Shown piece after piece: positions 1 to 64,000 of a stretch of 64,000 nucleotides of DNA. Within the stretch, counting starts at the first letter, position 1, and every line of letters begins with the position of its first letter. This stretch comes from an uncultured Clostridia bacterium. GTDB taxonomy: Bacteria > Bacillota > Clostridia > Oscillospirales > Acutalibacteraceae. Made by a program: the position numbers and the translations under genes. The DNA is taken from positions 1-64,000 of the forward strand of contig CALWUY010000035.1 of assembly GCA_944384855.1 (NCBI GenBank), in the 5' to 3' direction. The notes beneath the pieces are model-generated. The model was not told the origin of the DNA. It ran no database searches and worked only from the letters and a program-made list of their open reading frames with translations.

Positions 1-101
1 GTGGTAATTATCCTGATGAATGGGCGATAAGCAAAAATTGGTGGAAGGGACAATGGATTATTCAAAACCTACTTTATTTAAAGGGGTTCGGATTATTATA
101 A
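1..101 (+). CDS. C-terminal fragment of an unidentified protein
   Basis: An open frame enters from the left edge (first full codon at base 3) and stops with TAA at 99-101, giving 32 residues rich in Trp and aromatics (two adjacent Trp near the middle). The start lies outside the window. The family is not recognised, and the frame is short enough that it could be chance. A promoter for the next gene begins directly behind the stop, which supports a real gene end here. Confidence 0.35.
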   Translation, partial: GNYPDEWAISKNWWKGQWIIQNLLYLKGFGLL

Positions 102-102
102 T

Positions 103-131
103 TTGCCCCCAATTTAACACAAGCATATAAT
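103..131 (+). promoter_or_regulatory. Sigma-A type promoter for the small membrane protein
   Basis: TTGCCC at 103-108 and TATAAT at 126-131 are separated by exactly 17 bp. The site lies 21 bp upstream of the start codon at 152. Confidence 0.6.
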
Positions 132-151
132 ACATTAAACGAGGTGATTTG

Positions 152-487
152 TTGAAGATAAATAAATTGTTTTCTGCTATTAACGGAATTGTTTTTGTAG
201 CTATTTTTGTTCTAATTTTTATAGAGTCAATTTTAAATATTCTTGGATTGTGGACTGTTTGGAATTTTTTTGGATTTCTTATAGGTTTATTTTTATTGCC
301 CGTTTTAAACGTTGTCGCTTTTATATCCGCCGTTACATATATTATATCATTTTATAGTTATAAAAAAGCAAATGAAAATATTTTCATCAAAAAAATTTAT
401 TTTTTACCAATACTATTTTTTGCTCTAGGATTATTTCTTACAATTATAGCGTACATATTTGTTTTTACTTGGGGCTTTGGGAAGTAA
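152..487 (+). CDS. Small multi-pass membrane protein, unknown function
   Basis: About 111 residues, almost entirely hydrophobic, with three to four predicted membrane segments (roughly residues 8-28, 35-65 and 80-108) and short Lys-rich loops. Two TTG codons are adjacent at 149 and 152. The second has the better spacing from the GAGGTG ribosome binding site at 141-146 and is chosen. No family is recognised and no catalytic motif is visible. It appears to be a single-gene unit: it has its own promoter and a hairpin follows at 542. Confidence 0.6.
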   Translation: MKINKLFSAINGIVFVAIFVLIFIESILNILGLWTVWNFFGFLIGLFLLPVLNVVAFISAVTYIISFYSYKKANENIFIKKIYFLPILFFALGLFLTIIAYIFVFTWGFGK

Positions 488-541
488 TAAGTAAAAAGTA
501 AGAGATAATAAGTATTGTGTGCCTATAGCACGAATTATAAT

Positions 542-570
542 GCAAGGCTTTGTCTTGCTATTTTTGTTTT
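542..570 (+). terminator. Rho-independent terminator, weak stem
   Basis: GCAAG (542-546) and CTTGC (554-558) form a 5-bp stem with a 7-nt loop, followed by a T-rich tail. It fits transcription termination of the upstream membrane protein gene. Confidence 0.45.
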
Positions 571-663
571 ATAGTGTTATAAGTGTTTTAAAGGAAAAGC
601 GAAATTACGAATGCTGGCAAACGCAGTATTTCACAGAAAAAATTACATAATATCACTAATTCC

Positions 664-692
664 TTGCGGCTGCGTTTCTTTTGTGCTATAAT
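664..692 (+). promoter_or_regulatory. Extended -10 promoter
   Basis: TTGCGG at 664-669 and TATAAT at 687-692 are spaced by 17 bp, with a TGC extended -10 immediately before the second hexamer. It lies 21 bp ahead of the ATG at 714. Confidence 0.6.
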
Positions 693-713
693 GCAAACAA
701 AAAGGGTGAAATT

Positions 714-1217
714 ATGAACGATAGTAATAAAGATTCCATACAAGAATACGATTCTTTAAAAGATGTTATTGAGTTTCAGAATAATATGTTTAACCCTGGA
801 TATTATGTCGGCACCGGTAAAGTTCCGCCCACAGTATCCGCACCCGGAAATGCAGCGCCGTTAGCTGTATCGTGCTTTATTGCATCCGCTTTTTTTATGG
901 CATTGGGTTTGTTTTTGTTTTTTTCGGACGTAATCGTTGTTTCTTCAGGACTGATTGAATCTCCGCTGGCAAATAAAATTATTGTTTTGATTATAATGTC
1001 GGTAATATCATTATTTTTCCTGTATTTCGGCTTCGCTTATCTTAAAAAAGCAAAGAGGTATTATAGAGAAAAAAAGGCGATCGAAAACGAGCCTGCTGAC
1101 GAAACGGTTAAAGATAAAATTTGGCAGCGGACTTGTCCGAAATGCGGAATATCTCATGATATTGATTATCCTAAATGCCCAAACTGCAAATTTAATTATC
1201 TTGATCAAAAATTTTAG
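714..1217 (+). CDS. Membrane protein with C-terminal zinc ribbon
   Basis: About 167 residues. An acidic N-terminus precedes two hydrophobic segments (about residues 50-75 and 88-112). A charged stretch follows, ending in a zinc-ribbon pattern CPKCG...CPNC near the C-terminus. The ATG at 714 is preferred over an in-frame TTG at 681 because the purine-rich site AAGGGTGA lies just upstream and the TTG overlaps the promoter. Small two-TM proteins with a C-terminal Cys4 ribbon are common in Clostridia and have no assigned role. No partner gene is evident next to it. Confidence 0.65.
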   Translation: MNDSNKDSIQEYDSLKDVIEFQNNMFNPGYYVGTGKVPPTVSAPGNAAPLAVSCFIASAFFMALGLFLFFSDVIVVSSGLIESPLANKIIVLIIMSVISLFFLYFGFAYLKKAKRYYREKKAIENEPADETVKDKIWQRTCPKCGISHDIDYPKCPNCKFNYLDQKF

Positions 1218-1330
1218 CATTATGAAATTAAGGCGCACATTTCGGGTTGATTTAATTTATGAGGTTCGGCTCAAAGTCTGAAAAAGTTCCGATGGCTTTC
1301 GGGATATTCTTTAAAACGTGAGGTTCGGTA

Positions 1331-1660
1331 ATGAATGTTTTTTCGAAAATTTACGATGTAGTGCAAAAAATACCAAAAGGCAGGGTCGCAACTTACGGAC
1401 AGGTGGCTATGCTTGCCGGTAATCCGCATTGGTCAAGAGTGGTGGGATACGCGCTGCACGCCAACCCGAAACCGGTTGTAATTCCATGTCACAGGGTGGT
1501 AAACCGTTACGGAAAAACATCGCCTGCATTTGCTTTCGGGGGAGAAGACGTACAAAAACGCCTGCTGGAGCAGGAGGGTATCGTTTTTGAGGCGGACGGT
1601 ACTGTGGATTTGAAAAAATACGGTTGGGACGGTATTTATTATGATAATTCATCCAATTGA
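1331..1660 (+). CDS. MGMT-family protein, DNA-binding/active-site domain only
   Basis: 109 residues corresponding to the C-terminal domain of O6-alkylguanine-DNA alkyltransferases. The recognition-helix Tyr (Y22), the arginine finger region (SRVVGYAL, R35) and the active-site motif PCHRV with Cys53 are all visible. Full-length Ogt/Ada-type enzymes carry an extra N-terminal RNase H-like domain that is absent here. The length matches alkyltransferase-like (ATL) proteins, but those replace the Cys with Trp, so this one may still transfer alkyl groups. Its end overlaps the next repair gene by 20 bp, implying coupled translation of two base-damage genes. Confidence 0.85.
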   Translation: MNVFSKIYDVVQKIPKGRVATYGQVAMLAGNPHWSRVVGYALHANPKPVVIPCHRVVNRYGKTSPAFAFGGEDVQKRLLEQEGIVFEADGTVDLKKYGWDGIYYDNSSN

Positions 1661-2120
1661 GCCTTTGTTTGATAAAAATTCAAAAACGCTTATTCTGGGA
1701 AGCTTTCCATCGGTAAAATCCCGTGAGCAAATGTTTTTCTACGGGCATCCGCAAAATAGATTTTGGCGCGTACTGGCGGGAGTATTCGGCACAGAGGCGC
1801 CTCAAACGATACCGCAGAAACGTGAATTTATTCTGTCTCATAATTTGAGTCTTTGGGATGTGCTGGCATCCTGCGACATTGAAGGCAGTTCCGACAGCAG
1901 TATCAAAAACGCAACCGCCAACGACCTTGACGTGATTCTTAAACATTCAAAGGTAGACAGAATTTTCGTCAATGGAAAAACCGCTGAAAAATACTATATC
2001 AGATTTTTGCAAGGTAAATACAATATGAATGCGGTATGTCTGCCCTCAACTTCGCCGGCAAACGCGTCATACTCTCTGGAAAGACTGATAGAAGAATGGA
2101 AAATAATTGTAAGGAGTTAA
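1641..2120 (+). CDS. DNA-deoxyinosine (hypoxanthine) glycosylase, UDG superfamily
   Basis: 159 residues. The N-terminal motif LILGSFPS followed by a YGHPQNRFW segment (about residues 17-45) is typical of the family 6 uracil-DNA-glycosylase-like enzymes that remove hypoxanthine formed by adenine deamination. The C-terminal region has a short LPSTSPAN motif like the substrate-binding loop of the superfamily. The gene starts inside the end of the MGMT-like gene, so the two form a small base-repair operon. The GH127 gene follows two bases after the stop. Confidence 0.8.
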   Translation: MIIHPIEPLFDKNSKTLILGSFPSVKSREQMFFYGHPQNRFWRVLAGVFGTEAPQTIPQKREFILSHNLSLWDVLASCDIEGSSDSSIKNATANDLDVILKHSKVDRIFVNGKTAEKYYIRFLQGKYNMNAVCLPSTSPANASYSLERLIEEWKIIVRS

Positions 2121-2122
2121 GT

Positions 2123-3984
2123 ATGAATAATACAATATGCAAATTTTTTTCTTTGCCATTATCGAATGTTAAACTTGACGGTGTTATCGATCAAAAAATC
2201 AGACTGATTGTAAACGGCGTACTTAAAAATATCGATATGAAGGCATTGGCTGATTATTTCAGAAATCTTGAAGACGGATTTGCGGCCGGTGAATTTTGGG
2301 GAAAGCTTATGCGTGCATCTTGCATGCTTTGCGCCTATACAGGTGACAGTCAACTCAGAAAATTGTAAAAAATTCTTTTGAAGACATATTGTCTGTAAAG
2401 AACAAAAACGGTTTTTTAAGCGCTTGTCCGAAAGATAAACAGCCAAACGGAAGCTGCGGTTCGGATTTGTGGGAAAGAAAATATGTACTTGAAGGACTTT
2501 TAGCGTATTATGAGCTATCCAGTGATGAGCGGGCGATTGAAGCTGCAGAATCACTTGTATGCTATACAAACAGCCAGATAGGAGATTTCCCGAGAACGCC
2601 GATAACCGATACCGGATGGGCATTTTTCGGAATGGAATCTTCTTCAATTCTGGGACCGGTTATGAAGGCATATCAGCTGACTTCCAATCCACAGGCGTTA
2701 GAATTGGCAGAACATATAATTAACAGCGGCGCCTGTCGCAGAGAAAATATTTTCAAAGCTGCATTAAACGGGAAGGTGCCGAAAGATATAGGTTCAAACG
2801 GAAACAGCAATGAAAGCATAGCGAAAGCGTATGAAATGATGTCCTGTTTTGAGGGACTCTGCGAATATTATATTTCAACAAATAAAAAAGAAGCCTTAAT
2901 GGCTTCTGAAAGATTTTGGGATAATGTTTTAAAATATGAAATTACACTTTTAGGCTCTGGAGGAGCAGATAAACCCTATAACCTTGGTCCGGGAAAAGGT
3001 GAACAATGGAATAATACACGTTTTGAGCAAACAAATCCGGATATAGAACTTATGATGGAAACCTGCGTTACGGTTTACTGGATAAAGCTTTGTTATAAAC
3101 TCTTATGCATAACCGGTAATTCAAAATATGCAGACGAAATTGAGAAAAGCGTTTATAACGCGCTCTTAGGCGCAATCAGACCGGACGGCAATTTTTTTGA
3201 ATATTTTCCAAGTTTTAACGGCAAACGCAGCGGTGTAGTTAACTATTCGTTTAATATTAACGGTTTCGATCTTTCATGCTGCACGGCAAACGGTCCTACC
3301 GGTTTGGCAGTAGTATTACAGACTGCAGTAATGAGTGCATGTGATGGAATAGTTATAAATTTTTATGAAAATGCAAGAATAAAAATTCCGCTCGAAGACG
3401 GATTTATCACAGTAAAAATCAATTCAGAATACCCTCGCCGCGGAAAAGCAAAAATAACAATAGAAGAAATTAATTCCTTAATAAAAACCGATTTGAATTT
3501 TTATTTCAGAAAACCGCATTTCGCAAAAGACTTTAAAATTATTTCTGACTCTTTTGTTGAAGAAAACAGCAAATATACCGGATATATCAAAACTTCCGCA
3601 AAACTTAAAGAAGGTTCGGAATGTACACTTGAATTTGACATACCGTTTACTGTAATTCCGGCATTAAAAGGCAGTAATATCCTCGGTGATAACCGTCAAG
3701 CATTCGTATACGGAAGTTTGCTGCTTTGTGCAGACAGCAGGGACAATAAAAATATAACGGCGGCAATTAAGGAATTTAAGCAGGATTTTACTACAAGCCG
3801 GGATATGATATACGAACCGTGTGAAATTTCAGAAGGCTTTGCCATTACCGATTCGAAACATAACGGATTTATAAATATCGATTTGACATATAAGGATATT
3901 CGTTTGAATCTGTGCGATTATATGTCCGCAGGAAACGATTGGAAAGATTCAGAGTTTATCAGTTGGTTTGAGACGAAAAAATGA
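2123..3984 (+). pseudogene. GH127-type beta-L-arabinofuranosidase, frameshifted
   Basis: Two open frames together make one glycoside hydrolase of the DUF1680/GH127 family. The first runs 2123-2368 (ATG after AAGGAGTTAAGT, 81 residues). The second continues from about 2359 to 3984 in the next frame. Joining them at the A-run near 2359-2363 by adding one base restores continuity (QLRK then IVKNSFEDIL). The family's zinc/nucleophile pattern is intact in the second part: Glu at 3058-3060, Cys at 3064-3066 and a Cys-Cys pair at 3277-3282. The N-terminal toroid and C-terminal beta domain are otherwise uninterrupted. The break could be a true mutation, a phase-variable A-tract or a sequence error. 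The enzyme family removes arabinofuranose from plant glycans; the substrate here is inferred. Confidence 0.75.
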
Positions 3985-4039
3985 AATACGGACATAACTG
4001 GTATTGCTTTAATTGAATCGGCAATACTTCGTGTATATA

Positions 4040-5389
4040 TTACTCAGCAAAGGTTATTTCACAGCCGATAGACTGCTGACATTCTGTCAGTCCGGCGGCA
4101 ACAATTTCTTTGGTACGTTCGTAAGATTTTTTTGCTTTTTCGGCTGCGGTTTGACTGAGTGAATATTTTGACACTGCATCGTCGGGGCTTTCAAGAGGAT
4201 AAACGGTATATAAATAACCTCCGTTTTCACCGCCTTTGTATTTATCAACCCAGGTAGGTATAAGGTCAAGACCGGTAAGATCCGTACCGTCTTTGTTCTT
4301 TGTCAGCGTAAACGTGAAAAATACTCCGTCTTCAGTATGTCCTGTCGTACATTCGGGGCTCATAAGCTCCTGACGCTGATTGGAAACGTAATTTCCGGTT
4401 GAATACAGGCATACAGTAGTGTTCTGACCGTCTTCGGAATGAATGAGCTCTACCGGCTGCACAACATGCGGATGACTGCCGATAATCATATTCACACCGA
4501 GATTTGAAAGCTGCTGTGCTATGGTTTTCTGCCATGTGTTCGGGGAAGTTTGATATTCGTTTCCCCAGTGAATATAGAACACCTTAAAATCCGCGCCGTC
4601 TGATTCCATTCCGGAAAGTATCGACTGTACATTTGAATAAAATTCATCTAAACGTTTGTAAGAAAATGAATTTATCAGCGGATTAGCTTCTTCGGAAATT
4701 ATTGCGCCGTTGAGGTATTTGCGTCCTGCTATTTGACCGTCGGTTTCATAAGTGAAATTGGCAATCCCGATTTTTATGCCATTGACTTCTTTGACTGCAT
4801 AGGTGGGATCTGCTTCGGTCTCTTTGGTTCCGGTAAAATCAATACCCTTTTGTTTAAGTATCTGTACGGTACGCTTGAGTCCGTACAATCCGGTATCGTA
4901 TGAGTGATTATTAGAGGTTAAAAGCAGATTGAGACCTGACGCTTTTATTGCGTCCGCAAGGCTGTCCGGAGTGTTGAAAGCCGGATAACCGCTGTAAGCG
5001 CCCGACTCGGAACCGCCGAAGGTAACTTCCAAATTCGCTATTGCGAGATCCGCCGCCTGAAAATACGGCGCTGATTCTTTGAAAAAAGCGGTGAAATCAT
5101 AGCCGTCGGCAGTTTTGGCTCCCGTCAGCTGGGTACTGTGAACCATAATATCTCCGGTACTTAAAACGGTGGCGGTGGTTTCGGGAATTTCGGCTTCTGA
5201 ACTGTTGTCAGAGGTTTGTCCGGATGAGATGTCCGAATCGACACTTTGCTTTTTTTCAGAAGGTTTTATAATCGCGCTTATACAAAAGGTAATCAATGCG
5301 ATTGCCGAAATTAATATTAAAGTGCAAAGCGTAACAAAAATTCTGCGTCTGATTATGGCTTTTTGCCGTTTTGTTCTTTGTTTTTTCAT
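4040..5389 (-). CDS. CapA-family phosphoesterase, membrane anchored
   Basis: 449 residues. A basic N-terminus and one membrane segment (about residues 14-40) are followed by a Ser/Thr-rich linker and a metallophosphoesterase-like CapA domain. Visible motifs are STGDIM (~79-84), ANLEVTFGG, TSNNHSYDTG, FKVFYIHWGNEY and IGSHPHVVQ, which supply the Asp, Asn, His and Glu ligands expected of the fold. The family includes the poly-gamma-glutamate synthesis protein CapA/PgsA, but no pgsB/C genes are nearby, so a PGA role is not supported. A stand-alone extracytoplasmic phosphoesterase is more likely. The start is fixed by GAAAGGAG upstream of the ATG. Confidence 0.8.
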   Translation of the reverse strand: MKKQRTKRQKAIIRRRIFVTLCTLILISAIALITFCISAIIKPSEKKQSVDSDISSGQTSDNSSEAEIPETTATVLSTGDIMVHSTQLTGAKTADGYDFTAFFKESAPYFQAADLAIANLEVTFGGSESGAYSGYPAFNTPDSLADAIKASGLNLLLTSNNHSYDTGLYGLKRTVQILKQKGIDFTGTKETEADPTYAVKEVNGIKIGIANFTYETDGQIAGRKYLNGAIISEEANPLINSFSYKRLDEFYSNVQSILSGMESDGADFKVFYIHWGNEYQTSPNTWQKTIAQQLSNLGVNMIIGSHPHVVQPVELIHSEDGQNTTVCLYSTGNYVSNQRQELMSPECTTGHTEDGVFFTFTLTKNKDGTDLTGLDLIPTWVDKYKGGENGGYLYTVYPLESPDDAVSKYSLSQTAAEKAKKSYERTKEIVAAGLTECQQSIGCEITFAE

Positions 5390-5577
5390 TTTTGCTCCTT
5401 TCAGAACTATCCGACATATTAATTATTATAACTTAATTATCAGAAAAATTATTTGGGTAAAAACATTTAATTTTTATCGAATATTATTAATATATAACAA
5501 TATTCCGTAAATTGCAACTAAAATTACACAGGCAGCTTATTTTCTTTAAATTTAAAATTAAATTATTTCTATATCTT

Positions 5578-5614
5578 AAAACGGCGGTACAGTAAATTGA
5601 TGTGCCGCCGTTTT
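5578..5614. terminator. Terminator hairpin below tcdA, usable both ways
   Basis: A perfect 10-bp inverted repeat (AAAACGGCGG at 5578-5587, CCGCCGTTTT at 5605-5614) encloses a 17-nt loop. It sits 44 bp past the minus-strand tcdA stop and upstream of the minus-strand capA-like gene, so it separates the two. Confidence 0.75.
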
Positions 5615-5657
5615 AAAAAATCGTCATATTCGGTTTTAAATAAAAAGCTTTCATACA

Positions 5658-6365
5658 TTACTCTTTATAAATAATATCTTTAAAAACTTCAGCCGCTATA
5701 ATAAGACCGGCAGACGCGGGGACAAACGGTACTGAAGCGGGTACGGTTTTACTGTTTTCCCGATTAAGTTCTATCGGTTTTATAGGTTCCTCTTTTGAAT
5801 ATACTGTTTTAAGACTCTTTATACCCCGTTTTCTCAGCTCATAACGCATAACTCTGGCAAGAGGACATACAGAGGTTTTATATATATCGGCGACTTCAAG
5901 CATAGCCGGATTCAGCTTGTTGCCTGTACCCATCGAACTGATTATCGGCACATTTTCATTTTCAGCTTTTATGATAAGCAGAATTTTTGAAGATACGGTA
6001 TCTATGGCGTCAATAATATAATCATATACGGAAAAATCAAACTGATCTGCGGTGGATTTGTCAAAAAACAGACAGTGACCGGTAAACTTAATATCGGGAT
6101 TTATTTCCATACAGCGTGTTTTGCAGGCATCAACCTTGTTGCGACCCACTGTGCTGTGAGTGGCGATTATCTGACGGTTTATATTTGAGACTGCGACAGT
6201 GTCGCTGTCGATCACATCAATCGCACCTATACCGGCGCGGACAAGCGCTTCGGCCGCCCAGCTTCCGACACCTCCGGCACCGAATACAGCGACCCGCGCA
6301 TTTTTAATTTTTTGAAAATTTTTGCTTCCTGTTAAATTTTCTGTACGTGAAAACTGTTCATTCAT
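5658..6365 (-). CDS. tcdA: tRNA threonylcarbamoyladenosine dehydratase (ThiF/E1-like)
   Basis: 235 residues. The ATP-binding E1-like fold begins at about residue 22 with AVFGAGGVGSWAAE, followed by the Asp-containing DSDTVAVSNINRQ segment and the VDACKTR helix. These features are characteristic of TcdA, which cyclises t6A37 in ANN-decoding tRNAs to ct6A in an ATP-dependent dehydration. Length and the C-terminal SVPFVPASAGL segment match the family. It has its own consensus promoter in the divergent region shared with uvrC, and AAGGAA precedes the ATG. Other ThiF-like proteins (MoeB, ThiF) are less likely because no zinc CxxC pairs are present. Confidence 0.88.
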   Translation of the reverse strand: MNEQFSRTENLTGSKNFQKIKNARVAVFGAGGVGSWAAEALVRAGIGAIDVIDSDTVAVSNINRQIIATHSTVGRNKVDACKTRCMEINPDIKFTGHCLFFDKSTADQFDFSVYDYIIDAIDTVSSKILLIIKAENENVPIISSMGTGNKLNPAMLEVADIYKTSVCPLARVMRYELRKRGIKSLKTVYSKEEPIKPIELNRENSKTVPASVPFVPASAGLIIAAEVFKDIIYKE

Positions 6366-6392
6366 AATATTATTCCTTGCTCTTTTTAGACA

Positions 6393-6421
6393 ATTTTATA
6401 CCCTGGTATATAATTTGTCAA
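6393..6421 (-). promoter_or_regulatory. Promoter of tcdA
   Basis: Read on the minus strand, TTGACA (6416-6421) and TAAAAT (6393-6398) are separated by 17 bp. The -10 lies 27 bp upstream of the start codon. It is back-to-back with the uvrC promoter. Confidence 0.75.
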
Positions 6422-6434
6422 GCAGTCGGAATTA

Positions 6435-6463
6435 TTGACATTTTTCGGAATTTTAACTATAAT
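6435..6463 (+). promoter_or_regulatory. Perfect consensus promoter of uvrC
   Basis: TTGACA at 6435-6440, a 17-bp spacer and TATAAT at 6458-6463 match the housekeeping sigma consensus at all 12 positions. No LexA-like box (GAAC-N4-GTTC) is visible nearby. Confidence 0.85.
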
Positions 6464-6497
6464 TAATTAAGAAATTTTAAATTGGGCGGAGATATTA

Positions 6498-8330
6498 TTG
6501 GATTTGTATTCTGACAGTGAAAAACTTTCGCGGCTTAAGAAAAAAGCCAATCGGCTTCCTCTGCTGCCGGGAGTTTATATAATGCGTGACAGACAAAATG
6601 AAATTATATATATAGGCAAAGCAAAGGCCCTTAAAAACAGGGTTACCCAGTATTTCGGCGCCGGAAACCAGCACACCGAAAAGGTTAAGCGTATGGTTAG
6701 CAATGTGGATGATTTTGATTATATTGTATGCAGCAGTGAATTTGAAGCTCTGATACTTGAAAACTCGCTTATAAAGCAAAACCAGCCGAAATACAATATT
6801 CTGCTTAAAGATGATAAGGGCTATTTTTATATTAAGATTACTGATGACAAATGGAAAAGAATCGTTACCGCAAAATCGTCAGACAAGAACGGAGAATATA
6901 TAGGTCCGTACAATTCGGGATATATTGTAAAACAGACTGTTGATGAGGCAAGGAAAATTTTTAAACTGCCGGATTGCAGCCGTGATTTTGATAAAATAAG
7001 TCGTCCATGTCTTAACTATCATATAGGTTTGTGCGACGCTCCGTGCAGAGGAAAAATAAAGCTTGAGGATTATCTTGAAAATATTGAGGCAGCAACGGAG
7101 TTTATAAAAAAAGGTGACAGCGACAGCGTTTCGATAGAACTGCTTGAGGAAAAAATGTTGGCCGCCGCCGAAAATATGCAGTTTGAGACGGCGGCGAAAT
7201 ACAGGGACAGGATAAATGCCATAAAACGTATCCGTCAGAAACAAAGTGTTGTAAGCGTGTCTTATAAATCTCAGGATGTAATTGCCACATCGCTCATAGG
7301 CGAGACCGCTTGCGTAGGGATACTGATTTTCCGCAATTACAAGCTTACAGACAAACAGCATTATTTTCTCGACGGTTTCTCGGACAAAGAGTCGGTTTAC
7401 AGTGAGTTTCTTCAGCAGTATTATATTGACAACCGGGATATACCGCCGAGGATATTAATAGACAGCGAAATCAAAAATTTTGAAATTATTGAAAAATGGC
7501 TTACGGAAAAATCAGGTCATAAGGTTAATTTTATAAATCCGAAACAGGGAGAACAGCTTAAAATACTCGATATGTGTCTTAATAACGCTGCGGAAAATCT
7601 GTCGGAAAAGACCGAGCGCACCGGAAGAGAAATGTCTGCATTGAATGAGCTTGCTCAGCTTCTCGGTATGAGCCGTACTCCGAGATATATTGAGTCTTAC
7701 GATATTTCAAATACCGCAGGCAGCGATAATGTGGCGGCTTTGGTAGTATTTAAGGACGGAAGACCGTACAAACCCGCTTACAGAAAATTCAGGATTAAGG
7801 GTTTTTCGGGACAGGATGATTACCGATCAATGGCCGAGGTGCTTGACCGCCGTTTCTGCGAATATGAAAAGAATGAAGACGAAGGCTTCGGAATTCTGCC
7901 CGACCTTATTTTGCTTGACGGTGCAAAGGGTCAGATTTCAGCGGTACTTCCGGTGCTTGAAAAGCACGGTATAAATGTTCCGGTTTTCGGTATGGTAAAG
8001 GACTCAAAACACAGAACGCGGGCTATTGCCACCACCGGCGGAGATATTTCGATAAAATCAAACCGTAAGGCTTTCACCCTTGTAACAAATATACAGGATG
8101 AAGTTCACAGATTTGCCATAGGATATCATAAATCTCTCCAGAGCAGGAATCTTTTGAAATCGGAACTGCTGAATATTGACGGTGTAGGGAAAAAACGCGC
8201 AGATTCACTTATCAAACATTTTAAAAGCATAAAAAAAATCAAAGAGGCAGGAATTAACGAACTTTGCAGTGCGGAGGGTATAAATTCGGATGTTGCCGCA
8301 AAAATTTATGCATATTTTAACAAAAATTAA
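6498..8330 (+). CDS. uvrC: UvrABC excinuclease subunit C
   Basis: 610 residues, the normal length. The protein nicks DNA on both sides of a UvrB-bound lesion. Visible domains in order are the GIY-YIG nuclease (LPGVYIM ... IYIGKAKALKNRV, about 22-60), a Cys cluster (CLNYHIGLCDAPC), the UVR UvrB-binding segment (about 212-245), the UvrC RNase H-like domain with SYDISNTAG and LILLDGAKGQ, and a C-terminal helix-hairpin-helix (LLNIDGVGKKRADSLIKHF). The start is TTG at 6498 behind GGGCGGAG. The gene follows a perfect consensus promoter, so expression is probably constitutive. Confidence 0.97.
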   Translation: MDLYSDSEKLSRLKKKANRLPLLPGVYIMRDRQNEIIYIGKAKALKNRVTQYFGAGNQHTEKVKRMVSNVDDFDYIVCSSEFEALILENSLIKQNQPKYNILLKDDKGYFYIKITDDKWKRIVTAKSSDKNGEYIGPYNSGYIVKQTVDEARKIFKLPDCSRDFDKISRPCLNYHIGLCDAPCRGKIKLEDYLENIEAATEFIKKGDSDSVSIELLEEKMLAAAENMQFETAAKYRDRINAIKRIRQKQSVVSVSYKSQDVIATSLIGETACVGILIFRNYKLTDKQHYFLDGFSDKESVYSEFLQQYYIDNRDIPPRILIDSEIKNFEIIEKWLTEKSGHKVNFINPKQGEQLKILDMCLNNAAENLSEKTERTGREMSALNELAQLLGMSRTPRYIESYDISNTAGSDNVAALVVFKDGRPYKPAYRKFRIKGFSGQDDYRSMAEVLDRRFCEYEKNEDEGFGILPDLILLDGAKGQISAVLPVLEKHGINVPVFGMVKDSKHRTRAIATTGGDISIKSNRKAFTLVTNIQDEVHRFAIGYHKSLQSRNLLKSELLNIDGVGKKRADSLIKHFKSIKKIKEAGINELCSAEGINSDVAAKIYAYFNKN

Positions 8331-8367
8331 CAATTTTTTAACTTTTATTTGATATTATTTTTGCTTT

Positions 8368-9261
8368 ATGCCTATGAAAAAGCACGAAAAGAATGCCGAG
8401 AAAGGTGATCTTTTCACTACGGGCGCAGAATTCGCAGAAGAAAATTTAAAATTCAATCCTAAAGGTAAAGTGTGCGACCTTGTAGTACCGGTAATTTTCC
8501 TTATAATTGCCTGTGTAATCGGTATGATATATTCGGGAGGATTTTTTACTTCGGATGCTGACGGTTACCATAATTTCGTCACAGCTTTTTCAAACAGTGA
8601 TGCGTCGGTAGGACTTGTATACGGATCGGCAGTCTCTTTGGTATTTACGGTTATATTTTTCCTCTGCAGACGAGTGCTGAGTTTCAAAGACAGTATGGCT
8701 TCTTTGCCGGAAGGCTTTTGCGCAATGGTGCCGGCCATTCTTATACTCGTTTTTGCATGGACACTTAAAGCCATGACGGATTCTTTAGGTGCAAAAATAT
8801 TTATTTCTCAGATAATTGAAAATTCTGCCGGATCACTTCAGGCGTTTTTACCGGCAATTATATTCATTATAGCTGTTGGATTATCCTTTGCTACCGGGAC
8901 ATCGTGGGGAACTTTCGGTATACTCATTCCCATAGTGCTCAGCGTTTTCGGAGCAGACAGCGGAAATATTACTATTGCTGCGATTTCAGCATGTATGGCC
9001 GGAGCGGTTTGCGGAGATCACTGTTCGCCTATATCGGATACTACGATTATGGCTTCGGCAGGCGCACAGTGCAAACATATTAACCATGTTTCCACGCAGC
9101 TGCTGTATGCGCTTACTGTTGCGGGTGTATCATTTGTATGTTATTTGATTGCGGGATTCATACCTAACTGGATGCTGGTATTGCCTATAGGCATTGTATT
9201 GATGCTGGGTACATTGTTTGTGATAAAATTTATTTCAGGTAGAAAATACAATACAAAATAA
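8368..9261 (+). pseudogene. NhaC-family Na+/H+ antiporter, N-terminal part missing
   Basis: 297 residues that correspond to the C-terminal part of NhaC antiporters, which are normally about 450-530 residues. Motifs GTSWGTFGILIP and CMAGAVCGDHCSPISDTTIM are the conserved NhaC core near the end of the protein. Five to six membrane segments are visible from residue ~30 onward. uvrC ends only 37 bp upstream, so there is no room for the missing half and no fragment of it is seen. The ATG lacks a good ribosome binding site. It is probably a remnant left by a deletion that fused this end to the uvrC locus; a functional short variant cannot be excluded. Confidence 0.65.
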
Positions 9262-9269
9262 ATTTTTGC

Positions 9270-9297
9270 TTGACATTGGCTGAATTTGTGGTAAAAT
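9270..9297 (+). promoter_or_regulatory. Promoter of the infC-rpmI-rplT operon
   Basis: TTGACA at 9270-9275 and TAAAAT at 9292-9297 are spaced by 16 bp. Transcription would start just before the structured leader and leave an untranslated region of about 140 nt. Confidence 0.7.
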
Positions 9298-9302
9298 ATA
9301 TT

Positions 9303-9419
9303 CAAATGAAGTAGTACGCACAGCGTCCTCACCCGGAGAGTCAGTTCTGTAGGGTCAATAAGATTTTCTGTTTTACTGCAGTATTCTTATGCGCGGACGC
9401 TTTGTGTCCGCGCATTTTT
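9303..9419 (+). promoter_or_regulatory. L20-type leader with transcription attenuator
   Basis: The leader ends in a strong intrinsic terminator: GCGCGGAC (9391-9398) pairs with GTCCGCGC (9406-9413), followed by ATTTTT. An upstream segment AGCGTCC (9322-9328) is exactly complementary to GGACGCT (9395-9401) inside the terminator's 5' arm, giving an alternative antiterminator fold. In Firmicutes the infC operon leader is bound by free ribosomal protein L20, which promotes termination. The position and the mutually exclusive pairings match that scheme; L20 binding itself is inferred. Confidence 0.75.
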
Positions 9420-9442
9420 AATTATTTTGGAGGTGTATTCAC

Positions 9443-9961
9443 ATTAGCAGTAAAGAACTCGCTGTAAACGAAGATATTAAGTTCAAGGAAGTCCGTACAA
9501 TTTCCGCCGACGGTTCGCAGCTCGGAATTATTCCTGTTGCAAAAGCCCTTGAGGCCGCATACGCGGCAGACCTTGATCTGGTCTGTATTTCTCCTAACGC
9601 GCAGCCGCCCGTCTGTAAGATAATGGATTACGGTAAATACCGTTTTGAGCAGGCAAAGCGTGAAAAGGAAGCCAAGAAAAACCAGAAAACGATGGAAGTT
9701 AAGGAAATTCGTCTGGGACTTAGTATTGACGTTCATGATTTCGAGACAAAAGGCAGACACGCCATAAGATTTTTGGATGACGGCAACAAAGTTAAGGTAT
9801 CTATTAGATTCAGGGGACGTGAGTTGGGACATCCTGAAATCGGACTTGATACCATGGCACGCTTTGCCGAGTTTTGCGCGGAGAAGTCTAATGTTGAAAA
9901 AGCTGCTAAGATGGAAGGGCGTAACATGGTTATGTTCCTGGCCCCAAAATCAGGTAAGTAA
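9443..9961 (+). CDS. infC: Translation initiation factor IF-3, AUU start
   Basis: 172 residues. The N-terminal domain (VNEDIKFKEVRTISADG, then LGIIPVAKALEAA) and the PPVCKIMDYGKY linker precede the C-terminal KEIRLGLSIDVHDFETK domain, all canonical for IF-3. No ATG, GTG or TTG lies near the required N-terminus. ATT at 9443 sits 9 bp after GGAGG (9429-9433) in the right frame; a second ATT at 9437 is too close. The AUU start is the known device by which IF-3 limits its own synthesis, because IF-3 discriminates against such starts. An internal ATG at 9623 would remove the whole N-domain and is not the start. Confidence 0.93.
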   Translation: MSSKELAVNEDIKFKEVRTISADGSQLGIIPVAKALEAAYAADLDLVCISPNAQPPVCKIMDYGKYRFEQAKREKEAKKNQKTMEVKEIRLGLSIDVHDFETKGRHAIRFLDDGNKVKVSIRFRGRELGHPEIGLDTMARFAEFCAEKSNVEKAAKMEGRNMVMFLAPKSGK

Positions 9962-9991
9962 TTGAAGTAACAAATTTAAGGAGGATCTACA

Positions 9992-10189
9992 ATGCCTAAG
10001 ATTAAAACACACAGCGGTGCCAAAAAACGCTTTAAGCTGACAAAAACCGGTAAGGTAAAAAGAGCACACGCGTTCAAGTCACACATCCTTAACAAGAAAA
10101 CTACCAAGCGTAAGAGAAACCTTCGCAAGACTGTTGTTGCCGATGTAACAAATGTGGCTAAGGTTAAGAAAATGGTTCCTTACAAATAA
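9992..10189 (+). CDS. rpmI: 50S ribosomal protein L35
   Basis: 65 residues, highly basic, beginning [23 protein letters not shown], with the [10 protein letters not shown] segment diagnostic of L35. AGGAGGATCT precedes the ATG. It is the second gene of the infC operon, 30 bp after infC, and is co-regulated by the upstream leader. Confidence 0.97.
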
Positions 10190-10216
10190 GAAGCTAAAAA
10201 GTGGAGGTAAATTGAA

Positions 10217-10576
10217 ATGGCACGTGTTAAAGGTGCGTTAGCAACACGCAAAAGAAGAAAAAAGATATTAAAGCTTGCTAAGGGCTATTTCGGCGCTAAG
10301 TCCAAGCTCTTTAAAACCGCTAAAGAGGCGGTTATGAAATCGGGAAATTATGCTTATATCGGCCGCAGACAGAAAAAGCGTGACTTCCGCCGTCTCTGGA
10401 TTACAAGAATTTCGGCTGCCTGCAAGCTTAACGGTATAAATTACTCGACATTTATTAACGGTCTTAACAAAGCAGGCATTGCTATTAACCGTAAGATGTT
10501 AGCAGATTTGGCTGTTAACGACGCCAACGGTTTTGCATCTCTTGTAAAAGCCGCTAACAAAGCATTAGAAAAATAA
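10217..10576 (+). CDS. rplT: 50S ribosomal protein L20
   Basis: 119 residues, the standard length. The N-terminal basic extension ([22 protein letters not shown]) and the C-terminal globular part ([20 protein letters not shown]) are typical. L20 is an early 23S rRNA-binding assembly protein and, in Firmicutes, the feedback regulator of this operon through the leader. GTGGAGGT lies just before the ATG. It is the last gene of the operon, and a terminator follows. Confidence 0.97.
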
Positions 10577-10582
10577 TTTTTT

Positions 10583-10618
10583 TCGCCCGGGTCTATGCTT
10601 GCCTCGGGCGACTTTTTA
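10583..10618 (+). terminator. Terminator of the infC operon
   Basis: TCGCCCG (10583-10589) and CGGGCGA (10605-10611) form the stem, and CTTTTTAATTTT follows. Confidence 0.8.
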
Positions 10619-10647
10619 ATTTTATATATTCACAGGCGGTGTTTTAA

Positions 10648-11433
10648 ATGAATGATTTTAAGTTTATAGAAAGCAGTCAGAATTCTGTTATAAAGCAGAT
10701 ATGCAAATTGCAGGCTTCTTCAAAAGAACGCTATGAAAACGGTCAATTTGTAATAGAGGGGCTGCGTATATGCAAAGATGCCTGTGAAAACGGTATAAGG
10801 TTTGATAAGCTGATAGTTTCTGATGAAGCCTTTGATAAATTTTACGGCGGGATTGAGATTTTAGCTGAAAATTCGTGTGAATGTATAAAAGTTACGGATC
10901 CGCTTTTCAGGAAAATCAGCGATACCAAAAATCCTCAGGGTATTGCGGCGGTAGCTTCTATGCCGGACATCAGTACAAATAATATAGACTTAAAAGGAAG
11001 ATATATAGCGCTTGAAAATATTTCCGATCCGGCAAATTTAGGCGCCGTGGCAAGAACGGCAGAAGCTTTAGGTGCTTCGGGTATCATCCTTTCAGCCGAC
11101 GGCTGTGATCCGTATTCTCCGAAGGTACTCAGGGCTTCGATGGGTACCCTCCTCAGAATGCCGCTGATTATGCTTGATGATTTTTCGGCAAATATCGGTA
11201 AATTGGGACTTAAGCTGTTTGCTTGTGTGGTCGATAAAGATGCGCAAAGCATAATTGACGTCAGATTTCAGGACGGGTGCGCCGTAATTATCGGAAACGA
11301 AGCTAACGGTGTCACGGCAGAAACGAAGAAAGCGTCTGATTTACTCATAACTATTCCAATGCAGGGCGCGGCGGAATCACTCAATGCTGCGGCCGCGGCG
11401 GCAATTTCAATTTGGGAAATGATGAAGATATGA
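10648..11433 (+). CDS. TrmH/SpoU-family RNA 2'-O-methyltransferase
   Basis: 261 residues. An N-terminal substrate-binding domain precedes the SPOUT knot, whose three motifs are clear: NISDPANLGAVARTAEALG (~128-146), VIIGNEANGVT (~213) and ITIPMQGAAESLNAAAAAAI (~235-254). SAM-dependent ribose methylation of 23S rRNA (RlmB or TsnR-like) is the usual role; the exact nucleotide cannot be told. The stop overlaps the dprA start in an ATGA, giving translational coupling. Confidence 0.88.
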   Translation: MNDFKFIESSQNSVIKQICKLQASSKERYENGQFVIEGLRICKDACENGIRFDKLIVSDEAFDKFYGGIEILAENSCECIKVTDPLFRKISDTKNPQGIAAVASMPDISTNNIDLKGRYIALENISDPANLGAVARTAEALGASGIILSADGCDPYSPKVLRASMGTLLRMPLIMLDDFSANIGKLGLKLFACVVDKDAQSIIDVRFQDGCAVIIGNEANGVTAETKKASDLLITIPMQGAAESLNAAAAAAISIWEMMKI

Positions 11434-12581
11434 AATATTCAGTATGGCTGCAGTTATGCCTTGGTGCAGCAAGCTCAAACTTTAAAAGGGCTATTGAAGT
11501 TTTTAAAAATGCAGAAAATATTTACGGTGCCGGCTTCAAAGCGCTGAAAGACTCCGGGATTTTTTCGGCCGGTGAACTCAGGCGGTTAAGTACGGTGCAG
11601 CTTGTGGATGCAGAAAAAATTATCAATGACTGTTATAAGAACAAAATCGGCATAATAACATATAGTGATAAGCGGTATCCGGTTTGCCTGTCCGCAATAG
11701 ATAATCCTCCGGCTGTAATTTATTATAAAGGAAAATTCCCGGATTTTGACAATATTCCGTCAGTAGCGATAGTGGGACCGAGAAATGTGAGCGAATTCGG
11801 CAAGCGTGCGGCGTTTTCTTTAGGTTACCGGCTCGCACGGTCGGGGATGATTGTTGTAAGCGGCGGCGCGTTGGGGTGTGATACTCATGCGCATGCAGGC
11901 GCGCTGAAAGCTGAGGGTATAACCGTGCTTGTAATGGCTTGCGGTATACTTAGTAATTATTTGAAAGAAAATGCGCCGTTAAGAAACGAAGTAGCTAAAA
12001 ACGGATGTCTCATAAGCGAATATCTGCCAGATTTTCCTGCAACGAGGTACACGTTTCCGGTGAGGAACCGAATAATTTCAGCGCTGTCGCTGGGAACTGT
12101 TGTAATCGAAGCAGGTGAAAAAAGCGGAGCGCTCATAACCGCAAGACACGCTAATGATCAGGGCAGAGACGTATTTGTAATACCTCATTCTCCGAAAAAC
12201 AAAAGTTATGAAGGTTCCAACGCTTTGCTCAGAGACGGAGCAAAGCCTTTGCTTGACGCGTCTGATATTTTTAATGAATATATTCCGCGGTTTCCCGATA
12301 AAATCAATATAGAGAGAGCCTATTCAGGTCATATTTTATCTGACACAGTTAAAAATGAAGCTAAAAGTGAAACAAAAAATCAAAAAAGTGAAAAAAATTT
12401 AAACGAAACTCTTTCCAAAGAGGCAAAAATAGTATATAATTATTTGGATAAGCAAAAATTTCTGCCGGAGGATTTGCTGGGCTGCGGTTTGAGCTCTCAG
12501 CAGCTGCTTTCTGCGTTGACCGAACTTGAAATGGAGTTTTTAATCAAAGCGGTACCCGGAGGAATGTATGAAAAATGTTAG
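11430..12581 (+). CDS. dprA: DNA-processing protein DprA
   Basis: 383 residues from the ATG at 11430, which overlaps the upstream stop. A helical N-terminal domain precedes the Rossmann fold, with VAIVGPRNVSEFGKR, VVSGGALGCDTHAHAGAL, the FPVRNRIISALS segment and the SGALITARHANDQGRDVF segment of the DprA family. A C-terminal winged-helix region follows after a Lys/Glu-rich linker. DprA loads RecA on incoming single-stranded DNA. The first motif has Pro, and the second Leu, where Ser and Arg are usual, a modest divergence. dprA directly before topA is a common Firmicutes arrangement. Confidence 0.93.
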   Translation: MKYSVWLQLCLGAASSNFKRAIEVFKNAENIYGAGFKALKDSGIFSAGELRRLSTVQLVDAEKIINDCYKNKIGIITYSDKRYPVCLSAIDNPPAVIYYKGKFPDFDNIPSVAIVGPRNVSEFGKRAAFSLGYRLARSGMIVVSGGALGCDTHAHAGALKAEGITVLVMACGILSNYLKENAPLRNEVAKNGCLISEYLPDFPATRYTFPVRNRIISALSLGTVVIEAGEKSGALITARHANDQGRDVFVIPHSPKNKSYEGSNALLRDGAKPLLDASDIFNEYIPRFPDKINIERAYSGHILSDTVKNEAKSETKNQKSEKNLNETLSKEAKIVYNYLDKQKFLPEDLLGCGLSSQQLLSALTELEMEFLIKAVPGGMYEKC

Positions 12582-12647
12582 TTCCTGTGATATGCACGGC
12601 AGTTTTATTAAAATAAAAGTAATTTATTATAGATACGGAGGAGTAAT

Positions 12648-14729
12648 ATGTCAAAGCTTTTAATAGTTGAGTCTCCCTCAAAAGTAAAACCGATTAAAAA
12701 ATATCTCGGCGGTGATTATAATGTTATGGCGTCGGTAGGTCATATACGCGATTTGCCTAAATCAAAGCTGGGTGTAGATATAGAACATGGATTTAAGCCA
12801 CAGTATATTAATATGCCGGATAAGAAGGATGTTATAAAGTCCCTCAAAGACGCAGCCGCAGAATGTGATGAAGTATATCTTGCCACCGACCCTGACCGCG
12901 AAGGTGAAGCGATATCCTGGCATTTGGCACAGATACTGGCGATTGATATGGATGCTAAAAACCGTGTGACTTTTAATGAAATTACCAAGTCAGGAGTTAC
13001 TGCAGGCATAAAAGAGCCGAGAAAAATCAACATTAATTTGGTCGATGCGCAGCAGGCCAGAAGAGTTTTAGACCGTATTGTCGGTTATAAGTTGAGTCCG
13101 TTTTTATGGAAAAAGGTAAAAAGCGGACTTTCCGCCGGACGAGTTCAGACGGTAGCACTTCGTCTTATTGTAGAGCGTGAGCGTGAGATTGAAAAATTTG
13201 TGAGCGAGGAATTCTGGAGCGTTGACGCTAAGCTTGCTTCCGGCAGAAAAACCTTTAACGCAAAGCTTTACGGTTATGCTGACGGTAAAAAAATAGAAAA
13301 AATAGAAAACGGGGAACAGGCGCAGAGCATTGTAGACTCTCTTGAAAACGCGGTATATACAGTAACCGATATTAAAAAAGGCAAGCGCACCCGTCAGCCG
13401 GCTCCGCCGTTTATTACTTCTACGCTGCAGCAGGAAGCTTCAAGAAAACTCGGGTTTACAGGGCAGCGTACGATGCGTATCGCGCAGCAGTTGTATGAAG
13501 GCGTAGAGATTAAAGGAACCGGAGTAACAGGTCTTATAACTTATATGCGTACCGATTCTTTAAGAATTTCCGAGGAAGCGCGCGCGGCAGCAGGAGAGTA
13601 TATCAACCAGAGATTCGGTTCCAAATATCTGCCGGCGTCTCCGAGATATTTTAAGACAAAAAGCGGAGCGCAGGATGCGCACGAGGCAATACGTCCGACA
13701 GTTATAAATCTTTCTCCGGAAAAGGTCAAGGATTCTCTGACTTCTGAGCAGTACAAGCTTTATAAGCTTGTTTGGGAACGGTTCATAGCCTCTTTAATGG
13801 CTGCTTGCATTCAGGATACGGTCAACGTTTCAATTGCCGCAGGCGATTATCTTTTCAAAGCCAGCGGATATTCCGTACGGTTTGACGGTTTCACCGCGCT
13901 GTACGAAGAAGGAAAAGATGAAGAAGGCGACAGTGAAGTCGCTTTACCGGATATGAATAAAGATGACGTATTGAAACTTCGGGAACTTACTCCAAATCAG
14001 CATTTTACTCAGCCTCCGGCAAGATATACAGAACCGACTCTGATAAAAGCTTTGGATGATAACGGCATAGGCAGACCGTCAACCTACGCTCCTATAATTT
14101 CGAATATTCTTAACAGAGATTATATTGAACGTGAAAAGAAATCCTTAGTACCTACCAAGCTTGGAATGGTAGTCGTGGATTTAATGGTAGAAAACTTCAG
14201 GCGGATATTTGATGTAAAGTTTACTGCCAATCTTGAGGAACAGCTTGATAAAATAGGCGCCGGAGAGCTTAACTGGGTGGATACAATTTCCGGTTTTTAT
14301 GATGACTTTGAAAAACATTATAAAAAAGCCGAGGATTTGCTTGACGGCAAGCGCGTCAAGGTTCCCGACGTAGAAACTGACGTTATATGCGAGAAATGCG
14401 GAAGCAAAATGGTAATTAAATCGAGCAGATACGGTAAGTTTCTGGCTTGCCCGAATTATCCGCAGTGTAAAAACACAAAGCCGGTACCGGAAGATGAAGT
14501 CGATCAGCCCTGTCCTAAGTGCGGGTCAAAACTGATAAGACGTACCTCACGCAAGGGCAAAAAGTTTTACGGTTGCTCACAGTATCCGAAGTGTGATTTT
14601 GCCGCACCGGGAATTCCTACCGGTGAGATATGTCCGGAATGCGGAGGATATATAATAGCGGGTATAAGAGGTCGTAATTACTGTATGAACAGTGAATGTC
14701 CCACAAGAAAGAAAACTTCTGTAAAATAA
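12648..14729 (+). CDS. topA: DNA topoisomerase I (type IA)
   Basis: 693 residues. The TOPRIM domain opens the protein (KLLIVESPSKVKPIKKYLG, with DPDREGEAI at ~84-92). The catalytic Tyr is residue 299 in TYMRTDS, and the gate domains follow with DNGIGRPSTYAPII. Three Cys4 zinc fingers fill the C-terminus from about residue 583. It relaxes negatively supercoiled DNA. CGGAGGAG precedes the ATG. Confidence 0.97.
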   Translation: MSKLLIVESPSKVKPIKKYLGGDYNVMASVGHIRDLPKSKLGVDIEHGFKPQYINMPDKKDVIKSLKDAAAECDEVYLATDPDREGEAISWHLAQILAIDMDAKNRVTFNEITKSGVTAGIKEPRKININLVDAQQARRVLDRIVGYKLSPFLWKKVKSGLSAGRVQTVALRLIVEREREIEKFVSEEFWSVDAKLASGRKTFNAKLYGYADGKKIEKIENGEQAQSIVDSLENAVYTVTDIKKGKRTRQPAPPFITSTLQQEASRKLGFTGQRTMRIAQQLYEGVEIKGTGVTGLITYMRTDSLRISEEARAAAGEYINQRFGSKYLPASPRYFKTKSGAQDAHEAIRPTVINLSPEKVKDSLTSEQYKLYKLVWERFIASLMAACIQDTVNVSIAAGDYLFKASGYSVRFDGFTALYEEGKDEEGDSEVALPDMNKDDVLKLRELTPNQHFTQPPARYTEPTLIKALDDNGIGRPSTYAPIISNILNRDYIEREKKSLVPTKLGMVVVDLMVENFRRIFDVKFTANLEEQLDKIGAGELNWVDTISGFYDDFEKHYKKAEDLLDGKRVKVPDVETDVICEKCGSKMVIKSSRYGKFLACPNYPQCKNTKPVPEDEVDQPCPKCGSKLIRRTSRKGKKFYGCSQYPKCDFAAPGIPTGEICPECGGYIIAGIRGRNYCMNSECPTRKKTSVK

Positions 14730-14738
14730 GGATTTTAA

Positions 14739-16046
14739 ATGGAAAAAGTAAAAGTTATCGGGGCGGGTTTAGCCGGATGCGAAGCGGCATTTCAGCTCGT
14801 GCGCAGAGGCATAGCCGTAGATCTTTATGAAATGAAGCCTCTGAAAATGACTGCGGCTCACAAAAGCGAAAATTTTGCGGAGCTTGTATGCTCAAATTCT
14901 CTAAAAGCTTCGCGTATTGATTCCGCGGCAGGTTTATTAAAAGAGGAGATGCGGCGTTTGGGGTCGGTTTGTCTGGAAGCTGCCGACAGGTGCTCAGTCG
15001 CGGCCGGAGGCGCGCTTGCGGTTGACCGTGAAATTTTTTCAAAACTTGTTACCGACAAAATAAAAGCAGAAAAAAATATTCGTGTAATAACTGAAACTGT
15101 AAGTGAAATTCCGTCTGATGCGGTGACGGTAATCGCTACCGGACCGTTGACCGATAATGAGCTGGCCGAGAGTATTCGCGAATACTGTGAAACAGAAAAT
15201 CTCAGCTTTTTTGATGCGGCGGCGCCTATCGTTACAGCTGAAAGCATTGATATGAGCAAGGCTTTTACGGCGTCAAGATATCAGAGAGGTACGGACGATT
15301 ATATTAACTGTCCCTTCAGCCGTGCCAAATACGAGACTTTTCATACTGAACTCGTAAACGCTGAAACTGCCGTTCTCAAGGATTTCGATAAACCGGTAAA
15401 CGTGTATGAAGGCTGTATGCCGATAGAGATATTGGCAAAGCGGGGACTTGATTCAATCAGGTTCGGTCCTTTAAAACCGGTAGGACTGATTGATCCGCGT
15501 ACTTCTCACAGACCGTGGGCGGCAGTACAGCTGAGAAGGGAAAATTCCGCGGGTAGCCTTTATAACCTTGTGGGTTTTCAGACTAATCTCAAGTTTTCTG
15601 AGCAAAAGCGGGTATTTTCTATGATACCGGGCCTCGAAAATGCGGAATTTGTGCGCTACGGAGTTATGCACAGAAACACTTTTATTAATTCTCCGAAACT
15701 GTTAAACAGAAATTTATCACTGAAGCGGAACAAAAACATTTTTTTTGCCGGACAGCTTTCGGGAGTGGAAGGTTATATGGAATCCGCAGCAAGCGGAATT
15801 ATTGCCGGAATCAACGCCGCATGTCTTGTGCACGGAGAGAAACCGGTTGTATTACCGGATTTTACAATGATCGGAGCAATCTTAAAGTATATCTGTGATG
15901 AATCGGTTGTAAATTTCCAGCCGATGGGCGCAAATTTCGGGATTTTGCCTCCGCTCGGCGAAAAAATAAAGGATAAACGCGAAAGATACAGCGCTTTGGC
16001 GCGGCGTTCAACAGAATGGTTCAATAATATTGATAAGGAGATATGA
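14739..16046 (+). CDS. trmFO: Methylenetetrahydrofolate-tRNA-(uracil-5-)-methyltransferase
   Basis: 435 residues. The FAD Rossmann motif VIGAGLAGCEAA opens the protein. The family block ELVCSNSLKA follows at about residue 48, with NVYEGCMPIE and the C-terminal FFAGQLSGVEGYMESAASG. TrmFO makes m5U54 in tRNA using methylene-THF and FADH2, the Firmicutes alternative to SAM-dependent TrmA. It is 9 bp downstream of topA, the usual topA-trmFO pair. Confidence 0.96.
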   Translation: MEKVKVIGAGLAGCEAAFQLVRRGIAVDLYEMKPLKMTAAHKSENFAELVCSNSLKASRIDSAAGLLKEEMRRLGSVCLEAADRCSVAAGGALAVDREIFSKLVTDKIKAEKNIRVITETVSEIPSDAVTVIATGPLTDNELAESIREYCETENLSFFDAAAPIVTAESIDMSKAFTASRYQRGTDDYINCPFSRAKYETFHTELVNAETAVLKDFDKPVNVYEGCMPIEILAKRGLDSIRFGPLKPVGLIDPRTSHRPWAAVQLRRENSAGSLYNLVGFQTNLKFSEQKRVFSMIPGLENAEFVRYGVMHRNTFINSPKLLNRNLSLKRNKNIFFAGQLSGVEGYMESAASGIIAGINAACLVHGEKPVVLPDFTMIGAILKYICDESVVNFQPMGANFGILPPLGEKIKDKRERYSALARRSTEWFNNIDKEI

Positions 16047-16048
16047 AA

Positions 16049-17047
16049 ATGCGGGTTGTAATAGATGCTTTCGGCGGCGACAATGCGCCCGAGGAAATTG
16101 TAAAAGGCGCGGCTGCGGCTTCTGCCGAACTTAATGTTGATATAACCCTTACGGGAAATAAAAATACAATAGAGAAGATTATCAGGGAAAATAATTTAAA
16201 GTTTAAAAACGAGCCTGTGATTATAGATACTGATGATGTAATTACCATGCACGATGATCCGACTTCTATACTTAAATCTCATAAGTCAAGCTCGATGGCT
16301 TTGGCATTCAAAGAGCTGTGCGAGGACCGTGCCGATGCATTTGTGTCTGCGGGATCCACAGGAGCGATTGTGGTGGGCGGCACATTGATGGTAAAACGCA
16401 TCAAAGGTATAAAAAGACCGGCGCTCGCCGGAATGATACCCTCTCCTAAGGGGCATTATCTGCTTATGGATATGGGTGCCAACGCGGAATGCAGGCCCGA
16501 AATGCTCAGACAGTTCGGAATTATGGCAAACGCGTATCTTGAGAAAGCGGAAGGAATAGAAAATCCGAAAATCGGACTTTTAAACATCGGAACCGAAGAT
16601 ACCAAGGGTACGGAAATGCACAAAGAAAGCTACAAATTGCTCAAATCCGCGCCGATAAACTTTGTAGGAAATATTGAATCGCGGGAGATGCCCAAAGGTG
16701 AATGCGACGCCGTAATTACCGACGGTTTTACCGGAAACATAGCCTTAAAGCTTATAGAAGGCACCGCCATAACATTTTTCAAGATGATTAAAAATGTGCT
16801 GTATAAGAACATATTAAATAAGATTGCAGCCTTGGTTATAAAGAAGGATTTATACTCAATTAAAAGTATGATGGACAGTTCCGAAGTCGGCGGAGCGCCG
16901 CTGCTAGGAGTCAGGAAGCCTGTTATTAAGGCACACGGAAGCTCCGATGCCAAAGCTATCAAAAACGCTGTCAGACAGGCGGTAATATTCAGCGAAAAGG
17001 ATGTTATAGGAAATATTTCCGCAGTTATTTCAGCTGAAGGTGATTGA
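16049..17047 (+). CDS. plsX: Phosphate acyltransferase PlsX
   Basis: 332 residues, starting MRVVIDAFGGDNAP, a slight variant of the usual DAMGGDxAP. The ATG at 16049 is 8 bp from AAGGAG and is preferred over the ATG at 16043, which lies almost on top of it. PlsX converts acyl-ACP to acyl-phosphate for phospholipid synthesis. Motifs TGAIVVGGT and LMDMGANAECRPEML are visible. No acpP gene lies between plsX and rnc, unlike in many Firmicutes. Confidence 0.95.
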   Translation: MRVVIDAFGGDNAPEEIVKGAAAASAELNVDITLTGNKNTIEKIIRENNLKFKNEPVIIDTDDVITMHDDPTSILKSHKSSSMALAFKELCEDRADAFVSAGSTGAIVVGGTLMVKRIKGIKRPALAGMIPSPKGHYLLMDMGANAECRPEMLRQFGIMANAYLEKAEGIENPKIGLLNIGTEDTKGTEMHKESYKLLKSAPINFVGNIESREMPKGECDAVITDGFTGNIALKLIEGTAITFFKMIKNVLYKNILNKIAALVIKKDLYSIKSMMDSSEVGGAPLLGVRKPVIKAHGSSDAKAIKNAVRQAVIFSEKDVIGNISAVISAEGD

Positions 17048-17058
17048 AGGATACAGAC

Positions 17059-17739
17059 ATGAAGGGTTTAGAAGAAAATTTAAAATATACTTTTAAAAAT
17101 ATAGGTTTGCTTGAAAATGCGCTGACCCATTCTTCGTATGCCAACGAAGTAAGAAACGGCGTTAAATCAAATGAGAGACTTGAATTTTTAGGCGACTCGG
17201 TTTTATCAATCATAGTTTCAGATTACATTTTCAGGCAGTTTAAAAATATCCCGGAAGGCGAGCTCACAAAGCTGAGAGCGTCTTTAGTGTGTGAGAAATC
17301 GCTGTGCGGATTTTCGCGCGAGCTGGAACTCGGAAAATATCTGAGGCTCGGAAAAGGTGAAGACAAGGGCGGAGGAAGAGAACGCGATTCCATTTTAGCC
17401 GATGCATTTGAGGCTGTACTCGCCGCAATATACCTTGACGGCGGTATGGAAGCCGCCGAGAAACATGTACTGAGATTTATATTGCCTGAGCTTAAGCAGA
17501 CAGATGACGAGGTATTTAAAGACTACAAGACTGCGCTTCAGGAGATTATCCAGCGCAATCCCGAAGAATCGGTGACATATATTCTTACCGGTGAATCAGG
17601 TCCGGACCATGACAAGGTTTTTGAGGTCGAGGTACACCTGAATTCTAACGTTATAGGAAAAGGCAGCGGAAAAAGCAAAAAACGCGCGGAACAAATGGCA
17701 GCTAAACAGGCGCTCATGCTTATGGGTGAGGAAATATGA
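17059..17739 (+). CDS. rnc: Ribonuclease III
   Basis: 226 residues. The catalytic signature NERLEFLGDSVL and the second metal-binding block DAFEAVLAAIYLD are followed by a double-stranded RNA-binding domain from about residue 155 (KTALQEIIQRN ... KKRAEQMAAKQAL). The ATG at 17059 is 7 bp after AAGGA and replaces an in-frame TTG at 17044 that overlaps plsX. It processes rRNA precursors and dsRNA. Its stop overlaps the next start (ATGA). Confidence 0.96.
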   Translation: MKGLEENLKYTFKNIGLLENALTHSSYANEVRNGVKSNERLEFLGDSVLSIIVSDYIFRQFKNIPEGELTKLRASLVCEKSLCGFSRELELGKYLRLGKGEDKGGGRERDSILADAFEAVLAAIYLDGGMEAAEKHVLRFILPELKQTDDEVFKDYKTALQEIIQRNPEESVTYILTGESGPDHDKVFEVEVHLNSNVIGKGSGKSKKRAEQMAAKQALMLMGEEI

Positions 17740-18731
17740 GTGATAAACACTCCAATATATCGATATTCGTGCCTCATATAGGCTGCAAAAACAAATGCAG
17801 CTTTTGCAATCAGCGTTATATCACAGGAACATATAAAGCTCCGTGTGATGAAGATGTAAAAGCTGCGGTAAGCGCAGCGCAGAAATCATCAAAATATAAT
17901 CCGGAAACTACCGAAATAGCTTTCTTCGGAGGTAGTTTTACAGCAATTAACCGCAACTATATGATTCATCTGCTGGAAACCGCGTCTGATTTTGTGGAAA
18001 ATGGCACTGTCTGCGGGATACGCATATCAACGCGTCCTGATGCGATAGACGATGAAATCATTGAAATTCTTAAAAGATACCATGTAACTGCCGTAGAGCT
18101 TGGAGCTCAGTCGCTGAATAACAGAGTGCTGAAATTGAATAACCGCGGGCATACGGCCGATGATGTTGAGAAAGCGTCAAATTTAATCAGGCAAGGCGGT
18201 TTTGAGCTGGGACTTCAGATTATGACCGGGCTATACGGAGACAGTGACAGTTCTTGCTTAAAAACAGCAGAAAAATGCATTAAAATTAATCCGGATACCG
18301 TAAGGATTTATCCTACAATTGTACTTAAAGACACATATCTGGCAGCTTTGTATGCCGATAAAATTTATAAACCTCAGCAACTTAATGACGCGATTGATTT
18401 GGCATCGCGGCTATACCTGCTTTTTACAGAAAATAACATCAGGGTAATACGGCTGGGGCTTCATTCGATTGAAAAAGATGCCTATATTGCAGGTCCGTGG
18501 CATCCGGCCTTCAGTGAACTTTGCTTATCCAAGATAATGCTTGAAAAAGCTTTAAAACTTTTGGATTCAAAAGGAAGATATACAATTTATGTTAATAAAT
18601 CCGATGTTTCAAAAATGATCGGACAGAAAAAAAGCAATATTATTCATCTTGAGTCTTTGGGATACTATTGCAGAGTACAACAAAAAGACAATATAGAAAA
18701 CCTCCAAATAGAAATCATAAGGGATGTGTAG
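17736..18731 (+). CDS. Radical SAM protein, Elp3-like without acetyltransferase domain
   Basis: 331 residues. The 4Fe-4S motif CxxxCxxC is GCKNKCSFCNQ (about 16-26), followed by FFGGSFTAI and RISTRPDAI, typical of the Elp3/HemN-like branch. The C-terminus has a short KH-like segment (KMIGQKKSNI) instead of the acetyltransferase domain of true Elp3. This protein is regularly found between rnc and smc in Clostridia, and its substrate is unknown; tRNA modification is a reasonable guess from the fold. It is translationally coupled to rnc. Confidence 0.85.
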   Translation: MSDKHSNISIFVPHIGCKNKCSFCNQRYITGTYKAPCDEDVKAAVSAAQKSSKYNPETTEIAFFGGSFTAINRNYMIHLLETASDFVENGTVCGIRISTRPDAIDDEIIEILKRYHVTAVELGAQSLNNRVLKLNNRGHTADDVEKASNLIRQGGFELGLQIMTGLYGDSDSSCLKTAEKCIKINPDTVRIYPTIVLKDTYLAALYADKIYKPQQLNDAIDLASRLYLLFTENNIRVIRLGLHSIEKDAYIAGPWHPAFSELCLSKIMLEKALKLLDSKGRYTIYVNKSDVSKMIGQKKSNIIHLESLGYYCRVQQKDNIENLQIEIIRDV

Positions 18732-18736
18732 ACGGA

Positions 18737-21700
18737 ATGCTGTTAAGCTCTATTGAAATACAAGGCTTTAAATCCTTTGCCGATAAAACTGTTTTGAAAT
18801 TCGGCAAGGGAATAACTGCCGTTGTGGGACCTAACGGAAGCGGGAAAAGTAATATATCGGACGCTGTGCGCTGGGTTTTAGGCGAACAGTCTACTAAAAG
18901 TCTCCGCGGCCAGTCAATGGAGGATGTTATATTCGGCGGTACTGAAACAAGACGTCCGCACGGATTTTGCGAAGTTACGCTTAATATCAATAATACGGAC
19001 AGAACATTAAACTTTGATAATGATTATGTTGCAGTAACCCGCCGTTTTTACCGTTCTCATGAGAGTGAATATTCGATAAACGGCGCAGCTGTGCGGCTAA
19101 AAGATATTCACGAGCTGTTTATGGACACAGGTCTCGGACGTGACGGCTATTCTATGATAGGCCAAGGAAAAATCGATAACATCATTAGCTCAAAATCGGG
19201 CGAAAGACGCGATATATTTGAGGAAGCCGCAGGCATTTCAAAATACAGATACCGTAAAATAGAGGCAGAGCGGAAACTTTCTGCCGCAGAAGAAAACCTT
19301 ATCAGACTTCACGATATATCGGATGAACTGAAATCCCGTGTTTCTCCGCTTGAAGAGCAGAGTAAAAAGGCTGAAAAATTTTTGGAGCTTTCCGGTGAAA
19401 AGAAAGAGCTTGAAATAGGGCTTTGGCTGTATACACTCAATAATTCAAAAGAAGCGCTGCGAACCCAGGAAGGCAGAATTGCTGCAGCGGAATTTTCATA
19501 CAATGAAATCGAAGCAACACTTGAGGAGTTTGAAAGAAAAACTGAGGAAAACACCTCTTATTTTGCTAAACTTACTTCCGATATTGAAGGTCAGAGACTC
19601 AGCATTTCCTCCGCAAACGAGGAAATTTTGAAGTTAGAAGGCCAAATCAGTGTCATACAAAGCAATATACAGCATAATACCGATAATTCCGACAGGCTGT
19701 TTCAGGAAAAAGAAATGCTTTCCCGGTCGGATACAGACGCTTTGGCCGAAATTGAAAAGAATAATTCGGAATCGGACAGGCTTAAGAGTGAGAAAACCCT
19801 TTCAGAAGAAAAACTTCGCAGTTTGGAAGCCCGGCTTTCTGATTTACTTACAGACAGTGACAGTATTTCGAGAAAAATCGAATCTCAGATACGCGCCCTT
19901 AATACTCTGTCCTCCGAGAGCGCTGAGGAAAGAGTAAAAATGGTAACAGCCGAGACTGCCATAAATGAAATTAATCAGCGCGGTGCATCTTACAGTGACC
20001 AGATAGAGTCATACAATTCGGAAATCAATAAGCTGGATGCTGAATTTTCGGAAACACAAAAGCTCGTTTCGGCATTTGACGAGCAGTTAGACAGTACAGG
20101 CAATACTGTCAGAGGATATGAACTTCGTCTGCAGTCAAAGGCGGAAGCTGCCCAAAGCCTTAAAGACGAATACGACGCGCTGAAACTTGACATTGAAGCC
20201 AAGCGACGCAGAGTACAGATTCTTAAAGAACTCGAAAACAATATGGAAGGTTTTCCACATTCTGTAAAGGAAATTATGAATCAAAGCTCTGTCGGTGTAC
20301 TTAAAGGTATATGCGGTCCGGTTTCCAAACTCATAAAAGTTAAAAAAGAATACAGTACGGCAGTGGAAACCGCGCTGGCAGCCACAGTGCATAACATCAT
20401 AACCGAAACTGAAGCAGATGCCAAAAGAGCAATTAATTACCTTAAAAATTCAAAAGGCGGCAGAGCAACATTTCTTCCGATCGCTACTATTAAAGCAAGG
20501 GAGTTTAAGGAACACGGATTTGAAAGCATGTTCGGTTTTGTGGGTATTGCATCCGATTTGGTCGAGTGTGACGAAAAATACCGTGAAATTGTTAATTATC
20601 TGCTGTCGGCAGCAGTAATTGCCGAAGATATCGATTCTGCCGCGGTAATCGCCAAGAAATTCGGCTACAGAATTAAAGTAGTTACGCTTGACGGACAGGT
20701 GATTAACCCCGGAGGATCGCTTACAGGCGGTTCGCTGACCAAAAATGCGGGAATTTTGTCGCGTGCATCTGATATTTCGTCAATGGAAACCGAAATCGCT
20801 AAATCCCAGAAATCTGCCGAGGAGTTATACAAAAAACAAACAGCGGCATTTGAAGATGCCGCTAAGGTTGAGGCGGATATTACTGCCGCAAAAGCGGAAC
20901 TTGCTACTTTGAATGAGGATAAAATCCGCGCGCTTTCGGAACTTAAACGCATCAGAGATTTGTCGGACAGTTTGAACGCCTCGCTCGCCCAGGTAGTATC
21001 GGACCGGAAAGCCGGTTCTGACAAGCTTGTTTTACTGCGTGAGCAGTCTTCTCAGGCAGCCGCAAGAATTGCTCAGCTTGATACCGAAAAATCTGCTCTT
21101 CAGGCAGAAATTGATAAAATGACCGGCGGAAGAGATTCGCTTAACGATACGCGGGAAAAACTTACAGCTGAAATTACCGAATCAAAACTTTCCATAATCG
21201 AAACCGAAAAGGATATCGAGCAGTTGAATACAGCTGTTGAGACAATCAATTCATTGCTTGAAACCCGCTCGGTTCGTTCGGCACAGATAGATGCTGAAAT
21301 CAACGAGATTAACATTCAAAATGAAAAACTTAAAGAAAATACGGACAGTCTTAATGCAGAGATAAGTAATATAAAAGAACGGATTTCAAGTACGGAAAAA
21401 GCAATTTCCGATATGTTGAATGAACGTAATCTCACCGAAAAAAAAGGCGTTGAACTGAGAAGCGCTGAGCGTGAGCAAACAGCTAAACGCGAAAAGATAA
21501 GCGGTGAGCTCGCGCGGCTTACGGAACGCAAGGAAGTAATGCTTAAGGAGTACGATGATGTTATCCGCAGGCTCTATGACGAATATCAGCTGACACGAAG
21601 CGAAGCGGAAAACATTGCTTCTGAGCCCGAAAACCCTGCAGCCGCAAAGCAAAGGCTTGCCGAAATAAAAGGCAGAATACGGAACCTCGGAAATGTCAAT

Positions 21701-22318
21701 GTAGGCGCAATAGAGGAATATAAAGAGGTCAAAGAACGTTACGATTTTCTTTCCGCTCAAATTGAAGATGTTGAAACGTCACGGGCTCAGTTATTAAAGC
21801 TTATAAATCAGCTTACGACACAGATGCGCGACATATTTACCGAAGGTTTCGGTAAGATCAGCGAGAATTTTTCCACTGTTTTCTCCTCTCTGTTCGGGGG
21901 AGGGCAGGCATCTCTCAGTCTTACAGACCCGGATAATATTCTTGAAAGCGGTATAGATATCAACGTTAAGCTTCCGGGTAAAAACGTCCCGAGCTTAGAC
22001 GGTTTGTCAGGCGGCGAAAAAGCATTGATAGCTTTATCTATATACTTTGCGATTATGAGGGTAAACGCGCCTCCGTTCTGTTTTTTGGACGAGGTAGACA
22101 CCGCGCTTGACGATATCAATGTTGACAGATTCGCGGATTATATGAAGCATCTTGATTCTTCGACTCAGTTTATTTGTGTTACACACCGCAGAGGCACTAT
22201 GGAAGCGGCGGATATGCTTTACGGCGTTACCATGCAGGAAAAGGGTATTACTAAGCTGCTTGAGCTGAATGTTTCCGAACTTGAAAGCAAACTCTTGAAA
22301 GGCAGCCAGGGTGCATAA
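18737..22318 (+). CDS. smc: Chromosome segregation SMC ATPase
   Basis: 1193 residues. Walker A is GPNGSGKSN at about residue 31 and the Q-loop follows. Two long coiled-coil arms flank the hinge domain (about 510-680, with GFVGIASDLVE and NPGGSLTGGS). The ABC signature LSGGEKALIAL (~1090) and Walker B FLDEVDTALDD (~1117) close the second half of the head. The ATG at 18737 is taken because homologues start just before the IQGFKSF motif; the ribosome binding site is weak, and translation is probably coupled to the radical SAM gene ending 5 bp earlier. SMC compacts and segregates the chromosome with ScpA/B, not present here. Confidence 0.97.
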   Translation: MLLSSIEIQGFKSFADKTVLKFGKGITAVVGPNGSGKSNISDAVRWVLGEQSTKSLRGQSMEDVIFGGTETRRPHGFCEVTLNINNTDRTLNFDNDYVAVTRRFYRSHESEYSINGAAVRLKDIHELFMDTGLGRDGYSMIGQGKIDNIISSKSGERRDIFEEAAGISKYRYRKIEAERKLSAAEENLIRLHDISDELKSRVSPLEEQSKKAEKFLELSGEKKELEIGLWLYTLNNSKEALRTQEGRIAAAEFSYNEIEATLEEFERKTEENTSYFAKLTSDIEGQRLSISSANEEILKLEGQISVIQSNIQHNTDNSDRLFQEKEMLSRSDTDALAEIEKNNSESDRLKSEKTLSEEKLRSLEARLSDLLTDSDSISRKIESQIRALNTLSSESAEERVKMVTAETAINEINQRGASYSDQIESYNSEINKLDAEFSETQKLVSAFDEQLDSTGNTVRGYELRLQSKAEAAQSLKDEYDALKLDIEAKRRRVQILKELENNMEGFPHSVKEIMNQSSVGVLKGICGPVSKLIKVKKEYSTAVETALAATVHNIITETEADAKRAINYLKNSKGGRATFLPIATIKAREFKEHGFESMFGFVGIASDLVECDEKYREIVNYLLSAAVIAEDIDSAAVIAKKFGYRIKVVTLDGQVINPGGSLTGGSLTKNAGILSRASDISSMETEIAKSQKSAEELYKKQTAAFEDAAKVEADITAAKAELATLNEDKIRALSELKRIRDLSDSLNASLAQVVSDRKAGSDKLVLLREQSSQAAARIAQLDTEKSALQAEIDKMTGGRDSLNDTREKLTAEITESKLSIIETEKDIEQLNTAVETINSLLETRSVRSAQIDAEINEINIQNEKLKENTDSLNAEISNIKERISSTEKAISDMLNERNLTEKKGVELRSAEREQTAKREKISGELARLTERKEVMLKEYDDVIRRLYDEYQLTRSEAENIASEPENPAAAKQRLAEIKGRIRNLGNVNVGAIEEYKEVKERYDFLSAQIEDVETSRAQLLKLINQLTTQMRDIFTEGFGKISENFSTVFSSLFGGGQASLSLTDPDNILESGIDINVKLPGKNVPSLDGLSGGEKALIALSIYFAIMRVNAPPFCFLDEVDTALDDINVDRFADYMKHLDSSTQFICVTHRRGTMEAADMLYGVTMQEKGITKLLELNVSELESKLLKGSQGA

Positions 22319-22341
22319 ATTTTATAATTTAAGGTGGTATA

Positions 22342-23256
22342 ATGGCTTTTTTTAACAAAATTAAAGAAGGACTGAAAAAAACACGCAGTTCTATTGCTGC
22401 AGGTATTACCAATATCGTAAACAGCTTTACTAAAATTGACGAAGATTTATTTGATGAGCTGGAAGAAATTCTTGTAATGTCTGATATAGGCGTAAATACC
22501 GCCGGTGAAATTTGCGATTTGCTCAGAAAACGAATCAAAGAAACCGGAACTACCGACCCCAACGCAATCAAAGATTTAATGAAAGAAATAATAATCGGGA
22601 TGTTAGGCGAAGATCAAAGCCTGTGTCTTGAAACAAAGCCTTCGGTAGTGCTTGTTATCGGAGTTAACGGCGTAGGCAAGACCACTACTATTGGTAAGCT
22701 ATCGGCTCAGCTTAAGAGCGAAGGAAAAAAAGTAGTTTTAGGCGCTGCGGATACTTTCCGCGCAGCAGCAATAGACCAACTCGGTATTTGGGCTGAGCGT
22801 ACAGGAGTTACTATGGTCAAAAGTGTTGAAGGTACCGATCCGGCGTCAGTTGTGTTTGATACGATTGCTTCAGCCAAGGCACGTTCGGCGGATGTTATTA
22901 TCTGTGATACTGCCGGAAGACTGCACAACAAGAAAAATCTTATGGAGGAGCTCGCAAAGATTAATCGTGTGATAAAGCGTGAACTGCCTGACGCAAGCGT
23001 AGAAACACTGCTGGTGTTGGATGCTACCACCGGGCAGAATGCGGTTAATCAGGCAAAGGAATTCAGCAATGTTACCGATATTACCGGAATAGTTCTTACT
23101 AAACTTGACGGCACTGCCAAGGGAGGTATAATAATACCAATAAAAAATGAACTGCATATACCGGTTAAATACGTAGGTGTCGGTGAAAGTGTAGACGACT
23201 TGCAGCCGTTTAATGCAAAAGAGTTTACTGACGGCATTTTTGATCTTGACGAGTAA
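22342..23256 (+). CDS. ftsY: Signal recognition particle receptor FtsY
   Basis: 304 residues, a short form with a minimal acidic N-terminal region and the NG core. The SRP-GTPase motifs are GVNGVGKTTTIGKLS (~106), DTFRAAAIDQL, DTAGRLHNKKNLMEEL and TKLDGTAKGG. It docks ribosome-SRP complexes at the membrane. smc-ftsY adjacency is conserved in Firmicutes. AAGGTGG precedes the ATG. Confidence 0.97.
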   Translation: MAFFNKIKEGLKKTRSSIAAGITNIVNSFTKIDEDLFDELEEILVMSDIGVNTAGEICDLLRKRIKETGTTDPNAIKDLMKEIIIGMLGEDQSLCLETKPSVVLVIGVNGVGKTTTIGKLSAQLKSEGKKVVLGAADTFRAAAIDQLGIWAERTGVTMVKSVEGTDPASVVFDTIASAKARSADVIICDTAGRLHNKKNLMEELAKINRVIKRELPDASVETLLVLDATTGQNAVNQAKEFSNVTDITGIVLTKLDGTAKGGIIIPIKNELHIPVKYVGVGESVDDLQPFNAKEFTDGIFDLDE

Positions 23257-23274
23257 AAGACAAGCGGTGAGAAT

Positions 23275-23868
23275 ATGAAAATTTTTATAGCGACAAAAAA
23301 TCAGAAAAAACTGGAAGAACTCAACCGGATTTTAATACCCATGGGTTTTGAAACGCTGTCGGAAAAAGATCTGGAACATCCGCTTGATGAAACGGAGGAG
23401 ACGGGGACCACTTTCGAAGAGAATGCTCTTTTAAAAGCTAAAGCGGGACTTAAGGCTACCGGTTATATGAGCGTGGCAGACGATTCAGGGATATGTGTTG
23501 ATTATCTCGGAGGAGCGCCGGGAGTATATTCCGCGAGATATTCCGGAACCCACGGTAATGATAGGGAAAACAATAAAAAGCTGCTGAGGGAGCTTGAGGG
23601 AGTGCCTGAAGAAAAAAGAACGGCGTATTATGTGGCTGCGATTGCCTGTGTTTTTCCCGACGGCCGGCAGTTTACCGTCAGAGGTGAGTGTCACGGTCAT
23701 ATTGCGTTTGAGGAATCAGGCAGCTGCGGTTTCGGATATGATCCGCTGTTTATCAGCGAAAAAGGCTGTTTCGGGCATCTGACCGCTGAGGAAAAAGACA
23801 GTATAAGTCACAGAGGAAAAGCGTTAAGGCTTTTCAAAACAACAATTGGCAAGTATATTGAAGCATAG
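23275..23868 (+). CDS. rdgB: XTP/dITP diphosphatase (RdgB/HAM1)
   Basis: 197 residues. IATKNQKKLEELNRIL at the start, then ENALLKAKA and the VADDSGICVDYLGGAPGVYSARY block (~62-84), plus SHRGKAL near the end, define the family. It removes deaminated purine nucleotides from the pool. It lies in the ftsY-rdgB-yhbY-nadD run with short gaps. Confidence 0.95.
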   Translation: MKIFIATKNQKKLEELNRILIPMGFETLSEKDLEHPLDETEETGTTFEENALLKAKAGLKATGYMSVADDSGICVDYLGGAPGVYSARYSGTHGNDRENNKKLLRELEGVPEEKRTAYYVAAIACVFPDGRQFTVRGECHGHIAFEESGSCGFGYDPLFISEKGCFGHLTAEEKDSISHRGKALRLFKTTIGKYIEA

Positions 23869-23933
23869 ACGGTGCTTGTAATTTATTGAAAAAAGTAATT
23901 ATATATGGCGGAACCGGCCGGGAAGGATTTTTT

Positions 23934-24227
23934 ATGTTAAACAGCAGACAGCGTGCGCAGCTGCGCGCAATGGCTAACGACTTTGATACTATTTTACATG
24001 TCGGCAAAGGCGGTATAAACGATAATATCGTAAAGCAGGCGGACGACGCATTGGAAGCGCGGGAATTGATTAAAATACGTATACTTGAGACCTGTCCGAC
24101 TTCTGTACGTCAAACCGCTGATACGTTGTCGTCTCTAACCGACAGCGATGTAGTACAGGTAATCGGCTCAAAGTTTATTCTGTACAGAGAAAGTCAAAAA
24201 AACAAAACGATCAGGCTGGTGAAATAA
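23934..24227 (+). CDS. yhbY: YhbY-type CRM-domain RNA-binding protein
   Basis: 97 residues, one CRM domain: LNSRQRAQLRAMAND, then HVGKGGINDN with the GKGG loop, and QVIGSKFILYR at the end. The ATG at 23934 follows GGAAGGA; a TTG at 23886 would add an atypical tail. It associates with pre-50S ribosomes. It sits upstream of nadD as in many Firmicutes, and their ends overlap by one base. Confidence 0.93.
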   Translation: MLNSRQRAQLRAMANDFDTILHVGKGGINDNIVKQADDALEARELIKIRILETCPTSVRQTADTLSSLTDSDVVQVIGSKFILYRESQKNKTIRLVK

Positions 24228-24820
24228 TGGGGTATACCGCAATTTTCGGCGGGACGTTTAATCCGTTTCATATAGGGCATTATAAAATGCTGGCAGCTTT
24301 AAACAGTGATAGCAGTATAGATAAAGTCCTTATAATGCCTGACAGGATACCGCCGCATAAGATCTGCGACTATATGGCAGAAGATGATACAAGGATAGAA
24401 ATGTGCCGGATTATTGCAGAAGATTTTCCGAAAGCTGAGGTTTGTCTTATAGAATTCGAACGCCGGGGAAGAAGCTACAGCTATGATACCGTGCTTGAAC
24501 TTAAAAAAAGATATCCTGAAAAAGATTTTGTTTTTGTTTGCGGCGGAGATATGCTGATATTTTTTTCAAAATGGTATAATTACCAAGAATTAATGAAACT
24601 TATTCCGTTTATTGTATTTCGGCGTTCAGACACTGACTTGAACGCATTTAACGAATCTGTAAGAAAATATACGGAAATGGGGATGAAAATAACCGTTAAG
24701 GATGAAATTATTCCCGCGGTTTCATCAACTGAAATACGGCAGAATTTTTCAGCTTCAAAGCCGCTTTTGCCGGAAAAGATATACAATTATTTGGTAAGCA
24801 GGGGAGAGTATGTTGGATAG
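24227..24820 (+). CDS. nadD: Nicotinate-nucleotide adenylyltransferase
   Basis: 197 residues. The nucleotidyltransferase motif GGTFNPFHIGHYKML and the C-terminal SSTEIRQN are clear. It converts NaMN and ATP to NaAD in NAD synthesis. The start overlaps the yhbY stop (TAATG), and the end overlaps yqeK by 11 bp. Confidence 0.95.
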   Translation: MGYTAIFGGTFNPFHIGHYKMLAALNSDSSIDKVLIMPDRIPPHKICDYMAEDDTRIEMCRIIAEDFPKAEVCLIEFERRGRSYSYDTVLELKKRYPEKDFVFVCGGDMLIFFSKWYNYQELMKLIPFIVFRRSDTDLNAFNESVRKYTEMGMKITVKDEIIPAVSSTEIRQNFSASKPLLPEKIYNYLVSRGEYVG

Positions 24821-25391
24821 TACTGTATACGAAAATTACACAAAAATACTTAAGACGATGCTGAATGAAAAGAGGTATCACCATTCACTCTGCGTCGCAG
24901 ATGAGGCAAAAAGACTGGCGGAAAAATATTCGGGCAATGCCGATAAGTGTTTTCTTGCGGGACTGCTGCACGATATAACTAAAAATCAGCCCGAATCAGA
25001 GCACTTGAAAATTTTTGAAACGTTTGGTATAATTTTGAATGATGTCGAAAAAAATGCGCCTAAACTTTGGCATGCAATATCAGGAGAAGCTTATTTAAAG
25101 AATGTCCTGAAAATAGATGACGGTGAAATTTTAGATGCTGTAAGGTATCATACCACCGCAAAGTCGAATATGTCGCTTACGGCGAAGATTCTTTATCTTG
25201 CGGACTTCACATCGGCTGACCGTGATTATCCGGATGTTGATGTTATACGGCATCTTGTGAATGAGTCACTTGAAAGTGCATTTGTATATGCGCTTGCGTA
25301 TTCAATACGCGATTTGGTAGATAATTCTAAGGCAGTGCACACCGATACGGTTTCTGCCTATAACGAAGTTGTTTTAAACGGAGGAAAATAA
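24810..25391 (+). CDS. yqeK: HD-domain Ap4A hydrolase YqeK
   Basis: 193 residues. The HD metal site is spread over RYHHSLCVADEA, LAGLLHDITKN and the WHAISGEAYL and RYHTTA segments. Members of the family next to nadD are symmetrical diadenosine tetraphosphate hydrolases. Translation overlaps nadD and rsfS (TAATG junction). Confidence 0.9.
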   Translation: MLDSTVYENYTKILKTMLNEKRYHHSLCVADEAKRLAEKYSGNADKCFLAGLLHDITKNQPESEHLKIFETFGIILNDVEKNAPKLWHAISGEAYLKNVLKIDDGEILDAVRYHTTAKSNMSLTAKILYLADFTSADRDYPDVDVIRHLVNESLESAFVYALAYSIRDLVDNSKAVHTDTVSAYNEVVLNGGK

Positions 25392-25756
25392 TGGAATCAC
25401 TGGAATTACTGAAAGCTGCCGCTAATGCTCTCAATGAAAAAAAAGCAAAACAGTTGTCGGCTGTAAAAATATCTGATTTAACTATATTATGCGATTATTT
25501 TTTAATTTGTACCGCAACGTCCTCAACTCACGTAAAAGCACTTTGCGACGAGGTTGAAGAAAAACTCGACGAAAAAGGTATAAAACCGCATCATATTGAA
25601 GGAAGAGCAACAGGGTGGATTGTACTTGATTACGGGACGGTTATAATTCATATTTTCGGCGAGAAGGAACGTGAGTATTACGGACTTGATAAAATGTGGT
25701 CTGACGGCGCTCCTGTCGAATTAAATGATATCCTTGACAGCAAAACGGAGGACTGA
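25391..25756 (+). CDS. rsfS: Ribosomal silencing factor RsfS
   Basis: 121 residues. [20 protein letters not shown] (20 residues) and the [14 protein letters not shown] core define the family, which binds L14 and blocks subunit joining when nutrients are low. The nadD-yqeK-rsfS order is standard, with all three overlapping. Confidence 0.95.
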
Positions 25757-25758
25757 CA

Positions 25759-28176
25759 ATGAAAGATTACAATTACAGTCAAATTGAGAAAAAATGGCAG
25801 CAAATCTGGGATGAAAAACAGACTTTTGCCGCTAAAGAAGATTATACTTTACCGAAATTTTACGGTCTCGTAGAGTTTCCCTATCCGTCGGGTCAGGGAC
25901 TGCATGTAGGCCATCCTCGTTCTTACACCGCTATAGACATTGTATGCCGCAAGAAGAGACTTGAGGGCTTTAATGTGCTTTATCCGATGGGCTGGGACGC
26001 TTTCGGGCTTCCGACAGAGAATTATGCTATCAAAAATCATATTCATCCTTCAATAGTAACCGAAAAAAATATTGCAAACTTCAAAAGACAGTTAAAATCT
26101 TTGGGATTTTCTTTTGATTGGAGCAGAGAAATCAACACTACCGATCCCGCGTATTATAAGTGGACTCAGTGGATTTTTCTTCAGCTCTTTAAAAAAGGAC
26201 TGGCGTATAAGACTAAAATGAATGTCAACTGGTGCACATCCTGCAAGTGTGTTCTTGCGAATGAAGAGGTTGTCAACGGAGTCTGTGAGAGATGCGGCAA
26301 CGAGGTTATTCATAAGGAAAAAAGCCAGTGGATGCTTAAAATCACCGATTATGCGGAAAAGCTGCTTGACGGATTAAACGATGTCGATTTTATAGAACGT
26401 GTCAAGACACAGCAGCGTAACTGGATAGGGCGTTCCTACGGAACACAGGTTACATTCAAAACAAATATAGGCGACAGTTTTGATATTTTTACAACCAGGG
26501 CAGATACCCTTTTCGGCGCTACTTATATGGTTATGTCTCCGGAACATCCGTTACTTGAGAAATGGGCAAATGACGGCAAAATCGGCAACATTGACGATGT
26601 AAAAGCCTATCAGGCAGAGGCCGCAAAGAAATCGGATTTTGAGCGCACCGAACTTGCTAAAGACAAAACCGGTGTTAAAATTGAGGGAATTACCGCTATT
26701 AATCCGGTAAACAACGCAGAAATCCCGATTTTTATTTCGGACTATGTCTTGATTTCTTACGGTACCGGTGCGATTATGGCCGTACCGGCACATGATACAC
26801 GTGACTGGGAATTCGCGAAAAAATTCAGTCTTCCGATAGTTGAGGTAGTCGCTGGCGGTGAAGACGTTCAAAAAGAAGCGTTTACCGACTGCGCAACGGG
26901 AGTACTTGTAAACTCAGATTTTTTGAACGGGCTTTCTGTTGAGGACGCCAAGAAAAAAATTCAGGAATGGCTTAGCGAAAAAGGTATAGGCACAGTAAAA
27001 ACAAATTATAAGCTTCGTGACTGGGTGTTCTCACGCCAGAGATATTGGGGAGAACCTATACCGGTTGTATATTGTGAAAAATGCGGTTATGTTCCGCTGG
27101 ATGAAAGCGAGCTGCCGCTGGTGCTACCGAATGTGGATTCTTACGAACCCACAGATAACGGTGAATCACCGTTGGCTAAAATGACCGACTGGGTAAATAC
27201 TACCTGTCCGCATTGCGGAGGACCTGCCAAGCGTGAGACTGATACCATGCCTCAGTGGGCCGGCTCTTCGTGGTATTTTCTGCGTTACTGTGACCCGCAT
27301 AACGACAAAGAATTAGCCTCAAGAGAGGCTTTGGAATACTGGTGTCCGGTAGACTGGTATAACGGCGGAATGGAGCATACAACTCTCCACCTGCTTTACA
27401 GCCGGTTCTGGCATAAATTTTTATATGATATCGGCGTTGTGCCAAATCCCGAGCCGTACGCAAAAAGGACCAGTCACGGAATGATTTTGGGTGAAAACGG
27501 CGAGAAAATGTCAAAATCAAGGGGAAATGTTGTAAATCCGGATGAAATAATCAAAAACTACGGTGCGGACACTATGCGCGTGTATGAAATGTTTATAGGT
27601 GACTTTGAAAAAGCGGCACCGTGGAGCCAGTCGTCTATAAAAGGCAGCAAGCGTTTCCTGGAAAAAGTTTGGGCTTTGGCAGAGTCAGTTACTGATGAAT
27701 CCGGATACCGCAAAGAACTTGAGTCTGAATTCCACCGTACAATTAAGAAGGTTACCGAAGATATTGAAGGCCTTAAAATGAATACGGCAATCGCGGCGCT
27801 TATGACTCTTCTTAATTCGGTACAGGCGACCGGAAAAATTACTAGAGACGAATACAGAACATTTCTGATATTATTGAATCCGTTCGCGCCGCATATAACT
27901 GAGGAATTATGGGCAATGTGCGGCTTTGAAGGTATGCTTAATGAAGCAAGCTGGCCGGTTTTTGATGCGGATAAGTGTGTTGATTCAACGGTAGAAATCG
28001 TTATTCAGATAAACGGAAAAATTAAGGCCAGAGTTAATGTACCTGCCGATATTTCATCTTCAGACGCTATTGCTTTAGCCAAAGAAACCGGCAACATAGC
28101 TGCTGAAATTTCCGGAAAAACTGTTATCAAAGAATTGTATGTACCAAAAAAATTAGTAAATATTGTAGTAAAATAG
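25759..28176 (+). CDS. leuS: Leucyl-tRNA synthetase
   Basis: 805 residues. The class I signature GLHVGH is at ~46-51, a Cys-rich zinc module is near 155-175, the editing CP1 domain carries [12 protein letters not shown], and [10 protein letters not shown] lies at about residue 578-587. It starts 2 bp after rsfS behind ACGGAGG, so it belongs to the same transcript. No T-box is seen in front, so control by uncharged tRNA-Leu is not supported here. Confidence 0.98.
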
Positions 28177-28207
28177 CTGAAAAAAATTTGAAATTCAAAA
28201 AAAGTTC

Positions 28208-28236
28208 TTGCAAAACGCTGCTGTATATGATATTAT
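28208..28236 (+). promoter_or_regulatory. Promoter of secG
   Basis: TTGCAA at 28208-28213 and TATTAT at 28231-28236 are spaced by 17 bp. Confidence 0.65.
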
Positions 28237-28299
28237 ATAGTTTATGAAGTATAAATAGGGCTTTTATCTTTTGTTATTAGATATGTGGAGGTGAAACAG

Positions 28300-28548
28300 G
28301 TGAGCGCAGTTGAAATCATTTTAGGAATTGCAGTTATACTCGTTTCGCTTGTGATAATTGTAGCTATTCTTTTGCAGCCAGGCCGTCGTGTCGGTGTAAA
28401 CGGTGTTATTTCCGGCGCTGCTGATACATTTCTTTCCAAGAATAAAGCACGGGATTTTGACAGCTTTCTTGCACGCTGGACAAAGTATATAGCTATACTG
28501 TTTTTCCTGCTTGCAATTGTTGCAAATGTTATTGCTTTAAGGGGTTAA
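28300..28548 (+). CDS. secG: Preprotein translocase subunit SecG
   Basis: 82 residues from a GTG start, 8 bp after GGAGG at 28287-28291. Two membrane segments (about 5-27 and 60-80) flank the LLQPGRR and ISGAADTFL loop typical of SecG. It stimulates SecYEG export. An upstream GTG at 28285 is inside the ribosome binding site and is rejected. Confidence 0.92.
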   Translation: MSAVEIILGIAVILVSLVIIVAILLQPGRRVGVNGVISGAADTFLSKNKARDFDSFLARWTKYIAILFFLLAIVANVIALRG

Positions 28549-28625
28549 TTTTGTGAATTAATCCTTGTCGGGTTTTACCATAATAAATTATAACCCCTGC
28601 TATTTTGCGGAGGGAGGGAATATTA

Positions 28626-28802
28626 ATGAGTCAAGTAAGAATTAAAGATAACGAATCACTTGATAATGCACTGCGTCGTTTTAAAAGACAGACTGCAAAA
28701 GACGGTGTTATTCAGGAAGTTCGCAAGAGAGAGCACTATGAAAAGCCCTCTGTAAAGCGTAAAAAGAAGTCGGAAGCTGCTCGTAAAAGAAAGTTCCGCT
28801 AA
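28626..28802 (+). CDS. rpsU: 30S ribosomal protein S21
   Basis: 58 residues, very basic, with [19 protein letters not shown] at the start and an Arg/Lys-rich tail. GGAGGGAGGG lies upstream of the ATG at 28626. A terminator follows 13 bp after the stop. Confidence 0.97.
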
Positions 28803-28814
28803 TTAAAAATGTCT

Positions 28815-28842
28815 AAAAAGCGGTTAAATTCAACCGCTTTTT
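28815..28842 (+). terminator. Terminator after rpsU
   Basis: AAAAAGCGGTT (28815-28825) pairs with AACCGCTTTTT (28832-28842) around a 6-nt loop. Confidence 0.85.
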
Positions 28843-28863
28843 ATTTTTATAATGGAGTATGAT

Positions 28864-29364
28864 ATGCTTTTAAAGCCAAAAGTGAAATTAAACCGGGTAA
28901 CAGATATCACACCTGAAATACTTGAAAAATATAATATAACCGATTTGATTTTAGATGTTGATAATACGCTTTCCACACATCATGGGCACGTTTTAACGGA
29001 CGGGTTACCGGAATGGCTCGATAATATGAAAAAAAGCGGAATAGGTCTTATTATTCTGTCAAATTCAAAAGAAAAAAGAGTACGGCCTTTTGCAAAAAAA
29101 ATCAATCTTGATTTTTTAAGTCTGGGCTTGAAACCGATGCCGTTCGGATATATTCGCGCAATGAAAAAGCTGGGAAGCAGCCGAAAAAATACCGCTATTG
29201 TCGGGGATCAGATTTTTACCGATGTTTTAGGCGGTAATTTGATAGGTGTAAAAACAATACTTCTCACGCCTATTATGCCTGAAACCACTCCGGGATTTCG
29301 TTTTAAAAGAAAAATCGAGCGTTTGGTTATTAAACTATATAAAATCAAAAACACGGAGGTATAA
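28864..29364 (+). CDS. yqeG: YqeG-family HAD (class IIIA) phosphatase
   Basis: 166 residues. The HAD motif I is DVDNT (Asp31, Asp33), motif II is ILSNSKE and motif IV is VGDQIFTDVLGG. The family includes phosphatidylglycerophosphate phosphatases and B. subtilis YqeG; the substrate here is not known. The ATG at 28864 has GGAG 6 bp upstream; an ATG at 28852 has no such site. It begins an operon with the endonuclease IV-like gene and the P-type ATPase. Confidence 0.85.
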   Translation: MLLKPKVKLNRVTDITPEILEKYNITDLILDVDNTLSTHHGHVLTDGLPEWLDNMKKSGIGLIILSNSKEKRVRPFAKKINLDFLSLGLKPMPFGYIRAMKKLGSSRKNTAIVGDQIFTDVLGGNLIGVKTILLTPIMPETTPGFRFKRKIERLVIKLYKIKNTEV

Positions 29365-29366
29365 TT

Positions 29367-30227
29367 ATGCCAGCAAAATTCGGGCCGGCGGGCACGGGAG
29401 ACTCATTTAAGCAAAAAGGGTATAAATCAAGTCTGCAAGTGCCGGCTTATCTGAAGGATATCGGACTTGACTGTTTTGAGTATCAGTGCGGTCGCGGTGT
29501 TAATATAGGTTTAGAGAAAGCATCTGAGTTAGGCTCTATAGCCCGAGAAAATGAAATATCTCTGTCTTTGCATGCTCCTTATTACATTTCAATGTCTTCT
29601 GTTGATGAAGAAAAGCGGCTCAACTCAATTAATTACATTTTGGACTCAGCGGCAGCAGTAAACGCTATGGGTGGAGACAGAATTGTCGTTCACACAGGTT
29701 CATGCGGTAAAATTTCGAGGGGACAAGCTCTGGAACTCGCGATTGATACAATGAAAAAATCTCTGTCGGCATTGAAATCGAAAGAACTTTCACATATTCA
29801 TATTTGTCCTGAGACCATGGGAAAAGTCAATCAGTTGGGAACGCTGGATGAGGTTATTGAACTTTGCAGAATAGATGAAAGTTTGATTCCATGCATTGAT
29901 TTCGGTCATCTTAATGCAAGGGATATGGGGATTTTAAATACCAAATCCGACTTTGATAATATATTTTCAAAGATTAGAAATTCATTGGGAACGGAAAGAC
30001 TTAAGAATTTTCATTCGCATTTTTCAAAAATAGAATACACCACCGGCGGTGAAAAGCGGCATTTGACCTTTGAAGATAAAGTTTACGGTCCTGATTTTGA
30101 ACCGGTTATGGAGCTTACATATAAATATGGCTGTTCGCCTATATTTATATGCGAATCGGCAGGCACACAGGCTGAAGACGCAAAAATTATGAAAAACTAT
30201 TATATTTCGCTTACTGGGGAGATTTAA
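29367..30227 (+). CDS. Endonuclease IV-like TIM-barrel (AP endonuclease family 2)
   Basis: 286 residues, the length of Nfo. Metal-ligand segments are LHAPYY, VVHTGS, ICPETMGK, CIDFGHLNAR, NFHSHFSK, EKRHL and ICESAG. In Nfo the second-last site is an Asp-x-His pair; here Lys-Arg-His occupies it, as in a divergent Firmicutes/archaeal subgroup. AP-site incision is the likely role, but a related isomerase function is possible. CGGAGG precedes the ATG, 2 bp after yqeG. Confidence 0.8.
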   Translation: MPAKFGPAGTGDSFKQKGYKSSLQVPAYLKDIGLDCFEYQCGRGVNIGLEKASELGSIARENEISLSLHAPYYISMSSVDEEKRLNSINYILDSAAAVNAMGGDRIVVHTGSCGKISRGQALELAIDTMKKSLSALKSKELSHIHICPETMGKVNQLGTLDEVIELCRIDESLIPCIDFGHLNARDMGILNTKSDFDNIFSKIRNSLGTERLKNFHSHFSKIEYTTGGEKRHLTFEDKVYGPDFEPVMELTYKYGCSPIFICESAGTQAEDAKIMKNYYISLTGEI

Positions 30228-30229
30228 TT

Positions 30230-32821
30230 ATGATTTGGCACAGCGCAAATAAAGATGAAGTGTTGGCGGAAATTGGGGTTGACGACAAATCAGGCCTTGC
30301 AAACGGAATCGCTGATGAAAGGCTGGCTCAATACGGCCAGAATATAATTTCCAACATTGAAAAGCCTACTTTTCTTTCTTTTTTTCTTTCACAGCTGAAA
30401 AATAAAATGGTAATCTCTTTGATTATTATTGCGTTTTTGTCTTTTTTCGTTTCATTAATGTATGACACGATAGACATTTTTTCTCCTTTGCTTATAATTG
30501 CAATTGTTGTTATAAATGCTGTGATAAGCGCTTATTATCTGTTTACCAGCAAAAATATGCTTGAGGACATAAAGCAGTATACTAATCCTAAAGTTACCGT
30601 GTTGAGAGAAGGAATACTGAAATCGGTTAATGCTTCACTGCTTGTTCCGGGGGATATAATCTTGCTTGAAGAAGGGGATTATATTCCGGCGGATGCAAGG
30701 TTGATTGAGGCAAATGAATTCAGATGCAATGAAAGTTTTCTTACCGGAAACGATGTGCCGGTAGAAAAATATCCTGATATAGTTTTAGAGGATATTACTC
30801 CGGTTGAGAAACGTTCCAACATTGTTTTTTCGGGGTGCAGCGTTGTGCACGGAAACGCGAAGGCAGTTGTCGTGGCTACCGGTTTTGATACAGAAGCCGG
30901 ACGTACGGTTTCCATTCTTCAGCAGGATGGCGAAAACCGGCTTCCTTTGCAGAAGAAGCTTGAAAATATAGGCAAGATAACAAATCTGGTTATTTTGGTA
31001 ATTTGTTTTATCGTATTTATAATCGGTATGATACAAAATTTTGCTTCCGAGAACTTTGCAACGATGACATTAAAAATGTTGCTGAATTCCGTGGCATTAG
31101 CTGTTGCCGCAATACCTGAAGGCCTTCCCGCAATTACCACGGTCGTTATTGCAATCGGAATTCACAGGATTTTAAATGATCAGATTATTTTGAAGGAAGC
31201 AGATGTTGCTGAACTTATAGGAAGAACCGATGTTATCTGCTGTGACAAAACGGGAGTTTTCACTCACAATAAAATGGCAGTAAGCCGTATATATGACGGA
31301 AAACAGCTTATCGACATAGAAAATGACGGCATTGATGAGAATGCTTCTATGATACTGCGGGTAGCTACTGTGTGCTCGACGCTGAACAATGACTCGACTG
31401 AAAACGCTATTGAAAAGGCCTGTCTTGCATATAATTCAATGTCCAAGCAGGATATTGATAACTTATATCCGCACATTTCCGAAATTCCTTTTGATTCTGA
31501 TCGTAAGACGATGACGGTAATTACAATGATAAATGAAAAACCGTTTGCAATTGTAAAAGGTGCCGCCGAGCTCGTAATTCCAAACTGTATAGGGTGTAAC
31601 AGGGAAGACATTCTTAATATAAACGAACAGCTTGCAAATGACGCGTACAGAATTGTATGTATAGCTATGCGACCACTCAGTGAAATACCCGCAAATCCGT
31701 CAGCTGAAGATATTGAAAAGAATTTGACTTTTGTAGGTCTTATTGCGCTAAATGATCCTCCCCGCAGCGGCGTGGTAGAAGAAATAGCCGCATGTGATGC
31801 GGCAGGCATAACGACAGTTATGATAACCGGCGATAATCTGACGACGGCAAAAACGATTGCCAGAAGGATAGGTATATTGAAAGACGGTACATCTGCAATA
31901 TCCGGAGCCGAATTGGCTGCTTTAACTGATGAGGAATTAGCTGATAATATACAAAAGTATACAGTATATGCCCGTGTTTCTCCGAATGACAAGCTGCGTA
32001 TAGTAAAGGCCTGGCAGAAACACGGTAAGGTTGTAACAATTACCGGTGACAGTATACAGGATGCTAACGCACTGTCACAGGCAGAGGTAGGATGCGCCAT
32101 AGGCAGATTCGGCACTGACATAGCAAAGGGAAGCGCTAATATCATTATTCAGAATAACCGTTTTGATTCAATTGTCCGCGCGGTTAAGGAAAGCCGAAGC
32201 TTATTCAGTAATATAAAAAAATCCGTCTCTTATTTATTCAGCTGTAATTTCGGCGAAATACTGACGGTCTTTTTCGGACTTTTAATATTTAAATGCATGC
32301 CTCTCGCGGCAGCTCAGTTATTATGGATTAATTTGCTTACTGACTGTGCTCCGGCAATCTCTCTGAGTATGGAGAAGGCTGAAAAAGATGTAATGAATAC
32401 AAAACCGCTTTCAAGTATAGGAAGAATTTTTGATTTGAAAACGGTAATTGCTATTTTGCTGCAAAGTATCGTAATAGCAGTTACTGCACTTATTGCATTT
32501 GGTATCGGATTTGATTTCGGTGACACCTCTACCGCAATGACCATGGCGTTTGCCACTTTGGGTATAACACAAATTTTCCACTGCATTAATAATAAATTCA
32601 GCGGTACAATTTTCAATAAAGAGTTTTTCGCCAATAAGTTTATGAACTTTTCGGTATTGATTACACTGTTTGTTGTTCTGTTTTTGATTTTTACACCCGC
32701 GGGATTTGTGTTCGGATTTAATTTGCTGACATTCAGCCAGTTTTTAATTTGTCTTGCGCTCTCAGCAGTAATTATTCTGTTTACCGAAATCTTAAAGTTG
32801 ATTTTTAAACCTTATAAATAA
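30230..32821 (+). CDS. P2-type cation ATPase with altered catalytic motifs
   Basis: 863 residues with ten likely membrane segments, as in P2A calcium pumps. The ion-site residues look conserved: AAIPEGLPA in M4 (Glu297) and NLLTDCAPA in M6. The catalytic loops do not. The actuator TGES reads TGND (172-175), the phosphorylation motif DKTGTLT reads DKTGVFT (Asp339 kept), and TGDGVNDAP reads TGDSIQDAN (605-613, both Asp kept). Loss of the actuator Glu should slow dephosphorylation in a classical pump, so this may be a slow, regulatory or non-pumping form. KGAAEL and TGDNLTTAK are near normal. It is 2 bp after the endonuclease IV-like gene. Confidence 0.85.
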   Translation: MIWHSANKDEVLAEIGVDDKSGLANGIADERLAQYGQNIISNIEKPTFLSFFLSQLKNKMVISLIIIAFLSFFVSLMYDTIDIFSPLLIIAIVVINAVISAYYLFTSKNMLEDIKQYTNPKVTVLREGILKSVNASLLVPGDIILLEEGDYIPADARLIEANEFRCNESFLTGNDVPVEKYPDIVLEDITPVEKRSNIVFSGCSVVHGNAKAVVVATGFDTEAGRTVSILQQDGENRLPLQKKLENIGKITNLVILVICFIVFIIGMIQNFASENFATMTLKMLLNSVALAVAAIPEGLPAITTVVIAIGIHRILNDQIILKEADVAELIGRTDVICCDKTGVFTHNKMAVSRIYDGKQLIDIENDGIDENASMILRVATVCSTLNNDSTENAIEKACLAYNSMSKQDIDNLYPHISEIPFDSDRKTMTVITMINEKPFAIVKGAAELVIPNCIGCNREDILNINEQLANDAYRIVCIAMRPLSEIPANPSAEDIEKNLTFVGLIALNDPPRSGVVEEIAACDAAGITTVMITGDNLTTAKTIARRIGILKDGTSAISGAELAALTDEELADNIQKYTVYARVSPNDKLRIVKAWQKHGKVVTITGDSIQDANALSQAEVGCAIGRFGTDIAKGSANIIIQNNRFDSIVRAVKESRSLFSNIKKSVSYLFSCNFGEILTVFFGLLIFKCMPLAAAQLLWINLLTDCAPAISLSMEKAEKDVMNTKPLSSIGRIFDLKTVIAILLQSIVIAVTALIAFGIGFDFGDTSTAMTMAFATLGITQIFHCINNKFSGTIFNKEFFANKFMNFSVLITLFVVLFLIFTPAGFVFGFNLLTFSQFLICLALSAVIILFTEILKLIFKPYK

Positions 32822-32854
32822 AAAAAAGCCTGTATTTTTAATACAGGCTTTTTT
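32822..32854. terminator. Bidirectional terminator between ATPase and AraC genes
   Basis: A 15-bp perfect stem with A-tract and T-tract (32822-32836 and 32840-32854) and a 3-nt loop lies between two convergent genes. Confidence 0.9.
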
Positions 32855-32859
32855 GTGTT

Positions 32860-33654
32860 CTATCTGTTACTTAAATCCTTTACCGGTAGATTGCCTACGA
32901 TATTTTTGTATGTTCTTGAAAAATATGACAGATTGCTGTATCCGCTGTGATATGCGCTTTCTGCGACATTATATTTACCGGATTTAAGCAGGGATTTTGC
33001 ATGCATACACCTAATATAATTAAGATGTGTAAATATAGTATTACCGGTTATCTCTTTAAAAATATGGCTCAGGTAGTACTTGCTTGTATTGAACTTGGTA
33101 CTTATTTCTTCAAGTGTTATGTTTTTCGTGAAATTTTCGTACATGTATTCGGTAACAGATTTTACCAGTTTGACTTTACGCGTATTTGTCACCGTATCCT
33201 TAAGTTTGATATCTTCTCTTGAAAGCAGAGAAAATAATACTTTAATATATCCTGTAACTGCCTGTTTGTAATTTAATTGTTTATCAGTTAATTCTTCAAC
33301 TATTTTTTTATATATATGCACAATTTCATAATTAGTAGATTTATATGGCAAAAACTCGTAATAAATGTTGTGAATTTCATTATCAATTATAAGACAAAAG
33401 TAGCAGCATTGTTCGCCTGTTGTATACATATCGTGAATTTTATTGTTGTTGATTATTGCCATTTCTCCAACATTATAATTTCTTTCTACACCGTCGCAAA
33501 TTAGTGTCAGCACGCCTTCGGTAACAATAAGTAATTCAGGGCTTTTATGCCAATGGGGAAAATTCGGAGATTTGTTTGTAATTTTATCAATGTGAAAAAT
33601 TATTTTTAATTCACTGTCGTAGAAATTTTCTGAATTATGATATTCGTAAGGCAT
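32860..33654 (-). CDS. AraC-family transcriptional regulator
   Basis: 264 residues. The N-terminal cupin-like sensor (FPHWHKSPELLIVTEG, ~32-47) is followed by two helix-turn-helix motifs (ITLEEISTKFNTSKYYLSHIF and NVAESAYHSGYSNLSYFSRTY regions, ~185-255). The gene is divergent from the sugar isomerase operon, and the shared intergenic region holds candidate AraC-type half sites, so it probably activates that operon in response to its substrate. The ligand is unknown. Confidence 0.9.
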   Translation of the reverse strand: MPYEYHNSENFYDSELKIIFHIDKITNKSPNFPHWHKSPELLIVTEGVLTLICDGVERNYNVGEMAIINNNKIHDMYTTGEQCCYFCLIIDNEIHNIYYEFLPYKSTNYEIVHIYKKIVEELTDKQLNYKQAVTGYIKVLFSLLSREDIKLKDTVTNTRKVKLVKSVTEYMYENFTKNITLEEISTKFNTSKYYLSHIFKEITGNTIFTHLNYIRCMHAKSLLKSGKYNVAESAYHSGYSNLSYFSRTYKNIVGNLPVKDLSNR

Positions 33655-33690
33655 AGAATCACTCCTTTAAATGATTATATAACATTTTCA

Positions 33691-33760
33691 TTTAAAAAGC
33701 AATATTGTGTTAAAAAACAGCAATTTTATTGCTTTACTCAGTTTCATTTATAATTATAAT
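33691..33760 (+). promoter_or_regulatory. AraC-type operator half sites and promoter
   Basis: AGCAAT occurs as direct repeats at 33698-33703 and 33719-33724, exactly 21 bp apart (two helical turns, the spacing of AraC I1/I2). An inverted copy ATTGCT is at 33728-33733. The next elements are a weak -35 TTTACT (33733-33738) and TATAAT (33755-33760), 16 bp apart. AAAGCAATA (33696-33704) and TATTGCTTT (33727-33735) also form a perfect inverted repeat. The site abuts the -35, as expected for a class II activator. Confidence 0.5.
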
Positions 33761-33789
33761 GAAATCAGAACTAATAAGGAGGCATATTT

Positions 33790-34644
33790 ATGTATAATTT
33801 TCCGATAGGTGTAATGGTTGAATCTTTCAGACTGCCTTACAGAGAGGCGGTTGAGAAAGCGGCTTCATTGGGAGCAAAGGGTTTACAGATTTATATGACG
33901 CAGGGAGATATGGCGCCGGAAAATCTTGATATGAAAAAAATCAAGGAGTTACTTGATATTGCTAAATCGTACGGTTTGGCGTTTTCGGCTGTGTGCGGAG
34001 ATTTTGGGCAGGGTTTTTCCGATCCTGAACTTAATAAAATTAATATTGAACGTTCAAAGCGTGTTATGGAACTGGCTCTTGGACTTGAAACAAAAATTGT
34101 TACTACCCATATAGGCGTAGTGCCGGCTGACAGCAGCCATACAAGATATAAAATTATGCAGGAGGCCTGCCATATTTTGGCTGAATATGCGGACAGTATG
34201 AATTCGCATTTTGCGGTTGAAACAGGGCCTGAAACCGCAGACGTATTAAAAGGATTTTTGGATTCACTTAATTCCAGAGGAGTAGCGGTTAATTTAGATC
34301 CTGCCAACTTTGTCATGGTAACAGGCGATGATCCGGTTAAAGCGGTGCACACCTTAAAAGATTATATTGTTCATACTCATGCAAAAGACGGTATCAAGCT
34401 TTTGGATGTCAAACCTGAAATAATATACGGTATCGAAAAAGCGGATGAAGAAGCTGCATGGGATGTAGCATTTAAAGAAATGCCTCTTGGAAAAGGAAAA
34501 GTAGATTTCAAAAATTATCTTAAAGCGTTGGATGAAATCGGATACAGAGGCTATTTGACTATCGAAAGAGAAGTGGGCGATGATCCGATTAGTGATATAA
34601 ATACTGCTGTAAATTATTTAAGTAATATTATCGGGGAGTCTTAA
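33790..34644 (+). CDS. Sugar phosphate isomerase/epimerase (AP_endonuc_2 TIM barrel)
   Basis: 284 residues. The metal ligands of the fold are visible: Glu in VETGPE, Asp in NLDPANF, His in HTHAKDG and Glu in LTIEREVG. Such enzymes isomerise keto sugars or inositol derivatives. AAGGAGGC precedes the ATG. It is the first gene of a three-gene operon with an oxidoreductase and a second isomerase and no transporter, which suggests conversion of a rare sugar or cyclitol. The substrate cannot be read from sequence. Confidence 0.85.
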   Translation: MYNFPIGVMVESFRLPYREAVEKAASLGAKGLQIYMTQGDMAPENLDMKKIKELLDIAKSYGLAFSAVCGDFGQGFSDPELNKINIERSKRVMELALGLETKIVTTHIGVVPADSSHTRYKIMQEACHILAEYADSMNSHFAVETGPETADVLKGFLDSLNSRGVAVNLDPANFVMVTGDDPVKAVHTLKDYIVHTHAKDGIKLLDVKPEIIYGIEKADEEAAWDVAFKEMPLGKGKVDFKNYLKALDEIGYRGYLTIEREVGDDPISDINTAVNYLSNIIGES

Positions 34645-34646
34645 CT

Positions 34647-35705
34647 GTGGAAAAATTAAAAATAGGTATTATAGGTGTTGGCGGAATATCTGAACTACAT
34701 ATAAAAGGCTATCTCGCAGACAGCAGATGTGAACTCACGGCTTTCTGCGACATCAACGAAGAACGTTTAAAATTCATGGGCAAAAAATACGGAATCACCC
34801 GCCTGTATACTGATAAGGATGAAATGTTGAAAGAATGCCCGGATTTAGACGCCGTAAGTGTCTGCACATGGAATGCGGCGCATGTGGAATGTACAATAGC
34901 CGCACTTAACGCCGGAAAGCATGTAATATGCGAAAAACCTATGGCCATGAATGCTCAGGAAGCTGCGAAAATGAGAAAAGCTGCAGAACGTAACAATAAG
35001 CTTTTAATGATCGGCTTTGTTCGCAGGTACGGCAAGGATGCCATTGTTACCAAGGATTTCATTGATTCCGGTGATTTTGGTGAAATTTACTATGCCAAAG
35101 CAACATATCTGCGCAGGGCAGGGGCTCCCGGCGGCTGGTTCGGAAATAAGGAATTATCCGGAGGAGGTCCTTTAATCGATTTAGGAGTTCATGTTATAGA
35201 TCTTGCGCGTTATCTTGCGGGAAATCCCAAACCGGTTTCTGTATATGCTGCTGCTTTTAAAAAGCTGGGTAACAGAAACAATTTAAAACTTACTGAAAAA
35301 TACGGAATTGTAAACGATAATGAAGTATTTGATGTTGAGGATTTAGCGACTGCATTAATTCGTTTTGATAACGGATTTGTTATTTCTGTTGAAGCAAGTT
35401 TTAGTCTGAACATTAAAGCAGATATCGGTACCATTCAGCTTTTCGGTACAAAGGCGGGAGCTATTCTTGATCCTGAACTTGAAATATTTACCGAAAGTAA
35501 TAACTATTTGACGAATATAAGCTTCAAAGAATCTACCGCGCTCAGTTTTGACGGACTTTTTGAAGGCGAAATCAAACATTTCATTGATTGTATTGCCGAC
35601 GGTGCCGCATGTATTTCTCCCGCAGAAGACGGTATCATATTGATGAAGATATTGGATGCTGCATACAAATCTGCTGAATCAGGTCATGAGGAGGTAATAC
35701 AATAA
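34647..35705 (+). CDS. Gfo/Idh/MocA-family NAD(P)-dependent oxidoreductase
   Basis: 352 residues. The Rossmann motif IGIIGVGGIS and the EKPMAMNAQEA block (~94-104) with the conserved Lys are typical, followed by the substrate domain with GGGPLIDLGVHVIDLARYL. The start is GTG at 34647, behind GGGGAG. These enzymes oxidise sugars or inositols, here probably feeding or drawing from the neighbouring isomerases. Confidence 0.9.
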   Translation: MEKLKIGIIGVGGISELHIKGYLADSRCELTAFCDINEERLKFMGKKYGITRLYTDKDEMLKECPDLDAVSVCTWNAAHVECTIAALNAGKHVICEKPMAMNAQEAAKMRKAAERNNKLLMIGFVRRYGKDAIVTKDFIDSGDFGEIYYAKATYLRRAGAPGGWFGNKELSGGGPLIDLGVHVIDLARYLAGNPKPVSVYAAAFKKLGNRNNLKLTEKYGIVNDNEVFDVEDLATALIRFDNGFVISVEASFSLNIKADIGTIQLFGTKAGAILDPELEIFTESNNYLTNISFKESTALSFDGLFEGEIKHFIDCIADGAACISPAEDGIILMKILDAAYKSAESGHEEVIQ

Positions 35706-35706
35706 T

Positions 35707-36570
35707 ATGAAAAGTTCGGTTTCTTCATACAGTTTTGCGTATTTAATGCAGAATGAAAATGAAACACAAATGTCTGTAATATTAAAAGCAAAGAATTTCG
35801 GATTTGATGCGATTGAGTTTACAGATTTGGTATATCCTGAAAATATGACTGAGGCAGAATACGCCTCTGAAATCAAGAAAGAAGCTGAAAAAGCAGGTAT
35901 TGAAATCTCATGTTACAGTGTTGGAGCAGATTTATTATCGGGCTCGAACGGAGATTTGGACGCAGAGGTTGAACGGATAAAGAAAAAGGTTGATATAGCC
36001 GAAATATTAGGTGTTAAATTAATGCGTCATGATGCAAGCTTTTCATTTTTGGAGGGTAAACGTCTTTATAACGGCTTTTCAAATGTTTTGGACCGGTTAG
36101 CTGACGGTTGCCGCAGAATTACTGAGTATGCAGAAACTAAAGGTATAAAAACTATGGTTGAAAACCACGGATTTTTTGCGCAGGATTCTGAAAGGGTAGA
36201 GGCACTTGTAAACAGGGTTGCACATCCGAATTTCGGTATACAGGTGGATTTCGGTAATTTTCTATGTGTAGATGAAAATCCGGCAACCGCGGTTGGCAGA
36301 TGCGCGCCTTATGTATTCAACGCACATATCAAGGATTTTATATTCAAATCCGGAGAAGAAGGCAGTCCGGGAGATGGTTTCATTTTTACCCGCAGCGGAA
36401 ATTATATAAGAGGTACTGTTTTAGGTCACGGAATCGTACCTATTAAGCAATGCGTATCAATTTTAAAATCCAACGGTTATGACGGATATCTGACACTTGA
36501 ATTTGAAGGATTGGAAAGACTTGATTATGCTTTAAATCAGGGTGCAAAATATATAAATAGCTTACAATAA
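35707..36570 (+). CDS. Sugar phosphate isomerase/epimerase, second paralogue
   Basis: 287 residues, TIM barrel. Ligand segments are MVENHGFF, QVDFGNF, NAHIKDF and LTLEFEG. It begins 1 bp after the oxidoreductase stop. It is only distantly similar to the first isomerase of the operon, so the two probably act on successive intermediates. A terminator follows directly. Confidence 0.85.
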   Translation: MKSSVSSYSFAYLMQNENETQMSVILKAKNFGFDAIEFTDLVYPENMTEAEYASEIKKEAEKAGIEISCYSVGADLLSGSNGDLDAEVERIKKKVDIAEILGVKLMRHDASFSFLEGKRLYNGFSNVLDRLADGCRRITEYAETKGIKTMVENHGFFAQDSERVEALVNRVAHPNFGIQVDFGNFLCVDENPATAVGRCAPYVFNAHIKDFIFKSGEEGSPGDGFIFTRSGNYIRGTVLGHGIVPIKQCVSILKSNGYDGYLTLEFEGLERLDYALNQGAKYINSLQ

Positions 36571-36573
36571 ATC

Positions 36574-36614
36574 AAAAGCACCGTTGCACCGTTGCTGTAC
36601 GCTTCGGTGCTTTT
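36574..36614 (+). terminator. Terminator of the isomerase operon
   Basis: AAAAGCACCG (36574-36583) and CGGTGCTTTT (36605-36614) form a perfect 10-bp stem. Confidence 0.8.
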
Positions 36615-36662
36615 AATTTATTGTAATATAGGCGGGAAGAAAAGTGGTATTTTTTAATACTA

Positions 36663-36682
36663 TGAATTATACTAAATGAATA
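36663..36682. repeat. Left copy of 20-bp direct repeat (putative att site)
   Basis: The 20 bases from 36663 are identical to 39816-39835. Behind both copies a partly matching tail follows (TTTCGC then CAATT, offset by three bases on the left). The pair bounds the Rep/recombinase element, 3153 bp from repeat to repeat. Confidence 0.65.
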
Positions 36683-36738
36683 GTGTTTCGCATCAATTCG
36701 CTACCGCTTTGCAGAAAAGCTGTTGATATAAAAAAAAA

Positions 36739-36766
36739 GAAAGAGACCGTTAAAACGGTCTCTTTC
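36739..36766 (+). terminator. Strong hairpin at the left end of the element
   Basis: A 13-bp perfect stem (36739-36751 with 36754-36766) carries a 2-nt loop and a T-rich tail. It would insulate the element from upstream transcription. Confidence 0.75.
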
Positions 36767-36884
36767 TCTTTTTGATACCCTGCCCGCGTTATCAAGTAAT
36801 CAGCTTATAGAAACGCACGGTCTCAATGGAGCAGGGCTGTGCCTTACGCACTCCGCTTAATAAATATATCACGGGGTGCATAAA
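36767..36884 (+). other. Structured leader before the 55-residue ORF
   Basis: CCCTGC (36778-36783) can pair with GCAGGG (36831-36836), and inside it GCGTT (36786-36790) with AACGC (36812-36816). The remaining bases up to the ORF are AT-rich. It could be an origin component or an RNA leader. Confidence 0.4.
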
Positions 36885-37052
36885 ATGTCAAGTGAAAATT
36901 TTAAAATGTATTTTGCGTGTGTAGACTGCCCGAATTTAAAGCGCAGTAGTTTATGGGGGTGGGTATGCGTGTTTGAACCCGAAAAGCCCTCAGAAGTCAA
37001 AATAGATGTGTTTTCAGACGTTCCTGACTTTTGTCCTCGTTTGCCTTTCTGA
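36885..37052 (+). CDS. 55-residue Cys-rich small protein of the mobile element
   Basis: An ATG at 36885 is 6 bp after GGGGTG (36873-36878) and opens a 55-codon frame ending with TGA at 37050-37052. Composition is protein-like: a CVDC pair at 12-15, further Cys at 28 and 50, four Phe, and an acidic, Pro-containing C-terminal half. The Cys arrangement could bind one zinc. No family is recognised. Position just ahead of the structured region suggests a role in element control, but that is a guess. Confidence 0.55.
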   Translation: MSSENFKMYFACVDCPNLKRSSLWGWVCVFEPEKPSEVKIDVFSDVPDFCPRLPF

Positions 37053-37761
37053 GCGTTACGACTTCGCGCTCCCGCCTTGATAGGCGGGCGGGGGGTGGTA
37101 GACTCTTACCATAGCAACGCAGAGACTATGACACGCCGCCGCCGATACGCCTTTAAAAGAAGTTAACCAGTGCGCACACTGGTTAACGATAAAGGCGGCG
37201 GCGTGAGCGTGGGTGCGCGGGGGTATGGCGGGCGCGAGCCGCAACGTAGGCGAGCGGGCACTCAGGCACACGTGCAAGCCGTAAGGCGTGGTAACGTGTG
37301 CCGAGTTCGCGCACCCGAAAGGGCGCGAGTGCAACAAAAAAGCTGACAGGTCAGGTTTTTTGTTGCCTAAATGCGAGCGCCTACCGAGCCCGTTGCCGTT
37401 AGCGCGGAATTGTTTACAAATTCCGCGTAGGCAACAACTGCGCCGCAAGTTCCACCCCCAAAAACATACTGCAAGTGAAAGCGTGTGCTTTTTGCGGGGT
37501 GGGCGCGCGGTGCAGAGCGAATGCGGGAGAACGCTGAATTGTCAAGGGCGAAGTCGGTCAGACTTCGCTTGCTGTAGCCCTTGACAATCGAAAAAAAAGC
37601 ATAATCTTAAAAGGCGGCCGCAGGGCTTGCCCTTGCGCCGCTTATCTGCCAATACACTTTTTGCTGTGTCCAGCGCAGTGCACGCGCGTGAGTGCGTGCG
37701 CGCGCGGCGGCTTTCCTATATACTTGACTAAGTAACATAAAGCGGTAGTTTGTGTTCCTAA
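37053..37761 (+). other. GC-rich, palindrome-dense non-coding region (putative rolling-circle origin)
   Basis: No credible gene is present over 700 bp. Inverted repeats seen are: 37071-37088 (7-bp stem); a long nested hairpin 37132-37205 with 12-bp outer arms (CACGCCGCCGCC and its complement) and an 11-bp inner stem 37162-37172/37177-37187; 37265-37273/37294-37302; 37331-37341/37356-37366; 37403-37411/37419-37427; and 37538-37549/37577-37588 enclosing GAAGTC/GACTTC. This density fits double- or single-strand origins of a rolling-circle replicon, or a large structured RNA. The open frames on either strand here look like chance readings. Confidence 0.6.
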
Positions 37762-38640
37762 ATGCTTGAAAATTTTTCAGATTACGACCTTTTAAAATGG
37801 TACGAATATGACCTTAAGAAACGTATCAAAAAAAACGGTTTAGCTTCCGTACCCGCTTTACACGGATATCAAACTTTATCACTTCACGATAGCTGGAATT
37901 TATACGACTACGGCGACATTATGAAGATCGTTTACTTTAAAACGCCGCCGAAAATCGCCGACCCGCGCAAAGCGGAGCGCAAAAAAACCGAAATTACAAA
38001 GGTACAGCACAGCGAGGGCGAGCGCTTCGCAAGCTCTGTTACGCGGAGCAAAGCGCGCGTATTTGAACTTGCTATGTGCAACGAGTTTAAATATTTTTGC
38101 ACATTCACGCAGGATGAAAAAAAACGCGACCGGTTTGATCTTGCAGATTTCCGAAAAGACTTTGCAATGCTTGTCCGAAATCTCAACCGAAGCCGGGCTG
38201 AAAAGATAAAATATCTGCTGATACCAGAGCAACACAAAGACGGTGCGTGGCACATGCACGGCTTGTTGCTCGGGTTACAGCCTGACGACCTGCGGGAGTT
38301 CCGGCTTGATGAAAATCTGCCCGCGCGACTGCGCGACAAAATTAAAAGCGGCGTTAAAATATACGATTGGACACGCTATCGGCGCGCTTTCGGGTACTTC
38401 ACTTGTACCGAAATTGCGGACAGTGTGGCTTGCTCAAAGTACATAACAAAGTACATAAGCAAAGACTTGCAGAAAACAATACGTGAGCAGGGCGAGCATT
38501 TGTTTTTTGCAAGTCAGGGGCTTAAGGGCAGGGAATGTGTTGTAAAACACAGCCTTGACCGTTGTCCTGTTGATAATTGGGACTTTGAAAACGATTACAT
38601 CAAGATCAGGGAAATAAGAAAAACCACTGCGGAAAATTGA
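37762..38640 (+). CDS. HUH-endonuclease replication initiator (Rep)
   Basis: 292 residues. The core shows a beta-strand FKYFCTFTQ, the HUH motif in WHMHGLLL (His164, Met, His166) and a two-tyrosine motif KYITKY (Tyr227 and Tyr231, three residues between), the hallmark of the phiX174 gpA/filamentous G2P-like Y2 Reps. These proteins nick an origin, attach to the 5' end and restart rolling-circle synthesis. The ATG at 37762 has no clear ribosome binding site; a later start is possible, but the core would be unaffected. The neighbouring recombinase and palindromic region support a replicon. Assignment to plasmid, inovirus or microvirus type is open. Confidence 0.8.
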   Translation: MLENFSDYDLLKWYEYDLKKRIKKNGLASVPALHGYQTLSLHDSWNLYDYGDIMKIVYFKTPPKIADPRKAERKKTEITKVQHSEGERFASSVTRSKARVFELAMCNEFKYFCTFTQDEKKRDRFDLADFRKDFAMLVRNLNRSRAEKIKYLLIPEQHKDGAWHMHGLLLGLQPDDLREFRLDENLPARLRDKIKSGVKIYDWTRYRRAFGYFTCTEIADSVACSKYITKYISKDLQKTIREQGEHLFFASQGLKGRECVVKHSLDRCPVDNWDFENDYIKIREIRKTTAEN

Positions 38641-38692
38641 GATTTTGCGCGGCAGTAGACATTTTTCGGAAAGTAAAGAGAGGGGGGAAAAT

Positions 38693-39214
38693 ATGCGCAG
38701 TGAATGGATACCAAAAGGGGATATGGAACATATACTCGCGGCTCTTACGCCGCAAAACAGGCTTGCCTGTGAAGTGTCGCTTGCGACTGGTTTAAGGATA
38801 GGTGACGTGCTTTTGCTTACACCCGAAAAGGCGCGTAAACAAAGGTTTACTGTGCGGGAGCAGAAAACAGGCAAAACGCGCCTTGTGCGTTTGCCGAAAG
38901 CGCTTGCAGAGCGTTGTATATCCTGTGCGGGGGCACATTACGTTTTTGAAAACCGCCTTGACGGCAGGAAACCGCGGACGCGTCAAGCGGTCTGGAAAGA
39001 CTTAAAGCGGGCGGCGCGGCTGTTCGGCTGCAAGGCGAATGTAACGCCGCATAGCGCGCGCAAAGCGTACGCTGTAGAGGAGTACGCTAAAAGCGGCAGT
39101 TTAAAGCGGGTGCAAAAGCTGTTAAACCATAGTGATGAAGCCGTAACAATGCTTTACGCTATGGCGAACATTGTCAGCAAGCGGAAAAAGTTCGAAAATC
39201 AAAAAAAGAGGTGA
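38693..39214 (+). CDS. Tyrosine recombinase, catalytic domain only
   Basis: 173 residues from the ATG at 38693, behind AGGGGGG. All catalytic residues are recognisable: Arg35 (GLRIGD), Lys58 (EQKTGK), His120 and Arg123 (TPHSARKAY), His146 (LLNHSD) and the nucleophile Tyr155 (TMLYAM). The N-terminal core-binding domain of typical integrases is absent, as in FimB/FimE-type invertases. It probably integrates and excises the element at the 20-bp repeats. It lies 52 bp after rep and overlaps the sigma gene's ribosome binding site. Confidence 0.88.
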   Translation: MRSEWIPKGDMEHILAALTPQNRLACEVSLATGLRIGDVLLLTPEKARKQRFTVREQKTGKTRLVRLPKALAERCISCAGAHYVFENRLDGRKPRTRQAVWKDLKRAARLFGCKANVTPHSARKAYAVEEYAKSGSLKRVQKLLNHSDEAVTMLYAMANIVSKRKKFENQKKR

Positions 39215-39221
39215 AAAACGT

Positions 39222-39677
39222 TTGAATTATGCCGAAAAAAACGAAATTTTGAGCGATTTTGAAAAATTGATAAATTTTTACGCGCGAAAAAGCGTATCAT
39301 ATTTTGACGATATGCGCGGCTGTTTGCTGTTGTTTCTGCTTGAATTGTACGCGCGCGGAAAATGTGTATCAAAGCGGTATGTCGCGGTTGCTATAAGGAA
39401 TGAATACATAAGGATATCTAAGTTTGTATTTTTGCATAAAACAGAGCGGGAATTTGTAGACTTCTGCCTGACTTATGATATTTTTCCTGACGAGGAAAAT
39501 AAAATGTTGTTTGCCGATATTTTAAAATCGCTTACGCAAAAGCAACGGGAATGTGTACTTTTACGCTTTTACGGCGGTTACAGTTCCACCGAAATAGCCG
39601 AAAAATTCGGCATATCAAGGCAGGCGGTTCACAGATTGCAAAAGCGCGCTATTGACAAACTAAAAACTTTAATGTAA
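39222..39677 (+). CDS. Small sigma-70-like factor of the mobile element
   Basis: 151 residues from TTG at 39222, with GAGGTGA at 39208-39214. The C-terminal third is a clear sigma region 4: SLTQKQRECVLLRFYGG, then a helix-turn-helix STEIAEKFGISRQAVHRL (~103-148). The N-terminal part (~5-85) is helical and could be a diverged region 2. It may direct RNA polymerase to element promoters. A simple region-4-type DNA-binding regulator is the alternative. Confidence 0.75.
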   Translation: MNYAEKNEILSDFEKLINFYARKSVSYFDDMRGCLLLFLLELYARGKCVSKRYVAVAIRNEYIRISKFVFLHKTEREFVDFCLTYDIFPDEENKMLFADILKSLTQKQRECVLLRFYGGYSSTEIAEKFGISRQAVHRLQKRAIDKLKTLM

Positions 39678-40071
39678 AATGATACTCGTTGAGGTCTCAA
39701 TAAAAGCCGAAAGGAGTTCGCGCCGAATTGTGCGAAACTAACATTTAGTACTCGCGATTTGCGGGCTTGTAATTCACGATAGGCAAGCGGTGACTTGCCA
39801 TAAATTCAGATATAGTGAATTATACTAAATGAATATTTCGCGCAATTAAGGGGATACGAGTTTTTATCTTTTTGCTTTAATACACATATAATCTGCTACT
39901 TTTCAATGTATTTAATTATATATAAGCGGGCCTGACTCGGATCATAACGCTATTGCTGCCAGTGGATAATGTTTTTAATTTGATATAATATTTATTTTTT
40001 AAATATATTATCAATTCTTTTTTCTCTTTTTGTCTAAGTAATATAAAAAAATTTAATTATCAAAAAAATGC
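39678..40071 (+). other. Non-coding right end of the element and flank
   Basis: The stretch holds a 6-bp hairpin (39782-39787/39794-39799), the right 20-bp repeat at 39816, and AT-rich flank leading to the tRNA promoter. No credible gene is seen. Confidence 0.5.
39816..39835. repeat. Right copy of 20-bp direct repeat (putative att site)
   Basis: Identical over 20 bases to 36663-36682. It lies about 280 bp upstream of tRNA-Leu and does not overlap it. Confidence 0.65.
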
Positions 40072-40100
40072 TTGATTTTATTTGCCTGCTGTTGTATAAT
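40072..40100 (+). promoter_or_regulatory. Promoter of tRNA-Leu
   Basis: TTGATT at 40072-40077 and TATAAT at 40095-40100 are spaced by 17 bp, 15 bp ahead of the tRNA. Confidence 0.75.
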
Positions 40101-40115
40101 CTATTAGTAAGTTTT

Positions 40116-40202
40116 GCCGGTGTGATGGAATTGGCAGACGTAGTGGACTCAAAATCCACCGGTAGCGATACCGTGCCGGTTCGAGTCCGGCCACCGGCAC
40201 CA
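40116..40202 (+). tRNA. tRNA-Leu (anticodon CAA)
   Basis: 87 nt with a class II (long variable arm) fold. The acceptor GCCGGTG pairs with CACCGGC (40192-40198), the anticodon stem GTGGA/TCCAC encloses loop CTCAAAA (anticodon CAA), the T-arm carries GGTTCGAGTCC, and the CCA end is encoded. It reads UUG codons. Confidence 0.96.
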
Positions 40203-40206
40203 GTGT

Positions 40207-40246
40207 AACGCTGAACCCAAATCGTTTCGGGTTCAGCGTTATTTTT
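40207..40246 (+). terminator. Terminator of tRNA-Leu
   Basis: A 12-bp perfect stem (40207-40218 with 40229-40240) is followed by ATTTTT. Confidence 0.9.
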
Positions 40247-40417
40247 ATGTTTGAATGCTTGACAATCAGTTTGCATCTTTATCAGTCCCTGGCTCAGATT
40301 TGAGTTATTCTATTTTGCTTTGGATTCTGCGTTATTGCTTTCGTTTCGGTCAATTATCCTGTTTTATTTTTCAGCCATGCTTTACAAGCTTCTTATTTTA
40401 TCAAATATTTTACTATG

Positions 40418-40517
40418 TTGTTAATATTTTAACAATGTATATTTTTTTATTGCATTTCCTATTTATCAAACAAAACTTACATTGTTACTTGAATAATGAA
40501 AAAAATACTGTTATACT
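40418..40517 (+). promoter_or_regulatory. Promoter and palindromes upstream of the SGNH pair
   Basis: TTGAAT (40489-40494) and TATACT (40512-40517) are 17 bp apart. Upstream is a palindrome (TTGTTAA/TTAACAA, 40418-40435), and AACAATGTA (40431-40439) is repeated inverted as TACATTGTT (40478-40486), next to the -35. These could be regulator sites. The rest of 40247-40563 is AT-rich and holds no gene. Confidence 0.5.
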
Positions 40518-40563
40518 AACATAAACCGGCAATTATTTGTTTTATGCTGTGAGGTAAAGCTAA

Positions 40564-41628
40564 ATGAAAATTACAGATGTAGATAAAAATTTACAGATAA
40601 ATAATACAATAAATAAAGATGATGTGGTGTGGTACAAAGCTGATGTGTTCCCTTTTAAAGTGTACGGTGCTTATTCGACTTCGCCTTACAAGCGCATTCC
40701 TACAGATTTAGCGCTGAAAATCGGTAATAATATGGAATATCTGCACACCAATACGGCAGGTATCCGAATAAGATTTCGTACAAGCTCACCGTATCTTGCT
40801 CTCCATGTCAAATGGGATCAGCAGACAGTTTTTTATCACATGGCTACTACAGGTACAAGCAGTTTCGATGTATTTTCGTATGACACGGTTACACATAAAC
40901 AGTCATTTGTAATTCCGGTTATAGCTCCCTGTGATGCGCCTCAGGGTTTTGACGGTGTGGTCGATTTATTAGGACGAATGCAGGATTATATACTCAATTT
41001 TCCTCATTATAACAATGTAACGGAGTTATATATCGGAGTAAAAGAAAATTCTGAATTTGAAGAAAGCGCCGAATATTTAAACAGACTTCCGGTTGTTTTT
41101 TACGGTTCTTCTATTACTCAGGGCGCCTGCGCTTCAAGACCCGGAAATACTTACATCAACTTTCTTTCACGCTGGTTAGATATGGATTATATAAACTTAG
41201 GATTTGCCGGCAACTGTCTCGCAGAGCAAGAAATGGCGGAATATTTGTCAGGGCTTAAAATGTCAGTATTTGTATCTGATTACGACCATAACGCTCCTGA
41301 GCCTGAATTTCTTGAAAAAAATCATTATAAGCTGTATGAAATAATTAGAAGGTCTAATCCGGATTTACCTTATGTTTTGCTATCGAGACCGAATTATATT
41401 TTCGATCTTAACGGTGATGCAAGGCGTAAGGTTGTGATGGAAACATTCTGTAAGGCACTGAATAACGGGGATCGTAACATTTATTTTATTGACGGCGCTT
41501 CAATGTTTGCGCAGGATGAGTACGATGCATGTACGGTAGACCTCTGTCATCCAAATGATTTAGGATTTTATCGTTTTGCGCAGGCGCTTTATCCCACTTT
41601 TAAAGAGATATTTAAAAAAATATTATAA
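40564..41628 (+). CDS. SGNH/GDSL-type hydrolase with N-terminal beta domain
   Basis: 354 residues. The N-terminal half is a beta-sandwich (VKWDQQ, TGTSSFDVF region), and the SGNH domain starts near residue 178. The nucleophile is Ser183 in YGSSITQG, the oxyanion residues lie in GFAGN, and the Asp-His pair is Asp326/His329 in DLCHPND. Such proteins are typically carbohydrate or polyketide-ester esterases. No signal peptide is seen, so it acts in the cytoplasm. GTGAGGTAAAG precedes the ATG. It is followed by a close paralogue, so a tandem duplication is evident. Confidence 0.88.
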   Translation: MKITDVDKNLQINNTINKDDVVWYKADVFPFKVYGAYSTSPYKRIPTDLALKIGNNMEYLHTNTAGIRIRFRTSSPYLALHVKWDQQTVFYHMATTGTSSFDVFSYDTVTHKQSFVIPVIAPCDAPQGFDGVVDLLGRMQDYILNFPHYNNVTELYIGVKENSEFEESAEYLNRLPVVFYGSSITQGACASRPGNTYINFLSRWLDMDYINLGFAGNCLAEQEMAEYLSGLKMSVFVSDYDHNAPEPEFLEKNHYKLYEIIRRSNPDLPYVLLSRPNYIFDLNGDARRKVVMETFCKALNNGDRNIYFIDGASMFAQDEYDACTVDLCHPNDLGFYRFAQALYPTFKEIFKKIL

Positions 41629-41656
41629 ATAATACATAATGTTAGGAAGCGATATT

Positions 41657-42718
41657 ATGGCTGAAAAAGGCAAAGACAAAAACTTAGTTGTAAATGCAAA
41701 TCTTGATGAAAAGGACGAAATTGCGTGGTATGAGGCGGATAAAACGCCGTTTACCGTATATGGCGTTTGTTCCACGACTCCGTATAAAAGAATTGATTCA
41801 GAACTTGCTGAGGCTACAAATGACGGAGTTGTGTTCCATCACGGCAATCCGTCCGGAGCACGTGTGCGTTTCCGTACGAATTCTCCTTATATAGCGGTAC
41901 ATGCAGAATGGAATGAACAGGAAAAATATCCATCCTTAACCGATATTGCATGCTGCGGATTTGATCTGTATACTTACAACCGGAACAGCCGCCGGCAGAC
42001 ATACAAAGGTTCTTTTTCACCACAGCCTAACAGTCTGAAAGGTTTTGATCATATTTGTTACTGTGATGGGATTATGACAGATTATGTGCTCAATTTACCT
42101 CTTTATAACAATCTTACGAATTTGTTAATAGGTGTAAAAAGCGGATCTGAATTTGAAGAAACCGAAAAGTATTTTAATGATTTGCCTGTAGTTTTCTACG
42201 GTTCCTCCATTACTCAGGGATGCAGCTCATCAAGACCCGGAAACAGTTATATAAATATACTATCACGGGAACTCAATCTTGACACTGTAAATCTTGGTTT
42301 TTCCGGTTCGGCACGAGGCGAGGATGTCATAGTAAAATATTTGTCCGGGCAAAAGATGTCTGCATTTGTATGTGACTACGACCATAACGCTCCTAATGCC
42401 GAGCATCTTGAAAAAACTCATTACAGAATATATGAGACAGTAAGAAAAAAACATCCGGATTTACCTTACATAATGCTTACAAAACCTGATTACAAGCGTG
42501 ACGAAGGCGATGATTTAAGACGAGTAGTAGTTATGAAAACATTTATAAAAGCGATTGAACGCGGCGACAAAAACGTTTACTTCGTTGACGGAGCGTCGCT
42601 GTTCAGAGGTCATAGATTCATGGACTGCACAATAGACGGCTGCCATCCAAATGATCTGGGATTTAATTATTTTGCCGAAGCCCTCTACCCTGTTCTTTAT
42701 AGGATTTTTTATAAATAA
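41657..42718 (+). CDS. SGNH/GDSL-type hydrolase, tandem paralogue
   Basis: 353 residues, similar to the preceding gene over its whole length: the IAWYEADKTPFTVYG start, YGSSITQG, GFSGSA and DGCHPND correspond. The ATG at 41657 has AGGAAG upstream and is preferred to that at 41639. The Asn of the usual block III is Ser here (GFSGSA instead of GFAGN), so the oxyanion hole may differ. The gap to the first copy is 28 bp, so both are probably one transcript. Confidence 0.88.
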   Translation: MAEKGKDKNLVVNANLDEKDEIAWYEADKTPFTVYGVCSTTPYKRIDSELAEATNDGVVFHHGNPSGARVRFRTNSPYIAVHAEWNEQEKYPSLTDIACCGFDLYTYNRNSRRQTYKGSFSPQPNSLKGFDHICYCDGIMTDYVLNLPLYNNLTNLLIGVKSGSEFEETEKYFNDLPVVFYGSSITQGCSSSRPGNSYINILSRELNLDTVNLGFSGSARGEDVIVKYLSGQKMSAFVCDYDHNAPNAEHLEKTHYRIYETVRKKHPDLPYIMLTKPDYKRDEGDDLRRVVVMKTFIKAIERGDKNVYFVDGASLFRGHRFMDCTIDGCHPNDLGFNYFAEALYPVLYRIFYK

Positions 42719-42727
42719 TAAATTTTA

Positions 42728-42776
42728 GTAAAAAAACGAACAAGGTCTTTATCATAAGCCTTGTTCGTTTTTTTAC
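42728..42776. terminator. Bidirectional terminator between SGNH and ABC operons
   Basis: An 18-bp perfect stem (42728-42745 with 42759-42776) carries A- and T-tracts on its outer flanks. Confidence 0.92.
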
Positions 42777-42789
42777 TTTATCCTTAAAA

Positions 42790-43413
42790 TTACAGTTCCC
42801 GGTTTTTATAAAAAATAATGGAAAGCACCCAAGATAATGCATACAAAAGAAATGCGGATATTACTGAAATGCCTAAAATCCACTTTTGATTAAGCTGCAG
42901 TACTGTTTGTAAATCTCCCGTGACCAGAAAGGCAGCAAGCACACAAAAAAGTCCTATTATAACATAATATACGATACGGCCCTTTTCAGCGCCGTATTTA
43001 AAAACAAACGGCAGTAAAAATGTAGGACCTGTTACACTTATTACCAGTAGAAATGTCCCCAAAAACAGCAGCGCATTCAATGAAAAACTGTTTTTTATAA
43101 ACAGTTTCAGCATAAATGCAAACATTGTGAAAATATAGATGCATCCTGAAAAAATCAGACCTATCAAATATTTTGCAGATACTAACTGAGTTTTGGAATA
43201 CGGAAGCGTTCCGCTGTATAAATTCCAGTTGCTGCGCTCGTCATAAGAAATCAGCGTCATAGGAATAATTCCTGCAATCATAACAGGATAAATATATAAA
43301 AATACGTTATTTTCGCTGTAGAAAGAAACCGCAATAAATATTACCGCAATCACCAGAAAAGCCCGGCAGTATTTTGAAAACACATAAAAATCTTTAATCA
43401 GTAAGCCCTTCAT
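42790..43413 (-). CDS. ABC-2 type permease subunit
   Basis: 207 residues with six hydrophobic segments (about 17-35, 38-55, 80-105, 110-130, 145-165 and 180-205), as in the ABC-2 membrane family used with YtrA-type regulators. It directly follows the ATPase gene with no gap. The substrate is unknown; such systems often handle envelope stress or peptide antibiotics. Confidence 0.85.
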   Translation of the reverse strand: MKGLLIKDFYVFSKYCRAFLVIAVIFIAVSFYSENNVFLYIYPVMIAGIIPMTLISYDERSNWNLYSGTLPYSKTQLVSAKYLIGLIFSGCIYIFTMFAFMLKLFIKNSFSLNALLFLGTFLLVISVTGPTFLLPFVFKYGAEKGRIVYYVIIGLFCVLAAFLVTGDLQTVLQLNQKWILGISVISAFLLYALSWVLSIIFYKNREL

Positions 43414-44256
43414 TTAATTGTTCTCCTTTACCATAAATATAAACAGTTCTTCAATGCCGACCTTATCCGCTTTCCAGCCTGTTGGGAGAAAATTACGTCT
43501 TATAAGCGATTGAACCCCGTAAGGCGTAACCCGCTTGCCTATTATCGCTTCAGGCATAAGCTGCGAGAGCTGAGCTTCAGAACATTGCAACATTCCGTAC
43601 TGATCAATTAAAGCGTCTTTTTCTTCACAAAGCAACAGTTTTCCCTTATGAAGAAAAGCAATATAATCGCATATTTTTTCCAAATCACTGACAATATGGG
43701 AAGATATCAGAACCGAATGATTTTCATCACGGGTAAATTCGTTGAAAATATCTATAATTTCATCTCTTATAACAGGGTCAAGACCGGAGGTTGCTTCATC
43801 GAGTATCAGTAATTTCGGATTATGAGATAATGCAACTGCAATGCCCAATTTCATTTTCATACCGCGTGAATACTCATGAAAACACTTATCAGACGGTATT
43901 GAAAGTTTTTTCAGATAATCATAATATACGGAATCATTCCAGTTAACAAATGTATTTCTCATTATTTTAGATACCTGCTTAGCGTTCAAACATTCAGGTA
44001 TTCCTACATCATCCAGAACCACTCCTATGTCCTGTTTTAAGTCACATATATTTTCCCTTTTATCTTTGCCGAAAATCTTAACAGAACCGCTGTCTTTTTT
44101 AACCATATCAAGTATTAGTTTAATAGTTGTACTTTTTCCCGCGCCGTTTTCGCCGATTAATCCGAGAATACATCCGTACGGAAGAACCAAATTCAAATTG
44201 TCAAGCCGAAAACCTTTATAGTTTTTGGTAAGATTTTTAATTTCCAAAGCGTTCAT
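43414..44256 (-). CDS. ABC transporter ATP-binding protein
   Basis: 280 residues. Walker A GENGAGKSTT (~36), signature EYSRGMKMKL, Walker B LLILDEATSGLDP and the H-loop ISSHIV are all present. The signature starts SRG instead of SGG, which is tolerated in this subfamily. It pairs with the permease behind it and overlaps the regulator gene by 4 bp. Confidence 0.93.
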   Translation of the reverse strand: MNALEIKNLTKNYKGFRLDNLNLVLPYGCILGLIGENGAGKSTTIKLILDMVKKDSGSVKIFGKDKRENICDLKQDIGVVLDDVGIPECLNAKQVSKIMRNTFVNWNDSVYYDYLKKLSIPSDKCFHEYSRGMKMKLGIAVALSHNPKLLILDEATSGLDPVIRDEIIDIFNEFTRDENHSVLISSHIVSDLEKICDYIAFLHKGKLLLCEEKDALIDQYGMLQCSEAQLSQLMPEAIIGKRVTPYGVQSLIRRNFLPTGWKADKVGIEELFIFMVKENN

Positions 44257-44630
44257 ATAAATTCCTCCATACTGACTCTGAATATTTCTGTCAAATCATC
44301 CTTAGTAAGACCGCATGACGCTGACAGCTTGATTATTTTTTCAAAATATTCTTCGATTTTTTTTAAATTTTCTTCTTTGATCAGTTCTGTATTTTTTTGC
44401 GCGACAAAGCATCCTTTAGCTTTCAGAGTATAAATAAATCCGTCTCGTTCCAACTCGTCATAAGCGCGCTTTGTAGTAATTACACTTATTCTCAGATCTT
44501 TTGCCAGATTTCTTATAGACGGAAGAGCTTCATCTTCATGTAAAACTCCGCTGATAATATGGTTCTTAATTTGCATATAAATCTGACTGTAAATCGGCTC
44601 TCCGCTTTTGTTATCAATAAATATATTCAA
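44253..44630 (-). CDS. GntR-family regulator, YtrA subfamily
   Basis: 125 residues. A winged helix (SGEPIYSQIYMQIKNHI, then LPSIRNLAKDLRISVITTKRAY, ~10-70) with a short C-terminal helical tail is the YtrA form. The start is TTG (44628-44630) behind AGGTGAT. It heads the operon and probably represses it from the palindromic promoter region. Confidence 0.9.
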   Translation of the reverse strand: MNIFIDNKSGEPIYSQIYMQIKNHIISGVLHEDEALPSIRNLAKDLRISVITTKRAYDELERDGFIYTLKAKGCFVAQKNTELIKEENLKKIEEYFEKIIKLSASCGLTKDDLTEIFRVSMEEFI

Positions 44631-44643
44631 ATCATCACCTCTA

Positions 44644-44685
44644 ACTGTATATTTACAGTATATACAGTAGATACTGTTTTGTCAA
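44644..44685 (-). promoter_or_regulatory. Promoter with palindromic operator of the gntR-ABC operon
   Basis: On the minus strand TTGACA (44680-44685) and TATACT (44657-44662) are 17 bp apart. The -10 is embedded in repeated ACTGT/ACAGT half sites: a 16-bp palindrome ACTGTA-TATT-TACAGT at 44644-44659 and further ACAGT copies up to 44676. A dimeric GntR protein would block the polymerase here. Confidence 0.7.
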
Positions 44686-44908
44686 TACTTAATTTTGCAA
44701 ATTTACAAACAAAAATCAAAAAAGTATTTTTAATATGTAAAAATGTGAAGTGAATATTCTGAATATTATTTGATGTGATAAACATTTTATTGATTTATTT
44801 CAGTGATTTAAAAAAATTTAATTTGTTTATGGTTTCTTATCAGTAGTGCACAGGTGAAATTTTTCAGCATATTCTGTTATTGAAGATTAAATTCGGAGAG
44901 TATATATT

Positions 44909-45751
44909 ATGGATAAAAAAAGATCTCGCGAAGATTTTACAAATCATTCGCATGTACCGTGTAAACAGCCCGGTAATAACTGTTGTATTTGTCGTGGCCC
45001 TCAGGGTGAACCGGGGCCACGAGGACCACAAGGTATTCCGGGACCGCGTGGGCTTCAGGGCCCTCAGGGAGAAACCGGACCGCAGGGTCCGCAAGGAGAG
45101 CCGGGGCCACAGGGTCCTCAAGGCGATATCGGACCGCAAGGACCGCAAGGTATTCCGGGGCCACAGGGTCCTCAAGGCGATATCGGACCGCAGGGTCCGC
45201 AAGGTATTCCGGGTCCGCAGGGTCCTCAGGGAGATATCGGACCGCAAGGACCGCAAGGTATTCCGGGACCGCAGGGCCCTCAGGGAGATATCGGACCGCA
45301 GGGACCGCAAGGTATTCCGGGTCCGCAGGGTCCGGCAGGAGAGCCTGCAGAAGACATTTTTGCATCATTTTATATATTTGAAATTGTATTTGCGAATGCA
45401 CAGACAATACCTTTAACCACTGGCACCGCGGATAACACACAAAATATTGTACTTGTTAACAACAAACAAATTAACTTGACACCGGGATATTATTATATAT
45501 CTTATAGCGTATCAACTATACTTGACAGTGCCGGATATATGCAAATTACACCTTCATATAATGGTACGTCGCATTTGGAATACGGTATTTATTTTAAAAC
45601 TAATACAACTTCCTCAAGCGCATACGGGTCTAATTCAATTATTATTTATGTGCCTTCCCAGACAAATTTCACTTTGACTTATAATAGTAATGTGCAAAAC
45701 CGTTCAGGAGCGGCAACTGTAGCAGTATTAAAATTAAACAGAGATTCATAA
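44909..45751 (+). CDS. Collagen-like protein with BclA/C1q-like C-terminus
   Basis: 280 residues. A short Cys-containing head (residues 1-29, four Cys) is followed by about 39 uninterrupted Gly-X-Y triplets (30-146), dominated by GPQ, GIP and GDI. A beta-rich C-terminal domain of ~130 residues (150-280) resembles the TNF/C1q-like caps of bacterial collagens. Within the collagen part an 18-residue unit is repeated four times. No signal peptide is seen, as in exosporium collagens such as BclA. GGAGAG precedes the ATG. Function is likely structural, on the cell or spore surface, but sporulation genes are not visible here. Confidence 0.9.
45115..45330 (+). repeat. 54-bp minisatellite inside the collagen-like gene
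   Basis: About four tandem 54-bp units encode the 18-residue block [18 protein letters not shown]. Copies differ only at silent third positions (CCG/CCA, GGA/GGG/GGT), so the array is old enough to have drifted but has been kept in frame. Confidence 0.85.
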
Positions 45752-45770
45752 ATAATGTACTACAGAAAAA

Positions 45771-45804
45771 AACAACGCTGAACATATTAAGGTTCAGCGT
45801 TGTT
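45771..45804. terminator. Terminator between collagen-like and beta-helix genes
   Basis: A 13-bp perfect stem (45771-45783 with 45792-45804) lies between convergent genes. Its GCTGAAC/GTTCAGC core is the same as in the tRNA-Leu terminator. Confidence 0.8.
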
Positions 45805-45859
45805 TAATTATAAAATCAAATGGATATGCAGCATTTAAAATGATATGTGATAATATCAG

Positions 45860-48800
45860 TTAATATAATTTCATATCTGCCAAGGCAATACCAAATGCAT
45901 AGGAATTGGTATATATTCTGAAAAAATTTATAGCGGTAATATCACATAGTTCTTCTGTTATGCCGCTGTTTTTAAAGCACGACAACGGAATTGTCACATA
46001 GTTCCAACCGGTTTTCAGCGAACCCTTGAGTATTGATAAATTGTAGCTGATTTCCGCGATATCGTAAATACTTGATGAAGTAAGCTCTATTGTTCCGTAA
46101 CATTCTTTATTAAATAGTTCCGCATCTGAAATCCAAAGCATAAGGCTAAAATATTGTTTGTCGCTGATATCAGTATTCGGGCTGTAATACATCATAGGCA
46201 GTCCATCAGAATAGCGGGCATTTTCAATATTCTCATAGGAAAAACTTTCGGCATTTATCCAGTTAGGACCGTCTCCAAAGCTTATAGCATTCGCGGGAAC
46301 GTTATTTCCGTCTGTAAGCATTATATTTTTAATTCGCATCTCACCTGCGGCAGTGTTCCCGTTCAGTACATAATAAATTCTCAGTCTTATAATCTTGGAC
46401 ATATCAAAATTTCCTGAACTTCCTCTATAACTGTCTAAACTGAGTTTAACATGATTCCATCCTTCAGCGAAATTCTGACTGTTGAAATAATCAGAATTCC
46501 AGATTATTTCATCAACATCACACAAATTTGAAGATGAAAGTTCGAGCTGCATATTTCCGCCACAGTATTCAAAGAGCGATATATCTGATATATAGTAATC
46601 AAACTCCAAATATTTTGAACCGGATGCATCAATACTATCGGTTCTGCAAATGTTTATTATCGGATTGCGGTTGCCGTCAAGTGAAGAAAAAACATATTTT
46701 TCGCCATTATCTGTGCGCTCACCGAAATTTGTAGAGTAATGCAGAAAATAATCGGTATTTAGTATCATTGAAGTGTCAAAAAACATATTTTCCCGCGGTT
46801 TTTCAGAAGATACGACAGTTATTTCGACATCATCTTTCCCTGACCCCGTGATCCTGTCTTTTGAATTTGAAACCGCATAATTATTGTCGAGCAATGAATT
46901 GCCAAAAACATTGAGGGTGGCGTTGTCTGATAAAACGCGGTAATTTGCATAGCTGTTGCGCATGATTGCGGCCGCCGCGAGCGTTGCCTTTCCGCCCTTA
47001 ACCTCAATTGCATTCTGTCCGGACTGAAACAATATCAGGTTTACGGCATTAAGTTCCCCGCCTCCGCAATAAATTCCGCTCTTGCCTACCGCCCATATAG
47101 CCGAACTCACAACATTTGTTTTACCTTTGTATCCGTCCGCAAGATATATAGCGTAAGATTCGGTCGACATCCTGGTAGGAAGCTCGGACGAAATTACAGA
47201 TACCTCGGCGCTATCATCAATATATATGGCGTAATCCGATTGATCTACGCCGGGACAAACAATATCTGCCGTAGTATTGCCGGTAATTTCAATTCCGGTA
47301 ACACAGCCGTAAATAAAGTTCATATAATGCAGTTCATTTACGGCGTTATCGATAATATATCCGGTTACATGCTCAGCACAATAAGCGACCGAAAGACATG
47401 CTCCGTTTTGGTCGAACCAAGCGGATCTGTCATTATTCCGGCTATCACGATTAGATGTGGGATTAGACTGACAGTCTCTGATAACTCCGTTTTCGCTTCC
47501 GCCTCCCACAGCAATTCCTGTATTGAGAGTTCCGAAATTCACCGCTTCAACATAATGATTATCACACCTGTTTGTTTTCAGATCCAATACATTGTATGCC
47601 GTATCTACCGTACAGTTTATCACATAAATATTACTGCCTGCCCCCCTTATTGTATAGGCATACGGCAATATATTATCAGGCCTGGGTTCGCTGTAATCTA
47701 CAGTAATACCTTTCATTCCGGAATTGCTTTCCAGGGTAATCAGAGCTGTGCCGAATTCATCGTTTTTACCGTAATCGGTAACAAATGTCGTTGTCAATAC
47801 CGTAGCAAAATGCGGATTATCAAAAGAACCCCTTAATTCTACGCCGCTTTTAACAGTTATCGGATTTTGCAGAATATAGTCGTTAGAAGGAAGATAAACT
47901 ATACCTCCCCCTTCGGCGTAGGCAGTATCTATAACGTTCTGCAAAATTTCCGAAATATCTTCGGTTTCTGTGGTGTCAGCACCGTAATCCGCAACATTAT
48001 AAATAACTTTTCGGTCAGGTGATTTTTCACGGCGGTCGCAGTTTTCAAACTCGGTCTGAATACTGATTCTTTCACTCTCGTCAAACACGGCTTTTACATT
48101 GCCGGCAGGATCATAATATGACAAGGTATCCTGAGTACCGAAATTAACAAACCGGCAATAATCGCTCGTTTCAGCGACATACGCCCCATTTGCCCGGCTG
48201 TTTTCAGCACTGAAGCTGCATCCGATGATGTTTGAATAGCCTGAAGCGTTATAAACGGCATATCTTCCTGTATCTGACGCGAGGCTTAAATCACCGTTTG
48301 TCACGCTGATGCCGGACGATGAGCTGTTATTTATAATATACTCTCCCCTGCTGGACATATCGATATTGTAAAAAGCAAGCGGCATTTCAGAGCCAGCAGC
48401 CATTTCAACCGCAACTGTATCGGCATTTATAGAGCCGTTAGTGAATGTAAATCCGTACGGTGTAGTGCCAACCGCATTCACACCCGTACCGCAACCGCTG
48501 ATATCGATATTATAAAATTTTCCGTAACCCCCGGAAATGTAAATCGCGGTTTTGCACCCGTTGACTTTTATGTCCGACACAAACGCGTTATCAATTCCGT
48601 ATATTCGGATACCTGACGTATTGTCTTTCATCCAGGATTCAAGCAACTGCGGCTGCGCAAAAGGCAAAACGCCGCTGTCAAGCCACCACTCAGGACCTAT
48701 ACTGATATTTTGAAATCTGCCTATATCATTATTGTACTGCCACTCCATACCGCAGTACAAAGGCGTTATATAGACATTCTGAATAGTTTCCAAATTATGA

Positions 48801-49660
48801 GGATTAGAGGTGTTTTTTATCGCTTTGTACGGGTTAACAAGATACAAATCCTTTAAAGTAATGCTTTGCCAATCCGCAATATCTATCGTATATGCATAAG
48901 GTACGGGTATGCCGTTTTCCATCGTCTGTTCAGGATAGTACATCATAAATCCTTTGACAGACGAATATTTCTGCATGCTTAAAAACGCAGTATTGTTACC
49001 TTGGGAAATAGGTTTGACACATATTTCAAGTACGCTGCCGTTTTTAGTTTCATCCGCGCCGTAAAGTCCGGGATCGGCAAAATCACCCTGTAAAATAACA
49101 TTTGAGGGTATTGTTATATTTTGGGAAAGCTTATATTTACCTGCCGGTACCCAAACAGTACCTCCCTGACTGCCTAATGAAGCCATAGCGTTTATGAAAG
49201 CAGAGGTATCGTCATGCTTTCCGTCGCCTACCGCTCCGAATTGCGTGACATCCGCGTCGGCGACAATATCAGACAGAGTCTGATATTTTGTAGGCACTAT
49301 TCTCGGATAATTGAGTTCAACCTCAAAACCGAAAAGTATACGTTTAAGTGCTGATAAATCCAAAGCATTTATGTATCCGTCGCATATAATGTCTGACAGC
49401 ACGGTATCAGCTTGAGCAGAACCGATAATATGCTTTTTCATAACTATCAAATCGAGAATATCTATATTACCAGAAGCGTTGCTGTCACCGATTTCAGTAG
49501 CATAATTAATAACAGGCTCGCATACTGCTTCTTGAACAGCTTCGGCATTTATAGTATCTTCGGCCTTAAGCAGTGTACCTGTCGAAAAATCAGATGAAAT
49601 GGCAATTAAAACAATCAAAAATACGCCGGTAACTTTTTTTATTTTTTTTAAAATATTCAT
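45860..49660 (-). CDS. Secreted dockerin protein with two beta-helix domains and CBM-like tail
   Basis: 1266 residues. A signal peptide spans about 1-33. A type I dockerin follows at ~57-111, with two calcium loops (Asp59 to Asp70 and Asp90 to Asp101), unusually at the N-terminus. Two pectate-lyase-3-like right-handed helices follow: FGAVGDGKHDDTSAF (~139) and YGADTTETEDISE (~547). The C-terminal part (~930-1266) is beta-rich with segments like EFDYYISD and EGWNHVKL, related to the CBM-like modules of the neighbouring genes. It is probably a glycan-degrading or binding protein attached to a cohesin scaffold. The ribosome binding site is GGAGG. No cohesin gene is in the window. Confidence 0.85.
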   Translation of the reverse strand: MNILKKIKKVTGVFLIVLIAISSDFSTGTLLKAEDTINAEAVQEAVCEPVINYATEIGDSNASGNIDILDLIVMKKHIIGSAQADTVLSDIICDGYINALDLSALKRILFGFEVELNYPRIVPTKYQTLSDIVADADVTQFGAVGDGKHDDTSAFINAMASLGSQGGTVWVPAGKYKLSQNITIPSNVILQGDFADPGLYGADETKNGSVLEICVKPISQGNNTAFLSMQKYSSVKGFMMYYPEQTMENGIPVPYAYTIDIADWQSITLKDLYLVNPYKAIKNTSNPHNLETIQNVYITPLYCGMEWQYNNDIGRFQNISIGPEWWLDSGVLPFAQPQLLESWMKDNTSGIRIYGIDNAFVSDIKVNGCKTAIYISGGYGKFYNIDISGCGTGVNAVGTTPYGFTFTNGSINADTVAVEMAAGSEMPLAFYNIDMSSRGEYIINNSSSSGISVTNGDLSLASDTGRYAVYNASGYSNIIGCSFSAENSRANGAYVAETSDYCRFVNFGTQDTLSYYDPAGNVKAVFDESERISIQTEFENCDRREKSPDRKVIYNVADYGADTTETEDISEILQNVIDTAYAEGGGIVYLPSNDYILQNPITVKSGVELRGSFDNPHFATVLTTTFVTDYGKNDEFGTALITLESNSGMKGITVDYSEPRPDNILPYAYTIRGAGSNIYVINCTVDTAYNVLDLKTNRCDNHYVEAVNFGTLNTGIAVGGGSENGVIRDCQSNPTSNRDSRNNDRSAWFDQNGACLSVAYCAEHVTGYIIDNAVNELHYMNFIYGCVTGIEITGNTTADIVCPGVDQSDYAIYIDDSAEVSVISSELPTRMSTESYAIYLADGYKGKTNVVSSAIWAVGKSGIYCGGGELNAVNLILFQSGQNAIEVKGGKATLAAAAIMRNSYANYRVLSDNATLNVFGNSLLDNNYAVSNSKDRITGSGKDDVEITVVSSEKPRENMFFDTSMILNTDYFLHYSTNFGERTDNGEKYVFSSLDGNRNPIINICRTDSIDASGSKYLEFDYYISDISLFEYCGGNMQLELSSSNLCDVDEIIWNSDYFNSQNFAEGWNHVKLSLDSYRGSSGNFDMSKIIRLRIYYVLNGNTAAGEMRIKNIMLTDGNNVPANAISFGDGPNWINAESFSYENIENARYSDGLPMMYYSPNTDISDKQYFSLMLWISDAELFNKECYGTIELTSSSIYDIAEISYNLSILKGSLKTGWNYVTIPLSCFKNSGITEELCDITAINFFRIYTNSYAFGIALADMKLY

Positions 49661-49722
49661 CGATACCTCCGGCGGTAAAGTATACTCACCGCAATATGTA
49701 TTTAAAATTTTTTACAATATTC

Positions 49723-52272
49723 TTAAACTAAATCGCTGCCGTAAAAATTAATGCTTTCTTCAATAAATTGATTTTTGTAAATAGGTATATTTCCAAACGC
49801 GCAAAGCGTTTTTGTACCCCTCAGCGCGAAGAAATCACATCGGCTTTTCCAAATTGAAATTATTCCGGCTATTGTAATATCTCCGCCGTCACTGTAAATC
49901 ACCGAACATGAATTTTCAAAAAATACTCCGCCGAATACCTTTACAGTTCCGTTTTGTATACGCATAGAACAGTCTCTGATTGCCCATGCGCAGGGATTAT
50001 ACAAAGTTACGCTACCGTTGAAACTCGGGTCTGCCAATAATGCATGCGAGCGGTTGGCTGAACCGGACAGCTGAGCGTCGACGATTACCGCCTTCGCATT
50101 ATCGGAAAGCTGAATTCCGTTGCTTGAATAGTCGCTTCCGTGACCCAAAACAAAAAGATTGGCGTTCTGAGCCGCATGTATACCTTTTTCCGTGCCGAAA
50201 ATAAAGGTAAAGAAAAGCACTTCGTTTTCGGTATCGCCTATATAATATCCGGTAACATTTTCCTGGAAATAGCAAAAAAGTCTGCCGCCCCAGCTATTGT
50301 CCCATTCGTGTTTTCTTAATGGATTTTCGGATACCGTACAGGGATTCGAATGGCAGTCTCTCAATACGCCGTTTCTGCTGCCGGATCCGACCTTGATCCC
50401 ATATTTCAAAGAGTAAAAATTGAAGCCTTCAATATAGTGATTATCACATCGGAAGGTCTCAAGATCAAGTGCCGTCCATGATGTGGAAACCACAACATTT
50501 ATAACGTAAATATCGCTTCCGTTTCCCTGGATTGTTACAGCACGCTCACCGAAAGAATCAGGGTCTACCCTATCGTAAACAACCGCAAAACCTCGCGCGC
50601 CGGAATTACTTTCCATTGATATAAGCGGTTTTGCCGCAGCATCCCCGCTGCCGTAATCCGAGATGAAATATGTCGTATCACATGTTATGTAATGAAAACC
50701 GTCAGAACAGCCTCTGAGCTCGACACCTGATTTTATTACTATTGGGTTTTCAAGCCCGTAAACACCTTTTTTAAGGTAAACCGTTCCCCCGCCTTCTGCA
50801 AATGCAGTGTCTATTGCCGTTTGCAGGGCAGCAGAGTTGTCGGCATTATCTTCGCTCACCCCGAACTCAAGAGCATTATACAATACGGCGCGTTTTGGCA
50901 TTTTATGTTTTAAAGCTGTCGATTTAAACGCGCAGATATCATCAAGCTGCTCTGTTTTATTGTGTTTATCATCAAAAATCTCAATTAAATACGGTACCTT
51001 TGCGCTGATTTTTAATCCGCCGTCAGCTTTGCAGTTAACAATTTTTGAAGTTTCATGTGCGTTTTCGGCGAAATGATAGCACTGTCCGTCCCAATTAACT
51101 TTAACATAATTATTGAGTATATTCAATCCTTTTGAAGAAATAATATGATTTTTTCCGCCCGTAAGACTTGTATTGATAAGCGAAAAACGACCGTTGATAT
51201 TGTTCAGACAACTGCTGCCGTCACCTGACAAAGTAATACTGGAGTTTTGAATAACCAAATGTCCTGAATTAAGTTCAATTACCGTATCGCCGTCGCTTGA
51301 AAATTCAGCGCCGTAAACCGTAAGCCCCCAAACCGCTTTTTCGCTGATTCTGAGCGCAACAGGATTTTCCCCGCCGCTTGCCTTGAAAACACCGCCAGTC
51401 ACAGTCGCGCCGTACCATACGGGAGCTATCACCGAAAGGCAGGTATTACAATCTGTTATGTTCATATTGTATACTCTGCCGAAAGCGTTCGTAAGTTCAA
51501 GACCTATGCGGTAACCTTTAATTGTAAAATTTGATAGATAGTGCCAATCGGTTGATACCATTTCGTATCCGGTAGCATTTTCGATAAGCCAGTTTTTAAG
51601 CTCATTCTCATCCGGTATATTCGGCAGTCCGCTTTCAAGCCACCATTTCGGCTGCAGATTAAAGCTTTCATAACGGTTGGAATCGTTAACGTTTGCTACT
51701 CTTACACTTGTGCGGAGAGGAGTACCGTAAATATTACGGCATATTTGCTGATTATTGACTCTGCTGAAGTGATCTATGCAGTTGTAGGCGTTAACAAAAC
51801 AAATATCCTCAAGGTGAGTAGCCACCATATCCGCAAGACCTATCGTATACGGATATTCTTTTGGAACTCCGTCTGTAAAGGCTTGCTCGGGATACCAGAT
51901 ATTGAATCCCCTCATTGCGCTTCCCTGACAGAGTTTAAAAAATTGCGTATCTCCGCCGTCTGCGACGGTTTTTGTGTAAATTGCGAGAACAGTGCCGTCA
52001 GTTTTGGGATTTTCCTCTGTCGGCGCCTTAAAATCGCCTATCAGCTGAACAGCTGACGGAACCGTCACCGGACTCGTCAGCTTGTATGTTCCTTTAGGAA
52101 GATATACCGCGCCGCCGGTTTTTTCAGCACACTTAATTGCGGCGTTCAGCGCGGATGTATCATCAGATATCCCGTCCGCCGCAGCGCCGAAGTCGGTTAT
52201 ATCAGCCTGGATAACCGCACCGTTTGAACTGTCATAATCTGTTTCAATTAATTTGGGATACTTATTATTCAT
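49723..52272 (-). CDS. Double beta-helix protein without signal peptide
   Basis: 849 residues from the ATG at 52272, 5 bp behind AAGGTGA; an in-frame TTG at 52293 is less likely. The two helices begin at FGAAADGISDDTSAL and FGVSEDNADNSAALQ. Motifs RCDNHYIE and GSGSRNGVLRDCHSNP are shared with the flanking paralogues. No signal peptide, membrane anchor, dockerin or CBM-like tail is seen, so it would stay in the cytoplasm unless exported another way. It may act on imported oligosaccharides. The catalytic residues cannot be assigned from sequence alone. Confidence 0.8.
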   Translation of the reverse strand: MNNKYPKLIETDYDSSNGAVIQADITDFGAAADGISDDTSALNAAIKCAEKTGGAVYLPKGTYKLTSPVTVPSAVQLIGDFKAPTEENPKTDGTVLAIYTKTVADGGDTQFFKLCQGSAMRGFNIWYPEQAFTDGVPKEYPYTIGLADMVATHLEDICFVNAYNCIDHFSRVNNQQICRNIYGTPLRTSVRVANVNDSNRYESFNLQPKWWLESGLPNIPDENELKNWLIENATGYEMVSTDWHYLSNFTIKGYRIGLELTNAFGRVYNMNITDCNTCLSVIAPVWYGATVTGGVFKASGGENPVALRISEKAVWGLTVYGAEFSSDGDTVIELNSGHLVIQNSSITLSGDGSSCLNNINGRFSLINTSLTGGKNHIISSKGLNILNNYVKVNWDGQCYHFAENAHETSKIVNCKADGGLKISAKVPYLIEIFDDKHNKTEQLDDICAFKSTALKHKMPKRAVLYNALEFGVSEDNADNSAALQTAIDTAFAEGGGTVYLKKGVYGLENPIVIKSGVELRGCSDGFHYITCDTTYFISDYGSGDAAAKPLISMESNSGARGFAVVYDRVDPDSFGERAVTIQGNGSDIYVINVVVSTSWTALDLETFRCDNHYIEGFNFYSLKYGIKVGSGSRNGVLRDCHSNPCTVSENPLRKHEWDNSWGGRLFCYFQENVTGYYIGDTENEVLFFTFIFGTEKGIHAAQNANLFVLGHGSDYSSNGIQLSDNAKAVIVDAQLSGSANRSHALLADPSFNGSVTLYNPCAWAIRDCSMRIQNGTVKVFGGVFFENSCSVIYSDGGDITIAGIISIWKSRCDFFALRGTKTLCAFGNIPIYKNQFIEESINFYGSDLV

Positions 52273-52298
52273 AATAATCACCTTAAATATCAAAGTCC

Positions 52299-52335
52299 GA
52301 TAAAAATTAAGGCTGCTCGTAATACACGGGCAGCC
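52299..52335 (-). terminator. Hairpin between two beta-helix genes
   Basis: GGCTGCTCGT (52311-52320) pairs with ACGGGCAGCC (52326-52335), followed on the minus strand by a T-rich run (complement of 52299-52310). It would reduce read-through into the downstream paralogue. Confidence 0.6.
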
Positions 52336-52344
52336 CGTATAGTT

Positions 52345-55300
52345 TTATTTGGTATCTGAGCCTGCGGTTTTTACACTGTCTGAAATTTCAAATCTGGGTA
52401 TACGCGCTGTAACAAGATTTCCGTATGCCGTAAGTTCTCCTCCGGTCGCAGTTATATCGGATTTAGAACGCTGAACGGTTATAACGCCGCTCATATCAAC
52501 ATTGCCGCCTGTCTGTTCAAGCGCACTGCGTCCGCATGCGAAAAATACGCCGCCCGCAATGTTTACGTTTCCTGAATTAACCTTTACTGCGGTTCCGCCT
52601 ATATTCCATAGTGTCAGACTGTAAATATCCGCATGTCCTGTATAGCCATCCTGTGCTAAAACCGCCGATGACTCTCCGGTGCATCCTACCGCCTGTAAAT
52701 CGGTTGATATAACTTTAGCCGAATCCTTTAAATTGAGTGAATTCATTGAATAATCAACACCCTGACCTATTAGGTAAAGCTCAGCGTCTTCCTCGGCTAA
52801 AATACCGTTGTTGGCACCGAAAACAAAGTTCAGATGCATAATTTCGTTCTTTACACTTCCAACCTTAAACGCCGTAAATGTTTGAACCTGACCTGAAATA
52901 AGCTCGCCTTCCCATTCGCTTTCCCAGTTCTTTTCAACACTGTACGGATTACCCCAGAACAGTGCGGGATTGGATGTACACCAGCGCATAACACCGTTCT
53001 GGCTGCCTCCGCCTACGTATATGCCGATATCGTGCGATACGAAAGAGATATTTTCAATATAATGATTATCGCAGCGGTTGGTACCGAAATCGGCTACTCT
53101 GAAGCCGCCTATAACACTTACGTTAGCAAGCGTTATATTTGAGCCCAAGCCTCTGAAAGACCAGCCATAATGTTCGGTATAGCTTTGCGGTATCTTGTCA
53201 TAGCTGATACTGAATCCCCGTGCCGAAGAATTTTCCTCAAGAGAAATCAATACCGAATCCGGTTCATTCTTGCCGTAATCTGTTACAAAATAAGTGACAT
53301 TTGTTAAAGCTTCGTCATGAAAAGTATCACAGCTTCCCAGTAATGTAACACCGGTTTTTACGGTTATCGGCGCTTCTAAACGATATTTTCCTTTAGGACA
53401 GTAGACTGTTCCCCCACCGGCTTCAAAGGCTTCATTGATAGCCTGCTGAAGCGCTGCGGAATTATCATCAGCTGCTTCATCCAATTCGGCGATTATGATG
53501 GTCCCCGCGTCAGGCTTTTTGATCCGTTTGGCCGAAAGAATGAGTTTTTCATCTAGCAACTCAGTATCAAGAAGCGTTCTATCGCCTGCATCTTCTTTAG
53601 TAACAGTAACAATGCCTTCGGATTTGCTTTCTGTTTTGGGCTCTCCGCCATTCATTGTGCAGTTTATAAGCGAACTTTTACCTGAATTTTCTCCTGCGAA
53701 AAAGCTGAGATTACAGGAAAATTCTGTGTTTATGATATTGGCTCTGCCGTCCGTCATATAAACTCCGGTATCTGCTTTTATCAAAGAATCTGCAATGGTT
53801 ATCGGTGAAGTACCGGTATGATAAACAGCTTTATCACCGGTACTTTCAAATTGCATTGAATTGCAGGTTATGCCGTTTGCGCTTTTTGCCCCTATCCGAA
53901 GCGCAGCGGCGTTTTTACTGCCTGTAGCTTTGAGTACACCCTTTGTAAGCTGTCCGCCGTAATTTGCAGTATTATCTACATATACGCAGGTTTCACAATC
54001 AGTAATATTCAGATCGTATGCACGGCCGAAAAAATTGTCAATTTTAAGTCCGATATTATATCCGCTGATATTTATATCCGATAGGAAATGCCAGTCAACA
54101 GATAGAATATGAAAACCTATTCCGTATTCTTTAATCCATTTTTCAAGAGATTCTTCATCGGGAATATTCTCAAGTCCGCTTTCCAGCCAGTATTCAGGCG
54201 AGAAATTTATAGCTTCGTTTCTGCCTACTTCATTTGCTTTGGCTATCTGCACACCCTTATGCAGCGGCGTACCGAAAATATTTGCAACAGACTGATTTTG
54301 ATTGGTAACAGTAGCATGGTCTATTCCGTCGTAAACGTTAATCATATTCAGATTTTCCACTACTGTTGCCGGAGCGTCAACATTGCTCACAAGATAAGGG
54401 TATTCCTTAACTTCGCCGTTTTCAAAAGTTTGATCAGTGTACCAAACATTAAATCCGTTCAGGGCAGAACTGCGGCGCATTTTAATAAACGCAGACGTAT
54501 TACCCTCAGCTGTTGTCTGAGGGTCAACACAAAGCAGCGTACCGCCTATTTTTTTGTCTTCGGCAGTAGGAGTTTTGAAATCTCCTAAAAGGGTTACTCC
54601 GGCAGGTATTTCCATCTCCTGAGTAAGATAATAGTTTCCGCTTGGGACATATAATGTGCCTCCGGTATCGGCGACATGGTTAAGAGCAGTTTTAAATGCG
54701 ACACTGTCATCCGTTTTTCCGTCGCCAACAGCGCCGAAATCAATCACGTTCGCTGCTATTACTGTATTGTTTGAATTATCAAATTCAGAATTTACAGCCA
54801 TTGGATAGCTTTGTTCGCTTTTTTCCGAAATAACAACCTTTATAGAATGAATCCAGAGCTGAGTAGCCGTTGAAAGTTTTACGGTAAAATCAGATTCGGC
54901 GTCAGCGTCATATTTGAATCCTTCTGCTTTTACCGAGGTACCGCCCCAAGTGCTCGTGCTGTTCATTTTAACAGTCTGTTCTGTATTTTTGCCTTCTGAA
55001 TTATAGCATAGGAGTAACTCTTTTGAACTGTTTTCATTATATTCCAGAATTACAAAAACATCCTTGTCTTCTGTTTTTTCACCGGCAGACCGGCTGAGCT
55101 TGATTCCGAGCTCAGCGGAACGGCTGTCAAGCTTAAAATATTCTTTGCCGCCAAGCTTGCCTACAGTCGGTTTTCCGTCGATACCGGTCAGTGTATATTC
55201 AAGTTCTGTCTCAGTTGGTTCTTCAGAAAAATATACACTTGCTATCTCGGATGCTCTGTGATTTTTATTATCGTCGGTTTTGGTGTTACACGAACAAAAA

Positions 55301-55353
55301 ACCGACATAATTACAATTGAGGATATAAGCAATACGGCAGTAAGCCTCTTCAT
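52345..55353 (-). CDS. Lipoprotein with beta-sandwich and two beta-helix domains
   Basis: 1002 residues. A lipoprotein signal (Cys near residue 19-21, SVFCSC) opens the protein. A CBM-like beta domain of ~150 residues follows (~45-180). Two pectate-lyase-3-like helices then begin at FGAVGDGKTDDSVAF and at DEAADDNSAALQ. RCDNHYIE and GGGSQNGVMRWCTSNP link it to its paralogues. It is likely displayed on the outer face of the membrane and probably cleaves or binds an acidic or branched polysaccharide. It lies 14 bp downstream of the solute-binding protein gene and is probably co-transcribed with it. Confidence 0.83.
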   Translation of the reverse strand: MKRLTAVLLISSIVIMSVFCSCNTKTDDNKNHRASEIASVYFSEEPTETELEYTLTGIDGKPTVGKLGGKEYFKLDSRSAELGIKLSRSAGEKTEDKDVFVILEYNENSSKELLLCYNSEGKNTEQTVKMNSTSTWGGTSVKAEGFKYDADAESDFTVKLSTATQLWIHSIKVVISEKSEQSYPMAVNSEFDNSNNTVIAANVIDFGAVGDGKTDDSVAFKTALNHVADTGGTLYVPSGNYYLTQEMEIPAGVTLLGDFKTPTAEDKKIGGTLLCVDPQTTAEGNTSAFIKMRRSSALNGFNVWYTDQTFENGEVKEYPYLVSNVDAPATVVENLNMINVYDGIDHATVTNQNQSVANIFGTPLHKGVQIAKANEVGRNEAINFSPEYWLESGLENIPDEESLEKWIKEYGIGFHILSVDWHFLSDINISGYNIGLKIDNFFGRAYDLNITDCETCVYVDNTANYGGQLTKGVLKATGSKNAAALRIGAKSANGITCNSMQFESTGDKAVYHTGTSPITIADSLIKADTGVYMTDGRANIINTEFSCNLSFFAGENSGKSSLINCTMNGGEPKTESKSEGIVTVTKEDAGDRTLLDTELLDEKLILSAKRIKKPDAGTIIIAELDEAADDNSAALQQAINEAFEAGGGTVYCPKGKYRLEAPITVKTGVTLLGSCDTFHDEALTNVTYFVTDYGKNEPDSVLISLEENSSARGFSISYDKIPQSYTEHYGWSFRGLGSNITLANVSVIGGFRVADFGTNRCDNHYIENISFVSHDIGIYVGGGSQNGVMRWCTSNPALFWGNPYSVEKNWESEWEGELISGQVQTFTAFKVGSVKNEIMHLNFVFGANNGILAEEDAELYLIGQGVDYSMNSLNLKDSAKVISTDLQAVGCTGESSAVLAQDGYTGHADIYSLTLWNIGGTAVKVNSGNVNIAGGVFFACGRSALEQTGGNVDMSGVITVQRSKSDITATGGELTAYGNLVTARIPRFEISDSVKTAGSDTK

Positions 55354-55367
55354 ACATATACCTCCCT

Positions 55368-56723
55368 CTATTTTGGATTAAACATATCATCAAGTACGCT
55401 CTGTATTACTGAGGCTTTGCTTTGAGTAAGCTGGGCAAAAGTTACGTCGGGATTGATAATTGCCGTACCGACAGCTCGCATGGTTCCATTTGCAATATCA
55501 TCATTGGAATTGACCATAATTGTACAGGGGTCAACCGTAAAATTCTTGACAAGATTATTCATTTCGATAAAAGTATCCCTGTCAACGTAATCGAGCGAGC
55601 TGTCATTGAGCGAATACTGAACGAAATCTTTGGATTTATCCCCCAGCATCTGTATAACTCTTCCTATCAGTTCTTTGCGCTCTGCCGATATGGGAACGGA
55701 AAGTATATTATGATTATGCCATGCTGTTGAAACGTATTCATCGCTTTCTTTATATTTCGGAAGAGGTAAAGCCATGATTTCATCAGTAGTTTCTCCGGCT
55801 TCCTGTAAGATGCCGCCTATATGAAATACAGATTTACCGGCAACAAACTGCGCGGATTGTTTTATTGCGTCATATCCGCCGCCGTAGAACATACCGTCAC
55901 TTTGAGTAAAAGTACTATGAAGCTTTTGAGCGACGGTATTTGCTTCTTCGCTTAAAAGATTATATACAATTCTGCCATCATCCTGTTTTACCATAGTTGG
56001 CACACCTGCCGTGAAAAATACCTGCATCATAGCATCCCAGCTGTCACAAGTACATCCGAAACGGTCATCTTCGGTGAAGACGCCGTCATTGTTTAAATCC
56101 TTTGCAGCCTTAAGGGATAGTTCGCGAAGTTTATCCCAGGTCCATTTTCCGTCGCGGGCAAGCTGAACAGGATCTTCAAGTCCTAAAGAATCCGCAAGAG
56201 TTTTATTATAGATCATGCCGGTACCGCCCTGACCGGACAGCAAAAGTCCGGGACTTGCAATACCGTAGGTTTTTCCGGCAAATGTGGCAATGTCCGTAAA
56301 ACTTTTTGACCAAACATCCGAGTTTATGTCTAATCCGGTAAGCTCAGAGGTGTCCATAAGCAAGCCTTGCGCATATAGCGGACCAAAAGTAAATAAGGGC
56401 ATAATCATTATATCTGCAAAAGAGGTATCACCGTTAGTGATGGCAGTTTGAGCAAGTTTTCCGAACTCGGTAGGTGAATAGTAATCAACTTTAATTTGAA
56501 TATTTTCTTCACCTTCAATTTCAGCGAGCATTGTTCTGATAGCTTCGGCATATTCGCCGTCGCCGTTCCATGCATCAGTATCAATGTGATACGCCGTTTT
56601 AGCAATTCTTATGGTTTCAAGATTTTCTGAATCATCGTTTTCAGCGGAATTGTTTTTATCTGAACAGCCGCAAACCGAAAATAATACAACCAAACTTAGT
56701 ATAATACTTAAAAACTTTTTCAT
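55368..56723 (-). CDS. Extracellular solute-binding lipoprotein (family 1, sugar ABC type)
   Basis: 451 residues. A lipobox (VCGC, ~17-20) is followed by an acidic linker and the bilobal fold of family 1 sugar-binding proteins. The segments FADIMIMPLFTFG, GTGMIYNKTLADSLGL and FHIGGILQEAG fit the family. No permease or ATPase of a sugar transporter is next to it, so its partner must be encoded elsewhere, or it acts as a sensor ligand-binding protein. It is the gene between the membrane-anchored module array and the beta-helix lipoprotein. Confidence 0.85.
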   Translation of the reverse strand: MKKFLSIILSLVVLFSVCGCSDKNNSAENDDSENLETIRIAKTAYHIDTDAWNGDGEYAEAIRTMLAEIEGEENIQIKVDYYSPTEFGKLAQTAITNGDTSFADIMIMPLFTFGPLYAQGLLMDTSELTGLDINSDVWSKSFTDIATFAGKTYGIASPGLLLSGQGGTGMIYNKTLADSLGLEDPVQLARDGKWTWDKLRELSLKAAKDLNNDGVFTEDDRFGCTCDSWDAMMQVFFTAGVPTMVKQDDGRIVYNLLSEEANTVAQKLHSTFTQSDGMFYGGGYDAIKQSAQFVAGKSVFHIGGILQEAGETTDEIMALPLPKYKESDEYVSTAWHNHNILSVPISAERKELIGRVIQMLGDKSKDFVQYSLNDSSLDYVDRDTFIEMNNLVKNFTVDPCTIMVNSNDDIANGTMRAVGTAIINPDVTFAQLTQSKASVIQSVLDDMFNPK

Positions 56724-56732
56724 AGAATCTAC

Positions 56733-59700
56733 TTATCCTGCCTTTCTGACTCTTCTGCGTTTAATTAAAATTATTGATACAGTAACGGCAATAATCAATA
56801 CTGCTAAAACTACTATGGCTGAAATTACAAATATAGATATTCCGGAATGTACCGCACTGTTTACCGCTGATACATCAAGCTCGTATGTTGTTATGACATA
56901 AGTTGCGAGTTTGCGGTTTTCATCAAACACAATTTCATTACCGCGCTTTTTGGCATTAAGAGAAGTTATATTGTTATTTATATCAACTTTGTAAACGTTC
57001 AAATCTTTGGTATTACTGAATCTGTCTGCGGTGTCGACATTGACTTTAACAATTCCGTCTATCAGCAGACCCATATCGTCATGGGTGAAATCGAGACTTA
57101 AAGATAAAGCGTTTTTATCTTCTTTAAGTGCTTTCTTAATAATATCCGGCATAGTTTCGTCTTCGGCAAAATCCACAGTAAACGTACCGTAGTCAGGTAT
57201 AATACCGTCTTCTGCCGTAAGATATACATCTATTCCGGTAGAATTTTTTGTTTCATAAGTCTTTTCTCCTTCGGGCGGCAATCCGTTTTTGGTGAACTGC
57301 ATATTATCAATTTTAAACTGGACATCTTTTCCGTTATAAAGCTCAGCACCTATGGCATAAAGACGCATATAGTTTATCGCTTTAAGATCGATGTCGCGGT
57401 CAAACTTCCAGTCCAGTGTAAAACTTGCCCGTTCAAAGGAAAACATGATATGATTCCAACCTTCTTCAAGCTCTAATTCGCTGAAACTCCAGGACATCTC
57501 CTTAGAATCCATTGTACCGGAACTTGTCAGTTCCAGAGAATTTGAACCGAAGGTGAAAAAATCAGGATTTGAAACGTATAAATCAAATTCAAGACAGTTG
57601 TATTCAGAAGCATCCACAGGTTTTTCCGGAATATATGTAATATGAATTTGACCTGAATCGGTAATAAATGCAAGTGAAGATTCCCCCTGCTTTTTATCTG
57701 AACCGTCAAACCAAATTGATTTTATGGCATCAGTTGAGATTCCGTTTAGCATCTCAAAGGGCTGGAACATTTTAGCACCTGCTATAGTTGTTGACCAGTC
57801 ACCTGTTAAAATTTCATTGGAAATTCGGATATCATCAATATAAACAGTAGTTTTATGCTGTGGGTTGTTTGTGCGGATGTTTATATAAGTCAAGTTTTTC
57901 ATATCCGGGTTTCCGCGTTTCCCCGCTGAACTGAAGTTAAGAATAACCTTGTTCCAACCGTTTTTGGTAAGCTGCGTATCCCAATTAGACCAAACAAATA
58001 CATCAAAATCCCAATCTTTTCCGAGCTGTACCTGTGAACCGTTCCAATTTGCTCTTACTTCACTGACATTATCGATATAGACCCAAAAACTAAGTGAGCC
58101 TTCAGTGGCATTGTCAGTGAGTTTTGTAATATCCAAAGGACGTGCAAGGCCGGTCCGTATAATCCAATGTTCGTGATCAGCATAGCCCGGGGTAGCTTTA
58201 TAACTATAACTGCCTACTTTCGCTTTCTCATCGGTTATAGAGGCTGCAAATCCGGGGTTTTCACCGTCCTCATCGCTTAAAACAATAGCCGGGTCAATTA
58301 CAGAAGCGTTTGTATTTTCAGATAACCTGCTCAGTCTGATATCATCAAAATATACTACTGTTTTGAATTCAGTATTTCCGGTTCTTATGCACATAAAGCT
58401 GATTGCCTTATCATCCGGCTTTCCGATAATACCTGCTTTTGAAAACGGAAGAATAATTTCATTCCAGCCGTCATTTTTTATCTGAGAGTCCCAATTATTC
58501 CAAATATAAGCATTAACATCCCAGTTTTCTCCAAGCTGAAGCTGTGAGCCCCGCCAATTTTTCATAACATCGGCTCTGCTGTCAACATAAACCCAAAATT
58601 TAACTGAACCGTTTTTATAATCGGTTATATCCATTTTTTGAGGCAAACCGGATCTTATCATCCAAAATTCATGATCGGAATACCCGGGAGTGGTTTTATA
58701 GCTGTAATTTCCGAATTTTGACTTTTCATCGGTGATTGTAGCGGCAAAACCTGCGGCTTCACCGTCCTCATCACTGAATAATAATTCAGGATCTCTGACG
58801 GGTATATTTTCATTTTCTGTCAGTTTACTGAATCTTATATCATCGATATAAACTGTTGTCTGAAAAGCAGGATTATTGTTGCGGATATTAATATATTTTA
58901 TTGAACTGTCATCCGGTTTTCCGTTAATTCCTGCTTCTGAAAACGGTAGGATAATCTCATTCCAACCGTCGCTTTTTATCTGAGAATCCCAGTTGTTCCA
59001 AATATAAACATTTACATCCCAATTTTCACCGAGCTGAACCTGTGAACCGTTCCAATTTTTCATAACATCGGCTCTGCTGTCAACATATATCCAGAATTTT
59101 ATAGAGCCGGTTTTATAATTAGTTATATCAACAGGCTTTGAAAGTGAAGTCCGTATCATCCAATGGTCGGTTACTCCTACAATTCCGGGTGTAGCCTTAT
59201 AAGAATAATTACCTGATTTAACCTTTTCATCGCTTATTTCCGCACAAAATCCTCCGCTTTCAAAATGCTCTTCACTTAAAATAACTTCGGGATCTCTGTA
59301 TACCGGCTCCTTTTCGGCTTCAATGTGAATATTATCAATATAAGCAGTAATATTTGCAGATACATTTCCTGTCCTGATAAGCATATAGGTTATAGCGTCA
59401 TTATCCGGAGTTCCGTTTTTGCCTGCTGAAGCAAACGGAAGTGTTATTTCATTCCAGCCGTTTGCTTTTATCTGCGTATGCCATCCATCCCATATATAAA
59501 CATTATTATCCCAGCCGCCGCCAAGTTGAACCTGAGTAGTAGTACCCGGTATTATCATATCCGGTACTACTGAAATATCTTCGATATATATCCAAAACTT
59601 TAAGTAACCGTCTGTACCTTCATTTGTCAGAGATGTTATATCCAATGTGCGTGTAAGACTGTTTCTGATCATCCAATACTCATGGTTTCCCACACCTGTC

Positions 59701-60419
59701 TGCACTTTATAGGAAAAATCACCGAACTTAGCCTGTTCATCGGTTAAAGCGGCACAGAAGCCGGCGTTTTCACCGTCTTCATCACTGAATACTATTGACG
59801 GGTCTATATAGTACTCAGGCGCCGAAGTATCAGCACTTACACGGATATTATCAATATAAGCTACAGTCCTGAAAGCAGCGTTTCCGGTACGGATATTCAT
59901 ATATGTGAGTTTCTTCAAATCCGGAGTTCCGATTTTGCCTGCAGACTCAAACGGAAGAATAACTTCGTTCCATCCACTGTTTCTTATCTGAGTATCCCAA
60001 TTTGACCAGACAAACGCATTGCTGTCCCAGCCGGCGCCAAGCTGCATTTGAGACCCGCTCCAATTAAACAGAACATCACTGCGGTTTTCAACATATATCC
60101 AAAACCGTACGGCACCTTCTGTACCGGTAGGACTAACCGGAGTAATATCTAAAGCATTCGGCAAATTGCCGCGCATAAGCCAGAAATCTTTGCCGTCACT
60201 TGTGACGCATTTAAAGGATTTTTCTCCTGCTTTAACTTGCTCATCACTTATAGAGGATATTTCTAAGCTCTCACCTGCTTCTTCGTTGACAATAATAATA
60301 TCCGGAGCATTGCCGGCCCAAATATTCAATACGCATACCGGCATTAAAGCCGATAACAGTATTACTGTGGAGCAAATTGCAGCGAGAAATTTTTTTAAGC
60401 CCGAATATTTATCATTCAA
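56733..60419 (-). CDS. Membrane-anchored protein with five tandem CBM-like modules
   Basis: 1228 residues from a TTG at 60419, 8 bp behind GAGGGGG; an upstream start would overlap GH4. A signal peptide (~1-35) is followed by five modules of about 165 residues, each with SDEDGE...ITDEK, SYKATPG, FWIYVD, GSQVQLG and NGWNEIILPF segments. A divergent sixth module (FDLYVSN, EGWNHIMFSF) follows, then a ~150-residue beta domain and a C-terminal membrane helix with a basic tail (RRRVRKAG). Modules 3-5 are nearly identical, indicating recent duplication. The modules resemble jelly-roll carbohydrate-binding folds; the ligand is unknown. No catalytic domain is seen. Confidence 0.85.
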   Translation of the reverse strand: MNDKYSGLKKFLAAICSTVILLSALMPVCVLNIWAGNAPDIIIVNEEAGESLEISSISDEQVKAGEKSFKCVTSDGKDFWLMRGNLPNALDITPVSPTGTEGAVRFWIYVENRSDVLFNWSGSQMQLGAGWDSNAFVWSNWDTQIRNSGWNEVILPFESAGKIGTPDLKKLTYMNIRTGNAAFRTVAYIDNIRVSADTSAPEYYIDPSIVFSDEDGENAGFCAALTDEQAKFGDFSYKVQTGVGNHEYWMIRNSLTRTLDITSLTNEGTDGYLKFWIYIEDISVVPDMIIPGTTTQVQLGGGWDNNVYIWDGWHTQIKANGWNEITLPFASAGKNGTPDNDAITYMLIRTGNVSANITAYIDNIHIEAEKEPVYRDPEVILSEEHFESGGFCAEISDEKVKSGNYSYKATPGIVGVTDHWMIRTSLSKPVDITNYKTGSIKFWIYVDSRADVMKNWNGSQVQLGENWDVNVYIWNNWDSQIKSDGWNEIILPFSEAGINGKPDDSSIKYINIRNNNPAFQTTVYIDDIRFSKLTENENIPVRDPELLFSDEDGEAAGFAATITDEKSKFGNYSYKTTPGYSDHEFWMIRSGLPQKMDITDYKNGSVKFWVYVDSRADVMKNWRGSQLQLGENWDVNAYIWNNWDSQIKNDGWNEIILPFSKAGIIGKPDDKAISFMCIRTGNTEFKTVVYFDDIRLSRLSENTNASVIDPAIVLSDEDGENPGFAASITDEKAKVGSYSYKATPGYADHEHWIIRTGLARPLDITKLTDNATEGSLSFWVYIDNVSEVRANWNGSQVQLGKDWDFDVFVWSNWDTQLTKNGWNKVILNFSSAGKRGNPDMKNLTYINIRTNNPQHKTTVYIDDIRISNEILTGDWSTTIAGAKMFQPFEMLNGISTDAIKSIWFDGSDKKQGESSLAFITDSGQIHITYIPEKPVDASEYNCLEFDLYVSNPDFFTFGSNSLELTSSGTMDSKEMSWSFSELELEEGWNHIMFSFERASFTLDWKFDRDIDLKAINYMRLYAIGAELYNGKDVQFKIDNMQFTKNGLPPEGEKTYETKNSTGIDVYLTAEDGIIPDYGTFTVDFAEDETMPDIIKKALKEDKNALSLSLDFTHDDMGLLIDGIVKVNVDTADRFSNTKDLNVYKVDINNNITSLNAKKRGNEIVFDENRKLATYVITTYELDVSAVNSAVHSGISIFVISAIVVLAVLIIAVTVSIILIKRRRVRKAG

Positions 60420-60444
60420 ATTGAAAACCCCCTCTTCAGATATT

Positions 60445-61764
60445 TTAATGGAATTTCGGCAGCCAATCTCCGTGCGCTTCAATAAGGTCATCTACCAGAT
60501 GTACAATATCATCAATCGAAAGTTCGGATGAGGTATGGGGATCCATCATAGCGGCTTGATAAACAGTATCAAGTTTTCTGGTTCTGGCAGCTTCTATAGT
60601 CAGTAGCTGACAGTTGATATTCAACATATTCATAGCCGCGCACTGAAGCGGCAGTTCGCCTACATGAATGGGATTTATACCCCTTCCGTCTACAAGACAC
60701 GGTACTTCAACACAGGCACGCTCGGGCAGATTTGATATAAGACCGCCTGTGTTTAAAACATTTCCGCCTATTTTATATATTTTATTCTCGACAATTGCCT
60801 GTATAATATATGAAGCAAATTCCTCTGAGCGTTTATGATCAAGTGAATCCTTTAATTCTTTGTATTGTCTCTGCCAGCGCTCCTGGGCCTCTATACAGCG
60901 ACGCGGATACTCGTCAAGCGGAATCCTGTAACGCTCAACAAGCTCCGGATAGCGGTTTTTCAAAAAGAACATATTGTACTCCGCATTATGTTCACTTGAT
61001 TCAGTACAGTAATAGCCTAAACGTTTTATGTATTCAAATCTTACTCTATCCTTGTGTTCGGGGTCATCCGAAGCATTTTTCAATGCTGCTCTGCGCTTTA
61101 TTTCGGGATACAGGTCATTGCCGTCCCTGTCACGTATCTCAAGCAGCCAACCCATATGGTTGATGCCTGCAATCAATTCACGCCGGCCTTCTAATTTATC
61201 TTCCATGCCAAGCTCTGTAAGAAGTCCTTTTGAGCATGACTGCACGCTGTGGCAAAGTCCTACTGTTTTTATTTCTGTATACTGAAGCATATAACCGGTA
61301 AGCATAGCCATTGGATTTGTATAGTTGAGAAAAAGAGCATCGGGACAAACTTCACGGATATCCTTCGCAAAATCCTCTAAAACCGGTATGGTTCTCAGCG
61401 CTCTCATAATACCGCCGATACCGAGTGTGTCTCCTATAGTTTGCCGCAGTCCGTATTTCTTAGGCACCTCAAAATCTATAATGGTACATGGGTCGTAACC
61501 GCCTACCTGAATAGCATTGACTACGAAATCGGCGCCTTTAAGCGCTTCTTTACGTTTATCAACACCACAATAACTTTTTATTTTAGCATAACCGCCGAGT
61601 TTATTATTTACGGCACATAAAACATCATAGCTGATTTTCAGCCGCTTTTCATCAATATCATAAAGTGCCATTTCACTTTCTCTGAGCGATTCAACCGTCA
61701 TGCAGTCGCCTAAAACATTTTTGACGAATACTTCGCTTCCGGCACCCATAAAAGTAATTTTCAT
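60445..61764 (-). CDS. GH4 alpha-galactosidase-type hydrolase
   Basis: 439 residues. NAD-binding GAGSE at 7-11, NYTNPMAML at ~147-155 and the family signature motif CHSV (Cys171-Val174), then INHMGW at ~201-206, define GH4, which works by NAD-dependent redox and needs Mn2+. The CHSV motif is the one reported for alpha-galactosidases of the family, whereas CHEV marks alpha-galacturonidases. It is cytoplasmic. The gene opens with TTCTCC (GGAGAA) upstream and is probably co-transcribed with the module array 25 bp downstream. Confidence 0.9.
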   Translation of the reverse strand: MKITFMGAGSEVFVKNVLGDCMTVESLRESEMALYDIDEKRLKISYDVLCAVNNKLGGYAKIKSYCGVDKRKEALKGADFVVNAIQVGGYDPCTIIDFEVPKKYGLRQTIGDTLGIGGIMRALRTIPVLEDFAKDIREVCPDALFLNYTNPMAMLTGYMLQYTEIKTVGLCHSVQSCSKGLLTELGMEDKLEGRRELIAGINHMGWLLEIRDRDGNDLYPEIKRRAALKNASDDPEHKDRVRFEYIKRLGYYCTESSEHNAEYNMFFLKNRYPELVERYRIPLDEYPRRCIEAQERWQRQYKELKDSLDHKRSEEFASYIIQAIVENKIYKIGGNVLNTGGLISNLPERACVEVPCLVDGRGINPIHVGELPLQCAAMNMLNINCQLLTIEAARTRKLDTVYQAAMMDPHTSSELSIDDIVHLVDDLIEAHGDWLPKFH

Positions 61765-61806
61765 ATTGTTTTCTCCTTAATAATAAACAATTTATACAAA
61801 TACAAC

Positions 61807-61836
61807 GTGGGTTGCACGGATCGCCATGCAACCCAT
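61807..61836 (-). terminator. Hairpin after the dockerin module gene
   Basis: GTGGGTTGCA (61807-61816) pairs with TGCAACCCAT (61827-61836). No long T-run follows, so it may be only a partial terminator or an mRNA-stabilising structure. Confidence 0.5.
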
Positions 61837-61853
61837 ATAATTTTAAGTAATTA

Positions 61854-64000
61854 TTATGAAATCAACAGATTTTTAAGCCAAATCAAGTCTAAAACATCGG
61901 TGTTGCCATCACCGTTTACATCAGAATATTTATTACTGTTAATCATGTCAAACATAATTTTTTTCAAAACGACATAATCCATTGAATTGATATTGTAATC
62001 AGAATTTATGTCACCGGTCTTATGACTTTCAAAGCGGAAATCATCTAAATATACGGTAGCATCAGCACCTGATAAAATTTCAATGGAAATATTATCAATG
62101 CTGTAGATGATATCGGCTGAAAGCGGGGTATCACCTTGACCGTTGGAAATCACAGCGGTATTTATCGGAAGAACAATATCATTCCAGCCGTTTTCAGTTA
62201 TTTGATTTTCCCAATCAACCCAAGTAAACTTGCTGTCGACAGAAGTTGATTTGAGAGAAACTACTGAATTTAAATCTGAAATTAATGAGGTGTCTTCTAC
62301 ATAAAACTTAAATCTAAGGGCACCGTCAGTTCCGTTATCGGAAAGCTTTGACAAGTTATATTTTTTGTCAAGCATGGTTGAAAATATATATTTTTGAGAT
62401 CCTTCATTATCAAGAACCGACTTTAAAGATTTATCCCCCGAATATGGATTTTCGGTAACTAATTCGGCGCCTTCGACAGTACTATTGTAAAGTTCGTCAT
62501 TAAATAACTTAACATCGTTACTTTCCGAGGTATCAGAAGTGACACAAATATCATCCACGTAAACAGTTGTGGTATAAGAAACATTATCAGTTCTCATATT
62601 AATATGGGTTACGGCATTGAGGTCCGGGGTGCCTATTGTGCTGGCTTCGGAAAAAGGAAGAACTATTTCATTCCAACCGTTCTTTGTAATCAAAAATATT
62701 GGTTGCCACTGATAAACATTTGTATCCCAATATCCTGAACCGAACTGTACTACAAATTTACCCCAATTAGTGACTGTTGAGATATTTTCAACATAAATCA
62801 TAAAACGCAGCGCACCGTCTGTACCGTTTGTAGTCAACTCGCTTATATTAACGGGCGGAATATTGCCTCTTAAAATCCAATGATCACTGCTTCCGACAAT
62901 ACCCGGAGTGGCTTTATAAGAATATTTACCCGATGCAGCTTTTTCATCCGAACGGCCTGCGCAGAAACCGGTGCCGTCAATTTCATTTTCCAATTCTGCA
63001 TTTGCAAGAATGACACTGTCAGATCTTATGTTAGAGTCAGCCGTTACGCGGATATCGTCGACATAAATAACGGTATAATATTCCGGATTATTTGTTCTGA
63101 TAAAGAACCATGTCATTAATGAAGCATCGACTTCCCCGATTTTTCCGGCATTCGCAAACGGAAGAATAATTTCGTTCCAGCCATTGCGTTTTATCTGCTT
63201 GTGTATATCGGACCAGATAAATGTATTATTGTCCCATCCGCCGGAACCGAATTGTACTTGCGATCCATTCCAGTTATTAACCGTTAATATATCCTCAACA
63301 TAAATTTTAAAGCGCAGCGCCCCGGTAGTTGCGTTGTTTGTCACATTACTGATATCAATGGTATTCATATATCCTCTTAAAATCCAATGGTCTGTATTTC
63401 CGACAATACCAGGTGTAGCCTTATATGAATATTTTCCCACTGCCGCCTTTTCATCCGAAGGATTGGCGCAAAACTCAGTACCGGGAATTTCATTGCCCCA
63501 TTCAGCTGTTGCCAGAACAATATCGGTTTCCTCAGGTATACAGTCAGCAGTTACGCGAATATTATCAAGATAAACCGTAGTCTTATATTGAACATTATTT
63601 GTTCTGATAAAAAACCATGTCATAGCTGTGGTATTAACCTCGCCGCCTATGGTTCCCGCATCAGAAAAAGGAAGTATAATTTCATTCCAACCATCATTTA
63701 CGATTTGTTTGTGCCAATCGGACCATGCAAATGTATTTCTGTCCCATCCGTCTGATCCGAACTGCACCTGTGAACCGTTCCAGTTATGAAGAGTCGCTGT
63801 GTCCTCGATATATATCCAGAATCTGACGGCGCCGTTTTCGATCATATCGCTTACGTCTAAAGTTCTTAAAAGTCCGCCGGAACTGTTTCCTGAACGGAAA
63901 AGCCAATGCTCAGAAGATGATCCTGATCCGTCTTCACTACCGGCAGCCGTAGTAGAACGATATGATTTTTGTCCTACTTTCACTTTTTCGGTTGTAATCT
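61854..64000 (-). CDS. Dockerin-bearing protein with tandem CBM-like modules (partial)
   Basis: Open to the right edge, so the 5' end is missing; at least 715 residues are seen. Three modules of the type found in the membrane-anchored array are visible (each with DEK...YSYKATPG, HWILRG, GSQVQFG and NGWNEIILPF), then a divergent fourth (ITENGWNDIVLPI). A C-terminal type I dockerin ends the protein, with loops starting GDINSDYNINSMD and SDVNGDGNTDVLD. The frame at the edge reads ITTEK, matching the ITDEK of the module, so the apparent start at 63983 is internal. It is the soluble, cohesin-bound counterpart of the membrane-anchored array. Confidence 0.88.
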   Translation of the reverse strand, partial: ITTEKVKVGQKSYRSTTAAGSEDGSGSSSEHWLFRSGNSSGGLLRTLDVSDMIENGAVRFWIYIEDTATLHNWNGSQVQFGSDGWDRNTFAWSDWHKQIVNDGWNEIILPFSDAGTIGGEVNTTAMTWFFIRTNNVQYKTTVYLDNIRVTADCIPEETDIVLATAEWGNEIPGTEFCANPSDEKAAVGKYSYKATPGIVGNTDHWILRGYMNTIDISNVTNNATTGALRFKIYVEDILTVNNWNGSQVQFGSGGWDNNTFIWSDIHKQIKRNGWNEIILPFANAGKIGEVDASLMTWFFIRTNNPEYYTVIYVDDIRVTADSNIRSDSVILANAELENEIDGTGFCAGRSDEKAASGKYSYKATPGIVGSSDHWILRGNIPPVNISELTTNGTDGALRFMIYVENISTVTNWGKFVVQFGSGYWDTNVYQWQPIFLITKNGWNEIVLPFSEASTIGTPDLNAVTHINMRTDNVSYTTTVYVDDICVTSDTSESNDVKLFNDELYNSTVEGAELVTENPYSGDKSLKSVLDNEGSQKYIFSTMLDKKYNLSKLSDNGTDGALRFKFYVEDTSLISDLNSVVSLKSTSVDSKFTWVDWENQITENGWNDIVLPINTAVISNGQGDTPLSADIIYSIDNISIEILSGADATVYLDDFRFESHKTGDINSDYNINSMDYVVLKKIMFDMINSNKYSDVNGDGNTDVLDLIWLKNLLIS

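What the first reader, a model, noticed from the sequence alone, without database searches (positions are those of the whole stretch)
36663..39835. Compact Rep/recombinase/sigma element with 20-bp direct-repeat ends
Seen: a perfect 20-bp repeat at both ends, GC content above the flanks, and three consecutive genes (HUH Rep, core-only tyrosine recombinase, sigma-like factor) with no recognisable structural or cargo gene. Known: Y2 HUH Reps drive rolling-circle replicons, and tyrosine recombinases integrate circles at short identical sequences. Inference: an integrating rolling-circle replicon or phage satellite reduced to replication, integration and transcription control. I do not recognise this exact gene set.
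Basis: partly seen in the sequence, partly recalled or inferred. Interest (0 to 1): 0.85.

Follow-up and report, generated by a model that had tools for sequence, protein, structure and literature searches.

The report
Mini-replicon inserted at chromosome dif site
A 3.15-kb rolling-circle mini-element sits in a gut Clostridia chromosome at what looks like the dif site used to unlink daughter chromosomes, and its DNA end appears able to fold into a copy of that site, much as the cholera-toxin phage does, while it also carries a small recombinase of its own.

Summary
The 20-bp repeat is real and is neither a dispersed repeat nor an arbitrary att site: it is one half of the genus's probable dif site (AATTATACWAAA-TGAATA-TTTWGTATAATT; once per genome in 46 of 70 genomes; near the GC-skew flip in 5 of 5 contigs examined; a xer-like gene nearby in at least 17). 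The element has a Y2-type HUH Rep related to inovirus Reps, a 173-aa core-only tyrosine recombinase with intact catalytic residues, and a sigma-like gene that is optional (3 of 6 close elements). The predicted circle junction has a 9-bp centre instead of 6; a circular contig (3,411 bp) carries such a junction. A second, inverted dif-like site can pair with the junction in one strand, giving a CTXphi-like folded attP; its inner stem covaries across relatives and follows host-specific dif variants. A recombinase-less inovirus and a microvirus sit at the same site in sister genomes, and circular rat-cecum plasmids carry related recombinases with other Reps. Best reading: a satellite-like, dif-targeting rolling-circle element, probably integrating as folded single-stranded DNA. 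Anatomy and target are well supported; ssDNA integration and the roles of host Xer and of the element's recombinase are inferred.

The parts
36663..36682 (+). attL copy of the 20-bp repeat: dif left arm AATTATACTAAA (36665-36676) plus centre TGAATA
36683..36698 (+). element left end: 3-nt centre extension GTG, then arm TTTCGCATCAATT; gives a 9-bp centre at attL and at the predicted circle junction
   Evidence: read by eye (the mechanical search missed the window's imperfect arms but found the 9-bp layout in G023, G035 and circular contig L108)
36732..36773 (.). 20-bp inverted repeat, terminator-like
37714..37751 (+). 38-bp block upstream of rep, 97% identical in G023; candidate rep promoter or origin (inference)
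37762..38640 (+). Rep, HUH (HMH, Y-x3-Y) replication initiator, inovirus G2P/ORF2 type
38693..39214 (+). core-only tyrosine recombinase, 173 aa; R35, K58, H120, R123, H146, Y155 invariant in 5 aligned sequences (own included)
39222..39677 (+). sigma-70 region-4-like protein (TTG start), optional gene
39652..39680 (+). TTGACA-17-TAAAAT promoter-like sequence overlapping the end of the sigma gene, reading towards attR; read by eye, similar in G023, G035, G079
39726..39750 (+). second dif-like site (AATTGTGCGAAA CTAACA TTTAGTA), pairs with the junction site in one strand
   Evidence: (pair I3)
39770..39777 (+). TAATTCAC, pairs with GTGAATTA at 39815-39822 in the inner stem
39816..39847 (+). attR, probable regenerated dif: AATTATACTAAA TGAATA TTTCGCGCAATT (6-bp centre), followed by AAGGGG

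Best explanation
It is a rolling-circle mini-replicon that integrates at the host's dif site. Rep nicks the circle and makes single-stranded copies (inferred from family). In one strand, the second dif-like site near the right end pairs with the dif-like site at the circle junction, building recombinase-binding arms around an unpaired centre (predicted fold plus covariation). A tyrosine recombinase, most likely the element's own core-only enzyme with or instead of host Xer, exchanges one strand between this folded attP and chromosomal dif, and host replication completes the insertion (inferred, after CTXphi). The product has an attL with a 9-bp centre, probably a poor Xer substrate, and an attR with a 6-bp centre, probably a working dif; so insertion would be stable, harmless to chromosome unlinking and open to further insertions (inferred). 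With no coat or Zot gene, spread would need help, perhaps from phages that use the same dif (speculative).
For: Target: one 30-bp palindrome per genome in 46 of 70 genus genomes, 0 for the backwards control; canonical Firmicutes dif pattern in 0 of 70; GC-skew peak 2.8-19.5 kb from the site in 5 of 5 contigs examined; xer-like match within 200 bp in at least 17 of the 46. Two other kinds of replicon sit at this site in the genus: an inovirus (G067) and a microvirus (G027), and microviruses integrate at E. coli dif by host XerC/D (PMC7062461, passages). Single-site comparison: G032 has one dif between the genes that flank the 3.27-kb insertion in G023, flanks 92% and 87.5% identical. Junction: 9-bp centre predicted for window, G023, G035 and seen in circular contig L108 and circular plasmid pRGI00891. 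Fold: same shape in window, G023, G035 (z -5.8, -7.3, -5.6), a similar one in L113, pRGI01058, pRGI00891 (z -6.1, -10.3, -4.2). Covariation of the inner stem in 10 loci: 98.7% paired, score 0.295 against 0.098 shuffled, 0 of 500; complementary 8-mer in 5 of 11 rows with the second site against 0 of 32 without. Host matching: the window's odd dif right arm TTTCGCGCAATT is mirrored in the element's second site; G036 mirrors TCCTAAA as TTTAGGA. Other host: L113 lies at a different dif-like site (AACTTCGCATAA TTTCAG TTTTGCGAAGTT) beside a 331-aa xer-like gene.
Against: No experiment; ssDNA integration is inferred. Fold z-scores are partly the dif palindrome itself: two element-free dif regions score -4.8 and -2.4, the integrated attL -3.5 and attR -5.6, and three attP windows rank only 19, 49 and 52 of 127 by energy in the circle, behind the GC-rich left region. 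The two-site fold is not seen in L108 or pRGI00836, L124 or the G067 inovirus (z -4.1 from other hairpins), and no two-arm site was found in 4 of 7 rat plasmids, so it is not universal. Segments for the covariation test were picked by eye, half from element-free loci, and two of its five measures are weaker (25 and 7 of 500 shuffles reach them). The inovirus and microvirus at this dif have no recombinase gene among their listed ORFs, so the element's own enzyme may not be needed. The skew flip is weak in G084 and G065. The 20-bp pattern read backwards also gives 3 chance matches in 60 genomes. Dimer resolution at the site is untested, and the own genome fails the 30-bp pattern at 3 mismatches.
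Confidence: 0.66

Rival explanations
1. Double-stranded integration: the circle recombines as ordinary dsDNA at dif through its single junction site (VGJphi-, TLCphi- or microvirus-like), and the second dif-like site is an accessory or multimer-resolution site.
For: L108, L124 and pRGI00836 show only one site or no two-site fold; the core-only recombinase could act on dsDNA.
Against: The inner stem covaries and the second site follows host-specific dif variants, in a layout matching CTXphi attP1/attP2 (PMC4246890 passages).
Confidence: 0.25
2. Host Xer performs the integration; the element's core-only enzyme serves copy-number or multimer resolution and is not needed for entry.
For: The inovirus in G067 and the microvirus in G027 at the same dif show no recombinase gene; two Xer-like frames in 13 of 15 genomes examined.
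Against: All 6 close mini-elements, and plasmids with unrelated Reps, keep the recombinase; its catalytic residues are invariant in the 5 aligned.
Confidence: 0.35
3. A decayed inovirus prophage: an inovirus that lost its coat and Zot genes and survives as a relic.
For: Nearest phage Reps belong to Inoviridae; the two records opened carry Zot genes. In L124 an inovirus-like block with Zot lies directly beside such a mini-element at a dif-like site.
Against: Genes are open and conserved (Rep 56-60%, recombinase 65-75% identity) in related elements of the same small size, and a circle of the same small size occurs.
Confidence: 0.12
4. The site is not dif but a favourite att site of a family of elements, and the nearby xer-like gene is an old integrase.
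For: Dimer resolution is untested; several element-free genomes carry scar-like copies of the element's right end.
Against: Single copy in 46 of 70 genomes, while the Rep is in 5 of 70; skew peak near all 5 sites examined; no canonical dif; inovirus and microvirus at the same site.
Confidence: 0.05

Closest known systems
CTXphi and its satellite RS1 (CTX-type IMEX, Vibrio cholerae)
   Same: Inserts at dif; two inversely oriented dif-like sites 90 bp apart (here about 65-90) fold into an attP; one has an enlarged centre (12 bp in CTXphi, 9 here) and the other a short one (5-7 bp; 6 here); irreversible integration in CTXphi (PMC4246890 and PMC5357621, passages read); HUH-type Rep (recalled for CTXphi)
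   Different: Clostridia host; different dif; carries its own tyrosine recombinase; no coat/Zot genes; no RstR/RstB-like gene recognised
TLCphi satellite and VGJphi
   Same: Filamentous-phage-related circles at dif; TLCphi uses morphogenesis proteins of other phages (passages in PMC4246890)
   Different: Single dsDNA attP and host Xer
Enterobacterial gokushoviruses (EC6098)
   Same: Small HUH-Rep phage DNA at dif (PMC7062461, passages read); a microvirus lies at this genus's dif in G027
   Different: Capsid genes, no integrase; integrate by host XerC/D
LME-1 of Legionella
   Same: Mobile element with a dif mimic, near the terminus (abstract and outline of PMC9765430)
   Different: Different host phylum; LME-1 gene content not read
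Circular plasmids pRGI01058, pRGI00836, pRGI00891, pRGI00952, pRGF00147, pRGF00030, pRGF00146 of rat cecum
   Same: Core-only recombinase 42-55% identical, 2.2-3.8 kb circles; three show dif-like arms
   Different: Other Reps in the five scanned (RepL, Rep_1, Rep_OBD); integration not shown; PMC3913684 (passages read) counts phage-integrase domains, and its main text has no 'recombinase' or 'Xer'
Integron attC/IntI
   Same: Tyrosine recombinase acting on single-stranded partners (abstract start of PMC4792948 in a listing)
   Different: No cassettes or attI; target is dif
Gut Inoviridae (bajarodino virus 5, Dulem virus 73)
   Same: Rep 36-37% identical
   Different: They carry Zot and other phage genes

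Membership tests
IMEX (elements exploiting Xer) | Inserted at the chromosomal dif site | tested here: met
   Single-copy site near the skew peak, xer-like gene often nearby; dif function itself untested
IMEX (elements exploiting Xer) | attP mimics dif | tested here: met
IMEX (elements exploiting Xer) | Strand exchange by host Xer | not testable with these tools
   Own recombinase present; same-dif phages show none
CTX-type attP | Two inverted dif-like sites folding in one strand, one with an enlarged centre | tested here: met
   Predicted only; not seen in some relatives
CTX-type attP | ssDNA is the substrate | not testable with these tools
   Needs an assay
CTX-type element | No recombinase of its own | tested here: not met
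   Recombinase at 38693-39214; so it is not filed as CTX-type
Inoviridae | Zot ATPase and coat genes | tested here: not met
   No such gene among the element's ORFs; no Zot match in the own genome
Y2 HUH Rep | HUH motif and paired tyrosines | tested here: met
   nicking not tested
Tyrosine recombinase | R-K-HxxR-H-Y catalytic set | tested here: met
   Invariant in 5 aligned sequences; residue roles assigned from recall
Single-recombinase Xer system (XerS/XerH type) | Only one Xer in the genome | tested here: not met
   Two Xer-like frames in 13 of 15 genomes, own included, judged by score and length
Extrachromosomal rolling-circle replicon | Circular form | tested here: inconclusive
   Seen for relatives: L108 with 141-bp exact terminal overlap, 7 circular plasmid records; no reads for the window element

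The most novel reading that the evidence does not exclude
A modular system in gut Clostridia: a core-only tyrosine recombinase plus a folding, dif-mimicking attP, shared by rolling-circle plasmids and inovirus-like satellites with unrelated Reps, that inserts single-stranded DNA into dif by its own enzyme: another single-strand-integrating system beside integrons and CTXphi, with arms that track each host's dif sequence.
Probability: 0.4. Interest if true: 0.87.

Novelty: new variant of a known kind. Interest (0 to 1): 0.74.

Why it matters
It would extend dif-hijacking with a folded attP, known best from cholera phages, to Clostridia and to elements that bring their own minimal recombinase. 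It gives a probable dif sequence for a Clostridia genus where the standard Firmicutes pattern finds none, suggests how rolling-circle plasmids of the gut could enter chromosomes, and offers a natural set of host-matched attP/dif pairs with which ssDNA recombination can be tested.

Tried and rejected
Dispersed repeat: rejected. tRNA-targeted integration: rejected; tRNA-Leu begins 281 bp right of attR, outside the repeat. Known RNA element at the ends: apart from the tRNA only matches below the gathering scores. Conserved Rep-recombinase-sigma trio: rejected, sigma gene in 3 of 6. Single-recombinase Xer system (my first idea from the xer gene beside dif): dropped. Fold energy alone as evidence: dropped after the controls; the case rests on shared shape, covariation and host matching. 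Viral-contig scans with the Rep and recombinase profiles confirmed no relative (2 of 8 scans used). Two inovirus records with related Reps show no good dif-like two-arm site of this genus's type (one weak match in Dulem 73); their hosts are unknown. AlphaFold model of the recombinase was poor (mean pLDDT 59.8) and not used. No solved structure matched the Rep profile at E 0.1. A right-flank search for the window's own empty site gave mostly tRNA matches and no orthologous site that I could recognise; the left flank was not searched. Of 477 plasmid records matching the recombinase I opened only the 7 best; the 13 next listed are ordinary recombinases at 30-35%. Paper searches for this kind of element in print, in the held open-access library only: 25 of 2,979 listed; 7 of 7; 15 of 34; 15 of 45; 1 of 1; 6 of 6; no listed title or abstract start described it, which is not proof of absence. 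PMC3025954 and PMC10061712 (passages read) gave nothing decisive.
Full report
OBSERVATION. The window holds only the two copies even at 3 mismatches, against 0.05 expected. The recombinase matches only the catalytic Pfam domain (PF00589, positions 2-168 of 172) and the Rep matches PF23343, REP_ORF2-G2P. GC is 0.472 inside, 0.375 and 0.355 outside.

THE TARGET IS PROBABLY DIF. Among 60 genomes (own included) the 20-bp repeat at up to 2 mismatches is present in 15, twice in two of them (own and G023) and once in the other 13; read backwards it gives 3 matches in 3 genomes. The sites line up as a 30-bp palindrome, AATTATACWAAA-TGAATA-TTTWGTATAATT. At up to 3 mismatches this pattern occurs exactly once in 46 of 70 genus genomes (32 of 39 of high quality) and never twice; read backwards it occurs in none. 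The own genome fails this pattern because its right arm is unusual (TTTCGCGCAATT). The spacing of 6 was fixed by the pattern. In 5 of 5 contigs examined (the window, and 4 chosen for length), cumulative GC skew within the 64-100 kb looked at peaks 2.8, 4.8, 3.6, 19.5 and 8.4 kb from the site; the flip is weak in two, G084 and G065. In at least 17 of the 46 genomes a xer-like match ends within 200 bp of the site, in frames of 296-316 aa (201 in one). The canonical Firmicutes dif pattern (recalled) is found in 0 of 70 genomes at 3 mismatches. Two Xer-like frames of 298-357 aa occur in 13 of 15 genomes examined, so a single-recombinase system is not claimed. Dimer resolution itself is untested.

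OTHER REPLICONS AT THE SAME SITE. In G067, the only 1 of 70 genus genomes with a Zot match, a 4.75-kb inovirus-like prophage (Zot, Rep_OBD, coat-like ORFs judged by eye, no recombinase among listed ORFs) lies between an attL with TGAATAGTG and a dif-like attR. In G027 a 5.2-kb microvirus prophage (Phage_F capsid E 2e-137; its Rep also matches PF23343) lies between two copies of AATTATACAAAATGAATA, the right one in a perfect palindrome. Microviruses integrate at E. coli dif by host XerC/D (PMC7062461, passages read). This supports dif and shows that host Xer probably suffices for some replicons.

RELATIVES AND SINGLE SITES. Close Rep relatives occur in 5 of 70 genus genomes including the own: the others are G023, G035, G007, G079, each with the core-only recombinase just downstream (65-76% identical). 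G023 (3,269 bp) and G035 (3,240 bp) are bounded by dif-like repeats. G007 has no recognisable left repeat or normal right arm, and G079 is cut by a contig end. G032 has a single dif between the genes that flank the G023 insertion; flanks are 92% and 87.5% identical over 3.8 and 5.3 kb. G032 and also G029, G021, G036 and G089 keep right-end-like sequence upstream of dif; none of the five has a Rep match: read as scars of earlier insertions (inference). In G023 and G035 right-end sequence is also repeated left of attL (169 and 106 nt, 95-96%), as expected if elements accumulate at a restored dif.

THE SIGMA GENE IS OPTIONAL. It is present in the window, G023 and, weakly (phmmer 3e-8, Pfam below cut-off), the circular contig L108; absent from G035, which has an 81-aa ORF instead, and from G007 and G079, where about 160 and 220 bp separate recombinase and site: 3 of 6.

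CIRCLES. L108 (Clostridia MAG RGIG5368, sheep colon) is a 3,552-bp contig with a 141-bp exact terminal overlap, so a 3,411-bp circle or a tandem array, carrying Rep, recombinase and the sigma-like gene. Its junction is AATTGTACTAAA TGAATAACG TTTAGTATAATT, with a 9-bp centre. The same length follows from joining the ends of the window element (TGAATAGTG), G023 (TGAATAATG) and G035 (TGAACAACG). Seven circular rat-cecum plasmids (2.2-3.8 kb), the best of 477 matching records, carry the recombinase at 42-55% identity. Of five plasmid Reps scanned one is RepL, three Rep_1 and one Rep_OBD. pRGI00891 has a perfect 12-bp-arm site with a 9-bp centre, pRGI00836 one with a 10-bp centre; pRGI01058 has two dif-like sites; no two-arm site was found in the other four.

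FOLDED ATTP. In one strand, the second site at 39726-39750 can pair with the junction. Window, G023 and G035 fold alike: outer arm, unpaired centre, inner arm, side hairpins; z -5.8, -7.3, -5.6. A similar layout appears in L113 (-6.1), pRGI01058 (-10.3) and pRGI00891 (-4.2), but not in L124, L108 or pRGI00836 or the G067 inovirus. Controls matter: two element-free dif regions give -4.8 and -2.4 from the palindrome, the integrated attL gives -3.5 and attR -5.6, and three attP windows rank 19, 49 and 52 of 127 by energy within the circle. The stronger evidence is comparative. On 10 loci (5 elements, 5 scar-like; segments picked by eye) the 15-pair inner stem is 98.7% paired (88.7% shuffled), with 13 double-change cells (3.7 shuffled) and covariation 0.295 (0.098); 0 of 500 shuffles reach these three, 25 of 500 reach the count of pairs changed on both sides (5) and 7 of 500 the further pair types (9); slid versions pair at most 45%. 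With a mechanical rule, the exact reverse complement of the 8 nt at the arm lies upstream in 5 of 11 rows with the second-site motif and 0 of 32 without; with one mismatch 8 of 11 against 1 of 32. G079 is counted twice in the 11; G032, G029 and G089 miss, their candidate partners lying closer than the rule allows. Host-specific variants are mirrored: the window's TTTCGCGCAATT, and TCCTAAA/TTTAGGA in G036.

OTHER HOSTS. Of 24 Rep loci from genome contigs, 8 have a core-only recombinase beside a Rep (L108-L113, L120, L124; in L120 beside a second Rep of the locus); three of the 8 are G023, G035 and G007 again, and L116 is a weaker ninth. L113 lies between a 331-aa xer-like gene and the site AACTTCGCATAA TTTCAG TTTTGCGAAGTT, with a 12-bp centre at attL as read by eye. 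In L124 an inovirus-like block (Zot, Rep_trans) adjoins the mini-element, which ends at a 6-bp-centre site. Helper packaging of the mini-element is speculation.

MECHANISM. Shown by sequence: gene content, target, junction, conservation. Inferred: ssDNA production by Rep, strand exchange on a folded attP, completion by replication, stability through the 9-bp attL centre, and restored dif at attR. The CTXphi comparison uses passages of PMC4246890 and PMC5357621: two inversely oriented sites 90 bp apart, centres of 12 and 5-7 bp, irreversible integration.

VERDICT. Real and informative: a new variant of dif-exploiting elements. It is not filed as CTX-type because it encodes its own recombinase.

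Noticed in passing
L150 (G067:C4:38000-50274), 7216-11992: Inovirus-like prophage without a listed recombinase at the same dif, attL centre TGAATAGTG as in the window element.
   Followed up: partly
L151 (G027:C69:5000-13000), 1074-6252: Microvirus prophage (Phage_F capsid, PF23343 Rep) at the same dif-like site; Rep of the same Pfam family as the window element's.
   Followed up: partly
L124, 1-6590: Inovirus-like block (Zot, Rep_trans) directly beside a Rep-recombinase mini-element at a dif-like site; possible helper-satellite array.
   Followed up: partly
L015 (G007), 8869-9990 minus: A Rep_trans-like gene (below Pfam cut-off) overlaps the right end of the G007 element; maybe a second replicon in the array.
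   Followed up: partly
L021, L019, L017, L018, L106 upstream of dif: Right-end-like sequences next to dif in genomes without a Rep match: likely scars of lost insertions.
   Followed up: partly
window 36774-37761: About 1 kb of GC-rich sequence without recognised genes and with very stable predicted folds (lowest energies in the circle); maybe replication origins.
   Followed up: no
window 39652-39680: Promoter-like TTGACA-17-TAAAAT at the end of the sigma gene, similar in other elements, reading across the attP region.
   Followed up: no
window 44909-45751: ORF with collagen-like [10 protein letters not shown] repeats (280 aa).
   Followed up: no
window 40564-42718: Two adjacent, similar-looking ORFs of 354 and 359 aa, perhaps a tandem duplication.
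   Followed up: no
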